The notes beneath the pieces are model-generated. The model was not told the DNA's origin. It did no database searches and worked only from the letters and a program-made list of their open reading frames with translations. From assembly GCA_026169535.1 (NCBI GenBank), contig JAPFCU010000064.1, forward strand, positions 1 through 64,000: DNA of 64,000 bases, in the 5' to 3' direction. The DNA comes from Blautia sp. (GTDB lineage: Bacteria > Bacillota > Clostridia > Lachnospirales > Lachnospiraceae). Positions 1 to 64,000 of this stretch are shown piece by piece; within the stretch, counting starts at the first letter, position 1, and each line of letters begins with the position of its first letter. The position numbers were made by a program, and so were the translations under genes.

Positions 1-1
1 A

Positions 2-514
2 TCTGCAGAAGGTCAGGTACAGAATCTGGGCTACCGGGCAACCTTCCCTCTTCTTCTGAATATTGCAGACGAACCTACTTATTTCATTGCACTGAAGGAT
101 AATGCAGGTCTGGTAAAAAAATATGCCATGCTGAATATCCAAAAGTATCAGAATGTAGCTATTGGAGATACGGTGAAGCAGTGCGAAAAAACCTACCTGA
201 AAATGATCAAAGGAAACAGCGCGGCAGTAGCCGGAGAAAACACCAAAAAGCTTACCGGTGAGATCAAGCGTATGGCGCAGGGCGTAATCGATGGAAATAC
301 CCATTATTACATTGTACTGGAAGGTCATGACGATCTGATCTTTGATGTTCCGATTACAGACTTCCTGGGAATCGTTAAATATGACGTAGGCGACAGGATT
401 ACCATTGCCTATAATGAGGCAGAACCTGCCAACAGCGTAGTCTCTGTAGAAGGAGATGCAGGAAGCGCAGAAGGCGCGGTGGAAACACAGAATCTTCCGG
501 AGACAGAGGAGTAG
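2..514 (+). CDS. C-terminal part of an unrecognised protein (5' end outside window)
   Basis: The frame beginning at base 2 is open from the window edge to a TAG at 512-514, giving 170 residues. An internal ATG at 128 has no ribosome binding site in front of it and the upstream codons read sensibly, so the gene starts outside the window. I do not recognise the family. What is seen is a mixed alpha/beta soluble region (FPLLLNIADEPTYFIALKD, then a helix rich in Lys and Gln), a strand-rich stretch HYYIVLEGHDDLIFDVPI, and an acidic tail ending PETEE. No membrane segment or catalytic motif is visible in this part. Confidence 0.6.
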   Translation, partial: SAEGQVQNLGYRATFPLLLNIADEPTYFIALKDNAGLVKKYAMLNIQKYQNVAIGDTVKQCEKTYLKMIKGNSAAVAGENTKKLTGEIKRMAQGVIDGNTHYYIVLEGHDDLIFDVPITDFLGIVKYDVGDRITIAYNEAEPANSVVSVEGDAGSAEGAVETQNLPETEE

Positions 515-558
515 TTATCCGGGAACTTTTAGAATATAAACGGTAGATTGAAAAAATA

Positions 559-629
559 ATACAGGTCTGCTCACGTTTTGTTCAGAAACCTTAAATTAGT
601 TTTTGCAACAGATGGGAGCAGACCTGTAT
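559..629 (-). terminator. Long-loop hairpin, likely glgB terminator
   Basis: A perfect 14-bp inverted repeat (559-572 and 616-629, core ACAGGTCTGCTC) surrounds a 43-base loop. Read on the minus strand, the hairpin lies just after the branching-enzyme stop codon and is followed by a T-rich stretch (TTATTTTTT), as in an intrinsic terminator. On the plus strand no good T tract follows, so it may only weakly end the upstream gene. The long loop is unusual for a simple terminator. Confidence 0.55.
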
Positions 630-663
630 GTTATTCTACAGACAAAAATTATATGTTTTTTTA

Positions 664-2448
664 TTATTGAATTTCATAATATACTGCGGAAAAGGCTGGA
701 AGTTCAGCCGGATATCTGCCGTCGGTGATCTTTCGGGCAGGGCGGCGGCGTTTCCGGTTTCCACCGTAGATTTCCATATCACTTCTAAGCAGTTCAGTGA
801 TCTTCTGGCATCTGGGAAGCCTTAATTCATAAGTAAGATCTCTGTCAGAAAAATTAAAGGCAGCAATGATCCTCTCTGTTTTGCCGGTTCTCTGGAAAAC
901 ATAAACACAGCTCTCTTCCTGATGACAGTCTATCCACTGGAAACCATCTGCTTCATAGTCTTTTTCCCACAGGGCAGAATGCTCCAGATAAAGGATATTC
1001 AGATCTTTCATAAATCGGGCGAATCCACTGTGGATCGGGTAATCCAGAAGCATCCAGTCCTGTTCTCTTTTTTCATCCCATTCTCTCAGTTGTCCAAACT
1101 CATTTCCCATGAAGTTTAGTTTTTTTCCCGGGTGGGCATACATGTACATATAGAAAGCTCTTGCCTGAGGAAACTTTCCGTCATAGTCACCATTCATCTT
1201 CTGGAGAATGGTGGCCTTTCCATGTACGACCTCATCATGAGAAAGAGGAAGCAGGAAACGGGCATCATAGTAATACATCATGGAAAAAGTCAGTTTATGA
1301 TATTCCCGGCTTCTGTATTCAGGATCTGTGCGGAAATAATCCAGAGTATCGTTCATCCATCCCATATCCCATTTATAGTCGAATCCCAGTCCCCCGTGAT
1401 CCACGGGATCGGTAACCTTTGGAAAAGAGGTAGAATCCTCGGCTGCGAGGATCGCAGAAGGATGGAGCTTTTTCAGTCCCTGGTTCATGTACTGGAGAAA
1501 CTCCACTGCATTTCCGTTTACACCCCTGGCCGGATCTCCCTGCCAGTAGATAGCTCTGCTGATGGCATCCATTCGCAGACCGTCTATATGGTATTCGGTC
1601 AGCCAGTAATTGGCGGCGGACTGGAGAAAACTCCGAACCTCTCCTCTGGAATGCATAAAGTTGCAGCTGCCCCATTCGCTGACACCTACAGCTGAATTGG
1701 GATATTCATACAGAGAAGTTCCGTCATACATGGCAAGTCCGTAGCTGTCCAGTGCAAAATGTACCGGGACAAAATCCATGATTACACCGATTCCGTTCTG
1801 GTGGCAGATGTCCACAAAATATTTCAGCTGTCCGGCAGTACCATATCTGGAAGTAGGACTGTAGAAACCGGTAGCCTGATAGCCCCAGGATTCGTCGCAG
1901 GGATACTCGTTTAAAGGCATGATCTCCAGATAGTTATAACCGTTTTTTTTCAGATACGGGATCAGGATATCTGCCATTTCTTTGTAAGTATACCAGGCGT
2001 CCGGTTTGTCTTCCGGTTTTTTGAAGGATCCCATATGAACTTCATAGATGTTCAGGGGTTTCTGGCGGCAGTCGCTGCGGCTGTTCATCCATTCTTCATC
2101 AGAAAAGGAATAAGATTTCATATCCCGGATCACAGAGGCGGAATTGGGACGAAGCTCCATGCCGAAGCCATAGGGATCGCAGTGCTCCACACGGTTTCCG
2201 GTTCTGTCGTAAATGCAGTATTTGTACATCATGCCTTCGGTAGCGTCAGGAACAAAAAGCTCCCAGAAATTTCCGTCAGAAATTTTATTCATTTCCCATT
2301 CCTGCCAGTTGTTGAATTCTCCGATCACTGTGATTCGAGAAGCTGCCGGAGCGAAAGTTCGGAAGCAGACTCCCCTGTCCTGAAGATGAGCTCCCAGATA
2401 CTGGTAGGCGTCAAAAATTTTTCCTGTATAAAATCCGTACAGATCCAT
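664..2448 (-). CDS. glgB: 1,4-alpha-glucan branching enzyme
   Basis: Family GH13 branching enzyme, which makes alpha-1,6 branches in glycogen in the cytoplasm. The N-terminal ~110 residues form a CBM48-like module (FRTFAPAASRITVIGEFNNW). The barrel follows, with the expected catalytic residues: nucleophile D294 in HIDGLRMDA, acid/base E337 in AAEDST, and D405 in LSHDEVVHGK. At 594 residues it lacks the extra N1 domain of the longer E. coli-type enzyme. The start at 2448 is chosen because AAGGAG lies six bases upstream; an in-frame ATG at 2475 has no such site. No other glycogen gene is adjacent. It is divergent from a TetR-type regulator, with a promoter between them. Confidence 0.93.
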   Translation of the reverse strand: MDLYGFYTGKIFDAYQYLGAHLQDRGVCFRTFAPAASRITVIGEFNNWQEWEMNKISDGNFWELFVPDATEGMMYKYCIYDRTGNRVEHCDPYGFGMELRPNSASVIRDMKSYSFSDEEWMNSRSDCRQKPLNIYEVHMGSFKKPEDKPDAWYTYKEMADILIPYLKKNGYNYLEIMPLNEYPCDESWGYQATGFYSPTSRYGTAGQLKYFVDICHQNGIGVIMDFVPVHFALDSYGLAMYDGTSLYEYPNSAVGVSEWGSCNFMHSRGEVRSFLQSAANYWLTEYHIDGLRMDAISRAIYWQGDPARGVNGNAVEFLQYMNQGLKKLHPSAILAAEDSTSFPKVTDPVDHGGLGFDYKWDMGWMNDTLDYFRTDPEYRSREYHKLTFSMMYYYDARFLLPLSHDEVVHGKATILQKMNGDYDGKFPQARAFYMYMYAHPGKKLNFMGNEFGQLREWDEKREQDWMLLDYPIHSGFARFMKDLNILYLEHSALWEKDYEADGFQWIDCHQEESCVYVFQRTGKTERIIAAFNFSDRDLTYELRLPRCQKITELLRSDMEIYGGNRKRRRPARKITDGRYPAELPAFSAVYYEIQ

Positions 2449-2494
2449 AATAATCTCCTTATAGATAATAGACATTAGTTGTTTTTCTGATTAT

Positions 2495-2523
2495 AATATA
2501 AGAAAAGAAAGAGATACTGTCCA
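2495..2523 (-). promoter_or_regulatory. Predicted promoter of glgB
   Basis: On the minus strand, -35 TGGACA (2523-2518) and -10 TATATT (2500-2495) are separated by 17 bp. The predicted start lies about 40 bp before the glgB start codon. The element sits in the divergent spacer with the TetR-type gene, which also contains two copies of CGGATAAA about 28 bp apart (near 2545 and 2573) that could be operator half-sites. Confidence 0.5.
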
Positions 2524-2600
2524 CCAACAAAATAATAAAACAGACGGATAAACAACGGTTTGCAGAAAGTGTCGGATAAATAAAAAAACAGGAGGAGCTT

Positions 2601-3158
2601 ATGGATATCAGAATAGAAAAAACGCAGCGGGCAATCAAAAATGCCTTTCTGGAACTGCGAGCAAAAAAGCCTCTGGAAAAGATCACTGTTAAGGAGCTGT
2701 GCGCGCTTGCCTGTGTGAATAAATCGACTTTTTACAGTCATTATGTGGACATTTTTGCCCTGTCAGATTATATGGAGTCAGAAACCATTACATCTATTGT
2801 GAAAAATATCTCTGCACAGCAGCAGGATCCTTTTCGGGATCCTGAGATTTTTACCAAGAATCTGTATATGGCTCTTCTTTCTAATAATTCACTTATCAAT
2901 ATTCTGTTTTCAGGAAGAGAGAAGGCTCGGTTGGGAGACTGTCTGGAAACGGAAATCAGGAAACTGACAGAGCTCAGATATCCGGAAAATCAGAATGATA
3001 CAGAAAAAAATATTCTTTTGTCCTACTGCATCCAGGGTTCTTTTCATGCATATCTGAACCATAAAGATAAGGATCTGGAGGCTGTGATCCGGGTAAGCGA
3101 AAAAGTGGTTCAGGTGCTGAAGCCCTTGTATCTGGAACATATACCAGGAGACGCCTGA
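2601..3158 (+). CDS. TetR/AcrR family transcriptional regulator
   Basis: A 185-residue protein with an N-terminal TetR helix-turn-helix at about residues 8-55: TQRAIKNAFLELRAKKPLEKITVKELC in two parts, then the recognition segment VNKSTFYSHYVDIFAL. The C-terminal ~120 residues are helical and fit the ligand/dimer domain common in Firmicutes paralogues (TetR_C_8-like). Start is set by GGAGGAG eight bases upstream. It is transcribed divergently from glgB, so it may control glgB or itself, but its ligand and targets cannot be read from sequence. Confidence 0.85.
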   Translation: MDIRIEKTQRAIKNAFLELRAKKPLEKITVKELCALACVNKSTFYSHYVDIFALSDYMESETITSIVKNISAQQQDPFRDPEIFTKNLYMALLSNNSLINILFSGREKARLGDCLETEIRKLTELRYPENQNDTEKNILLSYCIQGSFHAYLNHKDKDLEAVIRVSEKVVQVLKPLYLEHIPGDA

Positions 3159-3228
3159 AATGCGGTTGAGTATATGGATGAAGATTATCTGTGTACAGAT
3201 GACAATTATTAAAAAGGAGGGCTGACCT

Positions 3229-3312
3229 ATGGCAACCGCAAGAATCTTCCAAATCCGTACCTGCCGGCATATCATATACAGCCATTATCAGAAGGATTTA
3301 CACTTTCACTGA
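3229..3312 (+). CDS. Possible 27-residue peptide
   Basis: ATG at 3229 preceded by AAAAAGGAGG at 3211-3220 (spacing 8), encoding a short basic peptide beginning MATARIFQIRTCRH and ending at TGA 3310-3312. The strong ribosome binding site is the only support. The peptide matches nothing I know and could be the stump of a truncated gene. Confidence 0.25.
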   Translation: MATARIFQIRTCRHIIYSHYQKDLHFH

Positions 3313-3328
3313 TTTCGTGATAATCACT

Positions 3329-3388
3329 CTACCAGTGTTCTCGATAAAAGGAATTTCTTTGTTTTTCTTTTTCATTCATTGTAAGCAT
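3329..3388 (-). CDS. Possible 19-residue peptide
   Basis: On the minus strand, AGGAGG precedes an ATG at 3388 by about seven bases, and the frame MLTMNEKEKQRNSFYREHW ends at TAG 3331-3329. It lies downstream of the lipoprotein operon on the same strand. The charged, helix-like peptide is not recognised. It may be a small protein or the start of a lost gene. Confidence 0.25.
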   Translation of the reverse strand: MLTMNEKEKQRNSFYREHW

Positions 3389-3419
3389 AATGTTCCTCCT
3401 AATCATTGTTTTAAGTTGA

Positions 3420-3460
3420 GAATGCCGGACGCAATCCTTTGATCTGTGCGCCCGGCATTC
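3420..3460 (-). terminator. Hairpin after the lipoprotein operon
   Basis: Inverted repeat GAATGCCGG (3420-3428) and CCGGCATTC (3452-3460), extended inward by CGC/GCG after one mismatch. It lies just past the stop codon of the minus-strand lipoprotein gene. The following minus-strand sequence (TCAACTT) is poor in T, so termination may be inefficient. Confidence 0.45.
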
Positions 3461-3467
3461 AAAAGCA

Positions 3468-4580
3468 TTAGTCTACTTTCAGATTTTCGCCCAGGATCAC
3501 CAGTTCGCCGTTGCGTTCAACGATACCAGGCTGAACCACGACGATTTTCAGACCTTCCTGCAATTCCAGATACTGTGAAGCATAACCCCAAACCCTGACC
3601 TGATCGCCTTCCTCAAGCTCAATGGCGGTGCTTACTGTACCATCTTCATTCAAAAGCTGGTTAGCAATACAGTAGAGCTGGCCGGTTGTATCCTCTGCAA
3701 TGTAGAGAGACACATCTGTAGCGAGCGGCGTTCCGGCAATAGATTTATATTCACCGACTTCTTCGCCCCAAACGGTACCTTCACTGTAAAATCCAACGAC
3801 CATATTTTCTTCATATCCCTCGATGATCGCATTGAAATCCTGAGCGTACGGCTCCATCTCGGCTTTTGTAGTATCCTTGTAAGCGGCAATCTTTTCATCA
3901 GATACCTGTTCTTTCACTTCCTGCGGCTGATAATCCCTGTATTCAAAAATATTGTCCGAAGCAAGTGTGATTGCTGTGTAGTCATCACCCAGCATGACTT
4001 TATAAACAGCAATTTCATCATTATCAACAGTACGATTGATGTCGATATTTCCTGCGGAATTCAGTTCATATCCGTCTACACCTTCAAGTGCTTTTTGTAA
4101 AGCTGCGTTGGACATCGCACAGTTGATCCCATTGAGCGTTACAAAGAAATCAGGATTTTGTTGATCCTTAACGGCAGAGTATTCCAGTTCTGCCACCGTT
4201 CCGCCCTCAGCAGGCTTACATGGTTCTGTCCCGGCATTTACGATTGCAACATCCATTTCCTGACCGTCTTTGGAAAATTCCCCATAAATACGCTCGCCGG
4301 GCTGAAGAGAAACTTCAGTTGCATCATATTCTTCCGTTTCCAGGCTCCATCCGGCCTGTATCAGCTGGGAAGTTTCCAAAGGAAGCGTGTAGTAAGTACC
4401 ATCCAGTACGAACTCAGGTGTCCCGTCATTTTTCAGCTGAGACAGAATGACCTCATCCGTACAGCCCTGATCGCTGCCCGCAGCTGCCGGAGCCGATGTC
4501 TGAGTTTTTGAGCCGCATCCGGCCAGCATACTGCATACCAGCACACATCCTGTCAGTAAAGCAATCCATTGTTTTTTCAT
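3468..4580 (-). CDS. Uncharacterised lipoprotein
   Basis: A 370-residue exported lipoprotein. The start at 4580 gives a classic signal peptide with lipobox LAGC (MKKQWIALLTGCVLVCSMLAGC), cut before the Cys at about residue 22. An upstream in-frame start would add 44 residues without a ribosome binding site. After the Cys comes a short Ser/Thr/Ala linker, a strand-rich body with a segment VILSQLKNDGTPEFVLDGTY, and a C-terminal OB-like region (LEEGDQVRVWGYASQYLEL). No catalytic motif is seen. It is last in a three-gene operon with two membrane proteins, suggesting an envelope role, but the function is unknown. Confidence 0.75.
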   Translation of the reverse strand: MKKQWIALLTGCVLVCSMLAGCGSKTQTSAPAAAGSDQGCTDEVILSQLKNDGTPEFVLDGTYYTLPLETSQLIQAGWSLETEEYDATEVSLQPGERIYGEFSKDGQEMDVAIVNAGTEPCKPAEGGTVAELEYSAVKDQQNPDFFVTLNGINCAMSNAALQKALEGVDGYELNSAGNIDINRTVDNDEIAVYKVMLGDDYTAITLASDNIFEYRDYQPQEVKEQVSDEKIAAYKDTTKAEMEPYAQDFNAIIEGYEENMVVGFYSEGTVWGEEVGEYKSIAGTPLATDVSLYIAEDTTGQLYCIANQLLNEDGTVSTAIELEEGDQVRVWGYASQYLELQEGLKIVVVQPGIVERNGELVILGENLKVD

Positions 4581-4654
4581 AGGCGTAAATCCTTTCTGCG
4601 ATTCTATCAAATTTGTTTTATGTATGAACAAGTCATATCCTATATAAAGGTCGA

Positions 4655-5242
4655 TTATGCTCCTATCAGCGTCATGACCACATAGAGTACGATCAGCAGG
4701 AGAGCAAGACACATTGCACAGAAAACGGCAATCGTCGTTTTGACCCTGTGCCGCTCCTTCAATGTCAGAACCATCATTGCAAGTACATCAAAGGAAAAGA
4801 AGAACTGGCAGATTCCAGCTAAAATCGCCAGCCATTTCGGATGTACGCCGTCTTTGCATGACTTTATCAGATAAGCGATTGCGTAGGGAGCTGCTCCCAA
4901 AAGAATCCCGTATCCCAAAATCAAAAAAACAATGGTTACCAGTCCAAACAACGCCATCAGCGGCAATGGGAAGAATGCCATCAGCGTTACATATACGGTG
5001 ATACTCCCTCCAATCAGGTAGAACGGGATCAGTCCATACTTGATGATCAAAGTGCAGTTCAGCAATGTTTTTCTCGACCACATTCTTCCTATGGTCAGCA
5101 CAACAATCAAATTGACGATCCCCATGATAAAGGGCAGAAGGATGGATAATATCTGCAATGTGATCGCATTGCCAAAACAGACTGCCAAAAGGAAGAATGT
5201 ATAAGACACAATTACATAGAGTACCGGCAGGATATAAGTCAT
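4655..5242 (-). CDS. Uncharacterised multi-pass membrane protein
   Basis: A 195-residue, very hydrophobic protein with about five or six membrane segments and no long soluble domain. Its ATG overlaps the stop of the upstream gene as ATGA (5242-5239), which suggests translational coupling. A charged loop (IKSCKDGVHPKW) separates the third and fourth hydrophobic blocks, and another (LKERHRVKT) precedes the last. No family was recognised. It belongs with its neighbours in a minus-strand operon. Confidence 0.7.
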   Translation of the reverse strand: MTYILPVLYVIVSYTFFLLAVCFGNAITLQILSILLPFIMGIVNLIVVLTIGRMWSRKTLLNCTLIIKYGLIPFYLIGGSITVYVTLMAFFPLPLMALFGLVTIVFLILGYGILLGAAPYAIAYLIKSCKDGVHPKWLAILAGICQFFFSFDVLAMMVLTLKERHRVKTTIAVFCAMCLALLLIVLYVVMTLIGA

Positions 5243-5973
5243 TTAACAGTCTCCTTTCTGCGCCGGATTAACCAGAGAAGTAACCAGATCAGGCAGACTG
5301 GGAACGAAAACAGGCTCAAAATAAAAAGTCCGGCTCCAACCGATCCGAGGATTGAGTTCCCGGTGGCTATATTGCTGATGATTCCGAACAGTGCCAGACC
5401 AAAGCTGAAAGAGAGCCAGCAAAAGAATGCGTGTTTACTCTCTTTGGCGTTTGCGGGTACTCTTGATTCTCCCTTTTTGTTTCCAAGCTGGGTTTTTAGC
5501 TGTTCGCTTAGAAGGCGTTCCTGTTCCTCTGATTCGGTGTCCCCGATTGCCCTTGCATACTCTACCCGAAGCAGGTGATAGCCTATTTTATCCTGCGTAT
5601 TTTTGGCTCGATGCAAAAACTGCTCCAAAGTTTCTTCCGCTTCTGTCCAGCGCTTTTGCTCCAGCAGAGCGGAGAACCAGTTCGCTGTAATGATATTTTT
5701 GGAATGTTTGCTGAATGCCCAGGGACGCCAGCGATCAAATCCCTGTTTCAAATTCTCAAGATTATGGTCGCTTTGATATGACACCACATAGGGGTTCAAT
5801 TTCTTTGCCAGCCAGTGTTCATATTTGCAATATGCGAAAAAGCATAGAGCCAGCAGCACAAGGAACACTACAACAGCAATCCACATAGTCTCGTAAGAAA
5901 AAAAGTGATCATAAATCAAGCACGCAGCTCCGGAGAGAGCCGCAATGCTGAAAATTGGCCATGGATTTCTCAT
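5239..5973 (-). CDS. Uncharacterised membrane protein with a helical TPR-like middle
   Basis: A 244-residue protein with two membrane segments at the N terminus (about residues 7-47), a soluble helical middle (about 60-170, with WFSALLEQKRWTEAEETLEQ resembling a TPR pair) and two membrane segments near the C terminus (about 188-235). The tail is very basic (IRRRKETVK). It is the first gene of the three-gene operon. A weak GGAG lies about 11 bases before the ATG. The function is unknown; the TPR likeness is an inference from the helix pattern only. Confidence 0.65.
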   Translation of the reverse strand: MRNPWPIFSIAALSGAACLIYDHFFSYETMWIAVVVFLVLLALCFFAYCKYEHWLAKKLNPYVVSYQSDHNLENLKQGFDRWRPWAFSKHSKNIITANWFSALLEQKRWTEAEETLEQFLHRAKNTQDKIGYHLLRVEYARAIGDTESEEQERLLSEQLKTQLGNKKGESRVPANAKESKHAFFCWLSFSFGLALFGIISNIATGNSILGSVGAGLFILSLFSFPVCLIWLLLWLIRRRKETVK

Positions 5974-6154
5974 AATAGTAATATCTCCAATTATTTATTT
6001 GTATAAATATTTTAATGTGGTTAAATTATCATATCTATGTACGAATATTATAGCATTTGTAGGATTTTCCGTCATCATTTTTCTATTGTCTGACTGGGAA
6101 TTTAATGGTAAACAAATTATGAATAAGTATAGTGAAAATCCACCCAACAGCACC

Positions 6155-6183
6155 TCGACCAACGTCTTTTTTTGTGATATAAT
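6155..6183 (+). promoter_or_regulatory. Predicted promoter of the GTPase-NYN fusion gene
   Basis: An extended -10 element TGATATAAT (TATAAT at 6178-6183) with a -35-like TCGACC at 6155-6160, 17 bp apart. The predicted transcript would begin about 30 bases before the ATG at 6220, leaving no room for the leader peptide and attenuator found before some acquired tet genes. Confidence 0.6.
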
Positions 6184-6219
6184 TGCAATATTATGCAACT
6201 ACGGTAGGAGGCAATTTTC

Positions 6220-8994
6220 ATGGGCGTACAGGGACCTGAAAAAAATAAAAAACAGATATGTGTGGGCATCCTGGCCCATGTAGATGCAGGAAAGACCACT
6301 CTTTCTGAGGGACTGCTTTATCTGTGTGGAGAGATCCGGAAGCTTGGAAGGGTAGATCACGGAGATGCTTTTCTGGATACCTATAAGCTGGAAAGGGAAA
6401 GAGGAATTACCATTTTTTCCAAACAGGCAGTATTAAAAACTGAAGACATGGAGATCACTCTTCTGGATACGCCGGGGCATGTGGACTTTTCGGCGGAAAT
6501 GGAACGTACTCTGCAGGTGTTGGACTACGCGATTCTGGTAATCAACGGCATGGATGGAGTACAAAGCCATACAATGACTTTATGGAGGCTTCTGGCACGC
6601 TATGAAATTCCTGTTTTTATTTTTGTAAATAAAATGGACCAGCAGGGAACGGATCGGGACGGACTTCTGAAGGAACTGCAAAAAAGGCTCAATGAAAACT
6701 GTATGGATTTTGGCGCTATGACGGCTGAAGAGGGAGAAGGAAGCTGTAAACAGGAGGAGCGTGAGGCGCTTCTGGAGAATCTCTCCATGTGCGAGGAAGC
6801 TCTTCTGGAAACCTATCTGGAAACAGGAGAGCTGGAACACGGAGAAATCTGCCGTCTGATTGCAGAGAGAAGAGTTTTTCCCTGCTGGTTTGGTTCTGCG
6901 CTTAAAATGCAGGGAGTACAGGAATTCCTGAAGGGGCTGGAGAATTATACGCTCAGTCGGAAGTATCCGGAGGAATTTGGGGCAAAGGTCTTTAAGATCG
7001 CCAGAGATCCCCAGGGAAATCGTCTTACTTACCTGAAGATCACAGGGGGAAGCCTGAAAGTAAAAACTCTGCTGAATGGGGAAAAGATCGACCAGATCCG
7101 AATTTATTCCGGGGCAAAGGCAGACAGTGTGCCGGAGGTACGGGCAGGAGAAATCTGTGCAGTTACCGGACTTTCCAAAACATGTCCGGGACAGGGAATC
7201 GGAATAGAAGAGGAATCCCGTATGCCTGTGCTGGAACCGGTGCTGAATTATCAGATCCTTCTTCCTGAGGGCTGCGATCCTCATAAAATGCTCCTGAGTC
7301 TCCGGGAACTTGAAGAGGAAGAACCGCAGCTTCATATTCTCTGGGACAGTCGTCTTGGAGAAATTCATGCGCAGCTTATGGGAGAGGTACAGACTGAGAT
7401 CCTGAAAAGTATGATCTGGGATCGTTTTCATGTGGCGGTGGAATTTGGACCGGGAAATATTGTATATAAAGAAACCATTGCGGCACCGGTAGAAGGTGTG
7501 GGACATTTTGAACCCCTCCGGCATTACGCGGAGGTTCATCTTTTGCTGGAACCGGGAGAACCGGGAAGCGGCTGCCAGTTTTTTACAGCATGCAGTGAGG
7601 ATGTCCTTGCGCGAAACTGGCAGAGACTGATTCTGACCCATCTGGAGGAAAAGGAACATCTTGGTGTTCTGACAGGGTCTCCATTGACAGATGTGCAGAT
7701 TACCCTTCTGACCGGACGGGCACATGTGAAACATACGGAAGGCGGTGATTTCCGCCAGGCAACGTATCGTGCGGTACGCCAGGGCCTGAAAAAAGCAAAG
7801 AGTATTCTTCTGGAGCCTTATTATGAATTTCGTCTGGAGGTTCCCTCTGAGATGATCGGCCGTGCCATGTCAGATATCCAGCAGATGCAGGGAAGCTTTG
7901 AATCGCCGGAAACAGAAGGAGATATGTCCGTTCTTACCGGGACAGCTGCTGTTTCCAAGATGCGGGATTATCAAAAACAGGTAGTGTCCTATACCAGCGG
8001 CAGAGGAAGACTTTTCTGTAATCTGAAAGGGTATGCGCCCTGCAAAAATCAGGAGGCCGTGGTACAGTCTGTTGGATATGATTCTGAGCACGATCTGGAA
8101 AATCCTGCCGGATCGGTATTTTGTGCACATGGAGCAGGATTTGTGGTGCCATGGGATCAGGTTGAGGAATATATGCATCTGGACAGTGGTATAGACACAG
8201 AGGCTCTGGCAGAGGAAAGTGAAAGCTGGTATGAGCTTTCGGAGGAAGACGATGAAGAAAACAGCAGATTACTGTCAGATATCTCAGGCAATACTTCCGG
8301 AAAAAAATACCAGAAGGGATATTCCTATAGTGGAAGCTATGAGGACGAGCAGGAACTGCAGGCGATCTTTGAGCGTACCTTTGGGTCGGTAAAAAGAGAC
8401 CGGGCAATGTATGCTTCAAAAACAACGGTTTCTTCTCAAAAAGAAACAGTACGGTATCGCCCCGGGAAACCTAAAAAGGAAGAATATCTTCTGGTTGACG
8501 GGTACAATATTGTTTTTGCCTGGGAGGATCTGCGGGAACTGGCAAAAGAAAATATCCATGCAGCCTGTGATAAGCTGATGGATATTCTCAGTAATTATCA
8601 GGGCTATCGAAAATGTACACTGATCCTTGTTTTTGATGCATATAAGGTAGAAGGACATGCAGAGGAAGTCATTCCCTACCATAATATTTATGTTGTGTAC
8701 ACAAAAGAGGCGGAGACAGCAGACCAGTATATAGAAAAAACAGTTCACCGGATCGGTCGTCAGTATCAGGTGACAGTGGCAACCTCTGACGGTCTGGAGC
8801 AGATGATCATTCTGGGGCAGGGAGCCAGCAGACTTTCCGCACAGGGATTGAAAAAAGAAATCGAAGACGCTGAAAAAAACGGAAAACAGGAATGGAGATC
8901 CCGGCGTCAGAGCAGTAAGAATTATCTTTTTGACAATGTATCCGAAGAACTTTCTGCCCATCTGGAAAAAATCCGAATGGGAGAGGATCAGTAG
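6220..8994 (+). CDS. Ribosomal-protection-type GTPase fused to a Rae1/YacP-like NYN nuclease domain
   Basis: A 924-residue fusion. Residues 1-~630 form a translational GTPase of the TetM/TetO/EF-G type: G1 AHVDAGKT (19-26), RGITI (61-65), DTPGH (83-87) and NKMD (137-140), then beta-barrel, domain III, domain IV and an EF-G C-like domain. A variable acidic linker spans about 640-750. From about 755 comes an NYN_YacP domain (YLLVDGYNIVF, ILVFDAYKV, ETADQYIE, VTVATSDGLEQ) with candidate metal-binding acidic residues D760, D806, D835 and D857. In Bacillus the stand-alone Rae1 protein cuts mRNA in the ribosomal A site, the place TetM-like factors bind. The fusion suggests GTPase-guided, ribosome-dependent mRNA cleavage. 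True tetracycline resistance cannot be assumed. SD AGGAGG decides the start. Confidence 0.88.
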   Translation: MGVQGPEKNKKQICVGILAHVDAGKTTLSEGLLYLCGEIRKLGRVDHGDAFLDTYKLERERGITIFSKQAVLKTEDMEITLLDTPGHVDFSAEMERTLQVLDYAILVINGMDGVQSHTMTLWRLLARYEIPVFIFVNKMDQQGTDRDGLLKELQKRLNENCMDFGAMTAEEGEGSCKQEEREALLENLSMCEEALLETYLETGELEHGEICRLIAERRVFPCWFGSALKMQGVQEFLKGLENYTLSRKYPEEFGAKVFKIARDPQGNRLTYLKITGGSLKVKTLLNGEKIDQIRIYSGAKADSVPEVRAGEICAVTGLSKTCPGQGIGIEEESRMPVLEPVLNYQILLPEGCDPHKMLLSLRELEEEEPQLHILWDSRLGEIHAQLMGEVQTEILKSMIWDRFHVAVEFGPGNIVYKETIAAPVEGVGHFEPLRHYAEVHLLLEPGEPGSGCQFFTACSEDVLARNWQRLILTHLEEKEHLGVLTGSPLTDVQITLLTGRAHVKHTEGGDFRQATYRAVRQGLKKAKSILLEPYYEFRLEVPSEMIGRAMSDIQQMQGSFESPETEGDMSVLTGTAAVSKMRDYQKQVVSYTSGRGRLFCNLKGYAPCKNQEAVVQSVGYDSEHDLENPAGSVFCAHGAGFVVPWDQVEEYMHLDSGIDTEALAEESESWYELSEEDDEENSRLLSDISGNTSGKKYQKGYSYSGSYEDEQELQAIFERTFGSVKRDRAMYASKTTVSSQKETVRYRPGKPKKEEYLLVDGYNIVFAWEDLRELAKENIHAACDKLMDILSNYQGYRKCTLILVFDAYKVEGHAEEVIPYHNIYVVYTKEAETADQYIEKTVHRIGRQYQVTVATSDGLEQMIILGQGASRLSAQGLKKEIEDAEKNGKQEWRSRRQSSKNYLFDNVSEELSAHLEKIRMGEDQ

Positions 8995-9000
8995 CAGAAT

Positions 9001-9041
9001 AAAAGAAATGCAGGGCTGAAATAATGCTCTGCATTTCTTTT
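9001..9041. terminator. Bidirectional intrinsic terminator
   Basis: A 13-bp perfect repeat (AAAAGAAATGCAG at 9001-9013 and its complement at 9029-9041), extended inward by three more pairs including one G-T. The loop is about nine bases, and runs of A and T flank both sides. It serves the convergent GTPase-fusion gene and the acetyltransferase gene. Confidence 0.85.
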
Positions 9042-9048
9042 GTGAAAT

Positions 9049-9606
9049 TTATCGTCTGATCTCCCGAATCATGGAGTATTCATGAAGGAGGGTTCCGTCT
9101 TTCAGCCGTATGGCATTGGGTTTTATTCCGGTGATCCGAAATCCCATCTTTTCGTACAGGGCGCGGGCGCGGCTGTTACCTTCAATAAATTCTAACTCAA
9201 TCTGCAGCAGATCAGGATTTTTTTCTGCAATCTGAATCATTTCCTGGAACATTCTTGTTCCGATACCCTGATTCCAGAATTCCTTTAAAACTGCAATGGC
9301 GACATTGGCACGATGCCGGGTTTTTATGCGGGTATTCCACGATATCTGACAGTTTCCGACAACTTTTCCGTCTGCCAGACATACAAGCATGGCTTCATGA
9401 TCGGAAGCATTTATCTGTTCAAAAAACTGTGCTTCCTCCTGAGGGGTATAGCTGCCGCATTCCTCAGGATATCGCAGGAGAAATTCGGTTTCTTCTGTGG
9501 AAAGAGAAAGATAATCCAGCATTCCCTGGGCATCCTTTTCTTCAGGGCTTCTGATCTGAGCGATTCGTCCGTCTTTGAGTTTAAATTCCTTTGGACTGAT
9601 AATCAT
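9049..9606 (-). CDS. GNAT family N-acetyltransferase
   Basis: A 185-residue GNAT protein that should transfer an acetyl group from acetyl-CoA to an unidentified substrate. The acetyl-CoA site is visible as VAIAVLKEFWNQGIGTRMFQ in two parts, with the Q-x-x-G-x-G/A-like loop WNQGIGT. The late strand-helix LEFIEGNSRARALYEKMGF is also typical, where N and Y hold the cofactor. The start follows AGGAGG. It converges on the GTPase-NYN fusion gene and shares its terminator. It stands alone, so the substrate cannot be inferred. Confidence 0.85.
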   Translation of the reverse strand: MIISPKEFKLKDGRIAQIRSPEEKDAQGMLDYLSLSTEETEFLLRYPEECGSYTPQEEAQFFEQINASDHEAMLVCLADGKVVGNCQISWNTRIKTRHRANVAIAVLKEFWNQGIGTRMFQEMIQIAEKNPDLLQIELEFIEGNSRARALYEKMGFRITGIKPNAIRLKDGTLLHEYSMIREIRR

Positions 9607-9683
9607 ATTTTTCCCTCCTATAAAAAAAGTTAGTCCTAATTATAGGGCATCTTTCTGCAGCAGGCAAGTTTGAAAATGGAATC

Positions 9684-9712
9684 TTGACGGAAAAAGTCTC
9701 AGATGGTAGGAT
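9684..9712 (+). promoter_or_regulatory. Predicted promoter of the BspA-like/DUF2201/MoxR cassette
   Basis: -35 TTGACG (9684-9689) and -10 TAGGAT (9707-9712) are 17 bp apart, leaving a leader of about 50 bases before the ATG at 9771. It is the only good match in this 164-base spacer. Confidence 0.5.
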
Positions 9713-9770
9713 TGATTTTAGAAAAATAAGGTGATTTGTTCCGGATAAAATTTGTGGAAAGGTATCGGAA

Positions 9771-10742
9771 ATGCAGTATTTGTGTGAAAAAACAAAAAAT
9801 GGGAGAAAGATCAGCAGGGTTTTTGGCTATGACAGTATAGTAGAAATTCCGGAATGTCTTATGGGAGAGTCAGTAACGGAACTTGGGGATTATGTGTTTT
9901 CTGACCGGATGGATCCAAAAGAACTGGAAGATGCGTTACGCAGAGGAAATCTGTGTACAGAGGACGGAAAAACCGCTGAAAATGTGGATAAGTTTCCTGA
10001 AATCGCAGGGGCAGATCTGGAAGAGCTGATCCTTCCGCAAAGTATAGAAAAAACAGGGAGATATGCTTTTTATAACTGTCGGAACCTGAAAAAGATCTCT
10101 TTTGGAGGGGCACTCCGTGATCTGGGAGCAGGAGCGCTTACCGGCTGTCATCAGGTAAGTGAGCTGACTGTCAGGCTGGGGGAAAACGATCGCTCCTGTC
10201 TGCGGGAAATCCTTACAGAAATACCGGAAACTCTTTGTGTCAAAATAGAAAAAAAGGATCAGAAGGGCTGCTTCTGGTTTCCGGAATTTTTTGAGGAAGG
10301 GGTAGAAAATACACCTGCCCGTATTCTGGAAAATCATATACATGGAAGCGGGATCCGGTATCGGAACTGCTTTCAGGACAGGATATTAAATACAGGAGAA
10401 TATGATGAAATCTTTCCGTATGCCATTGCCTGGGAAAAGGAACAGGTAGTGCTGCGGCTGGCATTGGGAAGAGTGCTGTTTCCTTTTTTACTCACTGAAA
10501 AAGCAGAGGAAAAATATCTTGTTTATCTGAGAGAACATAGTGAACACGCGGCAGAACTTCTGGGCAGGGAGAAAGAATATCAGCTGCTGGAACAGCTTCT
10601 GAAGCGGCTGGGACCGGATCGTGAAACTATGGAAAAGCTGCTGGAAACAGCTCAGAAGCAGGAGGATCCCCGGTGGACAGGAATCTTAATGGAGAGGCTT
10701 GGAGGTATGGGCAGAAAAAAGAGAAGAAGCTTTGACCTGTAG
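9771..10742 (+). CDS. BspA-like leucine-rich repeat protein
   Basis: A 323-residue protein without signal peptide or membrane segment. The N-terminal half holds two or three BspA/TpLRR-type repeats: VEIPECLMGESVTELGDYVF, LEELILPQSIEKTGRYAFYN and LKKISFGGALRDLGAGALTG. The C-terminal half is helical and charged and ends in KKRRSFDL. It is the first of three tightly spaced genes, 17 bp ahead of the DUF2201/VWA gene. A cytoplasmic repeat protein beside a MoxR/VWA pair suggests it recognises substrate or partner proteins for that pair, but this is inference. Confidence 0.75.
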   Translation: MQYLCEKTKNGRKISRVFGYDSIVEIPECLMGESVTELGDYVFSDRMDPKELEDALRRGNLCTEDGKTAENVDKFPEIAGADLEELILPQSIEKTGRYAFYNCRNLKKISFGGALRDLGAGALTGCHQVSELTVRLGENDRSCLREILTEIPETLCVKIEKKDQKGCFWFPEFFEEGVENTPARILENHIHGSGIRYRNCFQDRILNTGEYDEIFPYAIAWEKEQVVLRLALGRVLFPFLLTEKAEEKYLVYLREHSEHAAELLGREKEYQLLEQLLKRLGPDRETMEKLLETAQKQEDPRWTGILMERLGGMGRKKRRSFDL

Positions 10743-10759
10743 AAAAAGAAAGGATAGAT

Positions 10760-12109
10760 ATGGAGAAAAAATACCGGGAAAAATACGGGAATTTCGTACA
10801 TGAACAAAGAAAAAAGGAAGAGGAAATTTCGGATATCTGTCAGGAGATTCTGAAAAACTCCAGGAATGAACTGGGAATCTCCATGCATTTTCTGTGCAGC
10901 CCTCTCAGTGAACTGAGACCTGTTTTATCAGAAGAAACTTCTTCACTTGGAACAGATGGAAAACAGCTTTTTGTTTCTCCTGCCTGGCTGATTCCTGTAT
11001 TTATGAATCAGAAGATCCTGCTGAACCGCCTGTATCTTCATCAGCTTTTTCACTGCCTTTTCAATCATTTATGGGGACGTAAGGACAGAAACCGGAAACT
11101 CTGGGATTTGGCTTCTGATATTGCAGTGGAAAATATGATCGATGATCTTTATGTGAAGCCTGTTTATATCCGGCCGGGAAGCTTCCGAAGAGAAATTTAC
11201 CGGAAGTGGAAGAATCAATACGGGATTCTGAGCGCAGAGCGTATTTATAGAATCCTGGAAACGCTGCCGGAGGAAGAAACAGAAAGACTGATTCTGGAAT
11301 TTCGCAGAGACGATCATCATTTCTGGAAAAATGCAGAAGAAAAAAGCGGGATGGCAAGCCCGAAAAAACAGTGGGAGGATAAACGGAAGAAGCTTCAGAC
11401 AGAAATGGAGCTGATGTCAAAAGAAGCTTCCAAAGAAGCGCCAACGCTTATGGAACAGCTTCGGGCACAGAACAGAAAAAGGTATGATTACCGGGAATTT
11501 CTCCGGCGTTTTTCGGTATTAAAAGAAGAGATGCAGGTGGATATGGATACCTTTGATTATATTTATTATCATTATGGAATGGAATATTACGGAAATCTGC
11601 CTCTGATCGAACCGCTGGAGACAAAAGAAATCCGAAAGATTGAAGATTTTGTGATCGTAGTGGACACTTCCATGTCCTGCAAAGGGGAGCTGATACAGAA
11701 ATTTCTGGAAGAAACCTATAGTGTACTTTCCGGATCAGAAAGCTTTTTCCGAAAAATTCAGGTGCATATCATTCAGTGTGACGACCGGGTCCAGGAGGAT
11801 GCTGTGATCCATAATCAGGAGGAAATGGAGCAGTATCTTCAGGATTTTACTATAAAAGGCTTTGGGGGAACGGATTTTCGTCCGGCCTTTCAGTATGTGG
11901 AGCAGCTGATAAAAACAGGCGCGTTTCAAAAGCTTCGGGGGCTTCTTTATTTTACGGACGGCTATGGGATATTTCCCGGAAGGATGCCTTCCTATGATAC
12001 GGTATTTGTTTTTTTGAAAGAGGATTACAGGGATGTAGACGTACCGCCCTGGGCCATGAAACTGATCCTTGGAGAAGAGGATCTCACAGGAATTTCAGAG
12101 CGTTTTTGA
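10760..12109 (+). CDS. DUF2201-type metallopeptidase-like/VWA domain protein
   Basis: A 449-residue protein with two parts. Residues ~1-170 resemble the DUF2201 N-terminal, metallopeptidase-like region. The zinc motif site reads HQLFHCLFNH (94-103), so the Glu of HExxH is replaced by Gln and the third His is kept. The C-terminal third is a VWA-like domain with a MIDAS start DTSMS at about residue 302 (VIVVDTSMSCKG) and a later FTDGYG. Such proteins usually pair with a MoxR AAA+ ATPase, which is encoded next. With the Glu lost it is probably a binding or chaperone-like component and not a protease. SD AAAGGA precedes the ATG. Confidence 0.8.
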   Translation: MEKKYREKYGNFVHEQRKKEEEISDICQEILKNSRNELGISMHFLCSPLSELRPVLSEETSSLGTDGKQLFVSPAWLIPVFMNQKILLNRLYLHQLFHCLFNHLWGRKDRNRKLWDLASDIAVENMIDDLYVKPVYIRPGSFRREIYRKWKNQYGILSAERIYRILETLPEEETERLILEFRRDDHHFWKNAEEKSGMASPKKQWEDKRKKLQTEMELMSKEASKEAPTLMEQLRAQNRKRYDYREFLRRFSVLKEEMQVDMDTFDYIYYHYGMEYYGNLPLIEPLETKEIRKIEDFVIVVDTSMSCKGELIQKFLEETYSVLSGSESFFRKIQVHIIQCDDRVQEDAVIHNQEEMEQYLQDFTIKGFGGTDFRPAFQYVEQLIKTGAFQKLRGLLYFTDGYGIFPGRMPSYDTVFVFLKEDYRDVDVPPWAMKLILGEEDLTGISERF

Positions 12110-12143
12110 ATTAAATGAACAGAAAAGAAACAGGAGAAAAATC

Positions 12144-13649
12144 ATGAATATCAGACAGGCAAAACAGGAGGTTGTGGATACTGTACGGGCATACCTTTTA
12201 AAAGATGAATATGGAGAATATGAGATACCCACAGTGAGGCAGAGACCGGTTCTGATCCTTGGGGCTCCGGGAATCGGAAAAACACAGATTATGGAGCAGG
12301 CAGCCCGCGAATGTGGGGTGGCTCTGGTATCCTATACAATAACACACCACACCAGGCAGAGCGCCATCGGTCTTCCTTTTATTTCAAAAAAAGAATACGG
12401 GGGCAGATCATATTCTGCCACAGAATATACCATGAGTGAGATCGTGGCAAGCATTTATGACCGTATGGAAGAAACTGGTCTTAATGAAGGGATTCTTTTT
12501 ATCGACGAGATTAACTGTGTATCGGAAACGCTTGCTCCGGCAATGCTGCAGTTTCTGCAGAATAAGACCTTTGGAAATCACAGGATTCCGGAGGGATGGG
12601 TGATCGTTGCGGCAGGAAATCCACCGGAATATAATAAATCGGTACGGGAATTTGATGTGGTTACTCTTGACCGTGTGAAAAAGATCCAGGCGGAACCAGA
12701 TTATCAGGCATGGAGGAAATATGCCTGTCAGGAGAATTTCCATCCGGCAATTCTCTCCTATCTGGAGCTTCGTAATTCCTGCTTTTATCAGATGGAGACC
12801 ACCATTGACGGGAAGCAGTTTGCAACGCCCAGAGGCTGGGAGGATCTGTCCAGAATGATGGAAGTATGTGAAAAAATCGGAAAAGAGATCAACAGGGACC
12901 TGGTGATCCAGTACATCCAGCATGACAGGATTGCAGGTGAATTTGCAGATTATTATGAGCTTTACCGGAAATATCAGCAGGACTATCATATTGAAGAGCT
13001 TCTGGAAGGAAAAAGCTCAGAGGCAATGGTGAAAAAAGTTTCCCATGCGCCATTTGATGAAAAATTAAGCGTGGTCAACCTGATCTTTTCCGGTATGCGT
13101 CAGAAGATCAGAGAGGCAGTTCAGGGCGAACTGGTGCTGGAAAAAGTGTTTGCAGTTCTGAAAGGACTGAGAGAAGATCAGACGGAAGAACCTCTGCTTC
13201 TCCGTCTGGGGGATTATACAGATGAGCTTCTTAATACCATGGAAAAGAAAAAAGAGCAGGGACTTCTGGAGCGGAAAGAGGAGTTTTCTGTGCGAAAGGC
13301 AGCAGGGCTTCTGCGGGCTTATGAGAAGCTTCTAAAAAGAGAAACTCAGATCCCGGAAGAGGGAAAATTTGAGGTGGTCAGAGCTGCTTTTGAGAAAGAC
13401 AGAGCTGCCTGGGAGCAGGATTGCGAAACAGCGGAACATACCATGGAATATGCCTTTGATTTTATGGAAGCAGCTTTTTACAACAGTCAGGAAATGGTGA
13501 TGTTTGTATCCGGGATCAATACGGATTTTTACTGTGTGAGGTTTCTGGAAGCATATGAGTGTGAGCGTTATGTAAGATATAATAAGGAACTGCTTTTTGA
13601 GGACAGAGACAGAGAACTCCGTAGAAGGATACAGGAACTTCAGGTATAG
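12144..13649 (+). CDS. MoxR-type AAA+ ATPase
   Basis: A 501-residue ATPase with Walker A GAPGIGKT (40-47), Walker B ILFIDEIN (D121-E122), and sensor/arginine-finger regions in the first ~260 residues, followed by a helical C-terminal half. The start at 12144 follows CAGGAG by seven bases; an earlier in-frame ATG at 12069 lies inside the previous gene and has no site. MoxR ATPases with VWA partners assemble or remodel protein complexes, and the upstream DUF2201/VWA gene is the likely partner. Its 3' end overlaps the convergent ANTAR gene by 10 bp. A remnant of a paralogue's last 18 codons sits near 33.5 kb. Confidence 0.88.
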   Translation: MNIRQAKQEVVDTVRAYLLKDEYGEYEIPTVRQRPVLILGAPGIGKTQIMEQAARECGVALVSYTITHHTRQSAIGLPFISKKEYGGRSYSATEYTMSEIVASIYDRMEETGLNEGILFIDEINCVSETLAPAMLQFLQNKTFGNHRIPEGWVIVAAGNPPEYNKSVREFDVVTLDRVKKIQAEPDYQAWRKYACQENFHPAILSYLELRNSCFYQMETTIDGKQFATPRGWEDLSRMMEVCEKIGKEINRDLVIQYIQHDRIAGEFADYYELYRKYQQDYHIEELLEGKSSEAMVKKVSHAPFDEKLSVVNLIFSGMRQKIREAVQGELVLEKVFAVLKGLREDQTEEPLLLRLGDYTDELLNTMEKKKEQGLLERKEEFSVRKAAGLLRAYEKLLKRETQIPEEGKFEVVRAAFEKDRAAWEQDCETAEHTMEYAFDFMEAAFYNSQEMVMFVSGINTDFYCVRFLEAYECERYVRYNKELLFEDRDRELRRRIQELQV

Positions 13650-14224
13650 GTTCTGATAATTTCCTCGGCAATGGCTCGCTTGGAAATACAGCGGTCCATT
13701 GCCTGTTTTTCTATGTAACGGTGGGCTTCCGGTTCGTTCATGGAGAGCTCGCTGATCAAAATCCATTTAGCTCTGTTGGTTAGACGGATTTCAGCCATCT
13801 TATCTTCTAGGGATACAGATTTTTTTTCAAACAGTTTTAAACGCTCTCTTGCGCTTTCCATCCATCTGAGGGCATGGAGCAGAACCGGCTTTGAGACTGG
13901 CTTTGGGAGTGTGAATACACCATATTCAGAGACCTTGTTATGGATTTCCGAATGAATATCATTTTTAACCAGAAGCAGGACAGCGGTCTGTCTGGACACA
14001 GAGATGTCAATTGCAAAACGAATTCCGGTATCATCCGTAAGAGGGGCGTTTATGATAACAAAATCAAAGGCTTTTTCCGTTAACGCACGCCGGGCAGCAC
14101 TGACATTGGAGACAGTATGGACTGGATAATATCGCAATTCCGGCAACAGGTCTGTAAAGGCGGAGTTGAAACCGGTTGTTGAAGACACAATGAGCATACT
14201 GTAGGTACGTTCTTTTAACCCCAT
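13640..14224 (-). CDS. ANTAR-domain RNA-binding antiterminator with degenerate receiver
   Basis: A 194-residue regulator. Residues ~8-120 have a response-regulator receiver fold, but the phospho-acceptor site reads FVIINAPLTDDTG, with N59 where Asp is expected, and the usual acidic pair after the first strand is SS. K108 (TLPKP) remains. Residues ~136-193 are an ANTAR domain (LTNRAKWILISEL, then YIEKQAMDRCISKRAIAEEI), which binds hairpin RNA and prevents intrinsic termination. It is the last gene of the glutamate synthase/glutamine synthetase operon. Candidate targets are four AARGGC-loop hairpins at 18917-18934, 19070-19087, 19149-19166 and 24752-24769. Start 14224 follows GGAGGAGG; no phosphorylation partner is nearby or expected. 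Confidence 0.88.
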   Translation of the reverse strand: MGLKERTYSMLIVSSTTGFNSAFTDLLPELRYYPVHTVSNVSAARRALTEKAFDFVIINAPLTDDTGIRFAIDISVSRQTAVLLLVKNDIHSEIHNKVSEYGVFTLPKPVSKPVLLHALRWMESARERLKLFEKKSVSLEDKMAEIRLTNRAKWILISELSMNEPEAHRYIEKQAMDRCISKRAIAEEIIRTYT

Positions 14225-14246
14225 GCTGTTTCCTCCTCCCTTTTGT

Positions 14247-15467
14247 TTATTCAAATGATTGGGCACAGTAGATATTTAAAATTGCATCTGGTATATGATC
14301 TCTGATGAAATCGCTTCTGATGGCAGCTGTACAGGCAGATTTGAAATTCTCCGGAAGCTTCTGGAAATCTGCAAGGGTATCGGCATCAGCCTTATACAGG
14401 TTGATGTCTGCAGAAGCCGGAGGCTTTGTCTGATTCTGGATTCCGTCAAGAGCGGCATAGATCATCAGTGCAAATGCCAGATAGGTATTTGCAGATGGAT
14501 CCGGGGAACGGAGCTCCACACGCCGATATTTGTCAACTGCGGAAGGAACTCTGACAAGCTGTGATCGGTTTTCCCTGGACCAGGAAATATATTTCGGAGC
14601 TTTATTGCTTCCGAATCTTTTATAAGAATTTTCGGTTGGATTTAAAAATACGGTCATTTCTGAGATTTTATCCAGAATACCTGCGATCAGATAAGCCATA
14701 TGATCTTTGTGGTCAGAGGATCTGACAGACATATTTATATGGAAACCATTTCCCGGCATGTCTTCTAAGGGTTTGGGAGAAAAGTCGGCAAAAATACCAT
14801 TCTGTCTTGCAATGGTTTTTACTACTGTCTGAAAGGTCATGGCGTTGTCCGCGGCAGTCAGAGGATCAGAATAACGGAAGTCAATCTCATTCTGTCCCGG
14901 TCCCTCCTCGTGATGTGAGCTCTCTGGCTGGATTCCCATCTGTTCCAGTGTCAGACAGATCTCACGACGTATATTTTCTCCTCTGTCTTCAGGTGCAATA
15001 TCCATATAAGAAGCCTGATCGTAAGGGATTTTTGTGGGGCTTCCACTGTCATCCAGCTGAAATAGATAGAATTCCTGCTCTGCACCAAAGAAGAAGTGGT
15101 ATCCTGCCTTTTCAGCTTTCTGAACTGCTGTTTTTAAGATGGAACGTGTGTCGCATTCAAAGATTTTTCCATCCGGGTAGGTAATGCTGCAGAACATTCT
15201 GACCACACATCCATGTTCTGGTCTCCAGGGCAGTGGCATCAGGGTATCCGGTTCCGGGTGCAGAAAAAGATCGGAACGGTCTTCGTCTCCAAAGCCTGCA
15301 ATGGCGGATGCATCAATGGCAATACCGTATTCAAAAGCATGTGGGAGTTCCTGAGGCATAATGGATATATTTTTTTGCCTGCCAAATACGTCGCAAAAAG
15401 CCAGACGGATGAATTTCACATCTTCTTCCTGTACATACTGCATTACCTCTTCCTTTGAATATTTCAT
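14247..15467 (-). CDS. glnA: Glutamine synthetase, type I-like (short form)
   Basis: Makes glutamine from glutamate, ammonia and ATP in the cytoplasm. Family motifs visible are FFFGAEQEFYLF (metal-binding Glu), HHEEGPGQNEIDF, GNGFHINMS (conserved His), NPTENSYKRF and RRVELRSPDPSANTYLAFA. At 406 residues it is about 40 shorter than usual type I enzymes, and the glycine-rich segment before the active-site His is altered (PLEDMPGNGFH). Start 15467 follows AGGTAGG. It sits between the glutamate synthase pieces and the ANTAR gene, so GS and GOGAT are made together. A gamma-glutamyl ligase on another amine cannot be excluded, but the operon supports glutamine synthesis. Confidence 0.85.
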   Translation of the reverse strand: MKYSKEEVMQYVQEEDVKFIRLAFCDVFGRQKNISIMPQELPHAFEYGIAIDASAIAGFGDEDRSDLFLHPEPDTLMPLPWRPEHGCVVRMFCSITYPDGKIFECDTRSILKTAVQKAEKAGYHFFFGAEQEFYLFQLDDSGSPTKIPYDQASYMDIAPEDRGENIRREICLTLEQMGIQPESSHHEEGPGQNEIDFRYSDPLTAADNAMTFQTVVKTIARQNGIFADFSPKPLEDMPGNGFHINMSVRSSDHKDHMAYLIAGILDKISEMTVFLNPTENSYKRFGSNKAPKYISWSRENRSQLVRVPSAVDKYRRVELRSPDPSANTYLAFALMIYAALDGIQNQTKPPASADINLYKADADTLADFQKLPENFKSACTAAIRSDFIRDHIPDAILNIYCAQSFE

Positions 15468-15487
15468 AAGCCTACCTGCTTTCTTTT

Positions 15488-16210
15488 TTAATTTGCTACA
15501 TACATTTGTTTGTAAGGGTTTTGGCTGTCCGGTGTGATGACGGTAAAAGGAGCAGATAAAATTTCCTCCAGGGAATATCCGAAATCCGCACAATATTCGG
15601 ACAGATATGCCCTGATTTCCTGCAGATCCTGCGGGGATGCATATTTTGCTGTTACCTGTTGGGGAAAACGAATATCCTGACAGTTGCCGCGAAGGAACAT
15701 TTTGCCGCCGTGCATTCCGGTACAGGGGAAATTTCCTACAATCCGCCGGCTGTCTTTATGAAGTCCAAGAACGATAATGATGCCGCCGGCCTGGTATTCG
15801 CCAAGGAAGCTTCCGGCACATCCGCCGAGGATCATGACAGGAATCTTTTCTCTGTAAGCCTTCATATGGATTCCGGCGCGGTATCCTGCATTGCCCTTTA
15901 CATAAATTTTGCCGCCGCGCATGGCATAACCGGCAGCATCACCGATATTGCCGTGTATCAGGATCTTTCCTTCGTTCATGGTATCGCCTACAGCATCCTG
16001 GGCATTGGCATTTACGGTGATACTGGCATTATTTAAATATGCGCCCAGGGCATTTCCGGGAATACCATTGATAGTAAGATTTTTGTCGGACATACCGGCA
16101 GCGATAAACCTCTGACCACAGCAGCCTTCAATGATACAGTCACGGTCTGCTTTGCGCAGCGCCTCATTTACAGCCCTGTAATCTAAATTTGCAGCGTTGA
16201 TGATGTTCAT
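15488..16210 (-). CDS. Glutamate synthase, GXGXG (GltB C-terminal) subunit
   Basis: A 240-residue protein equal to the C-terminal right-handed beta-helix of the large glutamate synthase subunit. GXG-type repeats run through it: GNALGAYL, GDTMNEGKILIHGNIGDAAG, MRGGKIYVKGNAGYRAG and GGCAGSFLGEYQAGG. In the complete enzyme this domain supports the ammonia tunnel between the amidase and FMN centres. The ATG at 16210 is preferred, with GGAGG about 11 bases upstream; an in-frame TTG at 16228 is less likely. It lies directly downstream of the FMN/ferredoxin piece, as in archaeal-type split GOGAT operons. Confidence 0.88.
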   Translation of the reverse strand: MNIINAANLDYRAVNEALRKADRDCIIEGCCGQRFIAAGMSDKNLTINGIPGNALGAYLNNASITVNANAQDAVGDTMNEGKILIHGNIGDAAGYAMRGGKIYVKGNAGYRAGIHMKAYREKIPVMILGGCAGSFLGEYQAGGIIIVLGLHKDSRRIVGNFPCTGMHGGKMFLRGNCQDIRFPQQVTAKYASPQDLQEIRAYLSEYCADFGYSLEEILSAPFTVITPDSQNPYKQMYVAN

Positions 16211-16242
16211 ATTATACCATACCTCCAAAAAAAATGGTTATA

Positions 16243-17748
16243 TTATTCTCCGGCATGAAGAATACCGAGTATGTCAAGCTCTTTTTCTGTTAATCCGATG
16301 CCGCGCAGCATAAGGCGGTTTCCCCGCAAGGCCTCGATGGAATTGATGCCCATGCCTCCCATAAGTTCTTTGATCTCGTGCTTCCATGCGGTCATAAGAT
16401 TAACTAGCCGTTGTTTACCGGTTTCAGGGTCAAGTCTTTTTACAAGCTCAGGACGCTGAGTTGCAATTCCCCAGTTACATTTACCGCTCTGGCAGGTACG
16501 GCAGAGATGGCAGCCAAGGGCAAGAAGGGCGGCGGTTGCTACATAGCAGGCATCTGCACCCAGGGCAACAGCCTTTACTACATCAGCAGCGCTTCGGATA
16601 CTTCCGCCAACTATCAGTGATACATGATTGCGGATACCCTCGTCACGAAGTCTCTGATCTACAGCGGCAAGAGCCAGCTCGATGGGGATTCCCACATTGT
16701 CACGGATTCTGGTAGGAGCAGCTCCGGTACCGCCACGGAAACCGTCGATAGCGATGATGTCGGCTCCGCTTCGGGCAATACCGCTTGCAATGGCGGCGAT
16801 ATTATGGACGGCGGCCACCTTGACGATAACCGGCTTTTTATATTCTGTAGCTTCTTTCAGAGAGAATACAAGCTGTCGAAGATCTTCGATGGAGTAAATA
16901 TCATGGTGAGGGGCAGGAGAGATGGCATCAGAGCCTTCCGGAATCATACGGGTACGGGATACGTCGCCTACGATCTTCGCACCGGGAAGGTGACCGCCGA
17001 TCCCCGGCTTGGCGCCCTGGCCCATTTTAATCTCTATTGCTGCTCCTGCCTCCAGGTAATCCTCATAAACGCCGAAACGTCCGGAGGCTACCTGCACAAT
17101 CGTATTTTCACCATAGCAGTAAAAATCTTCGTGAAGACCGCCTTCACCGGTGTTATAAAAAATACCAAGTTCTGTGGCTGCCAGGGCAAGAGATTTGTGT
17201 GCATTGTAGCTGATGGAGCCATAGCTCATGGCAGAGAAGAGAATCGGCATAGAAAGCTCCAGCTGTGGCGGAAGTTTAAAATCCAGTTTTCCATCCTCTG
17301 TCCGTTTTACGTTCTGAGGCTTTTTACCCAGGTAAACTCTGGTTTCCATAGGCTCTCGGAGAGGATCGATGGAAGGATTGGTTACCTGTGATGCATTGAT
17401 CAGAATCTTGTCCCAGTATACAGGCAGCGATCTGGGATTTCCCATAGAGGACAAAAGTACTCCGCCGCTGTTTGCCTGTTTATAGATTTCATTTATGGTA
17501 TCGCCTGACCAGTTGGCATTTTCGCGCAGAGTACAGTCGGTTTTTACGATTTTTAATGCTTTGGTGGGACAAAAAGAAACACATCTCTGACAGTTGACAC
17601 ATTTTGATTCATCCTGTGTCATAAGTTTATTTTTTTCATCGTAGCCGTGTACTTCGTTGGAGCATTGCCGTTCACAGATTCGACAGGCAATACATCTCTT
17701 TTCATTTCGGATTACTTCAAATTCCGGATAGATAAATTCTACGCTCAT
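16243..17748 (-). CDS. Glutamate synthase, FMN/ferredoxin catalytic subunit
   Basis: The central synthase piece of a split GOGAT, 501 residues. It opens with two 4Fe-4S clusters of ferredoxin type (C19, C22, C25, C29 and C50, C53, C56, C60). Then comes the FMN-binding barrel, with GQGAKPGIGGHLPG, SPAPHHDIYSIEDL and DGFRGGTGAAP. Near the C terminus is the 3Fe-4S motif CHLCRTCQSGKC. It turns 2-oxoglutarate and glutamine-derived ammonia into glutamate. No NADPH-binding GltD gene is nearby, so ferredoxin is the likely donor. Its ATG overlaps the previous stop as TGATG (17750-17746), indicating coupling. Confidence 0.9.
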   Translation of the reverse strand: MSVEFIYPEFEVIRNEKRCIACRICERQCSNEVHGYDEKNKLMTQDESKCVNCQRCVSFCPTKALKIVKTDCTLRENANWSGDTINEIYKQANSGGVLLSSMGNPRSLPVYWDKILINASQVTNPSIDPLREPMETRVYLGKKPQNVKRTEDGKLDFKLPPQLELSMPILFSAMSYGSISYNAHKSLALAATELGIFYNTGEGGLHEDFYCYGENTIVQVASGRFGVYEDYLEAGAAIEIKMGQGAKPGIGGHLPGAKIVGDVSRTRMIPEGSDAISPAPHHDIYSIEDLRQLVFSLKEATEYKKPVIVKVAAVHNIAAIASGIARSGADIIAIDGFRGGTGAAPTRIRDNVGIPIELALAAVDQRLRDEGIRNHVSLIVGGSIRSAADVVKAVALGADACYVATAALLALGCHLCRTCQSGKCNWGIATQRPELVKRLDPETGKQRLVNLMTAWKHEIKELMGGMGINSIEALRGNRLMLRGIGLTEKELDILGILHAGE

Positions 17749-18842
17749 CAAAAGGCACCTTCCTTTACTTTTACAATAACCGGTTCTCCGCCGGCAGGAG
17801 ACCATATGTTTTCTGCATTGGGCTCCATGGTACGGATGGCTGCTTCTTCGCTGGAAATAAAGATTCTGTCATTCTTTTCTCCAACAACCATAGAACGCAG
17901 CTTTAGCCGGTCGTTCAGAGCCATCAGCCCGCCGTCAAAGCCCAGAACAATAGAAAAGGGGCCGGTGATCAGCAGGCTTGGGAACATAGTCCGCAGATAG
18001 GTGTGTTTTTTCTGGTCTTCCAGATCTGTTTTTGCGGCAATGGTACTCCAGAAGGGCGCTGCTATAACGCTTGCCGCTTCACCAAGAGTAAGCCCCTGTA
18101 TCCGGAGAAGATAGTCCATAATATAGGTAATAACCTCCGTATCGGTCTGAAGTGTACATTTGTAGCCAAACATTTCGATAAAACGGCGGTTTGCATCATA
18201 TGAGGAAATTTCTCCGTTATGAACAACAGAATAGTCAAGCAGGGTAAAGGGATGTGCTCCGCCCCACCATCCGGGAGTGTTTGTGGGATAACGTCCGTGA
18301 GCTGTCCAGGAATAGCCTTCATATTTTTCCAGCTTATAAAATATGCCTACATCTTCCGGAAAGCCTACAGCCTTGAAGGTTCCCATATTCTTACCGCTGG
18401 AAAAAACATAAGCCCCGGACATGTTTTCGTTGATCTTCATAACTGTTCTTGCAACAAATTCTTTCTCGTCCAGCTGCAAAGATATCAGAACGGACTTTAA
18501 CGGAGCAACAAAGTATCTCCATATAATAGGCTCGTCTTTGATGGCAGGAATTTTACGGGTTGGGATGATCTCCGACTGGATGATCTCAAACCGTTCCTTT
18601 AAGAAAGCCTCACACTCTTTTCTTGTATCACGGGTATCAAAGAACATATGTAATGCATAAAATTCTTTATATTCCGGATAAATACCATAACCTGCAAAGC
18701 CTCCGCCTAATCCGTTGGAACGATCATGCATGGGTTTCATGGAGTTTGTAATCATCTCACCGGACATTCTGTTTCCTTCCCTGGAAATCACTGCTGAGAT
18801 CGCACATCCGGAAGGGATTCTCACCTGACCTTCAATTTTCAT
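17748..18842 (-). CDS. Glutamate synthase, glutamine amidotransferase (class II) subunit
   Basis: A 364-residue Ntn-type amidotransferase matching the N-terminal domain of glutamate synthase. The likely nucleophile is C13 (PSGCAISAV), exposed after removal of a 12-residue propeptide. Other family features are GGGFAGYGIYPEY and the glutamine-site run WTAHGRYPTNTPGWWGGAHPF in parts, followed by VVHNGEIS. It releases ammonia from glutamine for the FMN subunit encoded next. It is first in the operon. The transcript begins about 95 bases upstream and must pass an intrinsic terminator (18870-18931) before reaching this gene. SD GGAAGGA. Confidence 0.9.
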   Translation of the reverse strand: MKIEGQVRIPSGCAISAVISREGNRMSGEMITNSMKPMHDRSNGLGGGFAGYGIYPEYKEFYALHMFFDTRDTRKECEAFLKERFEIIQSEIIPTRKIPAIKDEPIIWRYFVAPLKSVLISLQLDEKEFVARTVMKINENMSGAYVFSSGKNMGTFKAVGFPEDVGIFYKLEKYEGYSWTAHGRYPTNTPGWWGGAHPFTLLDYSVVHNGEISSYDANRRFIEMFGYKCTLQTDTEVITYIMDYLLRIQGLTLGEAASVIAAPFWSTIAAKTDLEDQKKHTYLRTMFPSLLITGPFSIVLGFDGGLMALNDRLKLRSMVVGEKNDRIFISSEEAAIRTMEPNAENIWSPAGGEPVIVKVKEGAF

Positions 18843-18869
18843 ATTATCTGTCCTTCCTTTCGGCTAAAT

Positions 18870-18931
18870 AAAAAAAGCAAAAACATTCATTACAGGACAG
18901 AAAATCTGCTCTGTAAATGAACGCCTTTGCT
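18870..18931 (-). terminator. Leader terminator (attenuator) of the GOGAT/glnA/ANTAR operon
   Basis: On the minus strand, a left arm at 18931-18911 pairs with a right arm at 18895-18876 over 20 bp, with three G-U pairs and one bulged base, then seven T residues (18876-18870). It lies between the promoter and the first gene, so transcription should stop before the operon unless the hairpin is blocked. Its left arm contains the ANTAR-type hairpin at 18917-18934; the two folds exclude each other. Confidence 0.85.
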
Positions 18932-18934
18932 CAT
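18917..18934 (-). promoter_or_regulatory. ANTAR-type target hairpin, GOGAT operon leader
   Basis: Minus-strand RNA AUGAGC-AAAGGC-GUUCAU: a six-pair stem around the hexaloop AAAGGC with A at loop position 1 and G at position 4, as known for ANTAR targets. The stem sequence differs at several positions from the glnN and pyrG copies (AAAGGC/GUCUUU) yet still pairs, and the loop is unchanged. It begins about two bases after the predicted transcription start. Confidence 0.8.
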
Positions 18935-18942
18935 GATTAATA

Positions 18943-18971
18943 GTTATACAACGGATGACAGATTTTGTCAA
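18943..18971 (-). promoter_or_regulatory. Predicted promoter of the GOGAT/glnA/ANTAR operon
   Basis: Minus-strand -35 TTGACA (18971-18966) and -10 TATAAC (18948-18943), exactly 17 bp apart. The predicted start near 18936 places the attenuator at the very front of the transcript. Confidence 0.8.
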
Positions 18972-19031
18972 GCGTTAAGAATTTTGGGTAAAATGAAAAA
19001 ATTAAAATTTTTAAAAATGACAAAAAGGGGA

Positions 19032-19060
19032 TTGACAGATGATTTTTTCAGGTGTATTAT
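19032..19060 (+). promoter_or_regulatory. Predicted promoter of glnN
   Basis: Consensus -35 TTGACA (19032-19037) and -10 TATTAT (19055-19060) with 17 bp between. The predicted start near 19067 is three bases before the first ANTAR-type hairpin. The 160-base leader holds two attenuators in series. Confidence 0.82.
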
Positions 19061-19069
19061 CCAACACGT

Positions 19070-19087
19070 AAAGGCAAAGGCGTCTTT
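19070..19087 (+). promoter_or_regulatory. ANTAR-type target hairpin 1, glnN leader
   Basis: AAAGGC-AAAGGC-GUCUUU: six-pair stem with one G-U, hexaloop AAAGGC with A1 and G4. A second short stem follows directly (UGAGA/UCUCA around AGAAGA), which gives a tandem-hairpin layout, although that loop lacks G4. Forming this hairpin removes bases needed for the terminator at 19076-19114. Confidence 0.78.
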
Positions 19088-19114
19088 GAGAAGAAGATCT
19101 CAGAGGCGCTTTTT
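19076..19114 (+). terminator. glnN leader terminator 1
   Basis: Left arm 19076-19090 pairs with right arm 19099-19113 over 15 bp with three G-U pairs; the loop is eight bases (six if the A-T closes). A five-T run ends at 19114. The flanking GTAAA/TTTAC can extend it. Confidence 0.75.
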
Positions 19115-19147
19115 ACATTTACAGAATTTAACAGGACAATTTGATCT

Positions 19148-19208
19148 AAAAGGCAAGGGCGTCTTTCATGTACGGGGAAAAGTATCATGAAAGATACTCT
19201 TGCCTTTT
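19148..19208 (+). terminator. glnN leader terminator 2
   Basis: Left arm 19148-19170 pairs with right arm 19186-19208 over 23 positions with two G-U pairs and one mismatch. The stem ends in TTTT and lies only a few bases before the glnN ribosome binding site, so it could reduce translation as well as transcription. Its 5' arm contains the second ANTAR-type hairpin. Confidence 0.75.
19149..19166 (+). promoter_or_regulatory. ANTAR-type target hairpin 2, glnN leader
   Basis: AAAGGC-AAGGGC-GUCUUU: the same six-pair stem as hairpin 1 with loop AAGGGC, which keeps A1 and G4 while position 3 varies. It is 79 bases downstream of hairpin 1 and competes with terminator 2. Confidence 0.75.
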
Positions 19209-19229
19209 CAAATTGAGAGGAGTGACATT

Positions 19230-21326
19230 ATGAAAAAAGTATCAGAATTTTTTGGAAGCAGAGTTTTCGATGACAGAGTAATGAAAGCCAATTTATCAGC
19301 CAAGGTTTATGACTCTTTGAGGAAAACCATTGATGAAGGGGCAAAGCTGGATATCAGCGTAGCCAATGCAGTTGCTGCGGCGATGAAGGACTGGGCAATA
19401 GAAAATGGAGCCACACATTATACCCATTGGTTTCAGCCCCTTACCGGTGTAACCGCAGAAAAGCATGACAGCTTTATTTCTCCATCCCCGGACGGCGGTG
19501 TGATCATGGAATTTTCTGGAAAGGAGCTGATCAAAGGCGAACCGGATGCATCCTCTTTTCCGTCAGGCGGATTAAGAGCTACATTTGAGGCGAGAGGGTA
19601 TACAGCATGGGATCCTACATCTTATGCGTTTATCAAAGGAAAAACACTTTGCATCCCTACTGCGTTCTGCTCCTATGGCGGAGAGGCTCTGGATAAGAAA
19701 ACGCCGCTGCTTCGATCTATGGAAGCTCTGAATAAGCAGGCTCTTCGTATCCTCCATCTTTTTGGAAATGAAGATGTGAAATGCGTCCGTACCTCAGTAG
19801 GACCGGAACAGGAATATTTTCTTATTACAAAGGAAATGTATGAGCAGAGAAAGGATCTTCGTTTTACAGGACGTACTCTTTTTGGTGCAAAACCGCCTAA
19901 GGGACAGGAAATGGACGACCATTATTTTGGAGTGATCAAGCCCAGAGTTTCCGCCTATATGGAAGAGTTGAATGAAGAACTCTGGAAACTGGGGATTCTG
20001 GCTAAGACAGAGCATAATGAAGTAGCTCCGGCCCAGCATGAACTGGCTCCTGTTTATACCACAACCAATCTTGCCACCGATCACAACCAGCTGACCATGG
20101 AGATTATGCAGAAGGTGGCGGCAAAAAACGGTCTTGTATGTCTGCTTCACGAAAAGCCCTTTGCTGGTGTAAACGGAAGTGGAAAGCACAATAACTGGTC
20201 TCTTGCAACTGATAAAGGCGTAAATCTTCTGTCACCGGGCGAGACCCCATATGAAAATGCGCAGTTTTTGTTATTTTTGTGCGCAGTACTCAAGGCTGTG
20301 GATGATTATCAGGATTTGCTTCGTCTTTCTGTGGCAACTGCAGGAAACGATCACAGACTTGGTGCCAATGAAGCTCCGCCGGCAGTAGTATCTGTATTTC
20401 TGGGAGATGAACTGAACGGTGTTCTGGAAGCCATTGAAACAGATACTCCATATGCAGGTGCGGAAAAAACACAGATGAAGCTTGGTGTGAATGTACTTCC
20501 GAAGTTCAACCGTGACACCACAGACCGTAACCGTACATCTCCGTTTGCATTTACCGGAAATAAATTCGAGTTCCGTATGCTTGGCTCCTCCAACAGCATT
20601 GCCTGCGCAAACATCATGCTGAACAGTGCGGTTGCAGAAAGCCTGAAGATTTATGCAGACAGACTGGAAAAGGCAGAAAATTTTGAGGACACTCTGCATG
20701 AAATGATCAGAAAGACCATAAGGGATCATAAGCATATTATTTTTAACGGGAATGGCTATGATGATACCTGGATTAAAGAAGCAACAGAAAAGAGAGGGCT
20801 GCTCAATTACCGTACCACACCGGACTGCATGCCCCATCTTCTGGATGAAAAAAATGTACGGATGCTGACTTCACATAAGGTATTTTCAGAAGCAGAACTG
20901 AAATCCCGGTACGAGATCATGCTGGACAACTATTGTAAGACAGTTTTGATAGAGGCAAACACCATGATCGATATGGCAAAGACAGAGATTGCTCCGGCGA
21001 TAAGCGCATATGCTCTTGAGCTTGCAAATACAGCGGCAGCAAAGAAGACGGTGGACGTAACTATTTCCTGCAGCTATGAAACAGGATTATTAAAGAAGCT
21101 TGCAAGACTGGAGGATCAGATCGCAGTCAGGGCAGACGAGCTGAAAACGGCAGTTATGAAATTACAGGATGCCAGTGACATTGAAGCAGAGTCTTATATG
21201 ATCCGTGACGAGATTTTAGGAAGAATGAGCGAACTGCGGATTGCCTGCGATGAGGCGGAAACAATAACAGCAAAGAAATACTGGCCATTCCCGACCTACA
21301 GTGATCTCTTATTCGGTGTAAAATAA
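19230..21326 (+). CDS. glnN: Glutamine synthetase type III
   Basis: A 698-residue type III glutamine synthetase, close to the family's usual ~700-730. Recognised by [16 protein letters not shown], the metal-site run [59 protein letters not shown] and [16 protein letters not shown]. It makes glutamine from glutamate, ammonia and ATP. Start 19230 follows GAGAGGAG by eight bases; an in-frame ATG at 19200 lies inside the leader terminator and is rejected. First gene of a plus-strand run with the ammonium transporter and asparagine synthase, divergent from the GOGAT/glnA operon. Expression is probably governed by two serial attenuators in its leader. Confidence 0.95.
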
Positions 21327-21358
21327 TCCACTCTAAAATAAAGAAAGAAGGTATGCTT

Positions 21359-23074
21359 ATGACTTACAGTGCAGTTAATACAATCTGGGTATTGATCGGA
21401 GCAGCATTGGTGTTCTTTATGCAGGCGGGATTTTCCATGTGCGAAGCAGGATTCACCAGAGCAAAAAATACAGGAAATATTTTAATGAAGAATCTGATGG
21501 ATTTTTGTATTGGCACACCGATTTTCTGGCTGGCAGGCTTCGGGCTGATGTTTGGAAGTGGATCTTCTGTGATTGGAACCTTTGATCCGATGATCCGTGG
21601 AGATTACAGCCACATCCTGCCATCGGGGGTGCCGTTGTGGGTATTTGCGATTTTTCAGACAGTTTTCTGTGCAACATCGGCAACAATTGTATCCGGAGCT
21701 ATGGCTGAACGAACAAAATTCAGTGCATACTGTGTTTATTCAGCAGCTATTTCTCTTCTTATCTATCCGATTTCAGGACACTGGATCTGGGGAGGAGGAT
21801 GGCTTTCGCAGCTGGGATTTCATGATTTTGCAGGTTCTACAGCAGTACATATGGTGGGTGGGATCTGTGCAATGATCGGAGCGAAGATTTTAGGCCCCCG
21901 TATTGGAAAATATGATAAGGACGGAAAGCCCCGGGCAATCCTGGGACACAATCTTACGTTTGCTGCGCTTGGTGTTTTTATCCTTTGGTTTTGCTGGTTT
22001 GGGTTTAATGGTGCATCTACGGTAGGCATGGACAGCGATGCTTTGATGGAAACTGCCGGGAGAGTATTTTTCAATACAAATATGGCAGCAGCAGTGGCCT
22101 GCTGTATTACTTTGATATTTACATGGATCCGCTATAAAAAACCAGACGTTTCCATGACATACAATGCGGCTTTGGCGGGACTTGTTGGTATCACCGCCGG
22201 ATGTGATGCAGTAAGCCCTGCAGGAGCGGCTGTGATTGGTATTGTCTGCGGTATTCTGGTTGTTCTTGCAGTTGAATTTTTTGATAAAAAAGCAAAAATT
22301 GACGATCCGGTAGGTGCAATATCCGTTCACTGCGTCTGCGGTGCTACAGGAACTGTCCTGACAGGTTTATTTGCAACAGGTATAACAACAGAGAAAGGGC
22401 TTTTCTATGGAGGTGGCGTACATTTTCTTGGGATTCAGGTGATCGGCGTTCTTTCCGTAGCAGCTTATGTGACAGTTATTATCACTCTGGTATTTCTGAC
22501 TATCAAGTATACAATTGGTCTTCGTGCAGATGCGGAGGATGAGATTGCAGGACTTGATGTATCCGAGCATGGATTACTGACAGCATATGATGGCTTTGCA
22601 ATGCTTCCTGACACAGCTACAGAGGATGAAGGAACGGCACCGGTTACGGTTGCAGGCGAGACTCCTGTTGCAGAGGCGATTCCGGTTAAAAAGGTTCTTT
22701 CCTTTGAGGAAGGTACACCAAAATTTACAAAAGTAGAGATTGTATGTAAAGAATCCAGATTCGAGGCACTGAAGAATGCTATGATGAGTATTGGCATTAC
22801 CGGAATGACGGTATCTCATGTTCTGGGCTGTGGTATACAGAAAGGCAGAGCAGAGTATTATCGAGGTATACAGGTAGAAGCGAATCTGCTTCCAAAAGTG
22901 CAGGTGGAGATTGTAGTCAGTGCTGTTCCGGTTCGTAAAGTTATTGATACGGCGAAAAAAGTTCTTTATACAGGACATATCGGAGATGGAAAGATTTTTG
23001 TATATGATGTGGAAAATGTTGTAAAGGTAAGAACCGGAGAAGAAGGTTTTGACGCGCTGCAGGATATAGAATAG
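21359..23074 (+). CDS. amt: Ammonium transporter fused to a PII signalling domain
   Basis: A 571-residue fusion. Residues 1-~400 are an Amt channel with 11 expected membrane segments and family motifs MQAGFSMCEAGFTRAKN, GHWIWGGGWL and DFAGSTAVHMVGG. After a linker, residues ~455-571 are a PII (GlnB/GlnK) domain: FTKVEIVCKESRFEALKNAM, T-loop region GIQKGRAEYYRG, then VEIVVSAVPVRKVIDTAKK. Free PII trimers plug Amt pores in response to 2-oxoglutarate and ATP/ADP, so a covalent PII should sense and gate in place. The ATG at 21359 is used because AGAAGG is seven bases upstream; the ATG at 21353 is too close to it. No separate glnK gene is adjacent. Confidence 0.92.
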   Translation: MTYSAVNTIWVLIGAALVFFMQAGFSMCEAGFTRAKNTGNILMKNLMDFCIGTPIFWLAGFGLMFGSGSSVIGTFDPMIRGDYSHILPSGVPLWVFAIFQTVFCATSATIVSGAMAERTKFSAYCVYSAAISLLIYPISGHWIWGGGWLSQLGFHDFAGSTAVHMVGGICAMIGAKILGPRIGKYDKDGKPRAILGHNLTFAALGVFILWFCWFGFNGASTVGMDSDALMETAGRVFFNTNMAAAVACCITLIFTWIRYKKPDVSMTYNAALAGLVGITAGCDAVSPAGAAVIGIVCGILVVLAVEFFDKKAKIDDPVGAISVHCVCGATGTVLTGLFATGITTEKGLFYGGGVHFLGIQVIGVLSVAAYVTVIITLVFLTIKYTIGLRADAEDEIAGLDVSEHGLLTAYDGFAMLPDTATEDEGTAPVTVAGETPVAEAIPVKKVLSFEEGTPKFTKVEIVCKESRFEALKNAMMSIGITGMTVSHVLGCGIQKGRAEYYRGIQVEANLLPKVQVEIVVSAVPVRKVIDTAKKVLYTGHIGDGKIFVYDVENVVKVRTGEEGFDALQDIE

Positions 23075-23108
23075 CATATTTTTACTAAAACTATGGAGGT
23101 ATATTTAA

Positions 23109-24689
23109 ATGTGTTCTATTATGGGATATTGCAGTCAGAGCGCCTCTTTTGATGTCTTTTTGGAAGGCTTTCAAAAAACTGTATCAAGAGGGCCGGATGA
23201 CAGTCGGGTAGTTGAAACAGAAGGAGGAATCCTTGGATTTCACAGACTGGCGATTATGGGACTGACTCCGTCGGGGATGCAGCCCTTTCAGTACAAAAAC
23301 AGCTATGTGGTCTGTAATGGAGAAATTTACGGGTTCGGGAAGCTGAAGGAAGAGCTGTCAGCAAAATATACATTTAAAAGCGAATCAGACTGTGAAATAC
23401 TTTTGCCGTTATACCAGGAATACGGTACGGATATGTTTTCTATGTTGGATGCAGAGTTTGCCTGTATTATTTATGACGGGGAAAACAGGGAGTTTATTGC
23501 TGCAAGGGATCCCATTGGAATCCGTCCTCTCTATTATGGATATGACAGAAACGGCGCTGTGATCTTTGCCAGCGAAGCAAAAAACCTGACCGGAATCACA
23601 GATAAGATTATGCCGTTCCCTCCGGGTCATTATTATAAAGGCGGCCGTTTTATCTGCTATTGTGACATTACAAAGGTAAATGAAGTCTGCAGTGATGACC
23701 TGGAAACCGTCTGCAGGAAAATCCATGACAAATTGGTCGCCGGTGTGGAAAAACGTCTTGTGGCAGATGCCAGAGTGGGATTCCTGCTTTCCGGCGGGCT
23801 GGATTCCTCGCTGGTATGTGCCATTGCAGCAAAAAAGACTGGAGAACCGATCAGAACCTTTGCAATTGGAATGAGCGAAGATGCCATTGACTTAAAATAT
23901 GCGAAGCAGACAGCAGATTATATCGGAAGCGATCATACAGAGATTTATATGACACCGCAGGATGTACTGTCTTCACTGGAAACGGTCATTCAGATTCTGG
24001 GAACTTATGATATTACTACGATTCGTGCATCCATGGGTATGTATCTGGTGTGCAAGGCGATTCATGAGCAGACAGATATCCGCGTCCTTCTGACCGGAGA
24101 AATATCCGATGAGCTGTTTGGTTATAAGTATACAGATTTTGCCCCGGATGCAGAAGCCTTCCAGAAGGAATCACAGAAACGGATTCATGAGATTCATATG
24201 TATGATGTACTTCGCGCGGATCGCTGCATTTCTGTAAATTCTTTGGAAGCAAGAGTTCCTTTTGGTGATCTGGAGTTTGTAAAATATGTAATGTCCATAG
24301 ATCCTGAAATAAAGCTCAACACTTACGGAAAAGGAAAATACCTGCTGCGCCATGCATTTGAACAGGATTGTTATCTGCCGGATGAGATCCTGTGGAGAGA
24401 AAAGGCGGCTTTCTCAGATGCAGTAGGACATTCTATGGTGGATTATCTGAAAGAATATGCAGAAAGCAGATACACCGATGCAGAATTAAAGGAGAAAAGT
24501 CAGGGATATACATATGCCAGACCATTTACAAAAGAATCTCTGTTGTACAGGGAGATTTTTGAGAAATACTATCCGGGTCAGGCAGAAATGATCCCAGGCT
24601 TCTGGATGCCGAACAGAGAATGGGAAGGCTGTGACGTAAATGATCCTTCGGCAAGAGTACTTTCAAACTATGGTGACAGTGGAAAATAA
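23109..24689 (+). CDS. asnB: Asparagine synthase (glutamine-hydrolysing)
   Basis: A 526-residue AsnB that uses glutamine, aspartate and ATP to make asparagine. C2 (MCSIMGYC) is the amidotransferase nucleophile, followed by RGPDDSR, FHRLAIMG and CNGEIYG. The synthetase half contains the ATP loop SGGLDSSLVCAI and LTGEISDELFGY. GGAGG lies nine bases before the ATG. It follows glnN and amt on the same strand, 34 bp after amt, so it is probably cotranscribed and shares their leader control. The pyrG promoter and leader terminator lie in the 171 bases after its stop, and that terminator may also end this transcript. Confidence 0.93.
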   Translation: MCSIMGYCSQSASFDVFLEGFQKTVSRGPDDSRVVETEGGILGFHRLAIMGLTPSGMQPFQYKNSYVVCNGEIYGFGKLKEELSAKYTFKSESDCEILLPLYQEYGTDMFSMLDAEFACIIYDGENREFIAARDPIGIRPLYYGYDRNGAVIFASEAKNLTGITDKIMPFPPGHYYKGGRFICYCDITKVNEVCSDDLETVCRKIHDKLVAGVEKRLVADARVGFLLSGGLDSSLVCAIAAKKTGEPIRTFAIGMSEDAIDLKYAKQTADYIGSDHTEIYMTPQDVLSSLETVIQILGTYDITTIRASMGMYLVCKAIHEQTDIRVLLTGEISDELFGYKYTDFAPDAEAFQKESQKRIHEIHMYDVLRADRCISVNSLEARVPFGDLEFVKYVMSIDPEIKLNTYGKGKYLLRHAFEQDCYLPDEILWREKAAFSDAVGHSMVDYLKEYAESRYTDAELKEKSQGYTYARPFTKESLLYREIFEKYYPGQAEMIPGFWMPNREWEGCDVNDPSARVLSNYGDSGK

Positions 24690-24713
24690 AATGAGATTTT
24701 AATATAAAACAGA

Positions 24714-24742
24714 TTGACAGGAGGAATGATTCGAGGTAAAAT
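24714..24742 (+). promoter_or_regulatory. Predicted promoter of the pyrG operon
   Basis: -35 TTGACA (24714-24719) and -10 TAAAAT (24737-24742), 17 bp apart. The predicted start near 24749 is about three bases before the ANTAR-type hairpin, the same geometry as at glnN and the GOGAT operon. Confidence 0.78.
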
Positions 24743-24751
24743 AATGTGAAT

Positions 24752-24769
24752 AAAGGCAAAGGCGTCTTT
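24752..24769 (+). promoter_or_regulatory. ANTAR-type target hairpin, pyrG leader
   Basis: AAAGGC-AAAGGC-GUCUUU, identical over all 18 bases to glnN hairpin 1: six-pair stem with hexaloop AAAGGC (A1, G4). It overlaps the 5' arm of the terminator at 24752-24808, so the two structures compete. Confidence 0.78.
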
Positions 24770-24808
24770 AAGTTTGAATAAAACTTAAGGGTGCTTTTGC
24801 CTTTTTTT
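24752..24808 (+). terminator. pyrG leader terminator
   Basis: Left arm 24752-24775 and right arm 24781-24804 pair over 24 bp with four G-U pairs and a five-base loop GAATA; seven T residues follow (24802-24808). It is a strong intrinsic terminator lying between the pyrG promoter and pyrG, and also downstream of asnB. Confidence 0.88.
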
Positions 24809-24848
24809 CGTGTTTAAATGACAAAAAAGATGCAGAAAATGCAGGTAA

Positions 24849-26480
<1,632 letters not shown>

Positions 26481-26491
26481 CAGGAGAAAAG

Positions 26492-27916
26492 ATGGTTATG
26501 GCTATTCATGAAGAATGCGGTGTATTTGGAATAATGAGCACCAGAAAGGAAAATGTGGCAGGAATCACCTATTACGGACTGTATGCCCTGCAACACAGAG
26601 GACAGGAAAGCTGCGGAATTGTTGTCAATGACGACGGTATGTTTTCTTCCTGCAAGGACTTGGGGCTTGTCAGTGATGTGTTTTCAAAAGATTCCCTGTC
26701 GCTTCTGCCGGAAGGAAATATGGCGGTGGGGCACGTAAGATACGGAACAACCGGAGGGACAACGCGGAATAACTGTCAGCCTATCGAAGTGAATCACCAG
26801 AAGGGTAAGATGGCCCTGGCACATAATGGAAATCTGACAAATGCCCTGGAACTGCGTGATAAGCTTGAACTGTCAGGAGCAATCTTTCATACCACAAGCG
26901 ATACGGAAACCATAGCGTACGTGATCACCAGAGAGAGACTGATGACACCCAGTATAGAAGAGGCGGTAAGCAATACAATGAACCTTTTGGAGGGTGCCTA
27001 TTCTCTGGTTCTGATGTCCTCTGCCAAAATGATTGCTGCGAGAGATCCGTATGGGTTCAGACCGCTCTGTTATGGAAGAAGGCCGGATGGAGCTTATGTG
27101 GCAGCATCAGAAAGCTGTGCACTGGCAGCAGTTGGAGCAGAGTATATCAGGGATTTGATGCCGGGTGAGATTCTGGTATTTCATGATAATTGCGTGGAAT
27201 CCAGAAGGGAGCACTGTGGAAAACAAAAAAAGAAAACCTGTATCTTTGAGTATATTTATTTTGCAAGACCAGATTCTGTGATTGATGGTGTATCTGTTCA
27301 CGAGTCACGGGTACAGGCAGGAAAGATTCTGGCAGAACATTATCCTGTGGAGGCAGATGTTGTGATCGGAGTTCCGGACAGCGGGCTGGACGCTGCTCTT
27401 GGTTATTCGGAGAAATCAGGTATTCCCTATGGTATCGGGCTGATAAAAAACAAGTATATTGGAAGAACCTTTATTTCTCCTGGACAAAGCGAACGTCTGG
27501 ACAAGGTCAGGATAAAGCTTTCTCCTGTACAAAGCGTAATTGAAGGGAAAAAAGTTGTACTGGTTGATGATTCAATTGTAAGAGGCACTACCAGCAGGCA
27601 GATCGTGAAGCTTTTGCAGGAGTCGGGGGCTAGGGAAATACATATGAGAATATCGGCTCCGCCTTTCTTACATCCCTGCTATTATGGCACAGATATTGAC
27701 TCAGAAGAAAATCTCATAGCCTGCCATCACAGCCTGGAAGAGATTGCAAAACTTATTGGTGTGGATTCTCTGGGTTATCTGGATGTAGAGAATCTGGGTC
27801 AGCTGATCGGCAGTGAGGAGTATTGCGGCGCCTGTTTTCATGGAGAATATCCGACGAGGATTCCCACAGACCTGAGAAAAGACCGGTTTGAAAGAAAATT
27901 ATCTCATAAAATCTAA
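26492..27916 (+). CDS. purF: Amidophosphoribosyltransferase
   Basis: First committed step of purine synthesis: PRPP plus glutamine to phosphoribosylamine. 474 residues. An eight-residue propeptide (MVMAIHEE) precedes the class II nucleophile C9 (CGVFGIM). The phosphoribosyl site is VVLVDDSIVRGTTSRQIV. Cysteines C-terminal to the amidase domain (CIFEYIYF, CHHSL, YCGACFHG) fit Fe-S ligation as in Bacillus PurF, though this is family knowledge. AGGAG lies about six bases before the first ATG. It follows pyrG by 11 bp. Placing purF with pyrG and carAB instead of a pur operon is notable: all use glutamine. Confidence 0.95.
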   Translation: MVMAIHEECGVFGIMSTRKENVAGITYYGLYALQHRGQESCGIVVNDDGMFSSCKDLGLVSDVFSKDSLSLLPEGNMAVGHVRYGTTGGTTRNNCQPIEVNHQKGKMALAHNGNLTNALELRDKLELSGAIFHTTSDTETIAYVITRERLMTPSIEEAVSNTMNLLEGAYSLVLMSSAKMIAARDPYGFRPLCYGRRPDGAYVAASESCALAAVGAEYIRDLMPGEILVFHDNCVESRREHCGKQKKKTCIFEYIYFARPDSVIDGVSVHESRVQAGKILAEHYPVEADVVIGVPDSGLDAALGYSEKSGIPYGIGLIKNKYIGRTFISPGQSERLDKVRIKLSPVQSVIEGKKVVLVDDSIVRGTTSRQIVKLLQESGAREIHMRISAPPFLHPCYYGTDIDSEENLIACHHSLEEIAKLIGVDSLGYLDVENLGQLIGSEEYCGACFHGEYPTRIPTDLRKDRFERKLSHKI

Positions 27917-27935
27917 ATAACGAGGAGCAGAGATT

Positions 27936-29036
27936 ATGAAAAAATTTGACAGAAAACTGATTCTGGAAGACGGCAGCGAATATTATGGATATGGATTTGG
28001 TTCCGAAAAGGAGAAGATTACGGAAATTGTATTTAATACCTCTCCGGTTGGATATCAGGAAATTATATCTGATCCCTCTTATACCTATCAGACTGTTGTG
28101 ATGGCCTATCCCCTTATTGGCAACTATGGAATTGCAGAAGATGATTTTGAAACAGAAACACCAACCATAGGAGGTCTGGTTGTAAGAGATTACAACGATC
28201 ACCCATCGAACTTCCGCAGTAAGTATACTTTGTCTGAAACTATGGAAAAATATCAGATTCCCGGCATTTATGGAGTAGATACAAGAAAGCTTGTTCGTTC
28301 TATCCGGGATCTGGGAAGCAGAAAAGCTCTGATCACAGATGCCGGAACATCCCTGCAGGAAGGACTCTGCAGACTGGCAGCCTGTAAGCTTCCAAAGGAT
28401 GCGGTAGCAGTCGTCAGCAGGAAGCAGATACAGCAGTACACAGTTCCAAATGGAAAATATCAGGTGGCGGCCATTGATTGTGGAATGAAACAGAATATTG
28501 TGAGAAGTTTAAACAGGCGAGGCTGTAATGTGACGGTATTTCCATGGAATGCGTCTGTGGAAGAAATTGAAAAAATGAAACCGGACGGAATTTTTTTATC
28601 TAATGGTCCGGGAGACCCTGCAGATGTCTGGCCGGTTATTGAACTGGTTCGGAGTCTTCGGGGAAAATATCCGATTTTTGGTATCTGCTTGGGGCATCAG
28701 ATTATTTCTCTGGCATACGGTGCAGAAACCTATAAGCTGAAGTTTGGTCACAGAGGAGGAAACCATCCGGTAAAAAATCTTCTCACAGGAAAAATAGAAA
28801 TTACTTCTCAGAATCATTCTTATGCAGTGGACAGAGAAAGTCTTGCAGCTACCAGACTGAAAATTACTCATCTGAATCTTCTGGATCAGACGGTAGAAGG
28901 TGTCTGCTGTGAGGACGACAGGGTGTTCAGCGTGCAGTATCATCCGGAAAGCGCGCCGGGACCTCAGGACAGCGGTTATCTGTTTGAGCAGTTTACAGAA
29001 ATGATGGAGGAAGCAAAAAATGGCAAAAAGAACTGA
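27936..29036 (+). CDS. carA: Carbamoyl-phosphate synthase small subunit
   Basis: A 366-residue glutaminase subunit of carbamoyl-phosphate synthase, which feeds pyrimidine and arginine synthesis. The N-terminal family domain includes [13 protein letters not shown] and [17 protein letters not shown]. The class I amidotransferase has nucleophile C251 (FGICLGHQ), followed by the strand [11 protein letters not shown]. It lies 19 bp after purF with a clear GAGGAG site, and its last 17 bases overlap carB, as is common for the pair. Confidence 0.95.
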
Positions 29037-32000
29037 TCTGAAGAAAATACTGGTTATTGGTTCCGGTCCCATTGTGATCGGACAGGCGGCAGAATTTGAC
29101 TATGCAGGCACGCAGGCCTGCCTTGCACTGAAGGAAGAGGGCTATGAGGTGGTTCTTTGCAACTCCAATCCGGCAACCATTATGACAGATACTTCTATTG
29201 CAGATAAGGTGTATATGGAACCGCTTACCCTGGAATATATAGCAAAGATCGTCCGTCATGAGCGTCCGGATGCAATAGTGCCCGGAATCGGCGGCCAGAC
29301 CGGACTGAATCTGGCAATGCAGCTTGAGAAAAAGGGAATTTTAAAGGAATGTCAGGTAGAGCTTCTGGGAACAAGCAGCGAGAGTATTGAAAGAGCAGAA
29401 GACAGAGAATTATTTAAAGAGCTCTGTGAAAGTCTTGGAGAGCCGGTGCTCCCATCTGCCATTGCGAATACAGTTGAAGAGGCTGCAAAGGCAGCAGAGG
29501 ACATCGGCTATCCGGTAGTGCTTCGTCCGGCATTTACTCTTGGGGGAACCGGCGGTGGATTTGCAGATAATGAGCAGGAATTTATGGGACTGATAAAAAA
29601 TGCACTTGCCTTATCTCCGGTCCATCAGGTTCTGGTAGAAAAAAGTATCAGAGGATTTAAGGAGATCGAATATGAAGTGATCCGTGATGCCAATGACACG
29701 GCAATTACAGTCTGCAATATGGAGAATCTGGATCCGGTAGGCATACATACCGGAGATTCTATTGTGGTTTGTCCGTCTCAGACACTGACGAATAAAGAAT
29801 ATCAGATGCTGCGTGACAGCGCTCTGAAGCTTATCCGTGCTTTGAAGGTAGAAGGCGGCTGCAACGTGCAGTTCGCTCTTGATCCAAATTCTTTTCAGTA
29901 TTATCTGATCGAGGTAAATCCACGTGTTTCCCGTTCTTCAGCGCTGGCTTCCAAGGCAAGCGGATATCCCATCGCAAGGGTGTCTGCAAAGATTAGTGTG
30001 GGAATGACTCTGGATGAGATCAAGCTGGTGAATACACCGGCAGCCTTTGAACCGGCTCTGGATTATGTAGTAACAAAAATGCCCCGTTTTCCATTTGACA
30101 AATTTACAGATGCTAATCAGAAACTTGGAACGCAGATGAAGGCTACCGGCGAAGTTATGAGCGTCGGCAGAACTTTTGAGGAAAGTTTGTTAAAGGCCAT
30201 CCGTTCTCTGGAAACAGGTGCGGATCACTTATATATGGAAAAGTTTGAAAAAGAAACAGAAAAGGAACTGATGGAATACATCGGAATCGGTACAGACGAC
30301 CGTATTTTTGCCATTGCCCGGTTATTGAGAATGGGTGTGGAAATTTCTGCTGTCCGGGAGAGGACATCGATCGATCTTTTCTTCCTGGATAAGCTCAAAA
30401 AGATTATTGATATGGAAGGAGAACTGAAGCGGTATGTCGGCGACAGGGAACTCCTGTATCAGGCAAAGAAAGTCGGATTTTCCGATAAAGCAATTGCCGG
30501 ATTCTGGAATATGAAAGAGCTGGAAGTATATGAAATGCGAAAAAAATATAACATATTTCCGGTCTATAAGATGATCGATACCTGCGCATCAGAATTTGAA
30601 AGCTATGTTCCGTACTTTTATTCCACTTATGAAGAAGAAAACGAATCCATAGTGGAAGAAAGAAAAAAGATTATTGTACTGGGATCCGGACCGATTCGTA
30701 TCGGCCAGGGGGTAGAATTTGACTATTCCACAGTACATGCAGTGAAGACCATTAAAGAAGCAGGATATGAGGCAATTATCATAAATAATAATCCGGAAAC
30801 CGTATCTACGGATTATACCACATCAGACAAACTGTATTTTGAACCTCTTTGCATAGAGGATGTAATGAATGTCATTGAAATGGAGAAGCCGGACGGCATC
30901 ATTGCGTCATTAGGAGGTCAGACGGCCATTAATCTGGCAGAGCCTTTGAGAGAACATGGAATAAAGCTGATAGGTACAGACTGTGCAGCAATTGAGAGGG
31001 CAGAAAACAGAGATGCTTTTGAAAAGCTGCTGTCAGAGCTGGAAATTCCACAGCCAAAGGGACAGGCAGTCACAAATATAGAAGCGGGAGTAAAGGCAGC
31101 AGAAGAAATCGGTTATCCGGTATTGGTGAGGCCAAGCTTTGTACTTGGTGGAAGAGCCATGCAGATAGTGGCAAAGGAAGAATATCTGCGAAATTATCTG
31201 AAAACAGCAGTGGAGATTGATGAAGATAAACCGGTGCTTGTAGATAAGTATATTCGAGGAAAAGAAGTGGAAATAGACGCTGTCTGTGACGGCAGAGATG
31301 TATTTGTGCCGGGGATTATGGAACTTGTAGAAAGAACGGGCGTTCATTCTGGAGATTCCATCAGTGTATATCCGACCTTCAGCATTTCGGATAAGGTAAA
31401 GAAAACAATTCTGGATTATGCGAAAAAACTGGGTGTGGGAATTGGCATTGTGGGACTGTTTAACATCCAGTTTATTGTGGACAAACAGGAAAATGTTTAT
31501 ATTATTGAGGTAAATCCACGTTCTTCAAGAACAGTTCCGTTTCTTTCCAAGGCAACCGGGTATCCTCTGGCAGATATTGCAACAAAAGTCATCCTCGGAA
31601 AGAGCCTGAAGGAGCAGGGAATTTCCGTAATGTATCCGGAAGAAAAGAAGAGATGGTATGTAAAGGTTCCAGCGTTCTCCTTTGCCAAGCTGAATGGTAT
31701 GGATGCATATCTTTCTCCGGAAATGAAATCCACAGGAGAAGCCATTGGCTATGATAAAAAGCTTCACAGAGCAATGTACAAAGCCATGATTGCATCCGGA
31801 ATCCGGGTTCAAAACTATGGAACCGTAATCGTAACACTTGCAGATGAAGACAAGAAGGAAGCACTTCCGCTGGTGAGGCGTTTTTATGATATGGGATTTA
31901 ATATAGAAGCTACATCCCTTACAGCAGAATACTTAAAACAAAATGGAATCCGTACCCGTGTGCTTGGAAAACCGTCGGAGGGAAGCAGTGAGATACTGGA

Positions 32001-32202
32001 TGCGATCCGTGCCGGATATGTCAGCTATGTGATTAATACCCGTGCGATCCTTTCCGGAGTTCATTATGAGGACGGTGTTGCCATCCGCAGCGCAGCAACT
32101 CAGAACAATATCACTATGCTGACATCACTGGATACGGTGAAGGTGCTGCTGGATGTTCTGGAGGAAGTGACTATCGGAGTGTCTGCCATAGATGCAGAAT
32201 AA
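29020..32202 (+). CDS. carB: Carbamoyl-phosphate synthase large subunit
   Basis: A 1060-residue, full-length large subunit. It holds two homologous ATP-grasp halves: the first opens [20 protein letters not shown] and the second [20 protein letters not shown]. Each contains its glycine-rich ATP loop, and a C-terminal MGS-like allosteric domain follows (about residues 925-1060). It combines ammonia from CarA with bicarbonate and two ATP. The start overlaps carA by 17 bp with GGAGG in the carA 3' end, so translation is likely coupled. Residue content alone does not show whether UMP or ornithine regulates it. Confidence 0.95.
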
Positions 32203-32217
32203 AAGGAGAAAGAGAAT

Positions 32218-33405
32218 ATGATCAGACCAAATATGCATTATAGTGAATTGAAGGATTCTTATCTTTTTTATAATATCGCGCAGAAAACCAGGGCATATAC
32301 AGAGCAGCATCCGGGAGTAAAGCTTTTAAGAATGGGGATAGGGGATGTTTCCCTGCCATTATGTGATGCCGTGATCCGAGCTCTGCATGAGGCAGTAGAT
32401 GATCAGGCTTCAAAAAGCAGTTTTCATGGATATATGCCGGAATGCGGCGCAGACTTTTTGAGAGAAGCCATTGCAGAATATTATGAAAAAAAAGGAGTTT
32501 CTTTATCTTCTGAAGAGGTCTTTGTATCAAGCGGAGCAAGCGATGAGCTGGGAGATATTCTGGATCTGTTTGAGCAATCCGGCTGTGCGCTGGTGATTGA
32601 GCCGGCTTATCCGGCTTATGTAGATGCAAATGTGATGTCGGGAAGAAAAATAGTGCGTCTGGCCTCTGGAGAAGAAAATGGATTTTTACCTGCACCTGAC
32701 GAAGAAACAGATGCAGATCTTCTGTACATCTGTTCCCCAAACAATCCTACAGGAGCGGTTTTTTCCCGGGAACAGCTTCAGGCATGGGTGGACTATGCAA
32801 ACAGGAAGGGTTCCGTGATCCTGTTTGATGCGGCCTATGAGGCTTTTATTGAGGATGAAACACTTCCTCACAGTATTTTTGAGCTGGATGGAGCGAAAAC
32901 CTGTGCCATTGAAATCTGTTCCCTGTCAAAAACTGCCGGTTTTACCGGAACCCGACTTGGTTATACGGTAATACCAAAGGATCTGAACCGGAATGGAATG
33001 AATCTGAATGAAATGTGGGTGCGAAATCGTACTACAAAAACAAATGGCGTATCGTATATTATCCAGAAAGGCGGAGCCGCTGTTTTTTCAGAGGAAGGGC
33101 AGAAACAGATCAATGATAACATTCAGGTCTATAAGAAAAATGCAAAAATACTGATGCAGGCGCTTGACCAGCTTGGAATCTGGTACTGTGGAGGAAAAAA
33201 CGCTCCATACATCTGGATGAAATGCCCAAATGGAATGGGAAGCTGGGAGTTTTTTGACTATCTGTTACATGAAATACAGGTTGTGGGTACACCGGGAGAA
33301 GGTTTTGGTGCCTGTGGCGAAGGATATTTCCGCTTTTCCACATTTGGATCACCAGAGGATACAAAAGAAGCAGCAGAAAGAATTGTAAAATTGTTTCAAA
33401 AATAA
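32218..33405 (+). CDS. dapL: LL-diaminopimelate aminotransferase
   Basis: A 395-residue PLP enzyme converting tetrahydrodipicolinate to LL-diaminopimelate with glutamate as amino donor, the short DapL route to lysine and peptidoglycan. Family features: YLFYNIAQKTRAY, LLRMGIGDVSLPLCDAV, SFHGYMPECGADFLREAI, YICSPNNPTGAVFSREQL and the PLP lysine K238 in CSLSKTAGFTGTR. AAGGAG precedes the start. It is 15 bp after carB and probably the last gene of the pyrG operon, where its glutamate use links it to the same nitrogen control. Confidence 0.93.
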   Translation: MIRPNMHYSELKDSYLFYNIAQKTRAYTEQHPGVKLLRMGIGDVSLPLCDAVIRALHEAVDDQASKSSFHGYMPECGADFLREAIAEYYEKKGVSLSSEEVFVSSGASDELGDILDLFEQSGCALVIEPAYPAYVDANVMSGRKIVRLASGEENGFLPAPDEETDADLLYICSPNNPTGAVFSREQLQAWVDYANRKGSVILFDAAYEAFIEDETLPHSIFELDGAKTCAIEICSLSKTAGFTGTRLGYTVIPKDLNRNGMNLNEMWVRNRTTKTNGVSYIIQKGGAAVFSEEGQKQINDNIQVYKKNAKILMQALDQLGIWYCGGKNAPYIWMKCPNGMGSWEFFDYLLHEIQVVGTPGEGFGACGEGYFRFSTFGSPEDTKEAAERIVKLFQK

Positions 33406-33431
33406 ACCTCGAATTTTGTGAAATGTTTTGA

Positions 33432-33460
33432 TTGGCTTTAAATGAATATGAAGGTATAAT
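33432..33460 (+). promoter_or_regulatory. Predicted promoter in front of a decayed locus
   Basis: -35 TTGGCT (33432-33437) and -10 TATAAT (33455-33460), 17 bp apart. It sits just ahead of the MoxR-gene remnant and the broken DUF6054-type gene, so it may still drive a transcript without a working product. Confidence 0.5.
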
Positions 33461-33488
33461 AAGGAAAACAAAATTCAGAGGAAATAGA

Positions 33489-33545
33489 AATAAGGAACTG
33501 CTTTTTGAGGACAGAGAGCTTCGCAGAAGGATACAGGAATTATAA
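33489..33545 (+). pseudogene. 3' remnant of a second MoxR-type ATPase gene
   Basis: Reads NKELLFEDRELRRRIQEL then TAA. This matches the end of the intact MoxR-type gene (NKELLFEDRDRELRRRIQEL at 13581-13640). The DNA match spans about 55 bases with a 6-base in-frame deletion and silent changes (CTC/CTT, CGT/CGC), so it is a diverged paralogue and not a recent copy. No other part of the gene is present: the ~1.4 kb upstream has been lost. Confidence 0.75.
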
Positions 33546-33555
33546 GGAGGATATC

Positions 33556-33807
33556 ATGGCAAAACTGGAAAAAGAATTATGGGATGATTTTGTGGACGGG
33601 GAAGCGCGGTGCAGCGTTCGTGTATTTGAAAGATACAGCGCCATGGGTTTCTAACCGTGTAAGTATGAATGTGACGTTGTTTCAGTGTGGGAACGGTCCA
33701 GTAAGAATATCAGATATCACCTCCGGAGGAAGCCAGGCTATGGTCTTTAAGGAGAATACCTTTGGAGAGAAGGCATTTTTGGACTGCCTGAAAAAATTCT
33801 GGATTAG
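33556..33807 (+). pseudogene. Frameshifted DUF6054-type gene
   Basis: AAGGAGG leads to an ATG at 33556 and MAKLEKELWDDFVDGEARC, then SVRVFERYSAMG, before the frame closes at a TAA near 33654. One base later in phase, the sense continues as SNRVSMNVTLFQ and ITSGGSQAMVF to FLDCLKK. A second shift in a run of six A near 33791 would restore ILD and a TAG at 33805-33807. The first ~20 residues also look shortened against the family as I recall it. At least two frameshifts mean it is dead. DUF6054 identity is from memory of the ERYS...ITSGGSQA pattern. Confidence 0.65.
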
Positions 33808-33829
33808 GAAAAATTCAGGCAGTATATCG

Positions 33830-34726
33830 TCAGGTGACAGAATAAAAGCTTTTTACAAACTGAATAAACTGGCGTACATGAGGCTTCAGGATCCGGTTCC
33901 GGCTGTATACAATATAGAAATTTCTTTTGTGTTCCGCATCCTTCAGAGGAAACAGAAGAATTTGTTTTGTTTTTTTCAGATCCTGAACGGAACGGGCGGA
34001 AAGAATGGAAATTCCCAGTCCGTTGACAATGGATTTTTTGATACTTTCCAGATCGTTCATCCTTGCGATCACATTCAGATCTGATGGTGAGATATTAGAT
34101 TTTTCCAGAAAATAATCCATTTCTTTTTTGGTTCCGGAACCTTTTTCACGGACGATCATAGGTTCTTTTACCAGCTCCTGCAGAGAAGCATTGTCTTCCT
34201 GGAGTTTCAGGTAGTGAGGCGTCACAGGTGCTGCGATTACCAGAGAATCCTGACAGAACGGAATAAAACAGCAGTCCTCTTGCTCGGTATATTGTCCTAC
34301 AAGTCCAAGATCCACACTGCCGTCGATTACCTTCTGGATGGCTTCGGAGCTGTCTGACTGCAGAGAGTGGAAATAGACGTCCGGGCATACCTTACCGAAG
34401 CCTGCAAGCAGTTCCGGAAGCAGATAAGAGGAGGGGATAGTGGAGGCGCTGAGATCAATAATATGTTTTTTTGAGCCGGTAAAATCTTCCATAAGATTAT
34501 TGCGGATATGGAGGATACGGACCGCACTGTCATAAAGCTGATATCCCTTTGTGGTGATGGTCAGCTTTTTTGTTGTCCTTATGATCAGTTTTACTTTCAG
34601 TTCATTTTCCAGTGCACGGATATGTGCGCTGATGGTAGGCTGGGTCAGATAGAGACGGCGCGCAGCCTCAGAAAAGCTGCCATAATCTACCACTGCTGTA
34701 AATGCTTCCAACTGTTTAAAATCCAT
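33830..34726 (-). CDS. LysR family regulator of the selenium/sulfur cluster
   Basis: A 298-residue LysR-type regulator: N-terminal winged helix (residues 1-60; SFSEAARRLYLTQPTISAHI) and a two-lobed effector domain (about 90-295). It follows the cysteine desulfurase by 16 bp on the same strand with its own AGGAGG. It is divergent from yedE, which is the usual arrangement for the LysR proteins associated with selenium metabolism. It is therefore the likely regulator of the 35.9-36.1 kb divergent promoter region. The effector is unknown. Confidence 0.85.
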   Translation of the reverse strand: MDFKQLEAFTAVVDYGSFSEAARRLYLTQPTISAHIRALENELKVKLIIRTTKKLTITTKGYQLYDSAVRILHIRNNLMEDFTGSKKHIIDLSASTIPSSYLLPELLAGFGKVCPDVYFHSLQSDSSEAIQKVIDGSVDLGLVGQYTEQEDCCFIPFCQDSLVIAAPVTPHYLKLQEDNASLQELVKEPMIVREKGSGTKKEMDYFLEKSNISPSDLNVIARMNDLESIKKSIVNGLGISILSARSVQDLKKTKQILLFPLKDAEHKRNFYIVYSRNRILKPHVRQFIQFVKSFYSVT

Positions 34727-34742
34727 ATATTTTCCTCCTGTT

Positions 34743-35930
34743 TCAGCAGATTCCGGCGATCTCTTCCAGTGCCTTCAGCGCGGTGTTTATTTCTTCTATA
34801 GTATTTTCCGGACCAAAGGAAAAGCGGATAGTTCCCTGGGGATAAGTTCCCAGAGTTTTGTGCGCAGAAGGTGCGCAGTGAAGTCCTACTCTTGTCATGA
34901 TCCCATAAGTATTATCCAGTTGAAAGGCAGCGTCTGCCATATCGATCTCTGGTGTCAGGACAGAAACTACAGCGCAGCGGACGGCAGTTTCCAGAGTGTC
35001 CGGACAGTCGGCTCTGCCAATGATCCGAAGATGTTTTCCCAGAGGATCCATGGACTGGATTCCTCTGATAAAGTGTTCTGTCAGTTTCATTTCATGACGG
35101 AAATTTTCCTGAGAACACATGAGTCCAGGACAGGAAAGTGCTGCGTGAAGTCCAAGGATTCCAGGAATATTAGGGGTTCCCGGTTCAAAGCGGTCGGGCA
35201 TAAAATCAGGGATTTCTTCCGTGTGGGAAATGCTTCCGGTGCCTCCGCTGATAAGAGGAATCATATCTGAAACCAGAGCTTCCCGGATGAGAAAGCCACC
35301 GATTCCCTGAGGTCCCCGAAAACCCTTGTGACCGGTAAATGCCAGAGCGTCTATGTGGCACACGTCCATATCTATGGGAATAACGCCTGCGGTCTGTGCA
35401 GTATCCAGAATAAAAAGGATTCCATGCTTATGACAGAATTCTCCTATAGCTTTTATGGGCATCAGTGTGCCGCAGACATTGGAACCGTGAAGGCATACAA
35501 GAAGGCGGGTTTCCGGACGGAGCAGAGTTTCCGCCTGTTCCAGAATCATGTTTCCGGCAGAGTCGCAGGGAATCCGGTCGAAGCTTACCCCTGTTTTTTC
35601 AAGCTGTACCAGCGGACGCATCACAGCATTATGTTCCATGGAGCTTACCAGAACATGGTCTCCGGGACGGAGCAGACCTTTCAGAAGAATATTCAGGCTT
35701 GCTGTGACATTGGCGGTAAAAATTGCATTGCGGCTTTTTTCCGGAAAATGAAAAAGCTGTTTCAGCTGTTCTCTTGTGTCAAAAATCTGTTCTTCCACAG
35801 AAAAAGCCGTGTCATAGCTTCCACGATTGATATTGACTGCATCGCCGGACAGATAATGAAAGACCGCGTCCGCCACGCCCGGAGCCTTGGGACAGGAGGT
35901 ACTTGCCTGATCCAGATATATTTTTTTCAT
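34743..35930 (-). CDS. Cysteine desulfurase family protein
   Basis: A 395-residue class V aminotransferase-fold PLP enzyme. The PLP lysine is K202 ([10 protein letters not shown]) and the catalytic cysteine is likely C352 ([10 protein letters not shown]). It takes sulfur (or selenium, from selenocysteine) from the amino acid and holds it as a persulfide or perselenide. The neighbours YedE, TusA-like and DUF3343 point to a sulfur or selenium relay rather than Fe-S assembly, since no iscU or sufU gene is near. AGGAAG lies ahead of the ATG. It is the first gene of a two-gene minus operon with the LysR regulator. Confidence 0.88.
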
Positions 35931-36028
35931 GATGATCTTCTTCCTTTTCTCATTTTGTATTATGTAGTTACTATAGCATTATTTATTGAAAAAATCTATA
36001 AATAACATAAAAAAACAACTATAATCAA

Positions 36029-36058
36029 TTGGTAAAAAATAATAAAAAATGGTATGAT
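36029..36058 (+). promoter_or_regulatory. Predicted promoter of yedE
   Basis: -35 TTGGTA (36029-36034) and -10 TATGAT (36053-36058), 18 bp apart. The region before it is A/T-rich with T-N11-A pairs of the kind LysR proteins bind, fitting control by the divergent LysR gene. Confidence 0.45.
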
Positions 36059-36135
36059 TCTGATGTACAAATATGCGTTTACCACAAAAAATACTGCTGA
36101 AACAAAAACGCATAGGGAAAAGGAGGAAATAACAA

Positions 36136-37209
36136 ATGAAAAATGAGAAAAAAGCCATTGTAGCAGCAGGGCTTGTGATCGGTGTGATTTCAGCTTTGCT
36201 GGTATTTTTTGGCAATCCGGTAAATATGGGATTCTGTATCGCATGTTTCCTGAGAGATACGGCAGGTGCTCTGGGATTCCATTCAGCGCCGGTGGTACAA
36301 TACATACGTCCGGAAATCATCGGGCTGGTGCTTGGCGCCTGTATTATGGCAATGGTGTCCGGAGAATTTAAGGCAAGAGGCGGTTCTGCGCCTGTGACAA
36401 GGTTCATCCTTGCTGTGTTTGCCATGATCGGCTGCCTGATGTTCCTGGGCTGTCCTTTCCGTATGATCCTGAGACTGGCAGGCGGAGACGGAAATGCGAT
36501 CTTTGGTTTTGTGGGATTTGCCCTTGGTATTTTTGCAGGTGTATTTTTCCTGAAAAGAGGATATACTTTGAAGCGCTCTTATAAAATGCCGGCGTTGGAG
36601 GGACAGCTCTTTCCGGTACTTCAGATCGTATTTTTGATCCTTCTGGTCGCAGCGCCTGCATTTATTCATTTTTCCACAGAAGGTCCGGGATCTCTTCATG
36701 CCTCTGTCTGGATCGCCCTGGCAGCCGGTCTGATCGTAGGTGGTCTTGCACAGAAAACACGTCTCTGTATGGTAGGCGGTATCCGTGATGCGGTTCTTTT
36801 CCGTGAATGGAAGCTTCTGATGGGGTTTGTGGCAATTTTTGCCAGTGCCCTGGCAATGAATCTGATTCTGGGCGCAGTGACAGGAACACCGTTCTTTAAT
36901 CCGGGATTTGCAGGACAGCCGGTAGCGCATACAGATGGTCTGTGGAATGCACTTGGTATGTTCCTTGCAGGTTTTGGCTGCGTACTTCTTGGAGGCTGTC
37001 CTCTTCGCCAGCTGGTACTTTCCGGCGAGGGAAACACAGATTCCGCAGTAACTGTCATCGGACTGATGGTTGGAGCGGCTGTTGCTCATAACTTTGGGCT
37101 TGCATCCTCCGGAGAAGGTCCTACATCCAATGGAAAGATCGCTGTTATCATTGGTATTGTAGTGGTAACTGTGATCGCATTTATGAATTCCAGAAAAAAA
37201 TCAGACTGA
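36136..37209 (+). CDS. yedE: YedE-type selenium/sulfur transport membrane protein
   Basis: A 357-residue membrane protein of the YeeE/YedE family with about ten hydrophobic segments in two related halves. Conserved cysteine motifs are seen in each half: [17 protein letters not shown] and [12 protein letters not shown], then [16 protein letters not shown] and [13 protein letters not shown]. Family members move thiosulfate or related sulfur, and this form is tied to selenium metabolism by its neighbours. AGGAGG lies eight bases before the start. It leads a plus-strand operon with the TusA-like and DUF3343 genes. Confidence 0.88.
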
Positions 37210-37240
37210 TAAAATAATTTTTGAGAAAAGGAGAATTGGT

Positions 37241-37447
37241 ATGAAACAGGTAGATGCAAGGGGATTATCCTGTCCGGAACCGGTGATTATGACAAAAAAT
37301 GCGTTGGCTTCCCAAGAGGCTGCATATGAGGTTCTGGTAGATAACGTAACTGCAAAGGAAAATGTTACAAGATTTGCATCCCACCAGGGCTATCAGGTAC
37401 AGGTGGAAGAGCAGGGTGAGGATTTCCTGCTTCGTATTACAAAATGA
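37241..37447 (+). CDS. TusA/YedF-like sulfurtransferase
   Basis: A 68-residue SirA/TusA-family protein with the CPxP motif ([12 protein letters not shown]), whose Cys carries sulfur or selenium as a persulfide/perselenide. Full YedF has an additional C-terminal DsrE-like domain, which is absent here; the following small gene may take a related role. AAGGAG is in place. It lies 31 bp after yedE, and its stop overlaps the next start as ATGA (37444-37447). Confidence 0.88.
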
Positions 37448-37695
37448 CAGAATATATCGCTACTTTTTATTCCCATTACGGCGCAGTATGTTTTAAGAAA
37501 AATTGTGAAAAACTGGGAATCGGCACAAAAATCATGCCGGTTCCCAGAAATTTAAGTTCCTCCTGCGGAACCTGTGTCCGGTTCTGGATGGAACAGAAGC
37601 TTTCGGAGGTTTCTCTGGAGCTGAACGAGGAACTGGAGCAGATTGTTCAGGTGGATGGCGGCTCTTATCTGGAGATTTATCGTTCGGAGGAGTGA
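37444..37695 (+). CDS. DUF3343 protein, putative Se/S carrier
   Basis: An 83-residue DUF3343 protein, with AGTAT-type start context replaced by translational coupling to the TusA-like gene (ATGA overlap, no clear ribosome binding site). The pattern [18 protein letters not shown] and the pair CGTC ([11 protein letters not shown]) supply candidate carrier cysteines. The family is often annotated as a Se/S carrier because of this gene neighbourhood; no biochemistry is shown by sequence. Its 3' end overlaps the convergent permease gene by 19 bp. Confidence 0.82.
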
Positions 37696-39824
37696 AGATC
37701 CAGCTGTTTCATCAACCCATAAAGGGTTCGACGGTACACAGAATAGAACACAATGGCAATGACGGCGATCACTTCCAGACACACCAGAAAACCGGCAATC
37801 TCCGACTGTGTGTAGCGGTTATCATTGGCATAAAGCATCATTCCATAGAGAAGCACCATGCAGCTCATTCCCACGGCAGTTGGAATCTGAAAGACCGGTC
37901 CGGCCTGTCGGCGAAGTTCCCGGCAAAGATAACCGGGAGATGCGCCCAGACGCTTCAGATCGTAAAATACATAGGCATTATTCAGAGCAAGGGTCTGACA
38001 GCGGGTATAGGAAATGACAAGAGCCGCAGCAAAGCACACGATTCCGATAAAAAGGAAGGTCATCATAAAGACAGAAAAGGTGTTCAGCTGTTCGGTGCTG
38101 TCAAGAACCCGGAACTGGGGCATGTAATTCCAGAACATCCGGAAATCTGCACTGTCCAGCTGTGAGCGGTCCAGGTGTTCATCGACATCTCTGTAGCTGG
38201 CTCCGAAATAGTCGTTTGTATAGCCTTCTGTCATGAGGTATTCTACAGGATCATAGAGGCCTGTGGAAAGGCTGTCGTCATCAAAGGAGGCTACAATCTT
38301 TTCATAAAAAGCCCGGGCAAAGGGATAGCTGTCTTTTCCCTCAGAATTAAAAAACTCCATGGTTCCCCGCCACTGGGGAGTAAGTCCCTGAGAGATTTTC
38401 CGGAAATCATTGTCGTCCAGAATGCCGGTATAGAGAGCTCCCAGCTGTTCAAAATGGACAAAGCCTTTAAAGGAAACGGGAAGAACTTTTCTTGTGGTCA
38501 TATTGGTAAAGCGGGTGGAATTGTCTACTATGCGGTAGGAGGTTTCTTCTCTGTTTGTTACAGCATAATATTCTCCCGGCTCAACAGAAAGGTTTTGGCC
38601 TGAGATTTTGTTGAAATCGCTTTCAGAAAGAAAATGGCCTTCTGAGGCGATTTCATAGTATTTCCATGAAAAGCTGCCGTCGTCATTGTCAATCATCATA
38701 TTAGAGTCAACGGCCAGACTGAGGTAAGGGCATTCTTTCCAGTCTGTGATCTGAACTTTATGTTCCCGGGCAAGATCCTGGATTTCTTCCTCAGAAGGAA
38801 GCTGCTGGTCTGAAGGCCAGAACCAGGAATAATCGTACTCTCTCTGTTCAATAGTCATGGAAGTGCCTGTGCCAAGCATAGGCAGATAAAAAATACCGAA
38901 GCAGCCTCCTGCGATCAGAACGGTAGTAACAAGCAGGCTGTTTACCGTCTGTTTTCCCTGGAATTTCATCATGCTTCTTGCAACGATGTTTTTCCAGGGA
39001 TTTTTGCGCCTGAAATGCCATCCGTTGACAACCGTGTGGAGCATGACCATATAAAGACCTGCAAATACAGGAGAATAGCAAAGAACCTTAAGCAGGGCTG
39101 AAGGAAAGCGATGGGTAAGATCACGATAAAACGTAGGAAAGTTGTATCCCAGCATTGCGCCGCCGATCAAAAGGATAATACCCACAGGACCGCACCACAG
39201 CCCAAGCTCTCTTACCGGTTCATTCTGGTGTTCTTCCTGTATCACATCCAGAATATCTGTTTTTCTGAGATAAACAAAGGCCAGCAGGCAGGCGCAGAAA
39301 AGAACCAGAAGGGCGAAGCCTGCCGGTATCCAGAGACAGCGGAAATCAAGGCTCAGGATCATGTACTGGTTATCCACGATAAAAAAACGGAACAGCTTCC
39401 ACAGGAGCATAATAAAGGGAAAGCCTGCAAGGATTCCCAGAAAGGCGGAGCTGCCGCTTAAAAGGATCACCTCGCGGAAAAGTCCGGGGGCAAGGATTTT
39501 TCTTGATGCGCCAAGAGCCATAAGGATTCCCAGCTGCCGTGATTTTTTGCGGAAAAACAGGCTGGCGGCATAGACGGTGAAAACCGTACAGCCAAAAAGC
39601 GTCATAATAAAGATCATATAAAGCTGCCTCAGGCTGTCCCCTCCTTCCGGGAAAATGTTCAGGACTGTAGGAGAAAACATCAGGGCGGAGTAGGCGGTCA
39701 TCAGCATCAGGGATACAAAGTTACAGAACAGATACAGCCGTGACTGTTTCCAGTCAGCTCTTTGCAGCCGGCTTTCCAGCTCTTTTATGTTTTTTATGGA
39801 TTGTCTTCTTTTCTTTTTATTCAT
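37677..39824 (-). CDS. BceB-type ABC transporter permease (FtsX-like)
   Basis: A 715-residue permease with the layout of peptide-antibiotic exporters/detoxifiers: about ten membrane segments and one large extracellular domain (about residues 320-580) between the seventh and eighth. FtsX-type signatures flank it (KKSRQLGILMALGASRK near residue 95; YDLKRLGASPGYLCREL near 635). Its ATG overlaps the stop of the ATPase gene as ATGA (39824-39821), showing coupling. The partner two-component system is divergent. Such transporters give resistance to bacitracin-like or lantibiotic peptides, but the substrate here is not known. Confidence 0.87.
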   Translation of the reverse strand: MNKKKRRQSIKNIKELESRLQRADWKQSRLYLFCNFVSLMLMTAYSALMFSPTVLNIFPEGGDSLRQLYMIFIMTLFGCTVFTVYAASLFFRKKSRQLGILMALGASRKILAPGLFREVILLSGSSAFLGILAGFPFIMLLWKLFRFFIVDNQYMILSLDFRCLWIPAGFALLVLFCACLLAFVYLRKTDILDVIQEEHQNEPVRELGLWCGPVGIILLIGGAMLGYNFPTFYRDLTHRFPSALLKVLCYSPVFAGLYMVMLHTVVNGWHFRRKNPWKNIVARSMMKFQGKQTVNSLLVTTVLIAGGCFGIFYLPMLGTGTSMTIEQREYDYSWFWPSDQQLPSEEEIQDLAREHKVQITDWKECPYLSLAVDSNMMIDNDDGSFSWKYYEIASEGHFLSESDFNKISGQNLSVEPGEYYAVTNREETSYRIVDNSTRFTNMTTRKVLPVSFKGFVHFEQLGALYTGILDDNDFRKISQGLTPQWRGTMEFFNSEGKDSYPFARAFYEKIVASFDDDSLSTGLYDPVEYLMTEGYTNDYFGASYRDVDEHLDRSQLDSADFRMFWNYMPQFRVLDSTEQLNTFSVFMMTFLFIGIVCFAAALVISYTRCQTLALNNAYVFYDLKRLGASPGYLCRELRRQAGPVFQIPTAVGMSCMVLLYGMMLYANDNRYTQSEIAGFLVCLEVIAVIAIVFYSVYRRTLYGLMKQLDLHSSER

Positions 39825-40570
39825 TCGGCATCACCACTCATTTCTTTGATCGCATTTAACAGGGTGTCATGAAAAGCGCTTCTTGTCTGGATGTTCTTTT
39901 CCAGCTGACGATAAACCATTCCGTCTTTTAAAAGAATTACCCGGTCGCAGAAAGAGGCGGAAAAACTGTCGTGAGTTACCATAAAGATGGTGGCATCCAG
40001 ATTATTTCTGGCATTTTCAAAGGACTCGATGACGATACGGCTGGAACGGCTGTCCAGATTTCCGGTAGGCTCATCTGCAAGGATCATCAGAGGCCGGTTG
40101 ATCAGGCTTCTGGCAACAGCTGTTCTCTGTCTTTCGCCGCCGGAGATCTCCGCGGGATATTTACTGCGGATATGACTGATGCCAAACAGCTCCATCAGCT
40201 GATCTGCGTAGCGTTCCCCGTCTTTGTCCACATTGGAACGGATGATCCTGGGAATCAGGATGTTTTCCCGGACGGTAAGTCCGTCCAGAAGCATAAAATC
40301 CTGAAATACGAAGCCGAGCTTTTCGTTGCGGACGATGGCAAGCTGCTCCGGGGTCATGGAGCTGAGTTCCTGACCGCCCAGAGTGATTTTTCCTTTCTCA
40401 AAAGGGATATAGCAGGAAATACAGTTGAGAAGTGTGGATTTACCGGAACCGGAAGGCCCCATGACAGCCACAAATTCCCCCTTTGCAATGGAAAAGCTGA
40501 TTCCTTTCAGAACGGGATAGGTCTGTTTTCCTGTTGTATAGGATTTTTCAAGATTTTTTACAGATAACAT
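39821..40570 (-). CDS. BceA-type ABC transporter ATPase
   Basis: A 249-residue ATPase: Walker A GPSGSGKST at about 39-47, signature SGGERQRTA, Walker B LMILADEPTGNLD and the H-loop VTHD. Of the MacB/LolD/BceA class, which pairs with FtsX-like permeases. GGGGG precedes the ATG. It is first of a two-gene minus operon, facing a LytTR/GHKL regulator pair across a 251-base spacer that contains repeated operator-like sites. Confidence 0.92.
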   Translation of the reverse strand: MLSVKNLEKSYTTGKQTYPVLKGISFSIAKGEFVAVMGPSGSGKSTLLNCISCYIPFEKGKITLGGQELSSMTPEQLAIVRNEKLGFVFQDFMLLDGLTVRENILIPRIIRSNVDKDGERYADQLMELFGISHIRSKYPAEISGGERQRTAVARSLINRPLMILADEPTGNLDSRSSRIVIESFENARNNLDATIFMVTHDSFSASFCDRVILLKDGMVYRQLEKNIQTRSAFHDTLLNAIKEMSGDAE

Positions 40571-40657
40571 AAAATTCCCCCTTATAAATTATGGATATAC
40601 ATTTTTTTGCTCTTGCATATTCAGGATAGCACAGAAAAAAGAAAGAAAAATCAGAGG

Positions 40658-40740
40658 TGTAAAGAATGGCGGACGGTGTGTAAAGTTTGGAAAAATCCGG
40701 TGGGAAATGTAAAGATCGGAAGGATTTTTGTAAAGTTTGG
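40658..40740 (+). promoter_or_regulatory. Four direct repeats, probable LytTR operator
   Basis: Consensus TGTAAAGnnTGG at 40658, 40679, 40708 and 40729 (the third reads TGTAAAGATCGG). Members of each pair begin 21 bp apart, two helical turns, with 29 bp between pairs. LytTR proteins bind direct repeats with this spacing. The last repeat ends 24 bp before TATAAT at 40765. Confidence 0.75.
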
Positions 40741-40764
40741 AGTGAACGGAAAGAAGAAGTGCGT

Positions 40765-40770
40765 TATAAT
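40765..40770 (+). promoter_or_regulatory. -10 element of the LytTR system promoter
   Basis: Perfect TATAAT with no recognisable -35 at the right distance (40742-40747 is GTGAAC). This is typical of an activator-dependent promoter and fits activation from the upstream repeats. Confidence 0.6.
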
Positions 40771-40821
40771 AAAGAAACAGGAATCTGCAGAACAGAAACA
40801 GAATCATGGAGGGAGAAATGT

Positions 40822-41535
40822 ATGCTGAGGATCGCATTGTGTGACGACGAGCAGGAAGCCAGGGACAGCCTGCGGTTTCAGTTGGAAAAATCTATATATG
40901 AGGGAGACGAGGAGATCGTCTATGAATTTACGTCCGGAGAAACTGCTCTCCGGTGGTTGAAAAAACATCCCGGTGAGATAGATCTTCTTTTTCTGGATGT
41001 GGAAATGAAGGATATTAATGGGATGAAAACCGCAGAAGAGATCCGGAAATTTGACAAAGAGCTTCTGATCGTTTTTGTTACCGGATACTCGGAATATGTG
41101 TTTGACGGGTACCGTACGGGAGCTTTGGATTATGTGCTGAAGCCGGCAGAGGAAGAACAGATCCGGCATATACTGAGCCGTGCCAGAGAACATTTTTTTC
41201 TGAAAAAAGAAAAGAACTTTGTGTTTCAGAATCAGGACGGGACTTTTCGGATGCCTCTGGATAAGATTCTGTATTTTTACAGCGACAGGCGGCAGGTCGG
41301 CGTGGTGACGGAGAATGAAGAATACTTTTTTTACGGGAAACTTTCGGAAGTGGAAGAGAAAACAGACAGTCGTTTTGTAAGGATCCATCAGCGATATCTG
41401 GTAAATGGAGACCGGGTGGATCATATCGGTCACGATCAGGTGGAGATCTGCGGAAAAGAACTTCCCATCAGCAGAGGGATGAAGGATGCGGCTGTGGCAA
41501 AACTGGCAGAATGTATATTGAAAGGAATCGGGTGA
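40822..41535 (+). CDS. LytTR-family response regulator
   Basis: A 237-residue regulator: receiver at residues 1-~120 with acidic pair D8-D9 and phospho-acceptor D59 (LLFLDVEMKD), then a LytTR DNA-binding domain (about 140-237; FVRIHQRYLVNGDRVDHI). The start at 40822 follows GGAGG; an upstream in-frame ATG at 40687 would add 45 basic residues coded within the operator repeats and is rejected. Next to a GHKL kinase gene and divergent from a BceAB-type transporter, so it probably controls that transporter and itself. Confidence 0.9.
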   Translation: MLRIALCDDEQEARDSLRFQLEKSIYEGDEEIVYEFTSGETALRWLKKHPGEIDLLFLDVEMKDINGMKTAEEIRKFDKELLIVFVTGYSEYVFDGYRTGALDYVLKPAEEEQIRHILSRAREHFFLKKEKNFVFQNQDGTFRMPLDKILYFYSDRRQVGVVTENEEYFFYGKLSEVEEKTDSRFVRIHQRYLVNGDRVDHIGHDQVEICGKELPISRGMKDAAVAKLAECILKGIG

Positions 41536-41539
41536 CGCC

Positions 41540-42799
41540 ATGAAAGAGAGTGCAAAGCTTATACTGAGTGTTTTATGGCTTTCACTTATGGGGATGCTGC
41601 TTCTTTTTTCTGTTGGAAGACTGGTCAGGCTGCGCCCGCAGAAGCTGAGAAGGCTGTTCCTTTTGTTTTCCTGCGGTCTTATGGGCGGAATGGTGATCTT
41701 TATATCCGACTGGCATAATATTGTTCCTACCTTTTTGATTTTCCTTACGGCTGTGTGGACAGGCTGTGAGGGAAGCCGTATCAAAAGGCTTACCGTGGGG
41801 CTTATGGTGGCAAGCACAGTGTTTTCTTTTAATGCGCTGGTGGATAACGGCACGGTGTTTGGAGGCTTCATGGTAATTCTTATAAAGCTGTGTTTCTGTC
41901 TGGGATTTTGTGTGGTGATCTGGAAATATGGACCGGAACGGAATTTTGAGCTTTCTCCGGCTATGTGGAAGCTTCTGTTTCTTCTGACCCTTCCTCCGGT
42001 GGGAATCGTGTTCAGCCTGATCCTTCTCAGCAATCCAAATATATATGAGCTGTCGGTACAGTATCTGATCCTTCTTCTTTTGTCCCTTTTTGCTTTTGCG
42101 GGTCTGCTCTGGACTATGGTGGTGCTGGCAAAACAGCAGAAGCTGGAAGCAGAAGCGGTAATGGCGGCTCAGAATGCCCGTTATTACGAAGCTATGGAAC
42201 AGCAGCATTTTGAGATACGGAGACTGAAGCATGATATGGCAAACCACCTTCAGACTGCGCTGGCGCTTCCGGAGGATCAGAAAAAAGCGTATCTCCGGGA
42301 GCTTCTGGAAAGTACAGAGAACACCCGGACCTTAAAATACTGCGGAGACAATACGGTAAATATCATCCTCAGTGCAAAAGAAGCGTCGATGAAGCAGAAG
42401 GGAATAGATTTTCATGTACTGGCAGACATTCCGGATCCGCTTCCTATGGAAAAACCAGATATCTGCGCCGTTTTTGGCAATGCCCTTGATAATGCCATGG
42501 AAGCAGTGGAAGGACTGCCGGCAGAAAAACGCAGAATTTCTCTGGAAGCAAGGATGGGAAAGGGACTTTTGGCAGTCAGCATCCGAAATCCGGGGAAGCT
42601 TTCTGAGAGCAGAGACGGGGAAGAGATAAAAAGGGAGATCCCTGTGACTACGAAAACGGACAGATCTGCCCATGGATTTGGTCTTCCAAGTATCCGGGCG
42701 GCTCTTGACAGATACAGCGGTACTATGGAACTTCGACAGTCGGGAGAGGAAGTGTGTTTGTTTCTTTACTGTCACCTTCAGAAAGAAAAGGGCTCTTGA
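41540..42799 (+). CDS. GHKL sensor histidine kinase (AgrC-like)
   Basis: A 419-residue kinase with six or seven membrane segments in the first ~200 residues, then the phospho-His region (RRLKHDMANHLQTAL, His in LKHDMANH) and a GHKL-type ATPase domain (FGNALDNAMEAVEG; HGFGLPSIRAALDRYSG). It should phosphorylate the LytTR regulator encoded four bases upstream. The sensor half resembles peptide-sensing AgrC/ComD kinases, which suggests a peptide or envelope signal. No propeptide gene was found nearby. Confidence 0.87.
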   Translation: MKESAKLILSVLWLSLMGMLLLFSVGRLVRLRPQKLRRLFLLFSCGLMGGMVIFISDWHNIVPTFLIFLTAVWTGCEGSRIKRLTVGLMVASTVFSFNALVDNGTVFGGFMVILIKLCFCLGFCVVIWKYGPERNFELSPAMWKLLFLLTLPPVGIVFSLILLSNPNIYELSVQYLILLLLSLFAFAGLLWTMVVLAKQQKLEAEAVMAAQNARYYEAMEQQHFEIRRLKHDMANHLQTALALPEDQKKAYLRELLESTENTRTLKYCGDNTVNIILSAKEASMKQKGIDFHVLADIPDPLPMEKPDICAVFGNALDNAMEAVEGLPAEKRRISLEARMGKGLLAVSIRNPGKLSESRDGEEIKREIPVTTKTDRSAHGFGLPSIRAALDRYSGTMELRQSGEEVCLFLYCHLQKEKGS

Positions 42800-42874
42800 G
42801 TTTACGGGGATCATCCTGTATACTTGGTTTTACCGAAATTCGTTATATTCCATATTTATAAGGAGAAATCAGAA

Positions 42875-43375
42875 ATGGGTGAAAAGCTTACAAAACGTGA
42901 TGTGGAAAAAATAGAGCAGGAGATCGAACACCGTAAGCTGGTAGTACGAAAAGAGGCTATCGAAGCGGTGAAGGAGGCAAGAGCCCAGGGGGATCTCAGC
43001 GAAAACTTTGAATATTATGCGGCAAAACGCCATAAGAACCAGAACGAAAGCCGTATCCGTTACCTGGAAAGGATGCTGAAAACAGCAGATATTGTTACCG
43101 ATCTATCCAGAGAAGATGAAGTAGGAATGGATGATATCGTGGAAGTAGAGTTCGAAGAGGACGGAGAAATCGAGAAATACAAGCTGGTGACATCTATCAG
43201 GGGAAATTCCATGGAAAACAGGATCAGTATAGAATCTCCGCTGGGAAAAGCACTGAAAGGCCACAAGGCCGGAGATCGGGTAAAGGTACAGGTCAGTGAG
43301 GATATCAGCTATTACCTGATTATCCGTTCTATAGATAAGACGGGAGATGAGGGAGAGGATATCCGAGGATTTTAA
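42875..43375 (+). CDS. greA: GreA/GreB family transcription elongation factor
   Basis: A 166-residue GreA-type factor that rescues backtracked RNA polymerase by stimulating transcript cleavage. The N-terminal coiled coil holds the signature ARAQGDLSENFEYYAAK with the acidic tip residues, and the C-terminal FKBP-like domain ends in SYYLIIRSIDK. Start 42875 follows AAGGAG; an earlier in-frame start at 42824 would add 17 hydrophobic residues without a site. It stands alone between the kinase gene and the phosphate cotransporter. Possibly a second Gre paralogue, which cannot be judged from this window. Confidence 0.85.
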   Translation: MGEKLTKRDVEKIEQEIEHRKLVVRKEAIEAVKEARAQGDLSENFEYYAAKRHKNQNESRIRYLERMLKTADIVTDLSREDEVGMDDIVEVEFEEDGEIEKYKLVTSIRGNSMENRISIESPLGKALKGHKAGDRVKVQVSEDISYYLIIRSIDKTGDEGEDIRGF

Positions 43376-43382
43376 TAAAAAT

Positions 43383-43421
43383 TTTACATAGATTTTACAT
43401 TGCACTGGGGATAATTTTACA
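43383..43421 (+). promoter_or_regulatory. Pho-box-like repeats upstream of the phosphate cotransporter
   Basis: TTTACA at 43383, 43394 and 43416: spacing of 11 and 22 bp, in phase with the helix, with the position at 43405 degenerate. PhoP/PhoB-type regulators bind such repeats about 11 bp apart. A -10 candidate TATATT lies at 43442-43447, with the last repeat covering its -35 position. Confidence 0.65.
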
Positions 43422-43471
43422 AAGCTTTCCTAAAATGAGAGTATATTAAATATTCGCAAAGGAGAAACACC

Positions 43472-45241
43472 ATGGATTTTTTTAGTATACTGACATTGTT
43501 AGGAGGACTTGCCCTGTTTCTGTATGGTATGCAGGTTATGGGAGACGGTCTTGCCAAAGTTTCCGGAGGAAAACTGGAAAAAATACTTGAAAATCTTACA
43601 TCCAGTAAATTGAAAGCGGTCCTTCTGGGACTTGCGGTGACTGCAGTGATCCAGTCCTCTTCTGCAACTACGGTTATGGTAGTCGGTTTTGTAAACTCTG
43701 GTATTATGAAATTAACTCAGGCAGTAGGTATTATTATGGGTGCCAATATCGGTACTACAGTAACTGCCTGGATTTTAAGTCTTGCCGGAATTGAGAGCAG
43801 CAACTTTTTTATAAGTCTTCTGAAACCAAGCTCATTTGCTCCGATCCTGGCGTTGATCGGAATTGTACTTTTGATGTTTACCAAGAGCTCCCGTAAGAAA
43901 GATATCGGAGTGATTCTTGTAGGATTTGCAGTTCTGATGTTTGGTATGGAGACTATGAGCGGTGCTGTAAAGCCTTTGGCTGATGTTCCGGAATTTACAA
44001 ATCTTCTTCTGGCATTTTCAAATCCGATAGCAGGTGTGCTGGCAGGTACGATCCTGACGGCGATCATCCAGTCCTCTTCGGCTTCGGTAGGTATCCTGCA
44101 GGCCTTGTGTGTAACAGGAGCAGTTCCGTACAGTGCAGCGTTTCCTATCATCATGGGACAGAATATCGGTACCTGTGTAACTGCACTTCTGTCTGCAATC
44201 GGTGCAAATAAAAATGCAAAACGTGCAGCAATGATCCATTTATATTTTAATATGCTTGGAACAGTGATCTTCCTTGGTGTGTTCTATCTTTTGAATTCCG
44301 TATTACATTTTTCGTTTATGGATTCCATGGCAACACCGGCGGCAATTGCTATTACACACAGTATTTTTAATGTAACTGCAACTTTGATCTGGCTTCCATT
44401 TTCAAATGTTCTTGTGAAACTGGCATGTCTGACTATCCGCGATTCTGCAGAGGATGTGGAGGCAGCAAAAGAAGATCAGGAATTCATGATACTGGAATCC
44501 CGTTTTCTGGAGAAACCGGCTTTTGCTGTAGAGCAGGGAAGAACTGCTGCAAGACGTATGGCGGAGGATTCCGGAAAATCTTTGAAAACTGCATTTGCTC
44601 TGCTTCATCAGTATGATGAGGAGGGTGCAAAGAAAATTGATAAGCTGGAAGGAAAGGTGGACCGCTATGAGGATGAACTGGGAACCTATCTGGTGCAGCT
44701 GAATAACAAGGACCTTTCAGAAAACGACAGCCACAGTGTTTCCATCATGCTTCACTGTATTGGAGATTTTGAACGTATATCTGACCATGCGGTGAATATC
44801 AAAGAGTCTGCCGAAGAGCTTCATGAAAAGAATTTGAGCTTTTCTCCTGTTGCAAAGGCAGAGCTGCGAGTTGTGACTGCTGCAGTCAATGACATTGTGG
44901 AAACGGCTTTCCGCGTATTTGATGCACAGGATACAACAAAGGCAATGGAGATTGAAGCTCTGGAGGAACTGATCGATGAGCTGACTAAAGAGATGAAAAG
45001 GCGTCATATCAACCGTCTTCGTTCCGGTGAATGTACTATTGAAATGGGATTTATCCTTTCTGACCTGATTACCAGCATGGAACGTATTGCAGACCACTGT
45101 TCTAATATTGGTGTTTGTGTAACTCAGGTTCGCGAAAATCTGTACGATACACATAGTCATCTGAATGCGCTGAAAAACGAAGACAGTGACGATTTTGAAA
45201 AATGTTTGGAAAAGGTACGTCAGGAGTATCTGCTTCCGTAA
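43472..45241 (+). CDS. Na+/phosphate cotransporter with PhoU-like tail
   Basis: A 589-residue NptA/PNaS family transporter. Two inverted membrane repeats each contain the QSSS motif (residues 61-64, QSSSATT; and about 200-203, QSSSASV). After about residue 330 the soluble part is a PhoU-like helical bundle (SVSIMLHCIGDFERISDHAVN; ITSMERIADHCSNIGV). It should import phosphate with sodium, with the PhoU-like tail adjusting activity. AAGGAG precedes the ATG. Upstream Pho-box-like repeats and a downstream PhoPR-like pair suggest control by phosphate starvation. Confidence 0.92.
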   Translation: MDFFSILTLLGGLALFLYGMQVMGDGLAKVSGGKLEKILENLTSSKLKAVLLGLAVTAVIQSSSATTVMVVGFVNSGIMKLTQAVGIIMGANIGTTVTAWILSLAGIESSNFFISLLKPSSFAPILALIGIVLLMFTKSSRKKDIGVILVGFAVLMFGMETMSGAVKPLADVPEFTNLLLAFSNPIAGVLAGTILTAIIQSSSASVGILQALCVTGAVPYSAAFPIIMGQNIGTCVTALLSAIGANKNAKRAAMIHLYFNMLGTVIFLGVFYLLNSVLHFSFMDSMATPAAIAITHSIFNVTATLIWLPFSNVLVKLACLTIRDSAEDVEAAKEDQEFMILESRFLEKPAFAVEQGRTAARRMAEDSGKSLKTAFALLHQYDEEGAKKIDKLEGKVDRYEDELGTYLVQLNNKDLSENDSHSVSIMLHCIGDFERISDHAVNIKESAEELHEKNLSFSPVAKAELRVVTAAVNDIVETAFRVFDAQDTTKAMEIEALEELIDELTKEMKRRHINRLRSGECTIEMGFILSDLITSMERIADHCSNIGVCVTQVRENLYDTHSHLNALKNEDSDDFEKCLEKVRQEYLLP

Positions 45242-45261
45242 GAGAAAAAGAAATATCATGC

Positions 45262-45289
45262 GGCTGCTGAGGGCATACCCCCGGCAGCC
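45262..45289 (+). terminator. Weak hairpin between cotransporter and regulator genes
   Basis: GGCTGC (45262-45267) pairs with GCAGCC (45284-45289), with GGG/CCC inside and only TTTG after. It may partly stop transcription so that the regulator pair is made at lower level than the transporter. Confidence 0.4.
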
Positions 45290-45316
45290 TTTGTTGCTGA
45301 GATAAGGAGGATGGCC

Positions 45317-45985
45317 ATGATCTATTGTGTAGAAGATGAAAAAAATATCAGGGAGCTTCTGGTATATACACTGGAAACTACCGGATTTTCCGCAAAAGGG
45401 TTTGTGGATGGCAAAGAACTTCAAGCTGCTTTGAAAAAAGAACTTCCGGTTCTGATCCTTTTGGATATTATGCTTCCGGGGGAAGATGGATATGCGATTC
45501 TTTCCAGACTGAAGGCGGATCCGGATACCAGAAATATTCCAGTGATCATGGTCACTGCCAAAGAGGCGGAATTCGATAAGGTAAAAGGGCTGGAAGCAGG
45601 AGCAGACGATTATATCACGAAGCCTTTTGGAATGATGGAATTTGTGGCCCGGGTAAAGGCTGTTCTCAGAAGATGCACAAAAAAAGAAGAAAACCGGGAA
45701 CTGCACTGTGGTGAGCTGAAGGTCCTTGTGGGTCGGCATGAGGTTCAGATTGGTGATAAAAAGGTGGAGCTTACCAGAAAGGAATTTGAGCTTCTTCAGT
45801 ACCTGTTGGAAAACAAGGGACTTGTCATGAGCAGGAATCAGATTTTGTGCCATGTGTGGGGGTATGATTTTGATGGAGAAACCAGGACGGTGGACGTTCA
45901 TGTAAGGACTCTCAGGCAGAAAATGGGAGAGGCGGGAAATATGGTAGAGACTGTGCGTGGTGTAGGCTACCGGATCGGAGATTAG
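45317..45985 (+). CDS. OmpR/PhoB-type response regulator
   Basis: A 222-residue regulator with receiver (acidic D7, phospho-acceptor D50 in LILLDIMLPGEDG, Lys in YITKPFG) and a winged-helix DNA-binding domain (about 125-222; VELTRKEFELLQYLLENKG; GETRTVDVHVRTLRQKM). The ATG at 45317 has AAGGAGG at proper distance, whereas the ATG at 45311 abuts it. The position between a phosphate cotransporter and its kinase, and Pho-box repeats upstream, support a PhoP/PhoB role. Confidence 0.9.
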   Translation: MIYCVEDEKNIRELLVYTLETTGFSAKGFVDGKELQAALKKELPVLILLDIMLPGEDGYAILSRLKADPDTRNIPVIMVTAKEAEFDKVKGLEAGADDYITKPFGMMEFVARVKAVLRRCTKKEENRELHCGELKVLVGRHEVQIGDKKVELTRKEFELLQYLLENKGLVMSRNQILCHVWGYDFDGETRTVDVHVRTLRQKMGEAGNMVETVRGVGYRIGD

Positions 45986-45986
45986 G

Positions 45987-47318
45987 ATGAGACAGAGACT
46001 TTTAAATCATGGAAGCTTTCTTGTTATTCTTTCAGTTGTTCTGACTTTTCTTGCAGCAAGCATTGTAATGTATGATAAATTCAGTGTGTCCATGAAGCAG
46101 GGAGTCAGAGACGAGGTGGAATATATCAGGGCAGGGATTGATGCGGCAGGAATTGATTATCTCCAGGAGAACGTAAAGGAAATCAATGTCACAAGAATTA
46201 CAGTAACAGACAGCAACGGAAATGTAATTTACGAATCTAATGCAGAAGCAGACGAAATGGAAAATCATGGAAAGCGTCCTGAGATGATCAAGGCAAAAGA
46301 AAAGGGATATGGAGAGGTGATCCGCTTTTCAGAAACCTTATCGAAGCAGACGTTTTACTGTGCCATGCGTCTGGAAAACGGAAATATCCTTCGGGTGGCA
46401 AGAACCACAGACAGTGTATTTATGACACTTTTTTCCAGTTTTACCCTTTTGGGACTGATCACTCTTGGCATTCTGGTGCTGGAGGTTATACTTGTCCAGA
46501 AGCAGACAAAAGATCTCATCAAGCCTATCAATGAGCTGGATCTTGAAAATCCTCTGAAAAATGTGAAATACGAAGAACTGAGACCGCTTCTGGGCAGAGT
46601 AGATCAGCAGAACCGGCAGATCGTTCATCAGATGGAGGAACTGAAGGAGGCAGAAGCGATGCGGCGGGAATTTTCTGCCAATGTTTCGCATGAGCTGAAA
46701 ACACCTCTGATGTCCATTTCCGGTTATGCGGAGCTGATGATGAACGGAATGGTGGAGCAGGATAAGGTTCCTGAGTTTTCTGGAAGGATCTATCATGAAG
46801 CGAGTCGTCTCAGTTCTCTTGTTTCTGATATTATCCAGCTTTCCCGGCTGGACGAAAAAAACAGCGATATGCCTTTTGAGGCTGTGGATATTTATGAGCT
46901 GGCGGAGGATATCGTCATGCATCTGAATCTTGCGGCAGAAAAAAAGGAAATTGATCTTTCACTGGAGGGAGAACGTGTTGTTGTCCGGGGAGTGCGCCAG
47001 GTGCTTTATGAAATGTTTTATAACATTGCAGACAATGCCATCCGGTATACAGATTCCGGGGGAAAGATCCGCATCTTTGCCGGGCAGAAGGAAATGCATC
47101 CGTGTTATTCGGTGGAGGATAATGGAATTGGCATACCAAAGAATGAACAGAAAAGGATTTTTGAACGGTTTTACCGTGTGGATAAAAGTCATTCCCGTCA
47201 GACAGGGGGAACCGGCTTGGGTCTTTCCATTGTAAAGCATGGAGCAGTGCTTCATAAAGCAAAGATAAATCTGGAAAGTGAGCCGGGAAAAGGTACAAAA
47301 ATGGAGCTGATGTTTTAA
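45987..47318 (+). CDS. PhoR-like sensor histidine kinase
   Basis: A 443-residue membrane kinase: membrane segment near residues 10-30, an extracellular sensor of about 110 residues, a second segment near 150-170, HAMP-like linker, HisKA (SANVSHELKTPLMSISGY, His about 236) and HATPase_c with N box (YNIADNAIRY), G1 DNGIGI and G2 GGTGLGLSIV. It begins one base after the stop of the regulator gene, so the two are cotranslated. The 3' end overlaps the convergent AraC gene by 4 bp. Confidence 0.9.
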   Translation: MRQRLLNHGSFLVILSVVLTFLAASIVMYDKFSVSMKQGVRDEVEYIRAGIDAAGIDYLQENVKEINVTRITVTDSNGNVIYESNAEADEMENHGKRPEMIKAKEKGYGEVIRFSETLSKQTFYCAMRLENGNILRVARTTDSVFMTLFSSFTLLGLITLGILVLEVILVQKQTKDLIKPINELDLENPLKNVKYEELRPLLGRVDQQNRQIVHQMEELKEAEAMRREFSANVSHELKTPLMSISGYAELMMNGMVEQDKVPEFSGRIYHEASRLSSLVSDIIQLSRLDEKNSDMPFEAVDIYELAEDIVMHLNLAAEKKEIDLSLEGERVVVRGVRQVLYEMFYNIADNAIRYTDSGGKIRIFAGQKEMHPCYSVEDNGIGIPKNEQKRIFERFYRVDKSHSRQTGGTGLGLSIVKHGAVLHKAKINLESEPGKGTKMELMF

Positions 47319-48250
47319 ACATCAGCTCCGTTTTTTTCGTTGCTTTCCTGGGCTGGATCCTGAGGCCGTTCAGAAATTGCCTTTATAGAATAAGCATATT
47401 CTGTCGGAGTCATCCCGCAGATTTTTTTGAACTGTCTGGAAAAATAGTGAATGGAAGAGTATCCCAGGAATTCTGAAATCTGCGTGAAGTTCATATCATT
47501 TTCACGAATCAGCTGTCGGGCAAAATTAATCTTCATATGAGAAAAAAATTCAATTACACCACAGCCGTATTCTTCGCGAAACAGCTTCTGAAGCTGCGAT
47601 CTGCCGATAAGATTGTCATGACAGACATCCTCAATGGTAATAGAATCCCGGATATGCTCTTCAAAATAGTTTACAATCTTCCGGGATGCTGAAGAAATTG
47701 ACGAGGAATCGTTGAGGATGGTGGACGGGTAGCGGGGAGTAGTTGCGTATCTGCGGAGCATATGTATCAGAAGCTGTTCCAGATAGAGTGTCAGCAGCTG
47801 TTGAGAGCCAAACGGAATATCCGAGCGTTTTTCCATTTTTTCTGTATAAGGATTGTCCAGTGGAGAAGAAAAACAATGACGGGCTTCAGCAATGATCAAT
47901 CCTAAAATGGAACGTTCGGTATCTGAGAAGTCCAGAATTTTATCTTCAAAAAATTTCATACATGGAGAATTACAGGCAAAAGAAACAACAATGATGTTGG
48001 GGGCATTTGTGCCTGTAGCGCTTAAATTATGGAACTCATTTGGCTTGTGAAAAATGACCTGCCCTCGATTCAGCACATGGTGAACATCTTCTGCACAGAC
48101 TTCAGCTTTTCCCTTATCCACACATTGAAATTCCCAGAAATCGTGACGTTCTCCCGCATAATAAAAATCATTTCGGTATTCAAAATAGTGAATGGTATAG
48201 ATACAGTCGATTTGAAGTTCTTTTTCCAGATAAACACTTTCATACGCCAT
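47315..48250 (-). CDS. AraC family regulator of the sugar operon
   Basis: A 311-residue AraC-type regulator: N-terminal cupin-like sensing domain (about 15-110; DFWEFQCVDKGKAEVC, VIFHKPNEFHNL) and C-terminal double helix-turn-helix (about 195-295; IEDVCHDNLIGRSQLQKLFRE, FTQISEFLGYSSIHYFSRQFKK). Divergent from the ABC importer/NahK operon, which has three TTTGTGCAAA sites in front of it; it probably activates that operon when its sugar is present. SD GGAGGG. Confidence 0.88.
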   Translation of the reverse strand: MAYESVYLEKELQIDCIYTIHYFEYRNDFYYAGERHDFWEFQCVDKGKAEVCAEDVHHVLNRGQVIFHKPNEFHNLSATGTNAPNIIVVSFACNSPCMKFFEDKILDFSDTERSILGLIIAEARHCFSSPLDNPYTEKMEKRSDIPFGSQQLLTLYLEQLLIHMLRRYATTPRYPSTILNDSSSISSASRKIVNYFEEHIRDSITIEDVCHDNLIGRSQLQKLFREEYGCGVIEFFSHMKINFARQLIRENDMNFTQISEFLGYSSIHYFSRQFKKICGMTPTEYAYSIKAISERPQDPAQESNEKNGADV

Positions 48251-48306
48251 AAAACATATCCCTCCGAATCGGTTTCAGTTAGACAAAAATGATCCGATAC
48301 AAGTCT

Positions 48307-48335
48307 ATTATAACCTAATAAAAAGAGGAATACCA
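48307..48335 (-). promoter_or_regulatory. Possible promoter of the AraC-type gene
   Basis: Minus-strand -10 TATAAT (48312-48307) with a weak -35 TGGTAT (48335-48330) at 17 bp. The -10 is perfect; the -35 is poor. Confidence 0.4.
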
Positions 48336-48378
48336 CAAAAATCCACATGGATGCGAAAAAAATAGATTTAGAAATCTT

Positions 48379-48424
48379 TTTGTGCAAAATAAACACACAT
48401 TTGTGCAAATACTTTTTGTGCAAA
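48379..48424 (+). promoter_or_regulatory. Three TTTGTGCAAA repeats, probable AraC-type operator
   Basis: The 10-mer TTTGTGCAAA occurs exactly at 48379, 48400 and 48415, starting 21 and 15 bp apart. The third copy overlaps the -35 region of the sugar operon promoter. This matches an activator of the AraC family touching RNA polymerase from just upstream. Confidence 0.72.
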
Positions 48425-48441
48425 AACGATAGAATTATAAA
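48413..48441 (+). promoter_or_regulatory. Predicted promoter of the ABC/NahK sugar operon
   Basis: -10 TATAAA (48436-48441) with a poor -35 TTTTTG (48413-48418) at 17 bp, lying inside the third TTTGTGCAAA repeat, as expected of a regulator-dependent promoter. Confidence 0.5.
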
Positions 48442-48449
48442 TAGTAAAA

Positions 48450-48479
48450 CATGTTTTGAGTAAAAACCACCAAAACATG
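48450..48479 (+). promoter_or_regulatory. Inverted repeat in the sugar operon leader
   Basis: CATGTTTTG (48450-48458) and CAAAACATG (48471-48479), a perfect 9-bp inverted repeat 12 bases apart, just downstream of the predicted start. It could be an operator for a second, repressor-type regulator or an RNA hairpin near the 5' end. Confidence 0.45.
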
Positions 48480-48520
48480 CAGATGCGAAAAACAACACAT
48501 TTATCAAGGAGGAATTCAAG

Positions 48521-49771
48521 ATGGGAATGAAGAAGAAACTTCTGAGCGCTGTATTATGTGGTGCAATGGTAGGAACAATGATGGCACCGATCGCAACTGT
48601 ACAGGCAGCAGATGATACTCTGGTATACTGGTCTATGTGGGAGTCTACAGAGCCGCAGGGACAGGCTATTCAAGAAGCTGTTGACGCTTATACAGCAGAG
48701 ACAGGTGTTAAGGTAGATCTTCAGTTTAAGGGACGTACCGGAAACCGTGAGGCTCTTCAGCCGGCACTTGACGGCGGCACACAGATTGACATCTTTGATG
48801 AGGACATCGACCGTGTAAACAGCATGTATGCAAAATATCTTCTGGATCTGGAAGACCTTGTAAAAGAAACCGGATATGAAGAAACAGCTATCCCGGGACT
48901 TATGGCAGCTTGCCGTGACGCCGGCGGCGGAACACTGAAAACAATTCCTTATCAGCCGAACGTATTTGCTTTCTTCTATAACAAAGATCTGTTTGAGCAG
49001 GCTGGTGTTGAGAAAGAGCCTACTACATGGGCAGAGTTCCTGGATGTATGCCAGAAACTGAAAGATGCAGGAATCACTCCGATGACAATGGATGACGCTT
49101 ATGCTACATCTGTGATCGGATACCACCTTGCAAGACTTGTAGGTGAAGAAAAAGTTGTTGAGATCGTTACAGAAGGTAAATGGGATGACCCGGCAGTTCT
49201 TCAGATGGCACAGGATATTGAAGAACTGGCAAAGAACGGATACTATTCTGAAATGGTTGGTTCCAACGTATGGCCGGCAGGTCAGAATACAGAGCTTGCT
49301 CTTGGAACAGCTGCTATGTACCTGAATGGTTCCTGGCTTCCAAACGAGGTTAAGGATATGGCTGGCGAAGACTTCAAATGGGGATGCTTCGCATATCCGG
49401 AACTTGAGAACGGTGCAAACGGAATCGAGACAAACAACTTCGGTGCACAGGTATTCGGTATTAACAAAGATACAAAAATGCCGAAGGAAGCTTTTGACCT
49501 GGTTAAATTCATCACAACAGGCGAATATGATGCAAAACTTGCTGAGATGTCTGTAGGTATCCCGGCAGACACCACAAATACAGAATGGCCGGCAATGGTT
49601 GAGTGTGCAAAACCTGTTATCGAGCAGAGTACAGGCCGTTTCACATGGGCAGCAGGCGTTGAGACAAACGTAGATATGACTCCGGTTATCAAAGAGAACT
49701 TCATTAAACTGATGGCTGGTTCCCTGACTGCAGACGAATTTGTAGCTGCAATGCAGGAAGCTGCTAAATAA
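48521..49771 (+). CDS. ABC sugar transporter, extracellular solute-binding protein
   Basis: A 416-residue family 1 solute-binding protein that should capture a sugar and pass it to the two permeases encoded next. The signal peptide runs to about residue 29 and ends VQA, a signal peptidase I site. No acceptable lipobox is present: the only Cys, in AVLCGAM, lacks a small residue before it. That is unusual for a Gram-positive binding protein. Body motifs: LVYWSMWES, IPYQPNVFAFFYNKDLFEQAG and AAMYLNGSW. AAGGAGG precedes the start. An intrinsic terminator after the gene likely sets it above the permeases. Confidence 0.9.
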   Translation: MGMKKKLLSAVLCGAMVGTMMAPIATVQAADDTLVYWSMWESTEPQGQAIQEAVDAYTAETGVKVDLQFKGRTGNREALQPALDGGTQIDIFDEDIDRVNSMYAKYLLDLEDLVKETGYEETAIPGLMAACRDAGGGTLKTIPYQPNVFAFFYNKDLFEQAGVEKEPTTWAEFLDVCQKLKDAGITPMTMDDAYATSVIGYHLARLVGEEKVVEIVTEGKWDDPAVLQMAQDIEELAKNGYYSEMVGSNVWPAGQNTELALGTAAMYLNGSWLPNEVKDMAGEDFKWGCFAYPELENGANGIETNNFGAQVFGINKDTKMPKEAFDLVKFITTGEYDAKLAEMSVGIPADTTNTEWPAMVECAKPVIEQSTGRFTWAAGVETNVDMTPVIKENFIKLMAGSLTADEFVAAMQEAAK

Positions 49772-49792
49772 ATAATAAAATAAGCAGAGCAG

Positions 49793-49826
49793 AGATGGTG
49801 GCATCGTTTTTACGCTGCCGCCATCT
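49793..49826 (+). terminator. Internal terminator between binding protein and permease genes
   Basis: AGATGGTGGCA (49793-49803) pairs with TGCCGCCATCT (49816-49826), 11 bp with one G-U, followed by TTTTCTTTT. A leaky terminator here is a common way to make more binding protein than permease. Confidence 0.75.
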
Positions 49827-49862
49827 TTTCTTTTGAGGGAAATAAAAGAGGAGGAAACCATA

Positions 49863-50768
49863 TTGAAAAAAAATAAGACAATGATCGTGGTATTCCTGAC
49901 ACCGGCAGTACTTCTGTTTCTGGGAATCTTTTTGTATCCTATACTGAAGACTATTCTCATGAGCTTTTTCAAAATTGAAGGTGTTACGGATGCAATGAAT
50001 CTGTGGAGCTTTGTTGGGCTGGAAAACTATGCAAAACTGCTTAACACCAGTCTTTTCCGTACCGCATTTTTTAACCTTTTCCGTATCTGGTTCTTTGGCG
50101 GACTGATCGTTATGTCTCTGTCACTTCTTTTTGCCGCCATTCTTACCAGCGGCATTCGCGGAAAAAAATTTTTCCGTGCTATCATTTACATGCCAAATAT
50201 TGTAAGTGCTGTTGCCCTTGCGACTATGTGGCTTCAGTATGTATACAGTCCAAGATTTGGTCTTCTGAAGAATTTCTTTTCAGCTCTCCATTTAGAAGGA
50301 CTTGCAAAAACACAGTGGCTGGATAATGAACACAAATTCATGGCTCTGCTTCTGGCATACTGCTTTGGTATGGTAGGCTATCACATGCTGATCTGGCTTT
50401 CCGGTATTGAACGTATCAGTCCAGAATATTATGAGGCGGCAACCATTGATGGCGCCAATAAGCTGGCGCAGTTCCGCTATATGACGCTTCCTCTTCTGAA
50501 GGGTGTGTTCAAAACAAACATCACCATGTGGTCTGTAAGTTCTGTAGGATTTTTCGTATGGTCACAGCTGTTCTCTAACGTAACGGCAGATACACAGACT
50601 ATTACGCCATATGTATATATGTACATGCAGATCTTCGGCGGAGGAAATACAGTAACTGAACGTAACTCAGGTCTTGGAGCTGCTATCGGTGTTCTCCTGA
50701 GCTTATGTGTGGTACTTATATTCACTATTTGTAACAAAGCAATCAAAGACGACGATTTAGAATTTTAG
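49863..50768 (+). CDS. ABC sugar transporter permease (MalF-type)
   Basis: A 301-residue permease with six membrane segments and the EAA loop YYEAATIDGANKLAQFRYMTLP. The best start is a TTG at 49863: AGGAGG lies eight bases upstream and it gives KKNKTMIVVFLTPAVLLFL, a normal permease N terminus. No ATG fits. It pairs with the next permease, 12 bp downstream. No dedicated ATPase gene is present, so a shared MsmK/UgpC-type ATPase elsewhere is expected. Confidence 0.88.
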   Translation: MKKNKTMIVVFLTPAVLLFLGIFLYPILKTILMSFFKIEGVTDAMNLWSFVGLENYAKLLNTSLFRTAFFNLFRIWFFGGLIVMSLSLLFAAILTSGIRGKKFFRAIIYMPNIVSAVALATMWLQYVYSPRFGLLKNFFSALHLEGLAKTQWLDNEHKFMALLLAYCFGMVGYHMLIWLSGIERISPEYYEAATIDGANKLAQFRYMTLPLLKGVFKTNITMWSVSSVGFFVWSQLFSNVTADTQTITPYVYMYMQIFGGGNTVTERNSGLGAAIGVLLSLCVVLIFTICNKAIKDDDLEF

Positions 50769-50780
50769 GAGGTGCTCGCT

Positions 50781-51665
50781 ATGGCAAAGACAAAGGAAAA
50801 GGAGACGCATCGCTCGTTTAATCTGAAGCAAGAGCTGAAGCTGGCACCTGGATACATAATTATTCTTCTCTGGGTGATTTTTACAATTGTGCTTCTGGGC
50901 TGGGTGTTCTGTGCCAGCTTTTCTACAACTGCAGAAATTTTCCAGGGTAAAGCTCTGAAATTTGAAACAGGACTTCATTTTGAAAACTATGCAAAAGCAT
51001 GGAATGGATCCGGTGTTGCAGGATTCTTTGGAAATTCACTTTTGTACTCTGTGGTTTCCTGTGTTGCACTGATCCTGGTGTGCTCTCCGGCAGCTTATGT
51101 ATTGTCCAGATTTGATTTTATTGCAAATAAATTCATCCAGACAAGCTTTGTATCTGCTATGGGTGTTCCGGCAATCATGGTAGTCCTGCCGCTGTTCAGC
51201 ATTATTTCCGGTATGGGGATCCTGAATAATATTCCGCTGGCAAAAGGCACGCTGATTCTTTTGTATGTGGGAATCAATGTACCTTATACTACGATTTTCC
51301 TGCTGACATTTTTCAGCAACATATCCAAGACTTATGAAGAGGCTGCTGCTATTGACGGATGCCCTCCAATGAAGACTTTCTGGAAGATCATGTTTCCTAT
51401 GGCACAGTCAGGTATCGTAACAGTAACGATTTTTAATTTTATCAATATCTGGAATGAGTACTTCCTGTCATTGATCTTTGCAAGTTCCGATAAGCTGAAA
51501 CCGGTAGCTCCGGGACTTTACGGAATGATCAACTCCATGAAGTATACAGGTGACTGGGCTGGTATGTTTGCAGCTGTTATCATCGTATTCCTGCCGACCT
51601 TCATTCTCTACATTTTCCTGTCAGAGAAGATTATCGGTGGTGTTACCGGAGGAATTAAAGGCTAA
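50781..51665 (+). CDS. ABC sugar transporter permease (MalG-type)
   Basis: A 294-residue permease with six membrane segments and the EAA loop YEEAAAIDGCPPMKTFWKIMFP. Start 50781 follows AGGAGG by eight bases; a GTG at 50772 overlaps that site and is rejected. It is the second half of the importer channel and lies between the first permease and the nucleotidyltransferase gene. Confidence 0.9.
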   Translation: MAKTKEKETHRSFNLKQELKLAPGYIIILLWVIFTIVLLGWVFCASFSTTAEIFQGKALKFETGLHFENYAKAWNGSGVAGFFGNSLLYSVVSCVALILVCSPAAYVLSRFDFIANKFIQTSFVSAMGVPAIMVVLPLFSIISGMGILNNIPLAKGTLILLYVGINVPYTTIFLLTFFSNISKTYEEAAAIDGCPPMKTFWKIMFPMAQSGIVTVTIFNFINIWNEYFLSLIFASSDKLKPVAPGLYGMINSMKYTGDWAGMFAAVIIVFLPTFILYIFLSEKIIGGVTGGIKG

Positions 51666-51685
51666 TAGAGAAAGGATTGAACATC

Positions 51686-52618
51686 ATGAAAAAACCAGTA
51701 TTAGTAGTTATGGCTGCAGGCATGGGAAGCCGTTACGGCGGTCTGAAGCAGATCGACCCTATTGACAAAGAAGGACACATCATCATGGATTTTTCTATCT
51801 ATGATGCTGTGAAAGCAGGATTCGAGAAGGTTGTATTCATTATCAAAAAAGAAAATGAAGAGGATTTCAGAAAAGCTATTGGCGACCGTCTCAGTAAACA
51901 GATCCAGGTAGCTTATGTGTTCCAGGATCTTCATAATATTCCGGAAGGATATGAAGTACCTGCTGACAGAGTGAAACCATGGGGAACCGGACATGCTGTA
52001 TTAAGCTGTATCGGAGAGGTGGACGGACCATTTGCCGTAATCAATGCAGACGACTATTACGGAAGCCATGCGTTTAAAATGGCATATGATTTCCTTACAG
52101 AAAATCAGGACGAAGAAGAACTCTATAAATATATGATGGTTGGCTATAAACTGGAAAATACCCTTACAGATAACGGTCATGTTGCCAGAGGTGTTTGTGT
52201 AACAGACGAAAATGACCATCTTATAAAGATCAATGAACGCACGCATATTGAAAAACATAACGGCGGAACTGCTTATACAGAGGATGATGGTGCAACATGG
52301 ACCATGCTTCCGGAGGGAAGTACAGTTTCCATGAATATGTGGGGATTTTCTGCAAGTATCCTTACAGAACTGAAAGCACGCTTTGCAGCCTTCCTTGATG
52401 AGAATTTAAGCAAGAATCCGCTGAAGTGCGAATATTTCCTGCCTTTTGTTGTGGATGAACTTCTGCACGAGAAGAAAGCAACTGTAACAGTGCTGAAATC
52501 TGAAGATAAATGGTATGGAGTTACCTACAAAGACGATAAGCCGTTTGTTATGGCTGCGATCCAGAATCTGAAAGATCAGGGACTTTATCCACAGAACTTA
52601 TGGGAGGAGAACAAATAA
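51686..52618 (+). CDS. Nucleotidyltransferase (NTP_transferase family), probably for a sugar 1-phosphate
   Basis: A 310-residue protein with the N-terminal nucleotide-binding loop VVMAAGMGSRYGGLKQ and the later NADDYYG, as in sugar-1-phosphate nucleotidyltransferases. It lies between an importer and a NahK-like kinase, with GalE downstream. It most likely turns the HexNAc-1-phosphate made by the kinase into a UDP-sugar (the place taken by LnpC in Bifidobacterium), although it is not the GalT-type LnpC fold. Start 51686 follows AAAGGA; a TTG at 51677 is rejected. UTP as donor is inferred. Confidence 0.78.
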   Translation: MKKPVLVVMAAGMGSRYGGLKQIDPIDKEGHIIMDFSIYDAVKAGFEKVVFIIKKENEEDFRKAIGDRLSKQIQVAYVFQDLHNIPEGYEVPADRVKPWGTGHAVLSCIGEVDGPFAVINADDYYGSHAFKMAYDFLTENQDEEELYKYMMVGYKLENTLTDNGHVARGVCVTDENDHLIKINERTHIEKHNGGTAYTEDDGATWTMLPEGSTVSMNMWGFSASILTELKARFAAFLDENLSKNPLKCEYFLPFVVDELLHEKKATVTVLKSEDKWYGVTYKDDKPFVMAAIQNLKDQGLYPQNLWEENK

Positions 52619-52620
52619 CA

Positions 52621-53721
52621 GTGAATGCGATTCAGAAAGAAGTAATTAGCAAATTTGATTTTCCGGGAGAAGTAGTGGAATGTATTCCTTATGGAAGCGG
52701 ACATATCAATGATACATACCGTCTGACAGTTCATACACCAGGCGGACAGGATAAGCGTTTTATCCTTCAGAGAATGAACAAGAGCATCTTTACAAAACCG
52801 GTGGAACTGATGGAAAACGTCAGCGGTGTTACTTCATGGCTCCGTAAGAAAATCCAGGAAAACGGCGGAGATGTGGAAAGAGAAACCTTAAATATTGTAA
52901 ATGATAAGGATAACAATCCTTATTATGTGGATTCAGAGGGAGAATACTGGAGAGTTTATCTTTTTATTGAAGATGCTACAAGCTTTGATATGGTGAAGGA
53001 TGACAATGATTTTTATCAGAGCGCAGTTGCCTTCGGTCATTTTCAGAGACTGCTGGCAGACTATCCGGCAGAGACCCTGCATGAGACCATTGTGAATTTC
53101 CACAATACAGTAGACCGTTTCCGCAAGTTTAAAGAGGCAGTGGCAGCAGACAGCGAGGGCCGGGCAAAGGAGGTTCAGGATGAGATCAGATTTGTGCTGG
53201 ATCGTGAGGAACTGGCTCATACTCTTTGTGATCTGCAGGAAAAGGGAGAGATTCCTCTTCGTGTTACCCACAATGATACAAAGCTGAATAATATCATGAT
53301 CGATAATGAGACCGGAAAAGCAATCTGTGTAATCGACCTTGATACGGTTATGCCGGGGCTTTCTGTAAATGATTTTGGTGATTCTATCCGTTTTGGTGCA
53401 AGTACAGGAGCGGAGGATGAACAGGATCTCAGCAAAATTTCCTGTGATCTTCATCTTTATGAGGTTTATACCAAAGGGTTTATTGAAGGATGTGCAGGTG
53501 CGCTGACAGATATTGAGCTGGATATGCTTCCTATGGGAGCGATCCTTATGACTTTTGAATGTGGTATGCGTTTTCTGACAGATTATCTGGAGGGAGATCA
53601 TTACTTTAAGATCCACAGAGAAGGTCATAATCTGGATCGTTGCCGTACACAGTTTAAACTGGTTGCAGATATGGAAGAAAAACTTCTTCAGATGAAAGCT
53701 ATTGTAGAAAAATACAGGTAG
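52621..53721 (+). CDS. nahK: N-acetylhexosamine 1-kinase-like protein (APH fold)
   Basis: A 366-residue phosphotransferase very like bifidobacterial NahK/LnpB, which phosphorylates GlcNAc or GalNAc at C1. Shared patterns include PYGSGHINDTYRLTV, RFILQRMNKSIF, the catalytic loop RVTHNDTKLNNIMID, IDLDTVMPG with DFGDSIRFGAST, and LTDYLEGDHYF. The GTG at 52621 is preferred: it lies two bases after the previous stop and has GGAGGAG upstream. An ATG at 52600 would overlap the previous gene and put the binding site inside the coding region. With the nucleotidyltransferase and GalE it forms a Leloir-like amino-sugar route. Confidence 0.85.
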   Translation: MNAIQKEVISKFDFPGEVVECIPYGSGHINDTYRLTVHTPGGQDKRFILQRMNKSIFTKPVELMENVSGVTSWLRKKIQENGGDVERETLNIVNDKDNNPYYVDSEGEYWRVYLFIEDATSFDMVKDDNDFYQSAVAFGHFQRLLADYPAETLHETIVNFHNTVDRFRKFKEAVAADSEGRAKEVQDEIRFVLDREELAHTLCDLQEKGEIPLRVTHNDTKLNNIMIDNETGKAICVIDLDTVMPGLSVNDFGDSIRFGASTGAEDEQDLSKISCDLHLYEVYTKGFIEGCAGALTDIELDMLPMGAILMTFECGMRFLTDYLEGDHYFKIHREGHNLDRCRTQFKLVADMEEKLLQMKAIVEKYR

Positions 53722-53778
53722 TGCTATACTGAATACTGGTAACAAACCATAAGAAGACCTGAAGAGGAGGACAAGATC

Positions 53779-54795
53779 ATGGCAATTTTAGTTACAGGCG
53801 GCGCCGGTTATATTGGAAGCCATACCGTAGTTGAGCTTCAGAACGCAGGATATGAGGTTGTTGTTGTGGACAACTTAAGCAATTCCAGCGAAAAAAGTCT
53901 GGAGCGTGTGGAAAAGATTACAGGAAAACCAGTGAAATTCTATAAGGCAGACATTCTTGACAGAGCAGCTCTTACAGAAATCTTTGAAAAAGAGGATATT
54001 GATTCCTGTATTCATTTTGCAGGCTTGAAAGCTGTGGGGGAATCTGTAGCAAAACCATGGGAATATTATGAAAATAATATTGCCGGAACATTGACTCTCG
54101 TAGATGTAATGAGAAAACATGGTGTTAAGAATATTATTTTCTCTTCTTCTGCTACAGTATATGGAGACCCTGCTATCATTCCGATCACAGAAGAATGCCC
54201 AAAAGGACAGTGTACCAATCCTTATGGATGGACAAAGTCTATGCTGGAACAGATCTTAAGCGATATCCAGAAAGCAGATCCGGAATGGAATGTGGTTCTG
54301 CTGCGTTATTTCAATCCGATCGGAGCTCATAAGAGCGGAACTATTGGTGAAAATCCGAATGGTATTCCAAACAATCTGATGCCTTATGTAACCCAGGTTG
54401 CAGTTGGCAAATTGAAAGAGCTTGGTGTATTTGGAAATGACTACGATACTCCGGATGGAACCGGAGTGAGGGATTATATCCATGTAGTGGATCTGGCAAA
54501 AGGTCATGTGAAAGCTCTTAAAAAGATCGAGGATAAATCCGGCCTGAATATTTATAATCTGGGAACTGGAAAAGGCTACAGTGTTCTTGACATTGTAAAG
54601 AACTTTGAAGAGGCAACAGGTGTGAAAGTTCCTTATGTGATCAAGCCTCGACGTCCAGGCGATATCGCTACATGCTATTCCGATGCGTCTAAAGCAGAGC
54701 GAGAGCTGGGATGGAAAGCAGAGTTTGGTATCAGGGAAATGTGTGCAGATTCCTGGAACTGGCAGAGTAAAAATCCTAATGGATATGATGAATAA
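53779..54795 (+). CDS. galE: UDP-glucose 4-epimerase
   Basis: A 338-residue short-chain dehydrogenase-fold enzyme interconverting UDP-glucose and UDP-galactose, often also the N-acetyl forms. NAD loop GGAGYIGSH at 7-15, catalytic SSSATVYG and YGWTK (Tyr and Lys), and the C-terminal substrate region [21 protein letters not shown] precedes the start. Last gene of the sugar operon; it would balance UDP-GalNAc and UDP-GlcNAc in the pathway implied by the NahK-like gene. A strong terminator follows. Confidence 0.95.
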
Positions 54796-54796
54796 T

Positions 54797-54842
54797 AAAT
54801 AAGAAAACCTCCGGAGAATTTTCTTCGGAGGTTTTCTTATTT
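54797..54842. terminator. Bidirectional terminator after galE
   Basis: A perfect 17-bp stem (54797-54813 and 54826-54842, core AAAACCTCCG/CGGAGGTTTT) with A- and T-runs at both ends, serving galE and the convergent DUF1846 gene. Confidence 0.92.
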
Positions 54843-54845
54843 GCT

Positions 54846-56333
54846 TTATTTATCATCATCGTTGTTTTTCTTTTTTTCGAATTTAGGTTCGCAGGTCAGT
54901 TCAATACCAAGTCTTCGGAACTGCCAGATGTCCACGGAGGACAGCATGACAGAGGTATGAGCCTGACAGCCTTTTAGTTTGGGAAGCTGCTCCAGAGCCA
55001 GCCCGGCTTCCGGATTGCTTGCAGCGCTGACAGAAAGGGCAATAAGGGTCTCGTCTGTGTGCAGACGGGGATTTTTGCTTCCAAGATATTTTGTTTTCAG
55101 CTCCTGGATAGGACGGATGGCTTCCGGGGAGATTACATGGTGTGCATGTTCAATCCCTGCCAGTTTTTTCAGGGCATTGAGAAGGAGCGCGGAAGAGGCT
55201 CCAAGCAGATCAGAGGTCTTTCCGTCAATAATTTCGCCATCAGGGAGTTCCAGGGCCGCTGCAGGAGCACCTGTCTGTTTTTCAATATCCAGAGCAGCAG
55301 TGACTACTCTGCGGTCTTCCAGGGCTGCATGAGCCTGTTTCAGAAGAAGCTCGATTTTACAAACCTCATCTTCTTTTCCTGTACCGGATACAAGCGCATC
55401 ACAGCTTTTATAATAGCGGCGGATGATCTCCTGACGGGAAGCCTCTTTGCAGACCTCGTCATCCACAATACAGTTTCCTGCCATATTGACACCCATATCA
55501 GTAGGTGATTTATAAGGGCATTCTCCCATGATCTTTTCGAACATAGCCTGAAGGACCGGGAAAATTTCTACATCACGGTTATAATTAACAGTAGTTTCCC
55601 CGTAAGCTTCCAGATGGAAAGGATCGATCATATTTACATCGTTGAGATCTGCTGTAGCTGCCTCATATGCCAGGTTGACCGGATGTTTCAGCGGAATATT
55701 CCAGATAGGGAAGGTCTCGAATTTGGCATATCCGGCGCAGATGCCGCGTTTATGTTCATGATAAAGCTGGGAGAGACACACTGCCATTTTACCGCTGCCT
55801 GGTCCCGGAGCAGTGACTACCACCAGAGGACGGGAGGTTTCGATATACTGATTCTTGCCATAGCCCTCATCGCTTACGATAAGAGAGGTGTTGCTGGGAT
55901 ATCCTGGAATATTATAGTGGACAAATACACGAATGCCCAGTTTTTCCAGTCTGTTTTTAAAGAGGTCGGCTCCTTCCTGACCAGAATAACGGGTGATGCA
56001 GACGCTTCCTACATAAAGTCCACGTTCAGAAAATACTTCGATCAGACGAAGTACATCCTCATCATAAGTGATGCCCAGATCTCCGCGGACTTTGTTTTTA
56101 TCAATATCAGCCGCACTGATAACAATGACGATCTCTGCCTGGTCACTGAGCTGCATCAGCATACGGAGCTTACTGTCCGGTTCAAACCCAGGAAGGACTC
56201 TGGATGCATGAAAATCATCAAAAAGTTTGCCGCCAAATTCGAGATAAAGTTTATTTCCGAATTTGCTGATCCTTTCACGGATATGTTCTGACTGCATGGT
56301 TAGATATTTTTCGTTATCAAATCCTGTCTTCAT
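54846..56333 (-). CDS. DUF1846 family protein
   Basis: A 495-residue cytoplasmic protein of the DUF1846 family, widespread in Firmicutes and of undefined biochemical role. Typical stretches: YLEFGGKLFDDFHASRVLPG, TSRPLVVVTAPGPGSGKMAVC with a P-loop-like PGPGSGKMA, and the late HTDETLIALSVSAASNPEA. The C terminus is Lys/Asp-rich (KKKNNDDDK). AAAGGA lies ahead of the ATG. It has its own promoter and a palindrome in its leader. The nucleotide-binding look is an inference from the glycine-rich loop. Confidence 0.9.
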   Translation of the reverse strand: MKTGFDNEKYLTMQSEHIRERISKFGNKLYLEFGGKLFDDFHASRVLPGFEPDSKLRMLMQLSDQAEIVIVISAADIDKNKVRGDLGITYDEDVLRLIEVFSERGLYVGSVCITRYSGQEGADLFKNRLEKLGIRVFVHYNIPGYPSNTSLIVSDEGYGKNQYIETSRPLVVVTAPGPGSGKMAVCLSQLYHEHKRGICAGYAKFETFPIWNIPLKHPVNLAYEAATADLNDVNMIDPFHLEAYGETTVNYNRDVEIFPVLQAMFEKIMGECPYKSPTDMGVNMAGNCIVDDEVCKEASRQEIIRRYYKSCDALVSGTGKEDEVCKIELLLKQAHAALEDRRVVTAALDIEKQTGAPAAALELPDGEIIDGKTSDLLGASSALLLNALKKLAGIEHAHHVISPEAIRPIQELKTKYLGSKNPRLHTDETLIALSVSAASNPEAGLALEQLPKLKGCQAHTSVMLSSVDIWQFRRLGIELTCEPKFEKKKNNDDDK

Positions 56334-56362
56334 ATTGTTTTCCTTTCCCGATTCACGTCGTT

Positions 56363-56377
56363 GGCAGAAATTCTGCC
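56363..56377. promoter_or_regulatory. Palindrome in the DUF1846 leader
   Basis: GGCAGAA-A-TTCTGCC, 7-bp arms around one base, about ten bases downstream of the predicted DUF1846 start. Placement suits a repressor operator; the regulator is unknown. Confidence 0.4.
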
Positions 56378-56391
56378 TTGTTTATGCTGAT

Positions 56392-56420
56392 AGTATACTA
56401 CGAACAACTGATGGATGCAA
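56392..56420 (-). promoter_or_regulatory. Predicted promoter of the DUF1846 gene
   Basis: Minus-strand -35 TTGCAT (56420-56415) and -10 TATACT (56397-56392), 17 bp apart. Confidence 0.7.
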
Positions 56421-56445
56421 AACTTTTTTAAACAGACTAATTCTG

Positions 56446-56474
56446 TTGATTTATGGAGGAAATCTCTTTATAAT
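56446..56474 (+). promoter_or_regulatory. Predicted promoter of ftsH
   Basis: -35 TTGATT (56446-56451) and -10 TATAAT (56469-56474), 17 bp apart, leaving about 20 bases of leader before the ATG at 56501. Confidence 0.75.
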
Positions 56475-56500
56475 AAAGAAGACAGTAGAGGAGGAAAAGA

Positions 56501-58486
56501 ATGAACGATCATAAGGAAAATCGTCCGGATGGAAACAGACCGGATCGTAATGAGCCCGGAAAACAGGGGCCAAATAAAAACCGCCAGTCGCTGCTGGCAT
56601 TTTTACTTTGTCTTTTGGTGACACTGATCTGTCTGAGCTTCATAACAGAAATTCGTAATGGAGGAACCAGTGAGATCACTTATGACAAATTTATTGAAAT
56701 GGTGGAGAAGAATCAGATAAAAGAAGTGACACTGCAGTCCGGTGTGCTGACAGTTGAACCAAAGCTTCATGATTCTTTTGAAAAGAAACAGTACCATGTC
56801 AATCAGATGGAAAATATTGATGCGCTGACAGCCAGACTGGAAGGTAAAGGAATTATTTTTCAGTATGAACAGCCGGACGCTATGCTTGAGATTCTTTCCA
56901 TGCTGCTCAGTGTGCTGCTTCCTACAGTTCTTATGTTTGGAATGCTGATGTTCTTTATGCGCCGTATGAATAAAGGCGGCGGTGTTATGGGTGTGGGCAA
57001 AAGTCGTGCAAAGGCATATATCCAGCAGGAGACAGGCATTACCTTTAAGGATGTAGCCGGACAGGATGAGGCAAAAGAATCTCTCCAGGAGGTTGTGGAT
57101 TTTCTTCATAATCCGGGAAAGTATACAGCTATTGGAGCCAAGCTTCCAAAAGGTGCACTTCTTGTAGGACCTCCGGGAACAGGAAAGACTCTTCTGGCAA
57201 AGGCTGTAGCGGGAGAGGCGAAGGTGCCGTTCTTTTCTCTTTCCGGTTCGGAATTTGTGGAGATGTTTGTAGGTGTAGGTGCGTCTCGTGTCCGCGATCT
57301 TTTTGAGGAAGCTAAGAAAAATGCTCCCTGCATTGTATTTATTGATGAAATTGATGCCATTGGAAAAAGCCGCGATTCCCATTATGGAGGAGGGAATGAT
57401 GAGCGCGAGCAGACTCTGAACCAGCTTCTTGCGGAAATGGACGGATTTGATACATCGAAAGGACTTCTGATCCTTGCGGCGACCAACCGTCCGGAAGTCC
57501 TGGATCCCGCACTTCTTCGTCCGGGGCGTTTTGATCGTCGTGTGATCGTGGATCGTCCGGATCTGAAAGGCCGTGTGGAGGTTCTGAAAGTTCATGCCAA
57601 GGATGTGCTTTTGGATGAAACAGTAGATCTGGATGCCATTGCGCTGGCTACATCCGGTGCTGTAGGTTCTGATCTTGCAAATATGATAAATGAAGCTGCA
57701 ATCCTTGCAGTAAAGAATGGCCGTAAAGCAGTATCACAGAAGGATCTTCTGGAATCAGTAGAAGTAGTTCTTGTAGGTAAAGAAAAGAAAGACCGTATTT
57801 TAAGTGAACAGGAAAGGCGTATCGTATCTTATCATGAAGTAGGCCATGCACTTGTCAGTGCCCTTCAGAAAGATGCGGAGCCGGTGCAGAAGATTACCAT
57901 TGTTCCCCGTACTATGGGAGCGCTGGGATATGTTATGCATGTTCCGGAAGAAGAAAAATTCCTTAACACACAGAAAGAACTGGAGGCCATGCTGGTTGGA
58001 TATCTGGGCGGCCGCGCCGCAGAGGAGATTGTCTTTGATACGGTGACTACAGGTGCAGCTAATGATATTGAACAGGCTACAAAGGTTGCCAGAGCTATGA
58101 TCACCCAGTATGGTATGTCGCAGAAATTCGGACTTATGGGACTGGCTTCTCAGGAAAATCAGTATCTATCCGGAAGAGCTGTATTAAACTGTGGTGATGA
58201 TACGGCAACAGAGATCGACCATGAGGTAATGAAGCTTCTTCATGAATCCTATGAAGAGTCTAAGCGGCTTTTAAGTGGTCACAGGACAGCTCTTGATAAG
58301 ATTGCGGAATATCTGATCCGAAAAGAGACCATTACCGGAAAAGAATTTATGAAGATATTCCGGGCAGTAGAGCGTGGAATGGATATTCCGGAAGATCTGA
58401 ATGATCTGGTATTTCCGGAAGATGTGAAAGTGATCGAAGAAAACGTATCAGAAGAAAAGCAGGATACAGAAAATGTTTCTGATTGA
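56501..58486 (+). CDS. ftsH: ATP-dependent zinc metalloprotease FtsH
   Basis: A 661-residue membrane-bound AAA+ protease that degrades membrane and short-lived cytosolic proteins. After a charged 28-residue lead come two membrane segments (about 29-49 and 132-152) with an extracytoplasmic loop between. The AAA domain has Walker A GPPGTGKT at about 223-230 and Walker [12 protein letters not shown]. The protease domain has HEVGH at 445-449. The acidic C-terminal tail is common. AGGAGG precedes the start. Its last 14 bases overlap uvrC. Confidence 0.95.
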
Positions 58487-60341
58487 GGAAGAACTGAAAA
58501 AACTTCCCGCCAAGCCGGGCGTCTATCTGATGCATGATGAGCGGGACGAGATCATATATGTGGGAAAGGCTGTCAGCCTAAAAAACCGTGTACGGCAGTA
58601 TTTCCAGAGCAGCCGCTACAAAGGTGCGAAAATTGAGCAGATGGTCACCCATATTGCAAGATTTGAATATATCATTACAGATTCCGAGCTGGAAGCACTT
58701 GTACTGGAAAGTAATCTGATCAAGGAACACAGACCGAAATATAACACCATGCTGAAGGATGACAAAAGTTATCCCTTTATCAAAGTGACAGTTCAGGAGG
58801 CTTATCCCAGAGTGCTTTTTGCCCGAAGGATGAAAAAGGACAAAAATCGATATTTTGGTCCATATACAAGCGGGGGAGCAGTAAAAGATGTCATAGAGCT
58901 TGTGCGAAAACTGTATCAGGTCCGTTCCTGCAGCAGAACACTTCCCAGAGACTGCGGAAAAGACCGTCCCTGTCTTTATTATCATATGAAGCAGTGTACC
59001 GGTCCCTGCACGGGAAATGTGCCACAGGAGACGTACAGGGAAAATATCCAGAAGGTTCTTCGCTTTTTAAATGGAGATTTCCAGGAAACCATTGACCAGT
59101 TGACGGATAAGATGCAAAAAGCTTCTGAGGAGCTTCGGTTTGAGGACGCAGCAGAGTGCCGTGATCTGATCCAGAGTATCCGTAAGATCGGGGAACGCCA
59201 GAAGATCACTGCCTATGGCGAAGAGGACAGAGATATCATTGCAGTGGCAATGGATGAAAGTCAGGATCTTCGAGAGCAGGATGCAGTGGTTCAGGTGTTT
59301 TTTATGCGCAGTGGCAGAATCATTGGAAGAGACCATTTTTATTTGAGAGTTGCAAGAGGAGATACCAGAGAGCAGGTACTGTCCAGTTTTCTGAAGCAAT
59401 TTTATGCCGGGACACCTTTTATTCCCAGAGAAATCATGCTTCAGACAGATGTGGAGGACCGTGAGGTAATTGAGGAATGGCTCAGTTCCAGAAGAAAGCA
59501 GAAGGTACACATTCTGGTTCCGAAGAAAGGGACAAAAGAGAAACTGGTGGAGCTTGCCAGAGAAAATGCCCGAATGGTCCTGGATAAGGACAGAGAGCGC
59601 ATCCGCCGTGAAGAAGGACGGACAATAGGAGCCGTTCATGAAGTAGAGGAATGGCTGGGATTGAAAGATATTGTTCGAATGGAGGCCTTTGATATTTCAA
59701 ATATCAGTGGTTTTGAATCAGTAGGATCCATGGTCGTATACGAAAAAGGACGTCCGAAAAAAAGTGATTATCGTAAATTTCGTATCAAGTCTGTACAGGG
59801 TCCAAATGATTACGCCAGTATGGAAGAAGTGCTTACCAGACGCTTTACCCATGAGAGCAATGGAGAATTCGACAGCTTTTCCCGAATGCCAGATCTGCTT
59901 CTGATGGATGGAGGCAGGGGGCAGGTAAATATTGCCCTTGGGGTTCTGGAAAAGCTTGGAATACAGATTCCGGTCTGCGGTATGGTTAAGGATGACCATC
60001 ATCGTACCAGAGGGCTTTATTTCAATAATGTGGAAATTCCAATTGAAACAAACAGTGAAGGTTTTCGTCTGATTACAAGGATCCAGGATGAGGCACATCG
60101 TTTTGCAATAGAATATCACAGATCTCTCCGCAGCAAGGAACAGGTACACTCGATTCTGGACGATATACCAGGGATTGGTGAACGGAGAAGGAAAGCACTG
60201 ATGCGTAAGTTTCGGTCTGTGGAAGAAATTCGGGATGCTTCTCTGGAGGAGCTGACGGAAACAGAGTCCATGAATGCAGCAAGCGCGCAGCAGGTATATA
60301 ATTTCTTTCATGTGCATGCGCAGTCGAAAGACGGCAGGTAA
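58473..60341 (+). CDS. uvrC: Excinuclease ABC subunit C
   Basis: A 622-residue UvrC, the dual-incision nuclease of nucleotide excision repair. The N-terminal GIY-YIG domain ([26 protein letters not shown] in parts) makes the 3' cut. A UVR segment lies at about 205-235. The C-terminal RNase H-like domain ([28 protein letters not shown]) makes the 5' cut and is followed by helix-hairpin-helix motifs ([19 protein letters not shown]). Cysteines near 145-180 ([19 protein letters not shown]) match the family's metal-site region. The start overlaps ftsH by 14 bp with a modest AGGA site. Confidence 0.95.
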
Positions 60342-60388
60342 CACAAAGTAATTTGTGCCGCTAATATATAAAAAAGGAGAACACATAT

Positions 60389-61321
60389 ATGAAAGGTGTA
60401 TTGATGACAAAGATGGTGCAGGAGCAGAATCTTACGAATCTGACTCCGGAGATCGATCTGTCGGACAAGATGATCATGACTGCAGAGATCAACCGTCCTG
60501 CACTGCAGCTTACCGGGTACCTTGAGCATTTTGCCAACGAGCGGGTTCAGATTATCGGATATGTAGAGTATACATATCTTATGCAGCTCCCGGACGAAAA
60601 GCGTCTGATGAAATATGAACGTTTTATCTCCAGCAAGATTCCCTGCGTAATCTTCAGCACCATGACAAAGCCGTCACAGGATATGCTGGATCTTGCTATT
60701 AAATATAATGTTCCTACATTTGTAACAGAAAGAACTACTTCCAGCCTTATGGCGGAGATCATCCGCTGGCTTGGTGTACAGCTTGCTCCCTGTATCTCTA
60801 TCCATGGAGTTTTGGTGGATGTTTACGGTGAAGGCATCCTGATTACTGGAGAAAGCGGTATTGGTAAGAGTGAGGCCGCTCTGGAACTGATCAAGAGAGG
60901 GCATCGTCTTGTCAGTGATGACGTAGTGGAGCTGCGTAAGGTCAGTGATGTAACTCTTGTGGGTTCTGCGCCTGATATCACAAGACATTTTATTGAGCTG
61001 CGCGGAATTGGTATTATTGATGTCAAGACTCTGTTTGGTGTGGAAAGTGTAAAAGATACACAGTCTGTAGATCTTGTTATCAAACTGGAGGAATGGGACA
61101 GAGATAAGGAATATGATCGTCTTGGCCTTACAGAGGAATATACAGAGTATCTTGGAAATAAGATTGTCTGCCATTCCCTGCCGATCCGCCCTGGACGTAA
61201 TCTGGCAGTGATCGTAGAATCCGCTGCTGTCAACCACAGACAGAAAAAGATGGGGTATAATGCTGCAGAGGAACTGTATAAACGTGTTCAGGCAAATATT
61301 GCAAGAAAACGTGATAAATAA
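60389..61321 (+). CDS. hprK: HPr kinase/phosphorylase
   Basis: A 310-residue HprK/P, which phosphorylates Ser46 of HPr to trigger carbon catabolite repression and removes it when phosphate is high. P-loop GESGIGKS at 154-161, active-site His139 (CISIHGVLVDVYG), and the family signature ELRGIGIIDVKTLFG. AAGGAG is nine bases before the ATG. It is followed 17 bp later by a ROK glucokinase, so carbon-signalling genes are grouped. A small palindrome CACAAA-GTAA-TTTGTG lies ahead at 60342-60357. Confidence 0.95.
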   Translation: MKGVLMTKMVQEQNLTNLTPEIDLSDKMIMTAEINRPALQLTGYLEHFANERVQIIGYVEYTYLMQLPDEKRLMKYERFISSKIPCVIFSTMTKPSQDMLDLAIKYNVPTFVTERTTSSLMAEIIRWLGVQLAPCISIHGVLVDVYGEGILITGESGIGKSEAALELIKRGHRLVSDDVVELRKVSDVTLVGSAPDITRHFIELRGIGIIDVKTLFGVESVKDTQSVDLVIKLEEWDRDKEYDRLGLTEEYTEYLGNKIVCHSLPIRPGRNLAVIVESAAVNHRQKKMGYNAAEELYKRVQANIARKRDK

Positions 61322-61338
61322 GAGAAAGGGGAAATATT

Positions 61339-62268
61339 ATGTATTGTTTTGGTATTGATGTAGGAGGAACTACAGTAAAATGCGGGCTTTTTCAGGCTGA
61401 CGGAACTCTGGTTGACAAGTGGGAGATTCCTACAAGAACAGAAAATGAGGGAGAACATATCCTTCCGGATGTGGCAGATACGATTCAGGCAAAGATTATA
61501 GAAAAGGGCATCGATAAGACAGAAGTTGCAGGTGTTGGAATTGGTATTCCCGGACCGATCAACAGTGACGGAGAAGCGGCCTGTGCAGTAAATCTTCATT
61601 GGGGATTTAAACCGGTAGCTAAAGAACTCAGCAATTTGATCGGGCTTCCGGCAAAGGCTGGAAATGATGCAAATATAGCGGCTCTTGGAGAAGCCTGGAA
61701 AGGTGCTGCTGCAGGATCTCAGAATGTGATTATGGTAACACTCGGAACAGGTGTCGGTGGTGGCATTATTGTAGATGGAAAGATTGTTGCAGGACATCAT
61801 GGGGCCGGCGGAGAAATCGGACATGCGAATGTATACCATGAAGAAACAGAAAGCTGTAACTGCGGAAATAAAGGATGCCTGGAACAGTATTCTTCCGCTA
61901 CAGGAATTGTACGTCTGGCAAAAAAAGCACTTGCAGTCTCTGAAGAAGCAAGTACCTTAAGAAATCTGGAACAGATAGAAGCGAAAGATGTTCTGGATGC
62001 CTTTAAAGCAGGAGACGTCCTGGCCTGCCGAGTGATGGATGAAGTAGGGGAGAAACTTGGAGGTGCTCTTGGAATATTTGCAGCAGTCGTGGATCCTGAA
62101 GCAATCGTTATCGGCGGTGGTGTATCCAAAGCAGGACAGCCTCTGATCGACTGTATTACAAAGCACTATAAAGAGTATGCATTTTCTTTATGTAAAGATG
62201 TTCCTATTGTGATTGCAAGTCTTGGAAATGATGCCGGTATTTATGGAGCTGCCAAAATGGTATTGTAA
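61339..62268 (+). CDS. glkA: ROK family glucokinase
   Basis: A 309-residue ROK kinase that phosphorylates glucose with ATP. Phosphate loop FGIDVGGTTVKCGLF, catalytic Asp in GNDANIAALGEAW, ROK zinc motif CNCGNKGCLEQY with the His in HHGAGGEIGHANV, and VIGGGVSKAG. AAAGGGG precedes the start. It lies just downstream of hprK and is probably cotranscribed. Strict glucose specificity is from family knowledge. Confidence 0.93.
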   Translation: MYCFGIDVGGTTVKCGLFQADGTLVDKWEIPTRTENEGEHILPDVADTIQAKIIEKGIDKTEVAGVGIGIPGPINSDGEAACAVNLHWGFKPVAKELSNLIGLPAKAGNDANIAALGEAWKGAAAGSQNVIMVTLGTGVGGGIIVDGKIVAGHHGAGGEIGHANVYHEETESCNCGNKGCLEQYSSATGIVRLAKKALAVSEEASTLRNLEQIEAKDVLDAFKAGDVLACRVMDEVGEKLGGALGIFAAVVDPEAIVIGGGVSKAGQPLIDCITKHYKEYAFSLCKDVPIVIASLGNDAGIYGAAKMVL

Positions 62269-62317
62269 AAGAATGAAGACTTGCCTATAAGAAAGATATA
62301 ATCTGGATTTTAATACA

Positions 62318-62353
62318 AAAAAGGAGATTTCCAAAATAGGAAATCTCCTTTTT
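62318..62353. terminator. Bidirectional terminator between glkA and the PBP gene
   Basis: A perfect 15-bp stem (62318-62332 and 62339-62353, AAAGGAGATTTCC and complement) around AAAATA, with A and T runs on both sides. Confidence 0.92.
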
Positions 62354-62359
62354 GTATAT

Positions 62360-64000
62360 TTACTGGGGATAATATACTTCCCATTCTCCTTCATTCCAGT
62401 CGCCACCGCTGCCATCACCGCTGCCATTACCGCTGCCATCACCGCTGCCATTACCGCTGCCATCACCGCTGCCATCGCCACCGCCGTTATCACCGCTGCC
62501 ATCGCCACCGCCGTTATCGCCGCCGCCATCGCCGCCAGCGTTAGGATCTTCGGTATTACCGCCAGCGTTAGGATCCTCCGTATTGCCTCCGGCATTAGGA
62601 TCTTCGGTATTAGGATCCTCCGGCACAACAGTTGGTTCAGGAATTTCAGTTTCATCATAGATGTATTCTGGAATAGGTTCTGGTTCATAGAAATGCTGGT
62701 CGCAGTATTCGGTAGGAACATCGCCGATATCGAAGTATTCTGTGATTACAGAGCAGCCGGCTCTCGGAAGTAATCCGGTATCAGCACAAATACTTACTTT
62801 TTCTACAGTGGAAGGCATTTCAAAGTCTTTGTTTTCCAGACCCTCATGAATGCGTGTCATAACTTTTTTCCATAGATTTTTATGGAATTCACGGGAATAA
62901 TCATCTGGAAGTTTTTCATTGTTATCAAATCCCGACCATACAGTACATGTATAATATGGTGTGTAGCCTGCAAACCACAGATCGTTGTAATCATCGGTAG
63001 TACCTGTTTTTCCTGCTACAGTCATATTATCCAGCTGGCAGGCAGTACCAGTACCATAATTAATAACATCTTCCATAGCACTGGTAAGAAGCCATGCAGT
63101 ACTTTCTTTGATTACAGAGCGTCCTGCAGAATTTTTTTCAATCAGGACATTCCCGTCATGGTCAAGAATCTTTGTATAATAGAGAGGTTCAATATAATTA
63201 CCCTGGTTTGCAATGGCTGCATATGCAGCGCAGAGTTCAATATTGGTAACACCATGAGTCAGACCGCCAAGAGCCATAGGAAGATTGGCATCTGTCCATA
63301 CGGTACCGTCTTCATCTGTATCTGCTTCTGTTCCATGAGCAAGGGTGGTAAAACCAAAATTATCCAGGTACTGAAGGCCAAGTTCCGGAGTTACCTCCTC
63401 CAGGCATTTAACAGCAACAACATTAATAGAATTCTGGATGGCCTTGCGTATAGTTGTGGTTCCGCTGTAGGATCTGGATGCATTTTCTACAGGAGATCCG
63501 TCCGGATAATTATAAGGTTCATCCTCAAAGGTTGTGGCAAGGGTCATTCCCTTTTCGTTAAGTGCAGGTGCATAGGTGGATACGATCTTAAATGTAGAAC
63601 CAGGCTGTCTGGTGGTATCCGTTGCACGGTTAAGTGTAAGGCTTGCGGTCTTTTCTCCGCGCCCGCCTACGATGGCTTTTACATAGCCTGTATGCTGATC
63701 GATGACACTCATGGAAGACTGAGGCTGAGGTGCAAAATTTACACGTTCAGCAATGACAGTGCTGCCATCAGCCAGAATAGACTGTTTATATCTGTCTACA
63801 TATTCCTGACCTTCTTCCTGTGAGGAAAACAGGAGATCGAATTCAGGATCTTCATTCTGGAAGTAAAGACGGAGCATTTCTTTGCTGTAATTGACTTCTT
63901 CACCCTGAGGATTCTGGACTGTCAGTGCATAATCAAGGGCATATTGTACATTTTCAGGATAGTTTTCCGGATTTGCATATTCTTCATCCAGGATATTCTG
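62360..64000 (-). CDS. Class A penicillin-binding protein, C-terminal part (5' end outside window)
   Basis: The frame is open to the right edge, giving 546 residues that lack the start. The transpeptidase domain has all three active-site motifs: STFK (RQPGSTFKIVS), SIN (IQNSINVVAVK) and KTG (VAGKTGTTDD). It cross-links peptidoglycan at the outer face of the membrane. The glycosyltransferase domain should lie beyond the edge. The C-terminal ~100 residues are low complexity: three NTEDPNAGG-type repeats, then Gly/Asp/Ser/Asn runs to the final EWEVYYPQ. Such glycine-rich tails occur on PBP1 of several Lachnospiraceae. Confidence 0.9.
   Translation of the reverse strand, partial: QNILDEEYANPENYPENVQYALDYALTVQNPQGEEVNYSKEMLRLYFQNEDPEFDLLFSSQEEGQEYVDRYKQSILADGSTVIAERVNFAPQPQSSMSVIDQHTGYVKAIVGGRGEKTASLTLNRATDTTRQPGSTFKIVSTYAPALNEKGMTLATTFEDEPYNYPDGSPVENASRSYSGTTTIRKAIQNSINVVAVKCLEEVTPELGLQYLDNFGFTTLAHGTEADTDEDGTVWTDANLPMALGGLTHGVTNIELCAAYAAIANQGNYIEPLYYTKILDHDGNVLIEKNSAGRSVIKESTAWLLTSAMEDVINYGTGTACQLDNMTVAGKTGTTDDYNDLWFAGYTPYYTCTVWSGFDNNEKLPDDYSREFHKNLWKKVMTRIHEGLENKDFEMPSTVEKVSICADTGLLPRAGCSVITEYFDIGDVPTEYCDQHFYEPEPIPEYIYDETEIPEPTVVPEDPNTEDPNAGGNTEDPNAGGNTEDPNAGGDGGGDNGGGDGSGDNGGGDGSGDGSGNGSGDGSGNGSGDGSGGDWNEGEWEVYYPQ
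62397..62620 (-). repeat. Tandem repeats coding the PBP tail
   Basis: A stretch of 12-base units (forms of ACCGCTGCCATC on the plus strand) at about 62405-62530, then about 27-base units coding NTEDPNAGG at about 62530-62610. Copies are near-identical at the DNA level, so length change by slippage is likely; the unit lengths are multiples of three and keep the frame. Confidence 0.85.

Follow-up and report, generated by a model that had tools for sequence, protein, structure and literature searches.

A predicted ANTAR antitermination regulon with single-hexaloop leaders for making and using glutamine in Clostridia

The leaders that precede the glutamate synthase (GOGAT), glnN and pyrG genes in a 64,000-nucleotide stretch of Blautia sp. 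DNA (contig JAPFCU010000064.1; the window) probably belong to an ANTAR antitermination regulon that reads a single hexaloop per terminator; we infer that the ANTAR protein encoded in the window binds these hexaloops and thereby prevents termination. The initial annotation had predicted such a regulon, joining the supply of glutamine to its use, and the prediction gains support from 244 distinct copies of the window-type leader in 117 genomes, 227 of these copies standing before genes of nitrogen assimilation, amidotransferases, purine/pyrimidine synthesis or related functions, from covariation of the hairpin stem, and from co-occurrence of leader and ANTAR gene.

Leaders and genes of the window

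Three split GOGAT genes (GXGXG, ferredoxin-Glu_synthase and GATase_2 pieces by domain and family matches; 15488..18842, minus strand), glnA (14247..15593, minus; glutamine synthetase type I, with TIGR00653 the best NCBIfam match at 347 bits, below its 429-bit cut-off) and the gene of a 194-residue candidate ANTAR antiterminator (13640..14224, minus) lie in one direction, and glnN (19218-21326, plus; named from weak GlnA-family matches), an amt-GlnK fusion (21353-23074, plus) and asnB (23109-24689, plus) diverge from them. The last two score over cut-off, as do the NCBIfam models for pyrG, purF, carA, carB and dapL, which follow with operon-like gaps (24861..33405, plus). The gene identities first proposed hold, within the limits of the glnN and glnA matches.

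Each of four strong terminators carries a hexaloop unit in its 5' arm, and the four lie downstream of three promoters of 17-bp spacing, which can be read directly from the sequence as first described. The GOGAT promoter (TTGACA-17-TATAAC, 18943..18971, minus) lies within a 55.9-bit match to the covariance model R1, for which this leader was a training sequence, and is followed after 8 nt by the hairpin ATGAGC[AAAGGC]GTTCAT (18917..18934, minus), which is mutually exclusive with an intrinsic terminator and U-tract (18870..18929, minus; z -5.4). The glnN promoter (TTGACA-17-TATTAT, 19032..19060, plus; R1 match of 63 bits, outside the training set) is followed after 9 nt by unit a, AAAGGC[AAAGGC]GTCTTT (19070..19087, plus), with its terminator (19076..19114, plus; z -5.7) and, 79 nt downstream of unit a, by unit b, AAAGGC[AAGGGC]GTCTTT (19149..19166, plus), with a terminator of short U-tract, TTTTC (19149..19208, plus; z -6.6). 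The pyrG promoter (TTGACA-17-TAAAAT, 24714..24742, plus; within a 52.6-bit R1 match, again a training sequence) precedes by 9 nt the hairpin AAAGGC[AAAGGC]GTCTTT (24752..24769, plus) and a terminator with U-tract (24752..24808, plus; z -7.5).

Folding confirms the 18-base unit that had been described in each terminator 5' arm: all four units form a 6-bp stem, with loop AAAGGC in three and AAGGGC in one, and each folds as the hexaloop hairpin when short, whereas once downstream sequence is added the hexaloop is absorbed into a terminator. The terminators reach -23 to -34 kcal/mol (z -5.4 to -7.5), and none of 200 shuffles was equally stable. The pattern RRGCAARGGCGTY occurs four times in the window against 0.05 expected, a count reached in 0 of 100 shuffles; its single further exact match in the source genome assembly (89.75% complete) lies inside a 446-codon open reading frame and lacks the 6-bp stem. 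No Rfam family exceeds its gathering score in the window; the leaders gave sub-gathering matches, which were rejected on their scores.

A family of leaders in other genomes

The pyrG leader was found again in 8 other genomes, two of which (G067 and G068) also have purF and dapL downstream; elsewhere dapL alone stands behind the same leader. At an E-value of 0.01, R1 matched 58 of 61 relatives and was unusable, so that thresholds of 1e-4 or 1e-5 were adopted. The genes behind these leaders would make up both sides of the proposed regulon: ammonia assimilation on the side of supply (GOGAT, glnA, glnN, gdhA and amt), and the spending of glutamine, glutamate or ammonia (asnB, pyrG, purF, purC, guaA, glmS, carA or carAB, gatD, nadE and dapL).

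A search of the window and of 80 loci collected solely through protein similarity, for any ANNG hexaloop with a stem of at least 4 bp, a promoter scoring at least 10/12 and an overlapping terminator, returned 105 units, 101 of them of the form C[AANG]; reversed sequence gave one unit, not of this form. When loci fetched with the motif model are included, the form is found in 190 of 195 units as against 0 of 1 in reversed sequence. A scan for hexaloop and terminator that required neither promoter nor C[AANG] was too noisy to use (392 matches vs 265 in reversed sequence). Loop positions A1 and G4 were imposed by the detector outside the window and are present in all four window units; A2, which was not imposed, is A in 192 of 195, and positions 3, 5 and 6 vary. 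The stem covaries, with 97 cells changed on both sides and 98% of cells paired (slid controls reach at most 56%), but when doubly changed pairs are counted instead, 50 of 500 shuffles reached the observed value. Conservation of loop A1/G4 and of stem pairing in relatives, on which the original proposal had staked itself, held, A1/G4 as a property built into the detector and the stem by its covariation.

The ANTAR protein, a proposed mechanism and its sensor

The protein at 13640-14224 is the only ANTAR-domain match in the source genome assembly; its C-terminal PF03861 domain scores 55.9 bits against a cut-off of 27.3 (3.7e-15), and a receiver-like domain (PF00072, 4e-7) precedes it. This is a pseudo-receiver: the phospho-Asp position is Asn in 81 of 81 proteins, and the window protein lacks the Asp of a phosphorylated response regulator. 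(The missing Asp, like the missing P1 hairpin of the leaders, had escaped the initial annotation.) The RNA-contact residues of EutV can be mapped tentatively, from match ranges of equal length and on the assumption of a two-residue offset: Met172 would correspond to M176 (81/81), Lys143 to R147 (80/81, with one K), Lys147 to position 151 (R or K in 80/81) and Tyr164 to H168 (81/81; His as in AmiR), and the position of Arg142 is Ile.

Transcription would start ~1-2 nt before the hairpin at a strong sigma-70-type promoter, and the C[AANGNN]G hexaloop would thus emerge from RNA polymerase before any other structure. Free ANTAR protein would bind and hold the hexaloop, keeping the 3' strand of its hairpin out of the terminator, and the operon would be read; with the ANTAR protein sequestered, the terminator would form. 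At glnN the decision would be taken twice, at two tandem units. The signal may be glutamine or, more broadly, nitrogen status.

The ANTAR gene directly follows glnA in every one of the 71 loci whose upstream sequence is long enough to show it. Together with the pseudo-receiver, this adjacency makes glutamine synthetase a candidate sensor, which, by analogy with AmiC-AmiR and NasS-NasT, might sequester the ANTAR protein. Our tentative proposal, to which we give a chance just short of even, is a sensor-antiterminator pair of glutamine synthetase and an ANTAR protein that cannot be phosphorylated. Through one hexaloop at the 5' end of each message, and with no need of the recruitment hairpin supposed to be obligatory, the pair would coordinate, across many Clostridia, the production of glutamine with most of the pathways that use glutamine amidotransferases: those to purines, pyrimidines, asparagine, amino sugars and NAD, and cell-wall amidation. 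That the regulon is real and a PII-like (GlnK) domain or another factor does the sensing is a credible alternative, if one that we hold somewhat below an even chance: the amt-GlnK fusion belongs to the regulon, but glnA adjoins the ANTAR gene in all 71 loci, 57 of which also have a GOGAT piece no more than 6.5 kb upstream.

The leaders suggest a simple circuit that ties nitrogen assimilation to glutamine-dependent biosynthesis in these Clostridia. Many relatives appear to share this RNA switch, whose single hairpin at the 5' end of each message makes it unusually simple and in which one RNA-binding protein, encoded beside glutamine synthetase, would turn on genes both for the making of glutamine and for its spending on nucleotides and other products, and a sensor role is suggested for glutamine synthetase itself.

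One hexaloop or two

EutV requires both hairpins of its dual-hairpin target in vivo (PMC3369931), and lengthening the linker by 20 nt abolishes its antitermination (PMC8934654); a single hexaloop therefore departs from the only mechanism shown in these accounts. The present leaders have one hexaloop per terminator and, as judged from their sequences, are not classical dual-hairpin ANTAR targets: they have the overlapping terminator and lack two hexaloops joined by a short linker. Their anatomy fits, as a predicted site, the minimal single-hexaloop ANTAR site of PMC8934654.

A P1 hexaloop might nevertheless lie upstream of the predicted start, or be supplied by tandem units or divergent leaders. 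A second unit in tandem is no rarity (31 of the 148 units counted), and the GOGAT and glnN leaders of the window are adjacent and divergent. We consider this unlikely: upstream hexaloops (ANNG, at least 4 bp, 70-nt stretches) accompany 12 of 190 units, no more than in 20 shuffles (mean 14.9, range 4-25), and promoter spacing usually leaves 1-2 nt between the predicted start and the hairpin. Downstream hexaloops do exceed expectation (46 of 190 vs a shuffled mean of 18.8), an excess that we attribute to the tandem second units, 31 of the 46 being of C[AANG] form; tandem spacings are 69-83 nt in 25 of 32 cases and longer in the remainder, to be set against the effect of 20 extra nucleotides on EutV, and in the window neither the GOGAT nor the pyrG leader has a second unit. 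The EutV 13-base pattern, tried as a positive control for dual hairpins, matched in 164 of 196 genomes; among 30 such loci inspected, 15 had an overlapping hairpin-plus-T-run, 2 of these with an upstream hexaloop. The matches were judged mostly chance, and the control consequently failed and was rejected.

The single-hexaloop reading bears on a question raised by the 2022 EutV-RNA structure paper, namely why there should be two hairpins if the dimer binds one; that paper redefined the minimal ANTAR site as a single hexaloop and called for more bioinformatics and experiments on single hexaloops (PMC8934654). With so many natural terminator leaders that have a single hexaloop, this question can be put to a direct test.

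Leaders and ANTAR genes across genomes

In the class sample an ANTAR domain is found in 30 of 34 motif-bearing genomes and in 70 of 162 others (Fisher 9.8e-7, with counts that are not independent because the genomes are related), and among relatives in 14 of 15 genomes with an R1 match (E 1e-5) vs 31 of 46 others. Conversely, R1 matches at 1e-4 occur in 39 of 39 and 30 of 36 genomes of two ortholog-bearing sets, or in 7 of 7 and 21 of 27 once genomes that supplied training rows are removed; the motif is absent at 1e-4 from 6 of the 36, and at 1e-5 from the 70 ANTAR-bearing genomes of the class sample noted above.

Some other RNA-binding protein or a small-molecule sensor could read the hexaloop, the ANTAR gene being a coincidental neighbour. 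In five motif-bearing genomes (G152, G153, G178, G208 and G019) no ANTAR domain was detected, the first four also lacking a profile match, and G178 has five motif matches. One G178 leader runs to a contig end, however, so that the assembly may lack an operon that lies further on, and the co-occurrence, the ANTAR-type loop signature, the place of the ANTAR gene inside a controlled operon and the absence of an Rfam family make another reader improbable.

In Bacillus subtilis, pyrG is controlled by CTP-sensing attenuation through reiterative transcription. For the pyrG leader alone, whose terminator is close to its promoter, the same control is very improbable: there is no GGGC run at the predicted start, and glnN, purC and other genes have this same element.

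Comparison with known systems

In Clostridium saccharobutylicum the glnA-nitR pair places an ANTAR-type regulator gene beside glnA, as in the window. ANTAR control of nitrogen genes is known. For GS, GOGAT, amt and PII genes it was predicted in 2012, in Desulfotomaculum and others (PMC3369931). In the literature searches, among the matches listed, there was no paper on single-hexaloop antitermination, of glutamine-using pathways or otherwise, and none that places purine genes, pyrG, glmS or guaA under an ANTAR protein. The Desulfotomaculum-type regulons share with the present one these four kinds of target and several leaders per genome; they were found with a dual-hairpin model, and the main-text section that describes them names no nucleotide, glmS, guaA, gatD or nadE targets (PMC3369931).

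The EutV-EutW system and eut leaders of Enterococcus faecalis likewise have an ANTAR protein and an A1/G4 hexaloop in the 5' arm of an intrinsic terminator, and the window loop with its closing pair resembles the published EutV consensus AGCAANGRRGCUY (PMC3369931, PMC8934654). In contrast, EutV has a phosphorylatable receiver where the window protein has a pseudo-receiver, and the eut leaders have dual hairpins, P1-P2, with loop bases A29/G32 and A53/G56 numbered from the start, where the window has one hairpin at the predicted start. AmiR is likewise a pseudo-receiver ANTAR regulator under the control of a partner protein (PMC8934654), and its loop-stacking residue is His, as in the window protein; the NasS-NasT complex comes apart on nitrate (PMC3795266). 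Unlike AmiC and NasS, the putative partner in the window system would be an enzyme, glutamine synthetase.

Single-hexaloop leaders and their conservation

The three operons of the window that carry leaders are the minus-strand operon of GOGAT (three split genes), glnA and the ANTAR gene (13640-14224), the glnN-amt/GlnK-asnB operon that diverges from it, and pyrG-purF-carA-carB-dapL. Their leaders share one design in sequence and folding. As the initial annotation had proposed, each of three promoters leads into a terminator leader: TTGACA-17-TATAAT-like hexamers are followed, after 8-9 nt, by a 6 bp hexaloop hairpin, the 3' strand of which is shared with the 5' arm of an intrinsic terminator. 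The two hairpins are mutually exclusive. Two hexaloop units, spaced 79 nt apart, precede glnN. The motif occurs four times in the window, far above chance (0.05 expected). Convergent with the ANTAR gene, plus-strand positions 10760-13649 encode a DUF2201 VWA-like/metallopeptidase protein and an AAA ATPase; another plus-strand gene (6220-8994) specifies a 924-aa protein with EF-G-like domains (GTP_EFTU, EFG_IV, EFG_C) fused to a C-terminal YacP-like NYN domain.

Relatives were sampled through ANTAR orthologs at 56-74% identity, present at 80 named loci (the best 80 of 539), the closest of which belong to Mediterraneibacter and other Lachnospiraceae. Of these loci plus the window, 57 of 81 sequences hold 149 units GCAANGNNG[T/C] with an overlapping terminator, no promoter being demanded for this count. 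A promoter matching at least 9/12 positions lies within 60 nt of 99 of the 117 first or only units in the same 81 sequences (random positions score as well in 37 of 585 cases), with a 17-nt spacer in 92 of the 99 and the hairpin 7-11 nt downstream in 91. This spacing makes the hairpin normally the first element to be transcribed, provided that the -10 box and the start of transcription are spaced as usual; with a start assumed 7 nt past that box, the hairpin begins after 1-2 nt in 141 of 190 leaders.

A loop-neutral scan of the 81 sequences, specifying only an ANNG hexaloop (≥4 bp stem), promoter and terminator, yielded 105 units at promoter scores of at least 10/12, and 101 have C[AANG], a hexaloop starting AANG and closed by C on its 5' side; reversed sequence yielded 1 unit, not C[AANG]. 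At score 9 the figures were 34 (10 C[AANG]) vs 20 (none). A wider locus set gave 195 units (190 C[AANG], A2 in 192) vs 1, many of these loci having been fetched with the motif model itself. The fetched loci contain 244 distinct leaders in 117 genomes, defined by a C[AANG] hairpin, a promoter of at least 9/12, a 4-12 nt gap and an overlapping terminator. A1, A2 and G4 are thus required by definition; position 3 is A, G, T or C in 158, 50, 24 and 12 leaders, position 5 is G in 224 and position 6 is C in 212. Stem pairing is kept in related leaders, as anticipated: among 66 aligned leaders, selected for stems of at least 5 bp (which favors high pairing), 98% of cells are paired and changes on both sides number 97. 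None of 500 shuffles matched the latter number, and slid stems reach at most 56% paired cells; 50 of the 500 shuffles had at least as many stem pairs carrying double changes as the real set (4).

Content of the predicted regulon

Targets were taken as the first recognized gene within 900 nt downstream, labels being assigned by BLAST with the window proteins plus ten named representatives as references; a tandem second unit may count as a separate leader when it passes the promoter rule. The leaders stand ahead of nitrogen- or glutamine-linked genes in 227 of 244 cases, which supports the proposed link to glutamine supply and use: glnN (83 leaders, 75 genomes), GOGAT (52), glnA (15), gdhA (14), purC (11), pyrG (9), amt and purF (8 each), guaA and asnB (7 each), glmS (6), gatD (3, in 2 genomes), and purA, carA, nadE and dapL (1 each). 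Eleven leaders precede an unrecognized gene. The glnN and GOGAT cases are over-counted because loci found by protein similarity (best 80 of 539) are ANTAR neighborhoods; most leaders ahead of pyrG, purC, guaA and glmS were picked up by searching whole genomes with R1, a covariance model of promoter and hairpin, trained on such leaders and blind to downstream genes. Leaders precede asnB, pyrG, purF, guaA, purC, purA, carA, glmS, nadE or gatD in 46 genomes and a nucleotide gene from that list in 37, both counts including purC and purA, whose enzymes are not themselves glutamine users. Representatives of guaA, gdhA, purA, glmS, MATE, purC, nadE, dapL and purB exceed an NCBIfam cut-off; that of gatD (a 123-aa ORF) falls under both of its cut-offs, and the PPDK_N-like one was named via Pfam.

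A leader is followed by pyrG-purF-dapL in genomes G067 and G068, and in G178 a leader precedes gatD-purC-purA-purB-guaA. Genome G043 (locus L216) has the operon leader-glnA-ANTAR-carA-carB, which places the regulator gene directly with carbamoyl-phosphate synthase genes. Other leaders precede a MATE family transporter gene (2 leaders; L178 in G061, L222 in G101), a PPDK_N-domain protein (4; L242 in G127, L098 in G126, and genomes G117 and G262; the domain scan was on the L242 protein) and, once each, a circularly permuted ATP-grasp protein (L250, G108) and an ATP synthase A-chain protein (L097, G091).

The ANTAR protein and its co-occurrence with the leader

In a class sample of 196 genomes, R1 matched in 34 at E 1e-5, and the ANTAR domain (PF03861) is present in 30 of these vs 70 of the 162 others (Fisher 9.8e-7, kinship ignored); at ≥40 bits the figure is 13 of 14. 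Four R1-bearing genomes (G152, G153, G178 and G208) have neither PF03861 nor a match to the ANTAR-ortholog profile; the ANTAR operon of G178 may be unassembled, since one leader reaches the end of its contig, C57. Among 61 relatives (window genome included), 14 of the 15 with R1 at E 1e-5 have PF03861 (the sole exception is G019) vs 31 of 46 others. Conversely, R1 matches at E 1e-4 in 39 of 39 and 30 of 36 ortholog-bearing genomes in two sets; 32 and 9 of these, respectively, supplied training leaders, so that the non-training figures are 7/7 and 21/27. PF03861 is found in 33 of 36 same-genus genomes, with a diverged ANTAR gene: the window protein is matched at E 0.001 in 19 of the 36 (best 38% identity; two over the receiver only). 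Leaders there have shorter stems, such as AAAGC/GCTTT ahead of glnN and GAAC/GTTC ahead of glnA.

The ANTAR gene is linked to glnA. Within the best 80 of 539 loci, glnA lies directly upstream of the ANTAR gene in all 71 that have >1.5 kb of upstream sequence (9 are shorter), always <200 nt away and at a median distance of 36 nt, and a GOGAT piece lies ≤6.5 kb upstream in 57 of the 71. The phospho-Asp position is Asn in all 81 ANTAR proteins (that of the window and the orthologs from these 80 loci), and the positions aligned with the Rv1626 acidic pair are Ser and Ala/Ser/Thr. Among sequence relatives in the PDB are Rv1626, AmiR and EutV. EutV residues 136-188 match query residues 21-73 at equal length, and its Met172, Lys143, Lys147 and Tyr164 correspond to M176, R147, R151 and H168, on the assumption of a two-residue construct offset.

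The ANTAR protein would stabilize the hexaloop and so prevent termination. Since its receiver is a pseudo-receiver, lacking the phospho-Asp, it would be controlled by sequestration, with glutamine-bound glutamine synthetase the simplest candidate partner; low glutamine would then open the regulon. That glutamine-spending genes would rise alongside glutamine-making ones can be read as extra amidotransferase offsetting scarce glutamine.

Comparison with known ANTAR systems

ANTAR control of nitrogen genes is already known. Among the literature matches listed, we found no report of a 5'-terminal single-hexaloop antiterminator, or of such control reaching purine, pyrimidine, glmS, guaA, gatD and nadE genes. 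The described ANTAR antiterminator requires P1, the upstream recruitment hairpin of classical dual-hairpin targets (PMC3369931); in contrast, there is no excess of upstream P1-like hexaloops here (any ANNG, ≥4 bp, within 70 nt: 12 of 190 leaders vs a shuffled mean of 14.9, range 4-25, 20 shuffles). A structural paper describes one hexaloop bound by a dimer, debates the need for two, and calls for more work on single ones (PMC8934654).
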